Part shown: piece by piece, positions 1 through 32,908 of the stretch
Layout: every line of letters starts with the position of its first letter
How positions within the stretch are numbered: the stretch's first letter is position 1
Origin: Agarophyton chilense
Taxonomy: Eukaryota; Rhodophyta; Florideophyceae; Gracilariales; Gracilariaceae
Reading direction: 5' to 3'
Assembly (NCBI GenBank): GCA_030374765.1
Contig: JARGXX010000060.1
Span: 1-32,908, forward strand
DNA: 32,908 bases
The notes under the pieces: model-generated
The model's database searches: none
The model's input: only the letters and a program-made list of their open reading frames with translations
What the model was told of the DNA's origin: nothing
Position numbers and translations under genes: made by a program

Positions 1-3000
1 TTGGGTTGCGACTTTTGCGACCGCTTCGTCGAAGCGATCTTCCCCCGCCAACTGCGTGTCGAGATGGAGGATGGATCGTCCACTCCGATCGTTCGTCGTC
101 CGCTTAGGCGTGCCACGAAGAAGCATGTCCCGCTAACCGGCGCACAGGAACCTGGACCGGGTAACCGTGAATCTAATAAGCTCCGCGTCGCAGCGTCGTT
201 GTGCGTCCCGCCTGAGTCCCAAATGATGGTGAAAGTAACCTCCCTCAACACGGACTCTCCGGGTCTTACAACCATTGTCGTCACTGTATGACAGGCACAG
301 CCTCGCAATTCCGAATGGAATCGTCCATGTGGAGCCAAACCAACCGTTTCACGTGCTGATCGCCAAGCTAGGGACTGTACCCCAGTATCTGGTGAAGAAC
401 CAAGTGATAGGGTCCGTCATGCCGCACCCCATCGCTATGGTGCCGATAAAGCTGACCGCAGCTGACGTTCTCGGACTCGTTCACTCCAAGGAGGGGGAAA
501 GCCCGGAACCCGTTTCATCGCCGGAACCCGTTCAATCGCCGGTACCCGGGGCTCAACCTTTAAATCAGGGACGCAGCCCGTTTCAACGAGTGGTGACCGC
601 CCCGATCCAGTCCAAGAGCTCGAGGACTTGGATCTCAGCCACGTCCCAAAGTCATACCGCCATCGATTGCGAGAACTTTGAGGATAATTCACCACTATGT
701 GGGACGGCTCCCTTGGTGAGATTTCCACTACGGAACACCGGATTGATTTGCTACCGGACACCCGACCCATCTCTCAGCACCCATACCGTGCCGGACCCGC
801 CGCACGCGTGGAGGAAAAGGTACAAGTGGATAAAATGCTTCGAGCAGGAATCATTGAACCGGCTCAGTCGCCTTGGCTTTCCCCAGTAGTACTGGCCTCC
901 AAATCAGATGGTTCGTGGAGGTTTTGCGTCGACTACCGTCGGTTGAATGCCGTCACAGTCAAGGACGTGTATCCAATCCCAAGAATGGACGAGTACATTG
1001 ACTCGTTGGGCACCGCCCCCGTCTTTACAACCCTGGAAGCCAATTGGGGATACTGGCAAGTTCCGGTAAGGAAGCAAGACCAGGATAAAACCGCTTTCGC
1101 GTGTCACTCCGGTCTCTACCGTTTCAAACGGATGCCTTTTGGTCGTACCAACGCCCCTGCTACTTTCCAGCGAGCCATCGACATCCTATTGGACCGCTTC
1201 AAATGGCGTACCTGTCTGGTCTACCTGGATGACATAATCGTCTTCTCAGATAATCTGGACAAACATCTCACTCATGTGAGGGATATCATGACCACGCTTC
1301 GAGATGCGGGTGTCACTCTTAAGTTGAAGAAATGTGACTTCTTCACGGACACTGTGAAGTATCTCGGCCATGTTATCCGTCCAGGACGTGTCACAATCGA
1401 GGAGACTCGTGTTAAGTCACTCAAAGAGGCTAAAGAACCGTCGACGCAAACCGAGCTTCGTTCCTTTCTGGGACTCGCAAACGTCTACCGACGATTCATC
1501 CCGCACTTTGCGGACAAGGCTGCACCGTTAAACCCGCTTTTGTGGAAAGGCCAACCACCAAAACTGGACCCCTTCACCCCCTTTCAAACGGAATCTTTCA
1601 ACTCTCTTAAGGATTCTGTCGTCTCCGCCTCGATCCTCTCGTTTACCAAGCCTGGAAGGCCCTTCACCGTAGATACGGACGCCAGCGACTACCAAGTAGG
1701 TTGTGCACTCTTTCAAACTGCACCCAATGGGGAAAGACGCTCCGTAGGGTACTGGTCCCGATTGCTCAACGTCCACGAGAAAAATTACTCCGTCTCGGAG
1801 AAGGAATTCCTTGCAGTAGTGTGGGCATTACAAACGTTGCGCGCCTAGCTCATCGGTAATCATTTCACCTTTTTTACGGACCACGCATCACTTAGATGGC
1901 TACTCTCCATCTCGGACCCTTCAGGGCGCTTGATGCGTTGGCGTCTCCGTCTAGCGGAATTTGACTTTGACGTGCAGTACCGAAAAGGATCGTGCAACAC
2001 CCAAGCCGATGCTCTCTCCCGCCTGGTCACTACTGGCGAAGTACTACCCGTCAAAGACAATGAAATACCGTTCTTTGCAGTGAATGGCGACGACGCTAGC
2101 ATCGAGGACGGGGAACGAGACACACACTCTTTATATTCCGGTTCCGAATTGGGCGAATTTCTTCTCTCGGAAGATTCCGAGAAACCTTTACCAGGGAACT
2201 TCGGGCCTATTACTCTAGAGGAGATGGTACGGGAGCAATTCGCTGACCCGTTCTGCGCCAAGGTCCGCGCTCAACTCAATGGAGGAGGTACTCTCCCCTT
2301 TCAGGTGACTGACGCCGGATACCTTGTACGGACCGTCGGCTCGCACCCACAAATCGTGGTACCACATAACCTCCAGTCGAGAGAATTGCGGTTGTCGCCC
2401 TACTCCAAACTGAGTGGCCACGTCGGGGGACGGAAACTTTACGTCACCTTACGCCGTAACTCCTACTGGCCTGCCGTGGCAGTGGACTGATACGCAACGG
2501 TGCGGTTTTGTACCGATTGCGCTCGGAACCGTGTCAAACTCCGCCGTCATGCGACGAAGTTGAAGCTGTTTCCATCTCGCGCTCCATTGGAGTTTGTGGA
2601 CATCGATATACTCGGTCCCTTCCATACCACTAAGCGCAATTACAAGTTCTTACTCGTAATTACGGATCGCTTCTCCAAGCTGATCCGGACCGTACCGTTA
2701 CGGAAGATCTCCGCTATGAGCATGGCTCAAGCCTTCGTCCTACACTGGGTCTTCGTCTACGGTCCACCGGTCAACCTCCTCTCCGATAACGGGAGACAGT
2801 TCGCCTCTCGTTTCTTCGAGGATGTGTGTCGCATCTTGGATATTAAGAACCCGTTCACGACCACTTACCACCCCCAAACTAATGGGGAGGCCGAACGGTT
2901 CAACCGGACATTTACTTGCGACACTCCGTTCATACTTTGCAGACCACCCCAAAGATTGGGACTCGTTCAGTGATGCACTCACCTTTGTGTACAATACGCA

Positions 3001-3263
3001 GGGTCACATGACAACTGGATTATCGCCCTTCGAGCTGGTACTGTCCCGTACCCCACCGCCCGTGGCGCTGGAACCACAGCCCACACTGGATACCTTTCCG
3101 TCACCGACTGCTTACCGCGAAGCGTGGAAAACTAGGCTCAAGAAGCTCGTTCCCGCCGCACGGCGTTCAACGGGCCGAGCCCAGGCCGTTTACAAGCGTG
3201 ACTTTGATACCAAAGCCCCTCGCTCGCCGCCACGTCTCTCCCCCGACGGTTATGTATTCCGTC
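1..3263 (+). pseudogene. Ty3/gypsy retrotransposon pol remnant (protease end, RT, RNase H, integrase)
   Basis: This is the 3' two thirds of a Ty3/gypsy polyprotein whose 5' end lies outside the window. In order it holds the tail of the aspartic protease (residue run DFCDRFVEAIFP near base 10), the protease-RT linker, reverse transcriptase (about 820-1380, YLDD box at 1222-1233), RNase H (TDASDY near 1675, DH near 1880), a degraded zinc-binding integrase head (CTDC near 2512) and the integrase core (DIDILG near 2596, SDNG near 2782, ERFNR near 2893). It is dead: the frame changes near 290, near 590 and near 2915, and in-frame stops lie at 688, 694, 1846 and 2488. The first catalytic Asp of RT is Glu here (codon 1036-1038). 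The reading ends abruptly after the post-integrase GPY-like strand (GYVF, near 3250), so the C-terminus and 3' LTR are missing. Identification is secure; boundaries are approximate. Confidence 0.93.
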
Positions 3264-3940
3264 TGTGTTTTCGGAAAGCTAGTATTGGGTTCTAGATTTC
3301 TAGTTTGGGTGTGCTAGAATGTCTATGGTTAGCATTCATAGATTCGCAGATTTTTGATGCCAGAATATCTAGCGCAAAAATACTAGCCCAAGTGAATTTT
3401 GGGGAGAATGTGGAAAACTAGCAATCATCTGTACTTACACCGGCACACTAGGAAGAATGGAAGAGAACTTGGGAGATATCTTTCGATACTCATTAATCCT
3501 AGACCATGAATTCTATCGACAATGAAAGGAATACTGAACGCTATCTGGCGCATGATCATTCATTTCGCGCAGGTATCGTAGCTAGTATGAGCCGCTCAAA
3601 TGCCCTGCACATTCAATTTAATTTCCTCTAATGACCCTAATGGCCAGTGCATAATACGGCGATCCTGCAACTGAGACCCGAAACGGGTCCCCGTTGCACG
3701 TGAAATGAGATCTTCCCAATTCGCATGCGGTGACCCGCTTTGCATCACGTCCCCCGATCGTTGCGCTTCAATTCGCGTCGCGCGAAGCGCGACGCGAAGA
3801 ACCCTCCATTCTCCGAGAACCATCCAAGCAGTACACCAGTTCACCCTTCATCAATCCCCAATTCCTACCTAAGTAGATAGACATCACAAAATCACACAAG
3901 TTAGAGCCCAATTCCTCTCTTCATGCAAGCAAATTCCATA
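3264..3940. other. Junction and non-coding stretch right of the gypsy remnant
   Basis: The gypsy reading stops at about 3263 and a CTAG-rich sequence begins (TGTGTTTTCGGAAAGCTAG at 3264). A related sequence starts at 22748, where the second gypsy fragment is also cut. An A/G-rich tract ending at 3408 followed by TGTGG (3409) could be a polypurine tract plus LTR start, but no matching LTR was found. A short open frame on the minus strand (3596-3844, 82 residues) resembles nothing I know. The rest holds no recognisable gene. Confidence 0.4.
3772..3798. repeat. Perfect 12-bp-stem GC-rich hairpin
   Basis: The bases ttcgcgtcgcgc and their exact reverse complement flank a 3-nt loop (gaa). It is a strong isolated inverted repeat about 140 bp left of the tandem array. 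Its role is unknown; a transposon end or a structural site are both possible. Confidence 0.6.
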
Positions 3941-4855
3941 TAAACAAACTTACCTCTGTCAAAAATGTGCTCCTCGTCTTGCCTCCACTTTCTTCATTCG
4001 CATCAATAAATAGACAAAAGTCAGATCTCCGTCACAACACAAACCCAAACCACATCAGCACGCCACTCACCTCTATAGCGACCACTTATCCCATCTCTTG
4101 TCCAACCTTGCCCCCCTGTTCTCTTGCAGCAGCAAACAACGACAAGTCAGATCTCCTTCCCCTACGGCATGTCAGATCTCCTTCCCTAACGCATATAAGA
4201 TACGATGGAAGCTCGCACTTACCTTTGATGCCACCATTTCCCGATCAACCATTGTCGTAACAAGAAAGAAATATAAGTCAGACTTCCACCAAAAATCGAA
4301 ACCACATTACTTCAATGACGCACTCACTTCCTAAGAAACTTGCTCGGCCCAGTCCTTCTAGAATATCTCCCTCCTCACCCAATCGCTCCTTTCTGTCGCT
4401 TCGCAGCAGCAAAAAATAACATGTCAGAACTCATTCCAAAAACAATACCAGACACAAGTAGCACTCGCACTTACCCGCATTCCATCCTTCCCTCTTCATA
4501 CAACGTCGCCGGCACTTTCGTAACAATAAAAAATACAAGTCAGATCTCCGTCAAAAACAGAAAGAAATTTCCTCAGCGACGAACTCACCTCCTAAGCCGC
4601 TTGCTTGATTCACTTCCTTCAAGGAGGTTCCCCTCCCCACACACTCTTTCCTCTCCGTCACTTCGCAGCAGCAAACAAGAACATGTCAGATATCCTTCCT
4701 AAATCTCTAAGAGACACCAGTAGCACTCCCACTCACCTTTAACTCAACGAATCCTGCCCCCCCCTTCCAATTTTATGTCGCTTCGCAGCCACAGTCAAAA
4801 ATATGTCAGGTCTCCGTCCAGATTGCAGGGCAAAAAACGTAGCAAACTCACCTGT
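3940..4855 (-). repeat. Degenerate tandem array with intron-like motif pairs on the minus strand
   Basis: Seven units are visible. Each holds a motif close to AGTCAGATCTCCGTC followed about 45 bp later by ACTCACCT or ACTTACCT. GTCAG starts at 4020, 4146 (with a local copy at 4171), 4277, 4423, 4539, 4685 and 4805. The partner motif starts at 4065, 4217, 4322, 4469, 4583, 4731 and 4846. Unit distances alternate near 115 and 148 bp, giving a dimeric period of about 262 bp. Every second unit has TTCGCAGCAGCAAA just left of GTCAG. Read on the minus strand, the motifs are AGGTGAGT/AGGTAAGT (splice-donor consensus) and CTGAC (branch-point consensus), followed by pyrimidine-rich sequence and an AAG. 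A further donor/branch/acceptor trio lies at about 3957-3872 (minus). Either these are remnants of repeated short introns and mini-exons, or subterminal repeats of a transposon that happen to look like splice sites. Confidence 0.7.
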
Positions 4856-5518
4856 TCATCATCATGAGGGCCGCTGAAATAGGTTTCCCATGTTAGCAAC
4901 AAGAAGGAGAACAAACACACCAGGTCAACGTAGCGCGCCGCGTACCTCCAAATCGCAACCCACTCACCCGCCTACCCTCCACCCCACGCTGCATCACCCA
5001 TCGCTCCCCTCGCTCTTCGCTTGCTTGCGCATGACCACAAACAGTTTCAAGGCCCCAGATCAACATAGAAGACGTACTTCTCAATCGCAAGCTGGTCAAC
5101 CCGTCACTACCCACACCGCACCCCATCACTAAACGCCCTGGTCGTGCTCCGCCCGCTCGCGCACAAATAGAAACAGAGTCAGCACTGGTGAAACGCACGC
5201 GCAATACCACTTCTCACGCACCTAGAAAACGCGGAAGGTCCACAAGGTCCAGAAGACATCATATCACAGGATCTCAAGATCCCACAACAGCTCATCCGGC
5301 CAATACTCACAATCAAGACAAGTACACGCCGCCGCTCAAAAATATACAACTTTGAATATTTTCATTCCAACCCACTTTCCAAGCCACATATGCGCCGTTT
5401 CTGTCTTGCCACACGACTTGTGAGTGTCTCTGGCGCATCACTTGACTTTGGTGGGTACGCCAGATAAGTTTATACTCTCCCCACCGTCCTCGTCGTGCAT
5501 CTTCCTCACTTCCAGCCT
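4856..5518. other. Gene-poor CT-rich leader region
   Basis: No convincing protein is visible on either strand. A further donor/branch-like pair occurs on the minus strand (CTGAC at 5182-5178, AGGTGCGT at 5223-5216), so the array to the left may continue here in decayed form. The right part is strongly CT-rich on the + strand, as expected upstream of a fungal gene. Confidence 0.35.
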
Positions 5519-5525
5519 GTATATA
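5519..5525 (+). promoter_or_regulatory. Candidate TATA box of the transposase gene
   Basis: TATATAG lies 83 bp upstream of the ATG at 5608 and is followed by a CT-rich stretch, the usual arrangement for a fungal core promoter. Only position and composition support it. Confidence 0.3.
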
Positions 5526-5607
5526 GTATCCCCCTCTCTCCTCGTCCTACGTCTTTTTCACCTCCCCGATTTACTTTCCGAGATCGCGCGCAGGCACCCC
5601 CCACACC

Positions 5608-8600
5608 ATGCAGCCTTCTCGCTTCCCAAGGTGCACCTTCCAGACAAAAGGTCATACCTCCCTTGTCCAACACCAGCGCCGGTGTCGCTACCGCACCACC
5701 TGCAACGCCTTCCTCGCCACCACCCCCAAAAGATGGAACTCAATTCCCACCACGCACGAAGCGCCCACGCGTCCAGACCGTAGAAACCCGCTCCGTTGGC
5801 ATCTCCAACGCCTTTCCAACATCTTTCCGCTGGTAGAACAGGACGACTACCATTCGAGCCAGCTCGCTCTGGCCATACGCTCCACAGACGCCGCCCACCT
5901 TCTCAACGCTTCTTTTCGTTGCCATTCTCCCAGCCCTCGCCCAGTCGTGAAGCTCCATCCAATCGTCTCCTACATCTCCTTCATCGCCACCAAGCTCGGC
6001 AAACGCAAAGCCGACGAACTCATTACCCTCCTCAAGGCCCCAACTACTCCCAAACACTTATTCAACAGGTTACCTCCGTCTCCCACTGCCTTCAACTTCA
6101 TTCCAAACTGTTCGAGGAAACTGTCGGCTCCATCGGCTTCAAATTCACAACCGTTCGTCACAATCCCTCAAACATCACCGCAACTCTCTACCTCAAAAAC
6201 CCCGTCGATGCCCTTCTCTAGCAACTTCGCTACGCCACTCGCGCTAACACCTTCTTTCACCCCATCAGACAATGTTATTCAGATGGTTCTCCTGCACTCG
6301 CTCATCCCATGGCTTCAAAACTCGGCAGTTGTGTTTATCCGGACCTCAAACACCACAACCTCTGCTCTCAAGACCCAGATGTTATTTGGCACAACGCGGA
6401 CATCTCTGGCATGAAATCTTTCATCGGCTTCATCCAGCTCTACTCGGGCAAGTCTTCCACCTCCCTGAAAAGCTCCTCTATCACCTCCTACCCCCTTCAC
6501 ATCACCCTCCTCAACTTTTCAGACTCCTTCCGCCGCCATTGCATCTCCCGCAACTACACCCTCCTTGGCTACTTTCCCACCTCGTTCGACGCGTTTTCCT
6601 CCCCATCCGACGAGTAATCCATCGAAGGCCACCTTCTTTCTTCAGCCCTCAGCCGCACAACCCGATTGAAACTCATCCAAGAATCTCTACAAACCATCCT
6701 CGAACCCCTCGCTGCAGTCGCCCTCAAGGGTTTCCCTTTCCGTGATGAAGACCAGGTCATTAGACAGTGCCACCCAGTCATCGCAAACTATGCTGCAGAC
6801 ATCCCAGAAGCAAAAGACATCCTCGCCATCCTACACGGCACAAACCCATCCAAGCCGTGCCACAGATGCCTATCACCTCGCTCCGACCTCAACCTCCACC
6901 TCACTTCCGTATCCCCTTGAAATATTTCCCACACCCGTCACACCAGATCCGTACACGACGCCCTTCTCAAGGATGCCAACGACGTCGAACAACTTCGCCG
7001 ACCGCGCGTAGCAAGAACTCTCAGAGACCAAGCAGCATCTCTCCTCCGCACAAACTCCCTCTCCGCGTACCACTCCTTCTTCGAAACATACCCTCTTCTT
7101 AATATATCCCCACTCCTCAGCCCTTACTCTATCTTCTCCTTCGAACCCCTTGACAATTTCCATCTGGGTATCTCCAAGCTCGTCAAACTGGCAACCATCG
7201 AACGCTTGAAGTCCGACAGCCTCTTCACTACTCTCGCGTCCTCCAACGGCTCCTCGGAATCCTTTAAATCCATCCGAAGCTCCCTTCTGACCCACGCAAA
7301 CAACATCCTCGCAGATATCGAAGCCAACATCTCCGCACACGGACTGCACATCGAATTTTCCACACCCGAAAAGGGTACATACCTAAACGGGTTCTACACC
7401 TTGGACGGCATCAAATGCATGCTCGAGGCAAAAGACTACCGCGCTGTCGACATGGTCTCACCCTTCATAGGTGCCTTCTTCGACCGTTGTTGCGGTGAAG
7501 TTGACACAGCTCCCATCACCTCCATCTTTACAGCATACGCAGACCTCTTCACCGCCGCACTCTACAACAACACCACCTCAGAATGAAGAGACCAACGACT
7601 TTACAACCTCCAGGAACTCATCAATTACTTCAAGTCTCTCTGCGTCTCCGTCCTCGCCCCTTTCCAAGCTTCTCACTTCAGAACACTGAAGTTCCACCTT
7701 CTAGACCACATCATTGCTGATATTGATCTATACGGAGGTCTTCAATTCACTGACGCCGGCATCTACGAACATGCACACCTCCTCTTCAAAAACCACTATC
7801 GACGAATATCCCGAAGATCTTCAACCGCTCACAGAGAAACACTCGACGCAATCCAGCTCGCAGAATGCTTCCGAAACTCAACCGCCATTCCCCATCACAT
7901 TTCCTCCTCCTCAAACTCCTCCTTCCGTCATGCTCGACGGTTTTCCTTGGTCCGCGACGGTACCACCGTGCTCTTCCGCGACATCATCACTGCAAAGAAG
8001 TACCTCCGTGCAAACCAAAACTGCTCCAATGCCTCTCTCTCAAACAGGTTCACCTCTTTCACCCTTTCTTTCATCCCCCAAATCTCACGCGACGCCATTT
8101 CACCCTTTCACGATCTTTGCCTCGAAGCTATCGGACTCTCTTCCTCTTCCCTGTCTCTCTCCTTTCTTACCTTCTCCCTGGTCAACTCCGCCTACATCCC
8201 CAGCGGATTCACCCTCGCCCTACAAGACGTCGACCAAACATTCAACTGCATCCGCTTCAGAGAACCACCAGTCCCCGTCACACAGCGCATATTTGCCACC
8301 TCCACCTTCGGTCCTTCCAAACTTCCAAAGTTCTCTCACATTCTCGTCTCCGGTACTCCACCACCTAACTGCAACTTCCCCACTGTTTGGGTCTGCAAGC
8401 TCCTCGCCCTTCTTTGCTTTACCAAAAAAGATGAAAATCCTGACGAACGCGAATACGCTTTCGTCCGCTTCTTCGAACTCACAACTCCCCTCGATCACAT
8501 GGATGAAACCCTGAAGTACATCACCCTCCGTTTGGCAACAGACGATGAACAGGACCACAATATCCCCCCCGCTGGAAACAGATTCCAACGCTCTGGCTCC

Positions 8601-8789
8601 TATGTCGCACCCTGGTTCGGTCTCGTTCCCTTCTCCGCCATCCTCAGTTCCGTCCATCTTGTCCGCCAGAACTACCCAGCACGCCCTTTCTTCCCGCCCC
8701 TCCCCTGGCATGAACATCGCTTCTCTATCAACAGATTCTACAGCGACCCACGAGCGAGAGCTTGTTTCTCTACAAAAGAATCAACTTGA
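5608..8789 (+). pseudogene. Plavaka/KDZ-like DNA transposase, inactivated
   Basis: This is a large cut-and-paste type transposase of the kind widespread in Agaricomycetes. It opens with a C2H2-like finger (CTF...GHTSLVQHQRRC, 5632-5690). Recognisable blocks follow: the block ending YSGKSS (about 6435-6460), where the family usually has a Tyr-Ser/Leu-Asp motif, so the expected acidic residue is Gly here; YPLHITLLNFS (about 6490); a block with ADIPEAKDILAILHG then PCHRCLS (6795-6880); LDNFHLG (about 7149); a block starting FHLLDHIIADIDLYGG (about 7692-7740) with GIYEHAH and an Arg-rich run (7758-7820); and a C-terminal HEHRFSINRFYSD (about 8710-8750). After a frameshift near 6060 the reading stays in one frame to 8789, interrupted only by stops at 6219, 6615, 6918 and 7584. 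The minus-strand accessory ORFs end 34 bp downstream. I am confident it is a transposase; the Plavaka assignment is from memory of family motifs. Confidence 0.75.
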
Positions 8790-8823
8790 AGCAAATGAAA
8801 CCCATATTCTGATATTAAAGTTA

Positions 8824-9780
8824 TCAATCATCAAAAATATCTAGTTCACCTCCGCCTTCCACCCCCTCCCCATCTCTCTCCTCCCCTTCCTCTTTCGCCT
8901 CCCATATTTCTTTCTCCTCCGCTAACAACTCCGTAAACTCGCGTTCTTCAGGCATACAACGTCCGACGTAGCAATCAAATACATACCCTAGAAAAGTAGT
9001 CATCTCCTCCAAAAACTCCTCGTAGCGAACACCCAGATAGACCAGCTGGTTCGAAGGCATCCAAAACGCAACGGTCCCTTCACGTTCCTCATTTCCCAGC
9101 ACTTCAGTCGGGTCCTCATCCTTCACACCATGGTTCACAAGCTCCTCTCCGTACTTCTCTTCCACCTTCCTTCTCGCTGTCCGTAAGATATCCTCCACAG
9201 CCACAGGCAGATGCTTCGCATACAGTTCCGAAAACAGCATCTGTCGCTTCCCTCCTCTACCCATCTCCTCATCCAACGCCTCTACCACAGATGCAATCCC
9301 CGCATCCAAGCGGGCCAGATGCATCACACTTCCATCCACATACTGTGTCTCTCCTTCCTTCCACGGTTGCTCCACATCGTACCCCATAAACTCTCTCAAC
9401 ACCTCCACACTCAATCCGTTCTTGAAGCACAATTCATCAGGTTCATCCTCGTACTTTGTCGAGTTCACATCGTACCCTGAAAAACATAGGTTCTCCATCT
9501 TGTCCATCCTCCATGCAGATATGACGGGCTCCCCATTCGCGGCTTTCGGGAACAACTTCTCCCGAGCCTCCATCTTCTGCTCTTCATACAACACATTCAG
9601 TTCTTCATCATCCTCGTTAAGAGGTTTTCTAGCAAGTAGAGTATATCCCAGACCCAAAAACAACCTATCCCTCGCATTCCTTTTCCGCACCCCCACAGCA
9701 TCACTGAGAGCCTGTTTCATCCGCCTCCTCAAACACGTATCCCTCCTCAACTCCTCTTCACACTGCTTCTTCATCCCCAT
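8824..9780 (-). pseudogene. Transposon accessory ORF, C-terminal part (unknown function)
   Basis: A 318-residue charged, Glu/Lys-rich soluble protein with no domain I recognise. It ends in an acidic tail (about the last 50 residues, closing LDIFDD). The same frame is open upstream of the ATG to about 9890, where it reads LHSVFSGG and ELENPI before an in-frame TAG near 9804. It overlaps the ORF to its right by 10 bp in another frame. I therefore read it as the C-terminal half of the protein encoded at 9771-11642, separated from it by a frameshift near 9880 and one stop. It converges on the transposase with a 34-bp gap, which ties it to that element. It is long and free of internal stops. Confidence 0.6.
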
Positions 9781-11642
9781 CCCCGCAAAATTTCTCTATA
9801 TCGGATTCTCCAACTCCATCCGCACCACATGCAACAACATCTCATCACTTCCCCCTGAAAAGACGGAGTGTAGGCCTTCGGTCCCCACGACTTTCTTCCT
9901 GTTGCCAGCTCCATAGGATCTAAAGGCACCATCTTCTTTTCATTTATAATCAGAATAATTTGATTCCTCCCCGCCCTCACTTCTTCTGCCCGGTTCGACC
10001 AGTTTCGCTCCGGTTCCCTCCTTCCGAAGCACAACTCACTCGTCTCCTCCTTTGCAGAACGCAATATGTTCTCGTAAACTCTCCAGGCTACTCCAATAAA
10101 TCGCATATCCACTTCAATTCCATACCGTTTCCGACCCCCCTTCCCTTCTTCGCCACCCACTTGTCCTGTTCGACCACGAAGAGTCTCTTTCAATGACGTC
10201 AGCAGCATTTCCTTTTTCTTATCTTCGCCCTCCAGCCTCTTCATATCCCTGTGGGCGATTTTTAAGCTTAGTTGCAAACTTGCGTTGTCATCCCTTGCCC
10301 TTTGAAGCTCCCCGTTCATGTCTCCAAACTTGGCCAACAGCTGATTCCGCCCCATAATCTTCGTTTCTGCATACGTCATCCCCTTTTGTTCGCCTTCCTT
10401 CCACGGGCGAATTGCATCCTCATCCTCCTCATCCCCACCCCAGAGTCCATCTCTTTTTTCAACCTCCCCTCCCTTCCTCCACTCCCTCACACTCTGGTTT
10501 CTCGGAGGTCTCCCCGCGCCCAATCGGTCGTTTGACCCCTCAGCGTGCCCTTTTTTGACACTCCTCACTGCATGATCCGGGTTTTGTCGATAAGAAGACC
10601 GTTGTACTGATCTGCATTCCGGGACTCTGCGAAATTGCACCCCCTTCCTCCCAACCACGACTCCTTCTCCCTTAGGCTCCGTCCCTACACGTTTCTCCCC
10701 GCTCCCGCTTGGTATGGCCTTTGGAAAACGAACTTGGCCTTTACTTCGTCCCGCACTCCCACCTGGAACAATTTCGTCCTTTGATTCGTCAAAAACGTGT
10801 TTCTTTGAAACAGCAGTGCCTCCGCGTACCTCATTTATTTCTAAACCATGCCCTTCTGCCTCATTGCCTTCTCCTTTTTCATGGAAGTTAACACCATGGG
10901 AACCACTACACTGTCGCCTCTTCGCTTCTCTCTCGGTCCCATTCTCTTCGTCACTAGCTAAGGTTGGAATGTCGTGAACGGCCCGATTACGAGTCATCGG
11001 ACCTCCCGAATTTCTTTCGATCCTCCTCACCACCTCGCTCACCGTACCTTCCGTTGCAGACGACGAACCTCTTTCTTGCTCCTTTTCCTTCACCGTCTTA
11101 GCAGAGGGCTTCTTGGCTGAAGGTGCAGACGGAGTGGAGGACGGTGTCTGTGGAAGAGTCGCCCCTTCGCCACCATAAAGTTTCATCATGTTCACGTCCC
11201 AGCAATAGAAAGAGTTGCGCTCCATATCACCCAGACGGTTCGGTACGGTATCTGTAGTTTTGAACGGATAAGGGCAATCCATTTCTTTCTCATCCTGAAT
11301 CAACAACTTCCATACCACCACGGGTTTCTCCTTCGCCTTCCCGACCAGTTTGTGACCATGCAACTCTCTCCCAAAATCTCCCGTAAGCCTCCCCGTCGCA
11401 TCAACCGCACCCCTTACAAATGCCTTCACCACGACTTTCTTTTCGCCGTTCGGCGTGGTCACCAACCGAGTCACCTGCTCGTCAGGTTTCGGCTTCCATG
11501 GTGGGATTCCTACCTTATTCGCCCGCGTTGCTCCGCTGCGCGTTGCAGGCATCGCGTCCTTCCTGCTAGAAGCCGTAACAGGCGGCTTGGGTTTCCGAGA
11601 ACTCCGAATGATCCTCCTGTTCTCTGCGTTTTTGCGCCGCAT
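9771..11642 (-). pseudogene. Transposon accessory ORF, N-terminal part with a domain shared with the 29.8-30.2 kb reading
   Basis: The open frame reaches 12161, but its first 173 codons run through an unrelated gene remnant and decayed sequence, so I start at the ATG at 11642 (MRRKNAENRR). The first 50 residues are basic. A compact domain of about 65 residues follows (HGHKL, VVVWKLLI, PYPFK, LGDM, YCWDVNMM), matched by a similar domain near 29.8-30.0 kb. The middle is long, low-complexity and rich in Ser/Lys/Glu/Gly. A likely coiled coil follows (NQLLAKFGDMNGELQRARDD to LLTSLKETL), then a block with RFIGVAWRVYENIL. The last 35 residues look frameshifted (CCCMWCGWSW), and the true continuation is in the frame of the ORF at 8824-9780. 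I know no function. The placement suggests a DNA-binding or regulatory partner of the transposase (inference). Confidence 0.55.
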
Positions 11643-11889
11643 CACGTGAACCTTTAGATAAGGGCCTCGGAATCTCTCGTAGACCGTCACGAAAAACAGG
11701 GCCCGCTGACAACGTAAATGAACACTCGTTGGCTTACGTAGCCGTGCGATAGGGATCGCGGGCTTGCTTAACCTCTCTCCGACGATGGCGAACAGAAACG
11801 CGTGCAGACAAAAGGAATGAACGCTGCTTGAAGTCCTCTTCACGTCCAAACGAATCGCTTTTTTCGGGTTCGTGATCTGGATGTGTTCA

Positions 11890-12601
11890 CGTCGAGGACT
11901 AAGGTCTGCAATTATACTTTGCACACCTGGTACAAGCAGCGTAAGAAATAGAGAAGGCGTGTGCGACTCGGGCCGTGCAACAAGAACATCTGCCTCAAGA
12001 TGATTGACTGCGAAAATATCTTTTTTTTGCTGCTGCGCTATTTGGCGAGCTGCTCGATACCCAACGCAGAGACAAATCTCTAATGTGGGTCCCATAGTAG
12101 CTGCGACGGCGTCTATATCTGTTCCGCATAGGTTTGAGTCATAAATTGCCTGCCTACTCACTTTATCAATGACTGCAACATGTGCATCTCAACGAATGAT
12201 ATGTTCTGACTCACATTCGGTGTTTCAATTCCGTCATTTCGTCTAGTTGAAGCAATTCGACCGCGTTCGCGCCGTTGTGGGATTTCATCCGGGAAGGTAA
12301 TAGGAGTTGTTTTCTCCTCTGTACCAAGCCACTTCTCAGCGCTCAATGACCTATGAAGATCGGCTCTCTTTCGGAACAACCTCTCTGTGGAAGCCCATTG
12401 CATTTGCAACACGTTTTTACGGCTAATGCTTTGCCTCCCATACTCTTTGACCGCATCTAGTGTACTCTCTTCCCTCTCAATAGTGCACAGGGTGGGATGA
12501 TTTTCCGGACTATCGAGGCCGAAAACCAGTGGAGGCGATGGATTTACCTTCGAACAATTGGAAAAAGCGAATTCAGAGCCCTCAGGAGTTCTGTTTCGCA
12601 T
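11890..12601 (-). pseudogene. Degenerate Qri7/Kae1/TsaD-family gene fragment
   Basis: This family makes the N6-threonylcarbamoyl-adenosine modification of ANN-decoding tRNAs; Qri7/OSGEPL1 is the mitochondrial form. The first frame (12601-12158) holds an N-terminal ATPase-like strand (VFGLDS). After a stop at 12158 the second frame, from 12161, continues with TDIDAVAATMGP, VGYRAARQIAQQQKK, VNHLEADVLVAR, and FLTLLVPG followed by SIIADLS. The order and spacing fit the family well. Key residues are damaged: the usual GPG is GPT, the metal-binding HxEAH-type motif reads NHLEAD, and the usual SGGH reads PGVQ. The match ends at about 11890, so at least half the protein is missing. It lies beside the DCP1 remnant on the same strand. 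Its second frame happens to be fused in frame to the transposon accessory ORF. A paralogous or transferred copy that decayed is most likely. Confidence 0.7.
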
Positions 12602-12726
12602 ACCGCGGTCACTCGAGCGTCGACCATTGCGACTTCAGGTTCGGCTTGTGATGTTGTGAATCGGGCTTATTCTCGAGTTTGTTTGCAAAGTAAATGCAGT
12701 CTTCCATTCTTCATCATTCGAATCGT

Positions 12727-13557
12727 TCAGTGGTGGGTAGTTTCTTCGATCCAACGTTGGATAGTTACTGGGAAACTTTGCATCACGGAAGAAGTGTTCA
12801 CATCTGGCGGCAGAGTGGCACCGGCTACGCCGTGAATACGCTTAAATCCGGGAAAGAAGCGCTCTGGTGAATTATCTTGCACACTGGACGCCTCACTCGG
12901 TGTGGGGTTTTTAGTGGGATGCAAGCGTGCATCGATGGGCATTTTCTGAGGACGGGTCTTTGCGTTCTTGATATTGGCGTTACGTGGGGTGCTCTTCTGT
13001 GTACGTTGAGTGCGTGGGGAGGTATCGAGAAGGCGGGCAGATTGGGTGGGTTGTGAGGCAGACGTTTCGGATAATTGGGGGGAGGAGGGCATTTCGAAGG
13101 GCGGTGACTGAGGCGCAGAGAGATTTCTCCCTTTTGCAAGAGCCTGGAGAAGTTGAAACACGGAAGGAGCCTCTGGTTTTTGATAAAGCCAAATTCCGAT
13201 TGTTTTCTGTTTGGATTTTGTGTAAATGATCATCTGGTCTTAAAGCTCGATCTCCTTGTTTCCAATTACGACGTCCTCGGAATAGTTTTCAAGACTCTTG
13301 CGATTTATGATGAAAATGCGGTGGCGAACGCGGGCGGAGTTGTTTGGATGGTTTACATGAAGCTCGACGACAAAGAAAGAGCCTTCGATATCCAGTCGAC
13401 GCCACGCTTGGTTGTCGTCGAGCTTATAGAGACAGAGGTGCTGGGCAAGTTTGATTACCTTTGTGACAGCTGGGTCGGCCCTTTGCAGTATGGACTAGTT
13501 CATTTTAGCGGCGATAGCATCACGACGGGCAGGGTCGAAATAAATACAAGCCGTCAT
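12727..13557 (-). pseudogene. DCP1: DCP1 mRNA-decapping subunit, interrupted by two in-frame stops
   Basis: Dcp1 is the EVH1-fold activator of the Dcp2 decapping enzyme in cytoplasmic mRNA decay. From the ATG at 13557 the frame reads a short head, then a TAG at 13495-13497. It continues with LQRADPAV and HLCLYKLDD, W-RRLDIEGSFFVVEL, FIINRKSLENYSEDV and EIEL, then a TAA at 13240-13242, then DQMIIYTK, GIWLYQK and FQLLQALAK. These blocks follow the EVH1 core of Dcp1 in the correct order and spacing. At the TAA, yeast Dcp1 has Gln. The final 130 residues are Pro/Ser/Thr-rich and end at 12727. The whole 831 bp stays in one frame. The promoter side (13560-13900) is GC-rich with no clear signal. It is either a decayed duplicate or a capture; a functional gene would need readthrough of two stops. 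Confidence 0.82.
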
Positions 13558-14044
13558 GCTCACGGAAAGCGCGAAACCGTTCGGGGCGCGAGATGAATCG
13601 CACGGAGATACGCCTAAGAGCTGGACGGGAGAAAAGGGGGAGACTGCGAGCGGGGGGGGGGTTGGATGGTACAGATGGTCGCATTGTTTCGTAAGGCGCA
13701 GCTGTGAGTTGGTTTGGCAAGAGGTTCCCAGCTCGAAAGTTGTCTGTTCACAAGGGCTTGCTCGCGACATGGGGAAGGCGGGAGGGAAGCGAAGGGATGA
13801 GGGTGACCATTGGAAGTTGACCAGGGACCGCAAGATGCAACGTTACCGCGCACATGGCGAAGATACGCAGTAGTGGAGGGAGCAAGGGCAGCGATCACGA
13901 CTGTTAGACGAGCTGGACGGAATCAGTTGCGCACTGCGTTAGTCCATCGGAAAAGAGGATGACAATTCGGCTGTGCCGTTACGCGATATTGAAAAATACT
14001 ACCGATGTATTCTGCCAGAGATGTTTGGCTTATATATGCCGCAG
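13558..14044. other. Intergenic region between the DCP1 remnant and the Cys-rich gene
   Basis: Several overlapping open frames exist on both strands but none has recognisable protein character. A G homopolymer (about 10 bases) lies near 13652. I see no RNA gene here. Confidence 0.3.
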
Positions 14045-14132
14045 GGTTACGTGAAAGAAGGAAATTTATTGGATGAATGAGGTTACGTGAAAGAAGTAAA
14101 TCCATTGGTCGAATGAGGTTACGTGGAAGCAG
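14045..14132. repeat. 36-bp direct repeat, two full copies and a partial third
   Basis: The motif GGTTACGTGAAAGAAG begins at 14045 and 14081, and a slightly diverged copy (GGTTACGTGGAAGCAG) at 14117. The units are 36 bp apart and include an ATTGG(A/T) segment. The repeat ends about 120 bp upstream of the ATG at 14254, so a regulatory role is possible but not shown. Confidence 0.7.
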
Positions 14133-14253
14133 TCTCAAGTTGTAGACACCCGACCGGTAGCTTTTCATATTCCACGACCATAGTCGCGAGTTCTCCACCC
14201 GCACATGGTTGAACTCTGTTGAAATTCCCTAGCAGTTCTGAGATTTTCCAGAC

Positions 14254-15183
14254 ATGGCGAAGCAATTTTTTTGCATTGAAAATGAACGAAAGAAATGTCG
14301 GGTAAAGGACGGAGTGATCGGCTCTGATCATTATTGTCTCATATGCAAGGAACCAATTCATATCATTTGTGGCACATCACCGGTGACACCGATACTGGAA
14401 AAATATGGTTCAGAAAAGTCCTTAGAAGGGTGCGTCGTTTGCAGTGTATGTAAAAGTCCAGGCGGGGCAAATGGCGGAGCGAGAGGTGTGTGCAGTGCCA
14501 CTGAGGGGAAGCAAAGACGAGACAAAATTTATGATCAGAACTCAATTAGAGTCGTTGGAGAACTAATTCCATCCGATGTGAAGGCATTGGTATATGTTGA
14601 AACTCAAGACTCTCCGGAGAGGAGAGTTTTCAATGAGCATGTGCACTACTTGTGCGTTGCAGGGCATCCTCGTGCCGAAAGCTCTGAATGTGAATGTGCT
14701 CGCTTAATTCTCCCAAGAACTCCGCACAAGGTATACTGCACCGACACTCAGCTTGTGATTGATAAGCGTCGAAAAAATGCGGAGAAGGTCCGCAAATACC
14801 GTGCCAGACAGAGAGGAAGGGATAACCGCAACGCACGACGTCGATACCAGGAGAAGAGAGATCAACGCGATAGTGAATCTGCTAGAAATGCCACCTCAAA
14901 AAGAAGATCTACGGGACAAAACCAAAGACCACGGGTATTTCTTACAACGGCTGGAAGCAGACGAGGCACTGATGACGCTCACCATCTGCAAGGTCTATAT
15001 CACGTTCACACGGTTACCGACCTCTATGAAATTCGGCGAAGCTTTCACAAATACACTGCATCGGAGCTTCCTGAACATGAAAAGAAGAAAATCGTTGAGT
15101 TGAAGGGCGACGGGGAAGGGGGACGTCAACTAATGTTGGTAACCGAAGAAATCAAAGCGACTGATGTCGGAAAAATACCGTAG
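14254..15183 (+). CDS. Cys-rich, basic-region protein of unknown function
   Basis: An intact 309-residue frame. The N-terminal 70 residues carry a dense set of possible zinc ligands: C7, C15, H26, C28, C31, H36, C39, C60, C63 and C66, including the runs CLICKEPIHIICG and CVVCSVC. A second Cys/His cluster lies near residues 130-150. Residues about 165-220 are very basic and predicted helical (KRRKNAEKVRKYRARQRG and similar), like the basic region of a DNA-binding protein. No leucine heptads follow, so it is not a clear bZIP. The last 80 residues are mixed and charged. I do not recognise the family. Its intactness among broken genes suggests a recent insertion or a functional gene. A transposon-encoded DNA-binding protein is plausible. 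Confidence 0.6.
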   Translation: MAKQFFCIENERKKCRVKDGVIGSDHYCLICKEPIHIICGTSPVTPILEKYGSEKSLEGCVVCSVCKSPGGANGGARGVCSATEGKQRRDKIYDQNSIRVVGELIPSDVKALVYVETQDSPERRVFNEHVHYLCVAGHPRAESSECECARLILPRTPHKVYCTDTQLVIDKRRKNAEKVRKYRARQRGRDNRNARRRYQEKRDQRDSESARNATSKRRSTGQNQRPRVFLTTAGSRRGTDDAHHLQGLYHVHTVTDLYEIRRSFHKYTASELPEHEKKKIVELKGDGEGGRQLMLVTEEIKATDVGKIP

Positions 15184-15675
15184 AATTGTAAATGATACGG
15201 AAAAGCGAAACAATCCATCACATATGTTGAGCAATACTGACGGTCATTCCGAATCGTTGAATTGAGCCAGCCATAGTAGAGTTCGGATCATTTGAAGATC
15301 GAAGGTCGGAAGAGGATGCCGTGAGTACAATCGAACACACGCCATTTGTTGAAGGCATTAATGTCAATCTCGGCTGGTTCACGAGAAAGAACACACCTGC
15401 ATCTCATTCTTGTTTGTTTCTTGCATCGCGTTTGCCATACATACCTCTTCGGCGCGTATATTGCATTTCTTTCTTTTTGAAGGATAAGAACATGGTGACA
15501 TTCGGGAAATCTCCTGAAAAGAATGAAGGTTCGGCGTTTGAGTATAAAGAGACACGTCTTCCGTGACTCTTGTCAATTGAACGGAATGGTTGCATTCTTC
15601 GTCCGTTTCTTTTCTGCTTTCCTTTTCCCCTTCCTTTTCTATCCGGAATTGCTGTGGGTCGAGGTCTCGTTTCGT
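15184..15675. other. Region without a recognisable gene
   Basis: Short frames (for example 81 residues at 15321 on +) have no visible domain, and I see no repeats or RNA genes. Confidence 0.3.
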
Positions 15676-16473
15676 CTAGCACTGTCTGTGAGAACTTTCT
15701 GATTGGTGATTCTTCGACAAGCCGGGTGCGGGGTTAGTTGGGGACAGGGTTGCGGCAGTGGTGGAGGGGAAGTTGGTGCGGGGATTAGTTGCGGACGGGG
15801 TTGCGGCGGTGGTGTAGGGAGAGTTGGTGCGGGGGTGAGTTGCGAGCGGGGTTGCGGCGGTGGTGGAGGGGAAGTTGGTGCGGGGGTGAGCTGGGGACAG
15901 GGTTGCGGCGGTGGTGGAGGGAGAATTAGTGCGGGGGTTAGGTGGGGACAGAGTTGCAGCGGTGGTGAAAGGGCAGTTGGTGCGGGGGTTAGTTGGGGAC
16001 AGGGTTGTGGTGGTGGTGGAGTGGAAGTCGGTGCGGGGGTTAGTTGCGGACAGATTTGCGGCGGTGGTGGAGGGAGAATTAGTGCGGGGGTTAGGTTGGG
16101 ACAGGGTTGCGGAGGTGGTGGGGGGAGAGTTAGTGCGGGGGTTACTTGAGAACAGGGTTGCGGCGGTGGTGAAGGGGAAGTTGGTGCGGGTGTTAGTTGC
16201 GGACGGGGTTCCGGCGGAAGATGATGTTTTGGTGAAGGTGGTACAAACGTGGTTTGTGAAAGCTGAGTTGACGTTTCCTGTGGATTCAGCAAGAGATCGG
16301 GGAAAGGGTGTTGCCCTGAGGAGGGCGCTGGAGAGAATGTGGATCACGGTGACGACGGTTGAGGCAAAGTAAAATGAAGTTTGGAAGCAGTCGGTGCGCG
16401 GATCCCAACAAGATGGCGAGTTGGAGGGTTGGCTTTCAGAAGGAGGGTGCGTAACGTGCAGCGTTGGATGCAC
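15676..16473 (-). CDS. ORF built on a 51-bp minisatellite (17-residue Pro/Thr-rich repeats)
   Basis: The 265-residue frame has an N-terminal part with a hydrophobic segment near residues 30-55 (FYFASTVVTVIHILSSALL), then about nine to ten repeats of the type NPRTNxPxTTAATLSxx, 17 residues each. Such Thr/Ser/Pro repeats are typical of O-glycosylated fungal surface or wall proteins. However, another minus-strand frame across the same repeat is also open for 217 residues and the + strand is open too, because a 51-bp unit without stops keeps every frame open. Coding status is therefore uncertain. It may instead be a non-coding minisatellite. Confidence 0.35.
   Translation of the reverse strand: MHPTLHVTHPPSESQPSNSPSCWDPRTDCFQTSFYFASTVVTVIHILSSALLRATPFPRSLAESTGNVNSAFTNHVCTTFTKTSSSAGTPSATNTRTNFPFTTAATLFSSNPRTNSPPTTSATLSQPNPRTNSPSTTAANLSATNPRTDFHSTTTTTLSPTNPRTNCPFTTAATLSPPNPRTNSPSTTAATLSPAHPRTNFPSTTAATPLATHPRTNSPYTTAATPSATNPRTNFPSTTAATLSPTNPAPGLSKNHQSESSHRQC
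15715..16210. repeat. 51-bp G-rich minisatellite, about 9-10 copies
   Basis: Unit starts marked by GTGCGGGG are spaced about 51 bp apart (15726, 15776, 15827 and onward). The + strand unit is G-rich, with runs such as GGCGGTGGTGGAGGGG that could form G-quadruplexes. Units differ by a few substitutions and no long indels are visible. Confidence 0.85.
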
Positions 16474-17870
16474 CCTCGGTGAAAGTGCTGAGGGAGAAGG
16501 GAGGAGGGGAATGCGGGGCTGCGGGGATGGAAATGGCGGGGTGCGGCTGCATGCAGGGGCGCGAGCAGCGTGGTAAACGTTTGGAGCGCGGCGAGCTGTA
16601 GCTTAAGGATGACTAGGGTTGAGAGAGAGGGAGGAGGAGGGTTTAGGGAAGGGGAGGGATGGGGTTCGTGTTGGTTGTGGTGGTGGTTTAAGCATCGCGG
16701 TTTCCGGGTGTTTTGGACCTCCACAAAGAGCCGTGCGTGTATGCAGTGATACCGGGAAATCTGTTCCTTTTTGAAACAACTGCGCGCAAGCCCCATTTTG
16801 GACGTACATGGCACAGAAGCGACGTGCGCGCTGCAAGTGTGCCACATATGGCGCACCCAAATCGCAAACGCCATATCTTCCTGGCTTTTCTCCATCAACT
16901 TGATGGACACTTGTCTTTCGTTCGAGCAAGCCAAGCGCCAGTGAATTTCGCTGTGCCGACTCTTCAGCCGTTTCGCCCCGCACCTTCTCTCAGAACGCGA
17001 GTTTTTTCTCCCTTCTTCCAATGCCGACGCCAACCTCTCTCGTCATCGCCGAAACAACACTCGCCACTTGGCTCGCTGCCTTTTGCGCCAGTTCCACCTC
17101 ACGCCCCCAGATCCCAACATCTCGCTTCCGGATGTCCAATTGCCTCAACCTCTTGAGCAGCTTCGAGAAAGTGGCAAACACACCATTCTCTCTCTCTTGC
17201 AGTCACAGGGAGCGCTCCGTGTTGCCCATCAGGTTGTACATCCGTCCGTAGGCCTTGCATATTTCTTCTCGGTATCTCTCTCCTCACCACCGAATCCTCG
17301 CGTAATCATCCGAGTCATCGTAAAAACTCAACCGCTTGCAGAATCACAGACCAAGACTTGTTGCGAGACCCTAATCACTCCTTACACGTCACATCTGCAC
17401 CTCTTGGCAACCCAGCTCGGTTATCTCGACGTACCACGGCTGGCGATGCTCTAACCGAGTCCGTCCTTGACAGATGGCTCGAAACCAGCATGTATCCTCG
17501 TAGTCCATCCTCGCCTGTGGAGCTGGATTCCTCGGTTGTGTTTGTCAAGTTCGTAAACGGATTAGTCGTCCCTTATCCACGAGCAGTGATTCTCACCGAC
17601 GAGACGCTGTTGCCTGCAGATTCAGCCACTTCCGCAGCTGTATCTAGAGCTGTGCCGGACCCCAAGAAACGTATCAAGAGCTTGAGGTTGTGGACGTCAA
17701 GAAAACGTCCAAGGGCCCCCTCTCCGAGTAGCCCTCCTGCCAACTGTAGTATCCGCTCTAACGGAGAGAGCAGACACCTGCGACAGCGTTCGAACTGCCG
17801 ATGGGTCGCTTGCGGCGAAGGAAAAGGGGTGGTAGAGCTACAACACCAGCGAGCTGGAAATGGGGTGTAA
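16474..17870. other. Unassigned region with several overlapping open frames
   Basis: Frames of 120-230 residues exist on both strands but contradict one another and none shows a known domain. The best candidates on + are a piece at 17068-17454 containing PDVQLPQPLEQLRESGK and a piece at 17358-17870 containing VVFVKFVNGLVVPYPRA. They lie in different frames and could be exons or frameshifted parts of one decayed gene. I cannot assign a product. Confidence 0.3.
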
Positions 17871-18581
17871 GGCCACTACTCGCCAGCGAGGGTGAACAGT
17901 GCAACTGTAAAACGTTGATGGGACGTAGGTACGAGACGGCTCGTGAAGTGGTTGGGGGCTGACTATCTATTATAGCTCGTCCGGATCTCCGGTTAAGGAA
18001 TCCTAAGCGAGGAACAGAATAGTCATGATGCCCATGTTGTCTCCTTTACTTGGAGTCGGCGCTCACCTCTGGTACACTATATACTGTGTGCCAGGGTTAG
18101 TGCCCAAATAAATATATAAATAATACCCAGTGGTCAGCCACTTAGCCAAACTACTGTATGGGTATGGTCCCTAATGGACTTACATCAACAAAGGGTAGTA
18201 AAAACAGGCACAGGGATGGCCACTACACGCACCGTTGCAAGCCACTCGACCCATGACGCCACGTGTTCCACTAAGACATTCTGCCTCTAGGCATCCTATG
18301 CGGGATGCCGTTTCATATCACAATGCTGATGATATCACTCACTTATGAGTTCCAACCGCGACTTCGCGAAAAACCAACCTATCGGATTCCCCGACATAGT
18401 AGAATACTACATACCCCATTCGTTAAGCGCGAACCATGGGGGAAGCAAGAAGCGTTCATACGCAGTCGGATCGGTGTTCCGGGCACTCATATTCATCACG
18501 AATTCCTCCCTGCCCGACCAACTTTTACAGTTCTCAACAGCATTCTGTTCCTCACCGCTCTTCAGCTCGATTTCTTGCGAT
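17871..18581. other. Non-coding stretch upstream of the broken ORF at 18582
   Basis: The region is AT-richer around 18110-18125 (AAATAAATATATAAATAA). A small hairpin is visible at 18290-18309 (ggcatcc / ggatgcc). I found no gene, tRNA or LTR I could support. Confidence 0.3.
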
Positions 18582-20262
18582 GAATCCGAACGCCGGGTCT
18601 AACCCGTTCCAGCCCTCCTCTGAAGATGTGCGTTCTGGGGCTCCGTCCAACACTGCTGGTTATGCGTCACAGCAAACTGCTCAACTCGGTCCATACCGTT
18701 CGTTCCCCACACCGTACACCGGATTCCGGTCGGTACCGTTACCTCATCCAACCGTGGCTGCGATGCCGAACGCGGCTTACGTCGCCTCTGCGGGTGTGAT
18801 TCGAGCTCCTTCTCGTCGTGCTTAGCGGAGCTACCCGCACCCTGCAGATTTCTTTGGACGAGATCCTCTCGACAACTTTAAACATTTCGCGCAAGCGCCC
18901 TGGTTTGATCCAGTTGCTATCCGCGATGACGCGTTGATACAACAGTATGTACACGGTGGGCACTTCCCTGATGCTATTCCAGAACAAGCGATTTATAGCG
19001 ACGACTGGGCGAGCCATATTCCTTTTCCAGACAACGCGATAACGCGACATTCAACGGAAACCTTGTCCGAAGCCCGTACGCGGTTCATCAAGCTGATTTA
19101 AGAGCGTCTTCACCGATTCATCAGTACGGTTCTCCTCCCGCAGGACTGAGAACTAGATACCTGGAAAGCCCGTATCGACGGTGAAGGTTACTCGTATATC
19201 GAGTTAGTCGTTGAAGTCGATGTTAGCGGTTGGCGTGGTGTGCGCGGTTTGCGTGATGCAGCTCTCTGCTTTCAGCAACCTCTTCTCCGTGCGAAGTTCC
19301 ACTTCCTTCGAAAGCGTGACATTCCCTATTGGGATTATCCCCGTTGAGAACGTCGTACTCGATCACGTTTGGGCTATTTGGTGCCGTATCAAATGATCGA
19401 GATTGACCGCATCAGGCGGAACGCGCGCTTCGGGCGCTACATCGGTATTCCGGAGCATTAGGCGGTGATCGAGAGTCCTCGTGGTTGCCCTGTGGAGCTC
19501 CAACCGGCGATCTCCTACATCGGGTCCGCGTTAGTTAACGACCCGTTCTCGGGATATTGGACAGTAGTTTATACCGTGTTTATCGCCAAGATGGCCTTCT
19601 TCCTCCTGTGAGATGCTTATGATACCTTTAGAGTTTGGTACATGTCGCTAACAGCGCGAAAATATGAGACAGAACTCGATCTTTCCCTTGTCCTGGGATC
19701 CCGTGCGAACCATGCGGACTTCCTCCATCTTGTGGATTTGATCGACAGTGTCGATTGGTCTGGAGTGCCAGCTGATCAATCCGCTCGCGGAACCCGTGCA
19801 AGACACTACGACCATTCTCCTGGACGAACAGCAAGTGCTGGAGATTTCGTTTGGTACGACCCCTTGACGCGCCAGTTGATCACCTCCGAGCAGGCTCGCT
19901 TTCTTCGGGAGAACCCGCGTTACATGCCACCCAACCAGCTTACTGGATACGTGTACTATGCTACTCCATCCGAGACCGGAGAGGAACCGTATGAGGAAGA
20001 GCCCGGAGCTGAGGCTGAACTCGGTTACGAGGACGAGCCAGAGCTGGCAGGCGTAGCGACTTCCGTTGATCAATCCGCGGCGACAGGAGTTGCTCAAGAA
20101 TACCGTCATGAGTTTACCCAACAACCGAGTGCAGTGCCGGTCGAAGATCCAGGCTTGGATCTGCTGAGGCAGTTCCTCTTAGATGCGGGCTTTCCCGTGG
20201 ATCAAGTTGAGGGTGATCGCGCACAGCTTCTTGTGAACCTGCGTGCTCGCACGTCTCTTTGA
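18582..20262 (+). pseudogene. Large unknown ORF kept in one frame but crossed by six stops
   Basis: From the ATG at 18582 (MNPNAGSNPFQPSSEDV) one frame can be read for 1,681 bp to the stop at 20260. Internal stops lie near 18823 (TAG), 19099 (TAA), 19147 (TGA), 19345 (TGA), 19459 (TAG) and 19609 (TGA), with no frameshift needed. The first 80 residues are Ser/Pro/Gln-rich. The middle is folded-looking and aromatic-rich (YPHPADFFGRDPLDNF, FPDNAITRH, KRDIPYWDYPR, PYQMIEIDR). The last 206 residues are fully open, acidic and end with DLLRQFLLDAGFPVDQ. I do not recognise the family. It converges on the chromodomain end of the gypsy fragment 330 bp away. It could be an extra antisense ORF carried by that retroelement, a capsid-like gene of another element, or an unrelated dead gene. 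Confidence 0.55.
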
Positions 20263-20314
20263 TGATCCTAGAAAAGACTCCTAGTCAACACCCTTGCTGT
20301 GGTATCTTGATACC

Positions 20315-20320
20315 AATAAA
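20315..20320 (+). terminator. Possible polyadenylation signal
   Basis: AATAAA lies 53 bp after the stop of the ORF ending at 20262, just after a perfect 14-bp palindrome (ggtatcttgatacc, 20301-20314). Confidence 0.35.
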
Positions 20321-20373
20321 ACTCCGGTGACTTCGTGTCTTCACGTTCCCTTCTTATCTTCTAGTCTTCATCT

Positions 20374-20568
20374 CTTCTCGCTTCTCGAGTTCTTAACTTC
20401 TTCTTCTCGCTTCTCGAGTTTCATATATCTCTTCTCGCTTTTCGAGTTCTTCCATCCTTCTTCTCGCTTCTCGAGTTTGTCCTAGGTGATAATCAGTAAA
20501 TGTCCTGTGCTTGCGTGTTTTCACGTTTCTTCCAAATTTCTTCTTGTTTTCTTTTCGCCTTTCGAGTT
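20374..20568. repeat. CTTCTCGCTTCTCGAGTT short tandem repeats
   Basis: The motif occurs at 20374, 20403, 20431 and 20460 (spacing 28-29 bp), with a diverged copy at 20551. Most copies contain the palindrome CTCGAG. The array lies between two convergent reading frames in CT-rich DNA. It could belong to the 3' untranslated part or LTR of the gypsy element on the minus strand. Confidence 0.75.
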
Positions 20569-20591
20569 TTTACTACCTTTGTAGCCCATAC

Positions 20592-21302
20592 TTAGAAATG
20601 GGATGTGCCCATGAGCCCGACTATCGAGGAGTCGATCTCCCTGGGGAGTGGTAATCGCATGCGTCGATGATATCGCACGAGTTGCGAACGGGAGATATGA
20701 GCTATAGGTTCCCACGAATCCGCTTCCGGAGGAAAACCGTACCAACGGACTCGATACAGTAATTCTCTTGTATCTTCATGCTCGCCATGTTCACATATGC
20801 GATCCATAACATATTCCTGGGCGTTTCCCAATGCTTTCGCTGTTGGCGCGAGACTCCTGTTAGCAGGTTTGAAATGCCTTAGGGCTGACCCAAGCGTCTC
20901 TGTGTTAGCAGTCTCAGCGTCTCTACGCGTTCGTTCCCCGACTACCTGTCGTTCTACCCGCAGGGGCAGTGTACTCATTCCTTGAGAACCTTTCTCAGAT
21001 AAAGAGCTATCCTGTTTTTCAGGTTCCATAGAAGCGTACTTCTTGCTACTTCTCAATTCAATTCGTGGATGAACTTCCTTCGGTTTATCCGATTCCGACC
21101 GCTGTTCGGTGGATGATGGTGCTTTCACCACGACAGGAGGCGATAGCTCTTCTTCTTCCTGCCCACGAGGGATAGGAGTGGATATCGGCGGAACAGCGAG
21201 TGGCGATTCACCTGACGGTTCAGCCTGAAGCGGCAACGGCGCGTTTTCGCGTGCACTCGTTTCCAAGCCCTTGGGGCCACATTCAAAAACATCTTTCCTG
21301 CT
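20592..21302 (-). pseudogene. Chromodomain C-terminus of Ty3/gypsy pol (second copy)
   Basis: This is the continuation, in the same frame, of the integrase reading at 21303-22765 after a single TAA at 21303-21305. Counted from the Met at 21266, it has a Pro/Ser/Glu-rich linker followed by a chromodomain at about residues 150-203 (EYVMDRI, ELLYRVRWYGF, DSWEPIAHI). Chromodomains at the end of integrase are the hallmark of chromoviruses and are thought to steer integration towards marked chromatin. The aromatic cage candidates (Y152, W175, W185) are present. The reading stops at 20592. Confidence 0.88.
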
Positions 21303-22765
21303 TTAAGGTTCCAATTTTGTACTTACTGGTGTGTGCGTGCCACGGGGCATATCCCGATACTTCGGAAGCTGTCCGTGATTAGCGTACGCAACCGCCGGCG
21401 GTGGGAGATCAGGAGCTTTCTCCTCCGCTCGAGCCATTGGTGGCGGTTCACTCTCCCCAGAGTCACTTGGGCTTTTGCCTTGACGTTCCTTCGCACTTGC
21501 TTCCTTAGTTCTACCAGATACCTGGACTTCCACTTGCGGGTCAGGCGCGACTTCAACGCGATCACGCGATACATTTTCAAAGTCCTCACCTGTCTTGATG
21601 ACCACTGTGTCTTCATCAAGGTCCACCACTTTGAAGGGTCCGGCCGCTATCGGCAACAACTCATGACGAGATTCTTCCTGTTTGTCCGGTCTTTCGACTC
21701 GCGCGAAGACGTGACCTCCTACTCGGATTGCCGTATTTCCTCTTCGCCTTCTGGCGTCATAGTTTCGATTATAGCGAGCTTGCGTCTTTGATAACTCCTT
21801 AGCGGCTTCTTCCGCTCTGGCCTTCAGGTCATTCCTCCATTTCAGATGGTGTTTAACCGGGGTCGGCGCGTCTAATTCTGTCTCGTCGTCGAGCGCAACC
21901 GGTAAAGCCGGAGATTTACGTGAGAGCACGAGGTCGAACGGTGCCGTCTTTGTAGAGGTATGAACTTGCGTATTGTACGCGTAGCACAGAGTATCTGTAA
22001 ACATATCCCATTCTTTCGGGTGGTCCGCGATGTAGTGTCGTAATGCTGCTATCAGCGTGCGGTTAAAACGCTCCACCTGACCGTTGCATTGCGGATGATA
22101 GGTCGGGGTAAACACGTTTGAAATGCCCATAATGCGGCAAACATTCTGAAAGAACTTCGCAACGAATTGCTTCCCATTATCTGATAACAGAACTTCTGGT
22201 GGTCCGTATATAAATACCCAGTGTTTGATAAACGCCTGTGCGATTACGGCTGCGGTTATCCACTTCAGAGGCACAGTACGCACTAGCTTCGAGAAGCGGT
22301 CGGTGATTACCAATAGGTAGCGATAACCTCGCCTTGAGCGAATCAATTCCCCTAGGATGTCGATACTGACGTATTGTAAAGGCGCTTTTGCCTGGAATAA
22401 CCTCATCGGTTTCCGCTTCCTGCAAAGCTTCACGCGATTCTTGGCACATGTTTTACACAACCTCACTGTAGCATGGCAGTCCATTGCCAAAGTAGGCCAG
22501 TAAAAATATCTTCTTAGTGTCATGAACAACTTCGTTTCTCCTGGATGACCAGACAGCCTGCTGTAGTGTGCCAGATGGAGTAGTCGACTCTTCAAGACGT
22601 GTGGAATCACGATTTGATCATGCTTTTCGACATGTCTTAACAGTATTCCTCGTGAATCGAGTGAAAAGGGGAGCTCCTCCCCCTCGTTAAGAGAGCGTAT
22701 CGACCCACAAAACGTATCGGCGTATTGCTCATTGAGGAGCTCACGTGTGTGTTCTCGGAATGCTA
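21303..22765 (-). pseudogene. Ty3/gypsy integrase fragment, truncated at its 5' side
   Basis: The open frame begins upstream of the first Met (22610): residues such as ELLNEQYAD and LPFSLDSRGILLRHVEKH are readable back to about 22750, where the element is cut. Counted from the Met at 22610, the HHCC zinc site is intact (H15, H22, C52, C55), and so is the catalytic triad (D84, D144, E180; D-x59-D-x35-E). A GPY/F-like module follows (GGHVF, GPFKVVDL). Protease, RT and RNase H are absent. Apart from the TAA at 21303 this fragment is undamaged, so it is younger than the copy at 1-3263, to which it is related but clearly diverged. Confidence 0.92.
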
Positions 22766-22997
22766 GATAAGTGTGCTAGATAGCTAGTTTTGTAGATAAA
22801 AAGCCAAAAAATCTGAGAATTTTGCAGATTGCGCTAGATCGGCACCTGAAAAAAAATTTTTGGGAAATAAGAACTCCATGCATCTTAGTGTTTTGACCAC
22901 TTAATGCAGTTTAATCTGCATTTGCAGTTTACTGGTCACTTTTGACCGCTCTAGTTGGAGATCCATACCAAGGCAGTCGTCAGTACCTTCTACCTCA
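22748..22997. other. Junction right of the second gypsy fragment
   Basis: TGTGTTCTCGGAATGCTAG begins at 22748 and resembles the sequence at 3264 over about 45 bp (roughly 70% identical, ungapped). AT-rich sequence and short inverted repeats around TGCAGTTTAATCTGCA (22905-22920) follow. No gene is visible. Confidence 0.4.
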
Positions 22998-23648
22998 TTA
23001 CTGGCCCTTTTGCTTACTAGGCTCCAGCATTCCACCGGGAGGGTATTTGAGGTTGAAGAAGTCCACCACCGCATTCTCAACCTCGTCCACCTCCCCACTG
23101 CTCAAGTTCCTCACACCCGGCTGCCCCACCACACACACATTCCCACCCTTCTTCTCCACATCCTTACCAACCCTCCTCTTCTTCAGCCGACTCTCTCCAA
23201 CTCCTCCCCCTTTCCATTCCTCTCTCCCCTTCTTCATCCCAGCCGGCTCCCCGAGTCTCCCTGGCGTCACCGGCGACCCTTTCGCTCTCCCCCTCTCCTC
23301 TCCCACCTCCTTCAACACCTTCCGCGCACCCCAAATCTTCCCCACCCCTTCCATGTGCACTTCCAACACCTTCACACGCCTCTTCAGTTCCTCATTCGCC
23401 CTGCACAGCTTCCCCATCTCCAGCCCCATGGGGATCCGCTCGACATCGCCAACCCCGCGAAAGCTATCGACAAGAGCCACCGCAAGCGCAAGCGCACTCA
23501 CCTTGGTGCGGCCAGTAGTACCCGCAGCCTCCCACACAGCACCCCCCCTCGAAAATCCTCTCGCCCACCTCCGGCCTTTTATCTCCTTTTTTTGACCCGC
23601 TTTTCGCGCGCGCTCGCCCAATTTCAGTACCCTCGTACACCCCTGCAT
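22998..23648 (-). CDS. Basic, purine-rich ORF with a short coiled coil, unknown function
   Basis: A 216-residue frame, rich in Gly/Lys/Arg/Glu. It holds a predicted coiled coil near residues 75-100 (KLCRANEELKRRVKVLEVHM), a basic cluster (RLKKRRVGKDVEKK) and an acidic-hydrophobic C-terminal motif (VDEVENAVVDFFNLKYPPGG). Its base composition (purines on the coding strand) and coiled coil recall the accessory ORF at 9771-11642. The first 60 residues overlap another open frame starting at 23679, so the true start is uncertain. It is divergent from the ketopantoate-reductase-like gene. A transposon accessory protein is a reasonable guess. Confidence 0.4.
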   Translation of the reverse strand: MQGCTRVLKLGERARKAGQKKEIKGRRWARGFSRGGAVWEAAGTTGRTKVSALALAVALVDSFRGVGDVERIPMGLEMGKLCRANEELKRRVKVLEVHMEGVGKIWGARKVLKEVGEERGRAKGSPVTPGRLGEPAGMKKGREEWKGGGVGESRLKKRRVGKDVEKKGGNVCVVGQPGVRNLSSGEVDEVENAVVDFFNLKYPPGGMLEPSKQKGQ

Positions 23649-23954
23649 CTACGCTCCGGATGCCCTTCACCCCACTCATTGCTCACTCACACACTCCCAT
23701 CCATATTGCTACACCTTCTATCATGTTCAGCGCTTCCTCACTACTCCCAATTTCATAGCCTTCTCATTTATAATAAATCACACTCATTCGTAACACAAAC
23801 CGCCGATTACTCATAAGCCCTCTTTCCCGTTATGACTTCCATAACAACACACACTCCTACACTTTTAACACAATAAACACCATTCAATATCATAAATCTA
23901 ACCTCCTTCCCAAAAACCCCTAACACCCATTCCTCCACAACCATACTCCTTCTC

Positions 23955-23961
23955 TATTTAA
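23955..23961 (+). promoter_or_regulatory. Candidate TATA box of the gene at 24040
   Basis: TATTTAA lies 85 bp before the ATG, followed by a CT-rich tract and an A-rich ATG context (CAATCAACATGG). Confidence 0.35.
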
Positions 23962-24039
23962 TCACATCTCCACACTCGCCACCCCCACCACTTCTTCAAT
24001 TCCAAGCACACCGCACTCCAAACACCTTTCGCAATCAAC

Positions 24040-24864
24040 ATGGCCGACTCTCTCACTGCCATCCCTTGCACCTCCGACCCAGCCGTTATTGTCGGCAGAG
24101 GCCGAATCGGCACTTTGCTTCGCAACAACGGCACCCCACAAGATGCTTTTCCCTCAACTCAAGAATTCATCTCCGCGCAATACATCCCCGACGGCCCCAT
24201 TTTCTTCTGCGGCAGAAATCATTCACTCGAAGACGTCATTCAATTCTGCCCTTCCTCCCGCAGAGAGGATCTGGTCTTCCTTCAGAACGGAAACATTCTC
24301 CCACTTCTTTCAACCTATGGGCTCCAAAACTGCACCAAAGCCGTTCTCTTCCTCGCCGTCCCCTCCCTTAACGCACCCCCCGAGGACGGTGTCACCCTCC
24401 TCAGTCCCCATGGTCTCACAACTGCCACCGGCAAATGGGCTCCCGTACTCGCCAATCGCCTCAGTACCACAGGCCTCACTTGTCATGTCGTCGACCAGCC
24501 CTCCTTCTCTAAAGATTACTACGAAAAACTCGTATGGATATCAGCTTTTAATCTCGTCGGCTCCTCTTATGGCTTTATCACAATGCACGAAGTTGCAGTA
24601 CAACACCGCACAGTCGTTTCAACCATAATGAAAGAGCTCCTCGCCATGGTCACATCCGAAACAGGAATCGCCTACAATACAACAGAAACACTCCAAAAAC
24701 TTCTGGCCCACGGAAAAACACTTACACAGTTCCCCACCTCGTTCTCAGACTTTGAGTTCCGGAACGTCTACTTCTACAACGTTTCTAACGCCCAAAAATC
24801 CATTGGAAACCGTGACCCCGCCCCTTTCCATACGAACTTCTTGAACGTCCTCCTCAATGGGTAG
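24040..24864 (+). CDS. Ketopantoate reductase-like NAD(P)-binding oxidoreductase (ApbA/PanE-like family)
   Basis: An intact 274-residue protein. It opens with a Rossmann nucleotide-binding loop (VIVGRGRIGTLL, residues 16-27). The blocks FCGRNHSLEDVI, DLVFLQNGNILP, LFLAVPSL, SPHGLTTATGKWAPVLANRL, GLTCHVVD and EKLVWISAFNLVG follow in the order typical of the ApbA/PanE-like family found in algae, plants and fungi. True ketopantoate reductase makes pantoate for coenzyme A synthesis. The members most like this one have no proven substrate, so I name only the fold and likely NADPH use. The usual catalytic Lys and Asn may correspond to K in EKLVW and N in AFNLVG. The start is supported by its ATG context. 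It is intact in a sea of broken elements and may be either a host gene or cargo. Confidence 0.75.
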   Translation: MADSLTAIPCTSDPAVIVGRGRIGTLLRNNGTPQDAFPSTQEFISAQYIPDGPIFFCGRNHSLEDVIQFCPSSRREDLVFLQNGNILPLLSTYGLQNCTKAVLFLAVPSLNAPPEDGVTLLSPHGLTTATGKWAPVLANRLSTTGLTCHVVDQPSFSKDYYEKLVWISAFNLVGSSYGFITMHEVAVQHRTVVSTIMKELLAMVTSETGIAYNTTETLQKLLAHGKTLTQFPTSFSDFEFRNVYFYNVSNAQKSIGNRDPAPFHTNFLNVLLNG

Positions 24865-24888
24865 TACTTCATTCATATACCCCTTCCA

Positions 24889-24894
24889 ATAAAA
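24889..24894 (+). terminator. Possible polyadenylation signal
   Basis: AATAAA lies 25 bp after the stop codon of the ketopantoate-reductase-like gene. Confidence 0.4.
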
Positions 24895-25279
24895 ACAAGT
24901 CCTCCTTTCTAAAGCATATGTCCATCTCCTTCGCTGCCTCGATAAAGACTGCTATCCGCACGACACCACGTCAGAATATATGAAACGATATTAAGAATTG
25001 CTTCGTACATCACAAATCATCACTACAACCACTCTTCATAAATCTTCCAACTTTGCAATTAAGTCTGTACCCAACAACCGCTCCTACAGCCTATCAAAGG
25101 TTTTCATTCATAACAATTATTCATACTCCGCGACAGAGATACGGCAACAACCTAACAACTACTTTGATCACTACATATATATATCCACCGATGACCACCC
25201 TACTTCATTGCGCTCAACATACTGTATCCAGTCCCTCACAAATACCTTTCTACACAACACTCTCCTCTCCTTCTCAAGC

Positions 25280-25624
25280 ATGCAGCGCTACGAAGCACGT
25301 CTTTCCCTACCCCCTGGTTCTTCTGTCCAATGCTCAGCAGCTGTGGATATTCTTCCACGACGAACGGTTATCACGATCGACGAAGTCCCTCAAATCAAAC
25401 TTCCAACCACCCAGAATGTGGTCGAAGTCAGAGGGTTCCAGAATCATATCACCGACGAGCTCATGGACGAGATTCGTGACATTTGTACGACCACCAGGAG
25501 GCTCCCCACGCGCAACTCTCTACAGCAGCAAGATACTCTGAAACAACTGTTCAAAGAGCGGTATCATATCGTTACCTATGTGCAGCGTACAAGGAAGACT
25601 AGCAAACCGGAACGCTTTTACTAA
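25280..25624 (+). CDS. Small unknown protein
   Basis: A frame is open from 24998, but the first 94 codons are low-complexity Asn/Ser/Thr/Tyr, as expected from an AT-rich untranslated leader. I prefer the Met at 25280, which gives 114 residues (start MQRYEARLSLPPG). The body is a mixed soluble protein with a possible beta segment (RRTVITIDEVPQIKL) and a basic C-terminus (RTRKTSKPERFY). I recognise no family. It lies in tandem between the ketopantoate-reductase-like gene and the membrane protein. Confidence 0.4.
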   Translation: MQRYEARLSLPPGSSVQCSAAVDILPRRTVITIDEVPQIKLPTTQNVVEVRGFQNHITDELMDEIRDICTTTRRLPTRNSLQQQDTLKQLFKERYHIVTYVQRTRKTSKPERFY

Positions 25625-25826
25625 GATTTTCAGTTAGCAAACACTCTTCACATCGACCTTAACGTTCACAATCACACTAACTACACTCTTCGGAGTTATA
25701 GACCCAGATCTGCAATATACGCTTCCATTCAGATTCAACTCTCTCCTTCGGTTCATTCTCATAACGCTATTGAGGTGTTCTATCTAAAGCCTGCTACAAA
25801 TTCTCATAATCGAAGGAGGCGTAAAA

Positions 25827-26464
25827 TGTATAAACGCGTTATACGGGTCTCTACAAACTACGCCGTTCAATCCAAACCAGCGATATACCTGGAAGAAACG
25901 AGCCTTTCTGGAATTCGGGGCTCTACTCTTACTCTACTCATCCCCCTCAACGCCATACTTTTCCTCGTTCACCGCTTCATTCCAGTCAGCGGTACCCTTT
26001 CATCAGACGTGAAGACAAATTGTATCGCCTTCTCCACAGGAGGGGCCGCAGTTGGCGCTTTGGCATATCTTCTCCAGCTTGTTTCTATATCCTTCTTTCC
26101 AGAGTCCTATCTTAACACAAAGTTCACAATGACCCAGGAACCATGGAGAACCTCTTTTATGAACCTCGTGCTTGGCGCCCTCTCCCACTCTTTTCAACAG
26201 GCTTTATTCATATCCAGTCCGGATGTAACCTTCCGACTACTCGGTATGTGGCTGTCGGCATGCACTTTCGCTGCACTCTCTTCAACCGCCTTCTCCACCT
26301 CTCGCATTGAGGGACCTGGTGTTTCTATACTGCTTGGTAACACAGTGGATGTCGTATTCTTGATATCTTCTACAGTTGTCATTCACTATGAGAAAGTGAA
26401 AGCAAGTGCTACTCTCACGCGTTTCAATCCAGTTGTTCAGGAGTTTCTACTGAAAGACAACTGA
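25827..26464 (+). CDS. Small multi-pass membrane protein of unknown family
   Basis: From the Met at 25827 the protein is 212 residues. Four hydrophobic segments are visible: LTLLIPLNAILFLVHRF, GGAAVGALAYLLQLVSISFF, LLGMWLSACTFAALSSTAF and ILLGNTVDVVFLISSTVVI. The segment between the second and third (MNLVLGALSHSFQQALF) is amphipathic. No signature motif is recognised. The next gene on the minus strand ends 81 bp away, so the two are convergent. It may be a host orphan gene or cargo. Confidence 0.5.
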
Positions 26465-26545
26465 TCACTATTACAAGAAAAGGGGACTACTCCACATACT
26501 ACCTCAAATTGTACTCTTTATTGTTCAATAGGTAACAGATACTAT

Positions 26546-27484
26546 CTAGTCGTCGTCGTCATCCATTATCATACCGCCGTCTTCATAGTCTCCATCTGTG
26601 TTATCCGAGTTGAGACCCATCCCAGGTTCATCATCCTCTTCTTCATACTCCTCTTCCCCACTTTCAACAACTTCCATTTTATAATCTTCATCCAACTCCT
26701 CATCCTCATCTACCTGGACGTCTTCATCATCACCCTTGTTGGAATCATCCTCTTCGAACTTAGGCCGAAATGCTGGTTGCCTATGCACTGCGTCCGGTAG
26801 CTTGTACCCATCCGGTACCAAGTACATGTAATACCTCATGCAAACTTCCTTAACCAATGCATCCTCGTATCCAGCTCCAGCATGAAACACATCTCCTCTT
26901 CCAATAAAAATGGAGTACGGCGGAATCCTGAACTGCCTCACTACCATCGTCCGAGACAGCCGCTTCAAGCTCCTGTCGTCGGGCACGTACATGTTATGTG
27001 ATCTCTCACAAACCCAAAGCATAAACGAACTCGCTCCCGACGCCATCATGAAGAACCCTGGAACCTCTCCGACGTTCTTCTCGGCATCGGTCAGTCCTCG
27101 AAAGTTCGTATGTAACACCTGCCTTGGACAGCCCTCCACCGTACATAGCACTCGCCCCCCTGTTTCAGGGGCATACATCCTCTTCTTCCCTGACCTGTTG
27201 TTGCACAACCGAAGAGCGGCCGCAATCTGTCCAAACCTCGCATCCAACAATGCCCTTTTCCTCATCATTAAAACGTTGTTCTCGTCCCCCTCCACAGAAT
27301 CCACAATCCCCACCTTCGTCGTAATGTACCGCCCAACTCCCTTCATTCTATCTCCAGCGTCTCTCTCCTCACCAGCGTTGATTATAGGGTCCCATTTCTT
27401 TCTATTCCCTTCAATCGTCAAGTCCGGCTGGTTCAAGAAAACCGTCTGGAAGAACTCTAGCAAAGTCCCAGTCACATCCCCCAT
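26546..27484 (-). pseudogene. 2-oxoglutarate/Fe(II)-oxygenase-like beta-helix domain with acidic tail (C-terminal part of a large fusion)
   Basis: Residues about 118-230 look like the core of a 2OG-Fe(II) oxygenase: RQVLHTNF (H125, N127), a hydrophobic strand block starting GFFMMASGASS, RSHN, IPPYSIFIGRGDVFHAG (H201) and MRYYMYLVP (R217). In active enzymes the first motif is HxD, so N127 may mean loss of iron binding or a mutation. The last 80 residues are strongly acidic (Glu/Asp runs closing with MDDDDD). The segment LLEFFQTVFL at the start is probably part of the same fold, preceded in the next piece by KGFCVLEEF. It joins the upstream reading through a frameshift in a run of five G near 27478. 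I see no TET/JBP signature. Confidence 0.5.
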
Positions 27485-28547
27485 CGAAGTTTACCCCCCT
27501 CTTCTTCGCCTCATCCGCCATCCCCTCGTCCGTGGCAAACTCTTCCAGCACACAAAATCCTTTCTCCATCAGCTCACTTCTCTTAGTCGCGAAGTACTCG
27601 CGGGCCAAGTCATCCCTCTCCATTGCTGCCAGCCATATCGCCTGCTCTTCATTCACAGGGTGGTTCTTCGTCGGTAGAATCACCCCAAGAACCGGTTCGT
27701 TCGTGGAACCCAGTTCCTTGTGCCTGTTATGAGCAGCACGCCAACAAACCGCATGGTGCACACTTTTCAAGTATTCTACCCTCAAGCACTCCGCCCTGTG
27801 CTTGTTCCGTAGGTAAAGCATCTGCATCCAGAGGTGCTGATGCTTCACTCCATTTTCACCCGCCGGCCACTCGCTCGGAAGTGCATTCACCAAGTACACC
27901 CACGACATACCCGACCCCCCCGCATACGGTCCCGCCCTCTTCAGCCCCTTCGGAACACCCTCCGGATTATTGTCTTCGAAGCCACGCATTTGCACACCCT
28001 CCTCCTCTTCATCCCCTACAAATGCACCCTGCCCCCCGTCATCATCCATTTCATCCTCACTCGATGAGAAAACATTGAGTACATGTTCCTTCAAGAAGCG
28101 CTTCAGCTCTTTCCTGCTCATCTTCTTGAACAAATCCACCACGTCAGCCGGTATTTGAGCAGCAGATGTGCCCACCGTCTTTCTCCTCTTCCTCTTCCGC
28201 TTTAAAGGCTGTTCATACTCGCGTTCATCATCACTAGTGACCACAGCCTTTCTCTTTCCCTTTCTCTGTCTAGGTTCCATCACCCTCTCACCCGCAGCAT
28301 CCAGCCCGCGCTCAGTACCTTTTTTAGTTCGTGTGATGCGTCTGGGAACCACGGTTTCCTGGTGGGGTACAGACTCCCCAGCACTAGACGAAGGAACATT
28401 CACAGAAGGTGGCAGCTCCACCACATCCTTCTCCGCACTTGGGGACGCCAGACTCAATTTCAGACCGCCTTCAATCCGCCTTTGTGCGATTTTCATCCTC
28501 TTCGACACCAACCCCGGCCACAACCGCTTCGGACCACTGAGCTCCAT
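27411..28547 (-). pseudogene. Middle part of the large fusion: basic linker and start of the oxygenase-like domain
   Basis: The first 130 residues are low complexity and basic, with several nuclear-localisation-like clusters (KRKRKRRK, RKGKRKAVV). A short helical block (VVDLFKKMSRKELKRFLKEH), an acidic patch (SSSEDEMDDD) and a folded-looking part with MSWVYLVNALPSEWP and LWMQMLYLRNKHRAE follow. The end (MEKGFCVLEEF) resembles the helix and strand that precede the core in phytanoyl-CoA-hydroxylase-type oxygenases. It follows in the same frame after a TAA at 28557-28559, and its own last residues (after about 27478) are out of frame. It is nucleus-directed in all likelihood. No catalytic role can be assigned to this part alone. 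Confidence 0.5.
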
Positions 28548-28556
28548 CTTCGCCGT

Positions 28557-29135
28557 TTACATGCAAAGGTACTCCCTTAAAGACACCTCGTTCTTTCGCA
28601 TCACAATTGTGCTGTCTAGAGCCTTCCCCGCCGTCAGACCCTTCTCCTTTCCCGCCCTTTCGCATAGTTGGAACATTCCTATGGCGCATTGGAAGAACTG
28701 CTTTCGCGTCTCCTGGAAACGTCCCATATTCCCCGTAGAACCCATCCTCACCCTCACATGTAGCTGCAAACAACGGATTGGGAAACGGAATATTTCCTCT
28801 TCGAGTCCTAACAACAAGTCACTCGACACATGCGCAAGCGTTAGCACTGGACCCTCCTTGCATACGTTCTCAAAGAACTCCAGGAGACCTTCGCTCCTGA
28901 CGAATTTCAACCCAAGAGTCGCATAGCGATTCAAGTGGCGCAAGCTGTAGATTCCTATAGCTTCGCTCGTCTTCAGCGCCCCAGCTATCCGTGTCGGAGT
29001 AAGGTCAGCCAACTTGGTTCTCTTATCGTCAATCAAGTTGCAAATGAAGGACACTGTCGAATGAACCTTGTCGGCGAAACTCATCTTCAACACATTTGAA
29101 CTCATTTCATTGAGTACATTACCAAGACCGAGCAC
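28557..29135 (-). pseudogene. Helical region following the ParB-like domain
   Basis: A 192-residue piece in the same frame as both neighbours, separated by a TGA at 29166-29168 and a TAA at 28557-28559. It reads LSLNEVLGLGNVLNEMS, then DLTPTRIAGAL, IYSLRHLNRYATLG and PVLTLAHVSSDLLLGLEEE, i.e. repeated short helices, as in the helical part that follows the nuclease-like domain in ParB-family proteins. I cannot tell whether it binds DNA. Confidence 0.45.
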
Positions 29136-29165
29136 TTCGTTCAGCGATAAAGGCTTCCGGTGCTT

Positions 29166-29882
29166 TCATCTCCAAAGAACGACATCAAGAGACCGCACAA
29201 TTTCCAACCACTTTCTCCCTTCAGAGGGATCATTCTTCAGATCTCGCAGAACCAAGACGCGGTGATGACCGTCAATGAGTATGACAGGCACCACTACCCT
29301 CCCATTGTGAACAATTTCACTGAAATCTAATTCCATTCCCCCGACGATGGCAACAGCAATCGACCCTGCCGACGCAAGCCAGCCAAACGTTTTGCACTTT
29401 GCCATCGTCGCCGCCTTGTGTTCCGCATTCACACTTCTGACAGTCTTCTCGGGGATTTGTATGTCATCTATGTCCACAATCAAGCGGAACTGGTCATAGT
29501 CTGAAGCAGAGATCTTTTTTTCCACGAGAGTCTTATCCACTTCCTGCGAAGGAACGGCATCGCAGTCATCGAACAACTCCAACTCGGGACCGGTGTGCGA
29601 ATCCCCGCGTACATTCACCGCTGACCCCACCTCCACAACATCTTCATCAGAATCATCCACTATCGTCACCCTCTTTTTCGGCTTGACGGGTTGCTTCATG
29701 GCCGGCGGCACTGTTGTTGGCTGTGCCCTCTTCCCCCTCAAAGGCGTAGCAGACTCCTTCGAGGGGGTCGCGCTTTTGGGAGTCTCCGGCCGAGGAGGCC
29801 CTGGAGTCAGCACAGATGAGACGCGTGTCATCATCGAGGTATCCCATGCGTATATACCTGTCGAAACCATATCCTTCAGCAA
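29166..29882 (-). pseudogene. ParB/sulfiredoxin-like domain within the large fusion
   Basis: The piece starts with the end of the domain shared with the accessory ORF at 9.8-11.6 kb (LKDMVSTGIYAWDTSMM). A Thr/Pro-rich and basic/acidic linker follows. Residues about 130-215 then resemble the ParB/Srx fold: LIVDIDDIQIP, EHKAATMAKCKTFGW, SIAVAIVGG, and the key strand-turn VILIDGHHRVLVLRDL with the G-x-H-R type motif at residues 205-208. In bacteria this fold serves CTP-dependent partition proteins and nucleases; in eukaryotes, sulfiredoxin. Here its activity is unknown. The piece ends at a TGA (29166) and continues in frame. A TAG lies just upstream of its first Met (29883-29885). Confidence 0.55.
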
Positions 29883-30232
29883 CTATGGCGGCTCCTCTGC
29901 TCCCTTGAAGGAGTACAGATACTTGGAGTTGATCCCCTCCTTAATTTCAGTCCTCCAGATGGCCACCAAGTCCTCTCCCGGCTTCGCAGACTCGCGCAAC
30001 GAATGGCCATGCATCGCTCTGCAAAGCGCCTTCCGGCCGCTCCACTGCCCCCAACACCTCTCAACTCCGCAGTGCCAACCATAGTACCCTTCTTCTTCCC
30101 TGTCCCATCCGCCAGGAACAACGCCACCCTATCCCCACCAGCCAGATTGTTTCCCCATGTAGCTTTTCGCAGAGTGGCGCGTGGAGTACCCCGCGGAGTA
30201 CCACTCGCTTTCGCTTTGCCTCGAATCATCAT
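29876..30232 (-). pseudogene. N-terminal part of the large fusion
   Basis: A basic, Gly/Thr-rich head (GKAKASGTPRGTPRATLRKA) precedes a possible strand pair (GDRVALFLADGTGKKKG). After about 30030 the sequence that aligns with the other accessory ORF lies in the next frame (AMHGHSL, DLVAIWRTEI, YLYSFKG), so a frameshift is needed there. The Met at 30232 is about 290 bp from the palindromic array, which would place that array at or near its promoter. Confidence 0.45.
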
Positions 30233-30383
30233 TTGAATCGGATCGTAGTCGGTCGAGGTTGCAAATGGTCGCAGAGCGCTTTGAGCCTTTTATGGTATAC
30301 AGACTAAGACGTATTAGATCGAGCTCCTTTGGTGGCGACTATCCGGAACACTCCCGAGAGCAGTTCGTTGCAATCAGCGTGAA

Positions 30384-30429
30384 CTACGTCCGCTTAGTTT
30401 CAACCTGAGCTACGTCCGCTTAGTTTCAA
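30384..30429. repeat. 26-bp-period direct repeat, two copies
   Basis: CTACGTCCGCTTAGTTTCAA occurs at 30384-30403 and again at 30410-30429 with no mismatch. It lies about 150 bp upstream of the Met at 30232 (minus). Confidence 0.7.
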
Positions 30430-30522
30430 ACTCAAGAAACTCCTTGTCTCTTTCCATCACAAACACGCCTATTGGCTTGGTAGGCGATACAAGAAAATAA
30501 TATTAAAAAATTAAAAATATCC

Positions 30523-31250
30523 TGACGGCCGACAGAGGTGCGCTCCGACTTCATCGGGGGTCCCGATGAAGTCCCCGCGCACCTCTGTCGGCCGACATAA
30601 TACATATAATTTTGTAATTTTTGGAACGCTCAGGTGTACACGGTGCACTCTGTCGGCCGACATAATACATATAATTTTGTAATTTTTGGAACGCTCAGGT
30701 GTACACGGTGCACTCTGTCGGCCGACATCTCAGAAACGCATCATGCGTGAGGTTATGGGGTATTTGTCGGCCGACAGGGGTGCCCTGCGACTGAAGTCGC
30801 AGCACACCCCTGGCGGCCCACAAATGGCCCGAATGGTGTCCCTACAACATGTTGGTGAATTGTCGGCCGACAGGGGTGTGCTTCGACTTCATCGGTGGAC
30901 CGATGAAGTCGCAGGGCACCCCTGTCGGCCGACAAATACGCCATAACATCACGCATGATGCGTTTCTGAGATGTTGGTCGACTGTCGGCCGACAGAATGC
31001 ACCGTGTACACCTGGGCGTCCTAAAAATTACAAAATTATATATATTAGGTCGGCCGACAGAGGTGCGCGGGGACTTCATCGGGACCCCCGATGAAGTCGG
31101 AGCGCACCTCTGTCGGCCGACAGAATGCACCGTGTACACCTGGGCGTCCTAAAAATTACAAAATTATATGTATTACGTCGGCCGACAGAGGTGCGTGGGG
31201 ACTTCATCGGGACCCCCGATGAAGTCGGAGCGCACCTCTGACGGCCGACA
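30523..31250. repeat. Array of 13 near-palindromic 12-mers arranged as a large inverted repeat
   Basis: The core TGTCGGCCGACA or a one- to two-base variant starts at 30523, 30586, 30651, 30716, 30765, 30811, 30861, 30923, 30983, 31048, 31111, 31176 and 31239. Spacing is 60-65 bp at the flanks and 46-50 bp in the middle. The spacers fall into classes. Class A spacers are hairpins (GAGGTGCGC...GCGCACCTC around GACTTCATCGGG/CCCGATGAAGTC). Class B (TAATACATATAATTTTGTAA..., 53 bp) appears twice on the left in direct orientation and twice on the right inverted. Class C contains GCATCATGCGTGA and its inverse. Class D is a second hairpin type with GGGGTGC/GCACCCC ends. The order is A-B-B-C-D-E-D'-C'-B'-A'-B'-A'. 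The array ends 173 bp before the ORF at 31424. Candidate roles are transposase-binding sites, a transposon end, or a two-way promoter. Confidence 0.9.
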
Positions 31251-31423
31251 GAATGCAACCAGGATAGCTGCGAAGTCGTTCCGCAACAACCGTTCTTCCG
31301 TGCGCGCTCCTCAACCATACTCACAATCTTTCCGTACCCACCCGCACCCACCCGCACCCGCTGCTCTCTTTCGCTCAGGCTCTCGTGACGACCGCCCGTG
31401 AGGTTGTTTGAACATGTACATAA

Positions 31424-32635
31424 ATGGCTACAGAACCCAAGAGAACTTCTTCATCGCCTGCGGCCGACACCTTCGAAATGGGTAAACTGTTTGGTACGGG
31501 GGATGAAGTTATCAGGGCGTGTCTGGATTTGCGTGATCGTTACGCATTAACGAGGCGGGAGGAAGATGAGCCGCGAAAAGTGGGGCACACTGCATTCATC
31601 GATTTCGCAATTGCCAATCGCCACATCCTACCGGAGACCGCGAAGTTTTTTTATACTCTCCTAGGTCCCGACCACACCAATTACACAGAAGATGAGCTCC
31701 GAGTTGTAGGAATGAGGGGCTCGAACTGTCAGAATTATTTCTCGGCGAGGTTGCTGGATATAAGGGATGGGGACCCAGATAGGCGCGTGAGGGACGTTTG
31801 GAACGCGTACGAGGCGGTGGAGTTCAAGGGCATCCCGAAGAATGTCACTTTGGCAGAGTTCTTCAAAGGTCTGGATACAACCCGAAAGAAGGCGAGCAAA
31901 AGCCGGGCTCCATTCGCGACCGACTTCCCGACAATGTTCCAGAGGTTGCTGTTCCTCATTTGTATTCAGTCGGTCTCTATGGAGAAGAGAAGAGTCTCCC
32001 GTAAGCGAATAAAGGGGGACAGAACCTACGATACGCCATTTTCGAAGGTGGCGATTTATGACAAACCAGTAGCTCAGCGTGTGGGCTTTGGTGTGCAGCT
32101 CGTCAATAACGCGTGGGACAGCTTCGCCCAGTATTTTGGATTCCCTGGCGTGGAATTCATGGTTTTGCCCTTTATCCATCTACGATATTCTGATATGCAG
32201 TTCCAGGCAATCGGAAACAGAAGGGATGGGTTCTCTCATAAGGACATGGTCCAACGACTCCTTCCTGGTAGAAACCGTACTTTATTGGAGGAGGATGTCG
32301 TCCCATGGGCGTGGAACCTGCCGGAGTACGTTGACACTCCACTTAGTATGTTGGCCAAAGAGTTTCTCGCTGACCTGCACAAAGTGGTGGTGAATGAGCA
32401 GCTTAACTCTATATCAGCTCCGGAAAGATGGGACGTTCTAAAGCCGTTTACATACACTTTGCCTGGAGTGTTTGCGGAGAGATTCGACTGCTTCTCGAAC
32501 TCTCTTATCTCTACCATCTCGAAACATATCGCCACTAAAGCTGCGAGGGAGTGTGGAGGTGTAAGTGGTGGCTGCAACAAAGGCGGAACCTACTATGGTT
32601 ATGGAAGAAGACGAAATAGAAGTTGTACCCCCTGA
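31424..32635 (+). CDS. Intact unknown ORF beside the palindromic array
   Basis: A 403-residue soluble protein with balanced composition and no low-complexity body. Notable stretches are HTAFIDFAIANRHILPET, FFYTLLGPDHTNY, FPTMFQRLLFLICIQSVSME, GVQLVNNAWDSFAQYFGFPG and WAWNLPEYVDTPLSMLAKEF. I recognise no domain. The C-terminal 25 residues (GGCNKGGTYYGYGRRRNRS) look unlike the rest. At 32560 the frame may shift, or an intron donor (GTAAGT) may lead into the acidic stretch in the next frame (VMEEDEIEVVPPEKD). The start at 31424 follows the palindromic array by 173 bp. Together with the transposase-like finger to its right it probably belongs to the same mobile element. Confidence 0.55.
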   Translation: MATEPKRTSSSPAADTFEMGKLFGTGDEVIRACLDLRDRYALTRREEDEPRKVGHTAFIDFAIANRHILPETAKFFYTLLGPDHTNYTEDELRVVGMRGSNCQNYFSARLLDIRDGDPDRRVRDVWNAYEAVEFKGIPKNVTLAEFFKGLDTTRKKASKSRAPFATDFPTMFQRLLFLICIQSVSMEKRRVSRKRIKGDRTYDTPFSKVAIYDKPVAQRVGFGVQLVNNAWDSFAQYFGFPGVEFMVLPFIHLRYSDMQFQAIGNRRDGFSHKDMVQRLLPGRNRTLLEEDVVPWAWNLPEYVDTPLSMLAKEFLADLHKVVVNEQLNSISAPERWDVLKPFTYTLPGVFAERFDCFSNSLISTISKHIATKAARECGGVSGGCNKGGTYYGYGRRRNRSCTP

Positions 32636-32748
32636 GAAAGATTCGGAGGCTCCGGCTGTGAAGGGTGGAGAGGGAGTGGAGGGTGGGACGGGAATGAGGA
32701 AGAGGAACAGGGTGTTGGTCAGCATTCTTCCACAGCTGGACCAAGTCG

Positions 32749-32908
32749 GTCGAATCTGAGTCGGTGGATATTCTGCCGCCTCACGACCTTACCTCTCTGG
32801 ATGATATAATGTCTCTCCAAAAGTACGAGTCGGAGATGGATAAGCACTGTCGAATGTACAATTGTACTTTCGAGAACCAGGGGAGATTGACGAGACATTG
32901 CGCAGCAA
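32749..32908 (+). CDS. Possible start of a second transposase (C2H2-like finger), cut by the window end
   Basis: In this frame the sequence reads a Leu/Asp/Ser-rich segment (DLTSLDDIMSLQKYESEM) and then HCRMYNCTFENQGRLTRHC. That resembles the finger at the start of the transposase at 5608 (CTF...GHTSLVQHQRRC): Cys, CTF, a small loop ending in Gly, Leu, His, Cys. If real, it is the N-terminus of a Plavaka-like transposase reading out of the window. The upstream exon or start codon is not clear, and an intron or frameshift near 32740 is needed to link it to the acidic stretch at 32565-32759. Confidence 0.35.

Follow-up and report, generated by a model that had tools for sequence, protein, structure and literature searches.

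Plavaka DNA transposons bearing TET/JBP genes and oomycete transposons bearing SET domains are already in print, and Plavaka termini are given as TGT..ACA (PlavakaA) or CATCA..TGATG (excerpts of PMC12730594). A protein of the Ectocarpus transposon Sola1-1 combines ParB-like and N4/N6 methyltransferase domains and was proposed to bind and modify its own transposon (excerpts of PMC12477816), so the idea of such transposon accessory proteins is not new. VANC motif arrays are known to evolve through tandem repetition (excerpts of PMC5735166). Here we describe a palindromic array in the red alga Agarophyton chilense, found in a window of 32,908 nt that is the whole of one contig (JARGXX010000060.1, hereafter C60) of the 79.8 Mb, 135-contig genome searched. 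This array makes up the intergenic region within a Plavaka-type DNA transposon of ~18.8 kb.

With the Plavaka elements presented in PMC12730594, this transposon shares a transposase profile match, short terminal inverted repeats and a 2-bp target duplication (5 of 6 copies), but its accessory genes encode a methyltransferase-SET protein and an unclassified 1228-aa protein instead of TET/JBP, and its outermost bases are CGTC.. rather than the TGT..ACA of PlavakaA. HarbingerS and Phytophthora MuDR, named in the same excerpts, likewise have a SET domain in a DNA transposon but another transposase, and SET is joined here to a DNA methyltransferase. Sola1-1 offers a second case of a bacterial-type N4/N6 methyltransferase on a giant DNA transposon (PMC12477816, in part); the present element, however, combines that domain with SET, adds a candidate target array and has no confirmed ParB. 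Like the VANC/VANDAL system, the array is a dense, element-specific and non-coding set of motifs in which repeats are gained and lost, whereas VANC motifs are short, same-oriented and carried on a MuDR transposon, and the array described here is a putative binding target (PMC5735166, in part). Stem-loop-forming repeats over ~0.7 kb of a 20-kb element also characterize TNPA-bound CACTA/EnSpm transposons, but those repeats are subterminal while this array is internal save in deletion derivatives (PMC2613891, in part). A literature search, whose scope lay outside Petroll et al. 2025 on the red alga Bostrychia, found no description of this array or of its module grammar, nor of the parallel in a second family reported below.

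The array occupies positions 30523..31250 (no strand assigned) and contains 13 near-copies (≤2 mismatches) of the 12-mer TGTCGGCCGACA, eight of them exact and none found elsewhere in the window. Their spacings are 63, 65, 65, 49, 46, 50, 62, 60, 65, 63, 65 and 63 bp, in agreement with the 46-65 bp noted in a sequence-only reading of this DNA, and none of 100 dinucleotide shuffles reached 13 matches (mean 1.32, maximum 4). Exact TGTCGGCCGACA occurs 487 times in the genome, eight of these in the window, versus 5 occurrences of a backwards-read control pattern. The spacers fall into five classes, not the four first counted: the hairpins H and h, an AT-rich P, Q and a single central C, ordered H P P Q h C h Q P H P H.

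Module H lies at 30535..30585, 31060-31110 and 31188-31238 (no strand), and module P, which includes GTGTACAC, at 30598..30650 and 30663-30715 on the minus strand and at 30995-31047 and 31123-31175 on the plus strand. Q is shortened at 30728..30764 (−) and has its mirror copy at 30935-30982 (+); h is likewise shortened at 30777..30810 (no strand), with a mirror copy at 30873-30922, and C sits at 30823..30860 (+). Two spacer classes had been taken for hairpins, correctly: in consensus, H has perfect arms of 12 bp and h arms of 16 bp, inverted repeats matched by 0 of 2000 shuffles for each module. Consensus Q holds ACGCATgATGCGT, which was equalled in 51 of 2000 shuffles with loops ≤1 and in 148 of 2000 with loops ≤9, and the dyads of C (138 and 420 of 2000) and P (757 and 1667 of 2000) are within chance. 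The inverse spacer order around ~30840 is present in the window, with mirror arms of 144 bp that are 94% complementary, but it fails as a rule for the family, as described below. A 173-bp leader (31251..31423, +) runs from the array to the ATG of the right-hand ORF.

The left ~10.2 kb of the transposon fills 22744..32908 (no strand assigned) and runs past the end of the window and contig; a whole copy on contig C10 spans ~18.8 kb. The left terminus CGTGTGTGTTCTCGGAATGCTAG (22744..22766, +), which reads CGTCTGTG... in the other copies read, corresponds in inverted form to the right end CTAGCATTCCGAGAACACTGACG of other copies, and 27 of the 42 DNA matches to the left part of the element start at window positions 22743-22745. 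Alignment of the termini of the copies shows terminal inverted repeats, the element ends being CGTCTGTGTTCTCGGAATGCTAG and CTAGCATTCCGAGAACACTGACG, with the window copy beginning CGTGTG. Ends were sought for eight copies and both were readable in six, the C10 right end being taken from L066, a stretch further right in the same copy; the right ends of the copies on C12 and C98 were absent from the predicted place. The same dinucleotide lies outside both ends in five of these six copies (TA four times, CG once), the exception, on C71, having TA and CG. TGTTCTCGG/CCGAGAACA sit 6 bp inside the termini, and the common outer CGTCTG/CTGACG resemble element sequence. L066 contains a 524-aa ORF and a 1087-aa ORF on the minus strand, of which the latter, outside the window, matches the Plavaka transposase profile PF18759 (1.2e-22, 81 bits versus a cut-off of 26.3).

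Terminal inverted repeats together with a Plavaka transposase reject an LTR reading, and the view that this is no simple MITE or LTR holds. In full-length copies, ~7.8 kb separate the array from the left end of the element and ~10 kb from its right end; for them, the suggestion that it is a transposon end finds no support. Two further ORFs of the window lie within the repeated element, one of 274 aa (24040..24864, +) and one of 229 aa (25775..26464, +) that is hydrophobic by eye, neither with a Pfam match above cut-off. Viral contigs, scanned once, yielded 190 pattern matches, of which none was a relative.

Several observations concern the surroundings of individual copies. The DNA left of the transposon end (window 22650-22743) is common to contigs C60, C69 and C70, which on account of this flank probably hold one insertion, as duplicate contigs or haplotypes. 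Retrotransposon reverse transcriptase and integrase frames lie at window 697-1848 and 21303-22610; since the transposon end adjoins the integrase frame, a Gypsy-like element may have been the target of the insertion. A tandem repeat of 51 bp (9.7 copies) occupies window 15725-16217, and in the C10 copy two matches at C10:918486-922376 overlap by 93 bp, a small internal tandem duplication.

Neither gene flanking the array is intact in the window, although one had been described so. The left gene (26546..30232, −) is a frameshifted remnant split into several ORFs. The right one is a 403-aa ORF (31424..32635, +) corresponding to about the first 372 residues of a 1043-aa methyltransferase-SET protein before it goes out of frame; both catalytic domains fall past the window, and the contig stops before the methyltransferase domain. 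An intact copy (locus L065) has a 1228-aa ORF on the minus strand (L065:883-4569), the array (4876-5648) and a 1043-aa ORF on the plus strand (5822-8953), which, together with the fixed position in 29 of 30 copies detailed below, upholds the placement of the array between two oppositely oriented genes of a mobile element.

The 1043-aa protein carries an N6/N4 DNA-methyltransferase domain (PF01555, 3.4e-18) and a SET domain that is barely above its cut-off (8.2e-5, 23.4 bits versus 22.4), and its gene is located inside the repeated element. The frame at 31424 has 133 genome matches, 44 of which span residues 1 to at least 371 at 90-100% identity; among these 44, eleven lie in the 1043-aa frame and match without a stop. 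All 21 metagenomic relatives of the protein bear a precomputed methyltransferase label and 7 of the 21 a SET label, and DPPY and FAGT motifs are kept in an alignment of 20 rows. A wider search with an alignment returned 0 at 1e-10 among 7999 candidates scored, a figure that marks the limit of that search, since the single-sequence search had found the 21 relatives. The N-terminal 370 residues matched none of the profiles searched.

For the 1228-aa protein, no match was found among Pfam, NCBIfam and PHROGs profiles or PDB sequences, and no relative at E ≤0.001 among 8000 candidates scored; in its own genome it has 39 matches, all copies at 94-100% identity. Comparison of the 1228-aa and 1043-aa proteins found no common domain. 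The ParB-like protein of the sequence-only reading thus went unconfirmed by the Pfam, NCBIfam, PHROGs and PDB-sequence searches. The ParB candidate goes back to a short motif spotted by eye in the left protein, LIDGHHRV, which resembles ParB-like domains.

Variation among copies was read at the 30 best-scoring of the 133 right-ORF matches (L035-L064), allowing ≤3 mismatches per palindrome; this sample was picked by similarity to the window copy and its copies are not independent. The array ends 172-173 bp 5′ of the ATG of the right ORF in 29 of the 30, the remaining copy (L047) having no array, and palindromes number from 0 to 21. Eighteen arrays follow the form [H P<]n Q< h C h Q> [P> H]n save for minor losses and share the mirror order of the window (type 1), and eight have all P modules in one direction and no mirror (type 2; four of the eight displayed in full). 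Three are reduced to a single hairpin flanked by two palindromes. Module C points right in seven of the type-1 arrays and left in eleven.

Array content rearranges faster than the adjoining coding sequence. Where the right gene starts, copies L037, L038 and L039 are identical across ~1150 bp, yet have three different arrays, and another pair of such copies, L042 and L043, hold 14 versus 2 palindromes. L043 is a young copy, with no deviation over ~1150 bp and the 1043-aa frame, yet has those two palindromes only. Deviation from the majority sequence is 0.67% in type 1 versus 1.30% in type 2 (p 0.010), and nine of 18 type-1 copies versus none of eight type-2 copies are in the 1043-aa frame (Fisher p 0.023); palindrome number and copy divergence do not correlate (rho −0.20, p 0.29).

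Per site, 460 palindromes (277 exact) deviate by 4.5% on average and 377 standard-length modules by 1.6-4.5% (377 of 418, excluding 35 with indels and 6 unclassified). The palindromes are therefore not specially conserved, although part of their 4.5% stems from fixed variants at terminal and central sites. Transitions in the 12-mer amount to 33 across its four CpG positions versus 34 across its four other C/G positions; CpG transitions being no commoner than the others, there is no sign of 5mC at the 12-mer.

Used as a genome query, the array DNA had 268 matches spread over many contigs, and such a number of related arrays rejects an assembly artefact. The expectation that array clusters always accompany homologues of both flanking ORFs stood in part: among the matches listed, 43 array positions comprise 19 with both genes within 3 kb, 12 with the methyltransferase alone and 12 with neither, a tally in which the gene lists are incomplete and some positions come from one cluster. 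All four gene-less loci read (L001, L025, L031 and L068) derive from the same transposon, and each retains its left terminus at a distance of ~0.3-0.7 kb from the array. Three different left junctions occur among them, and two of the four also keep transposase-side sequence. As the derivatives were found by array search, selection for the array in them is not demonstrated. A satellite or MITE nest as the sole account is rejected by the fixed place of the array in 29 of 30 gene-anchored copies and by the left terminus in all four gene-less loci read. At L068 (C3:203500-208000), the array has expanded into inverted arms of 1262 nt that are 98% complementary.

A second family of genes carries the same two domains, methyltransferase and SET, at ~25-27% identity to the window frame in longer stretches and 38% in a whole-protein alignment. 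By place and frame, 29 hits were assigned to it, and C4:1099193 was recognised as one of its copies; 21 of the 29 hits are no more than 22 kb away from a contig start or known end, and five of the other eight are on contigs without a known length. Upstream of the second-family gene at L067 (L067:281-6001, within C106:346500-352500), the one locus where such DNA was read, stand tandem units of 773 bp, every one of which contains the palindrome ATTGCCTGCAGGCAAT and a hairpin whose arms measure 57 bp. The 773-bp unit has 358 genome matches, some of which run up to the final bases of C16 and C106. This single locus gives the principal independent hint that genes of this type are accompanied by palindrome-hairpin repeats. 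At a third, fragmentary locus beside telomere-like repeats (L084, C135:1691900-1697400), no palindrome array was found in 5.5 kb; there, long telomere-like repeats of the TTTAGGGG type (L084:1700-3800) adjoin a 541-aa ORF that by eye resembles a Penelope-type reverse transcriptase.

A binding array for an element-encoded protein and a two-way promoter, both proposed from the sequence alone, stay the leading candidate readings, the promoter in its simple form being disfavoured since the outward-facing P modules that it requires are missing in the eight type-2 copies. The reading we favour, to which we give slightly less than an even chance, is that the array is a cis-regulatory platform where an element-encoded protein binds and marks the element's own promoters. 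Lying between back-to-back genes, one of which encodes domains of DNA- and histone-methylating type, it is a good candidate for such a self-marking spot. The fixed distance to the right ORF, the divergent ORFs of the intact copy, the two domains, the 487 versus 5 genomic 12-mers, the fast array change and the L067 units with another palindrome and hairpin were counted in its favour, as were two precedents, the tandemly evolving VANC motif arrays (PMC5735166) and the self-binding and self-modification proposed for ParB-like/methyltransferase proteins of algal transposons (PMC12477816). Against it were counted the palindromes without extra conservation, the two palindromes of L043 and the lack of any in L047, the missing correlation with divergence, the lack of a 5mC sign, a second-family parallel from one locus, L084 without an array and a SET match barely over its cut-off.

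Several of these points also bear on other explanations. The array might be a passive hypervariable repeat in an ordinary promoter region, expanding and contracting by recombination without a dedicated binder; the range of 0-21 palindromes, the central inversion, the non-mirror versions and palindromes conserved no better than modules fit this, but the strict module order, the H and h hairpins beyond chance and the palindrome-hairpin repeat beside the second family as well make it rather unlikely. That read-through yields long double-stranded RNA and small-RNA silencing of the family is very unlikely: folded as one strand (DNA parameters), the array reaches −397 kcal/mol versus a mean of −119 in 20 shuffles, and the inverted arms of the L068 derivative also speak for it, but the eight type-2 copies are without mirror symmetry and an Rfam search of the window gave 0 matches. 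Least credible is a parS-like partition site with the left protein as ParB, since an integrated element has no need of partition and the profile and PDB-sequence searches returned no ParB match; in its support stand the presumed ParB-like resemblance of LIDGHHRV and the Ectocarpus transposon protein that joins ParB-like and methyltransferase domains (PMC12477816, in part).

A role in transposition itself, as the Plavaka counterpart of CACTA subterminal repeats on which a TNPA-like protein assembles or blocks transposition, moved inward by acquired genes, appears unlikely, though it has several points on its side. The element has a Plavaka transposase, and Plavaka is placed beside EnSpm (excerpts of PMC12730594); a soybean CACTA of 20.5 kb has 24 subterminal repeats over 732 bp that are able to form 12 palindromes (excerpts of PMC2613891); and the gene-less derivatives have the array close to the left terminus, with their three left junctions. 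However, the array is internal in full-length copies, retention in derivatives found via the array is not evidence of selection, and the young copy L043 has two palindromes.

Under the favoured self-marking reading, the array would be the intergenic cis-control region between two divergent accessory genes of a giant Plavaka-type transposon, with its closely set palindromes and hairpins as docking sites for a dimeric DNA-binding protein that the element itself most likely encodes. Candidates for this binder are the methyltransferase-SET protein, through its unclassified N-terminal part, or else the divergent 1228-aa protein. The methyltransferase-SET protein, once recruited, would modify the promoter region common to both genes, in its DNA and in the histones nearby, and these marks would set the expression of both genes and plausibly keep the element expressible; a self-repressing role may be the alternative. 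We infer, rather than observe, the identity of the binder, the base and the histone residue that carry the marks, and the direction of the effect, activating or repressing. A keep-open role would fit the location of 6mA in several unicellular eukaryotes at permissive, H3K4me3-marked regions, in work on AMT1, an enzyme of another class (excerpts of PMC12695648).

More tentatively, and with some doubt, we propose a transposon self-marking system in which one protein writes both a bacterial-type base mark and a histone mark and has its own fast-rebuilt palindromic addressing array, the second family near contig ends being the same kind of writer with another palindrome. If the array addresses the methyltransferase-SET protein, this would be a compact example from nature of a mobile element that directs chromatin writing by DNA sequence. 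Whether transposons stay expressed via bacterial-type 6mA or 4mC would then become testable, and the two families with their different palindromes would provide a natural pair for mapping protein part to DNA site.
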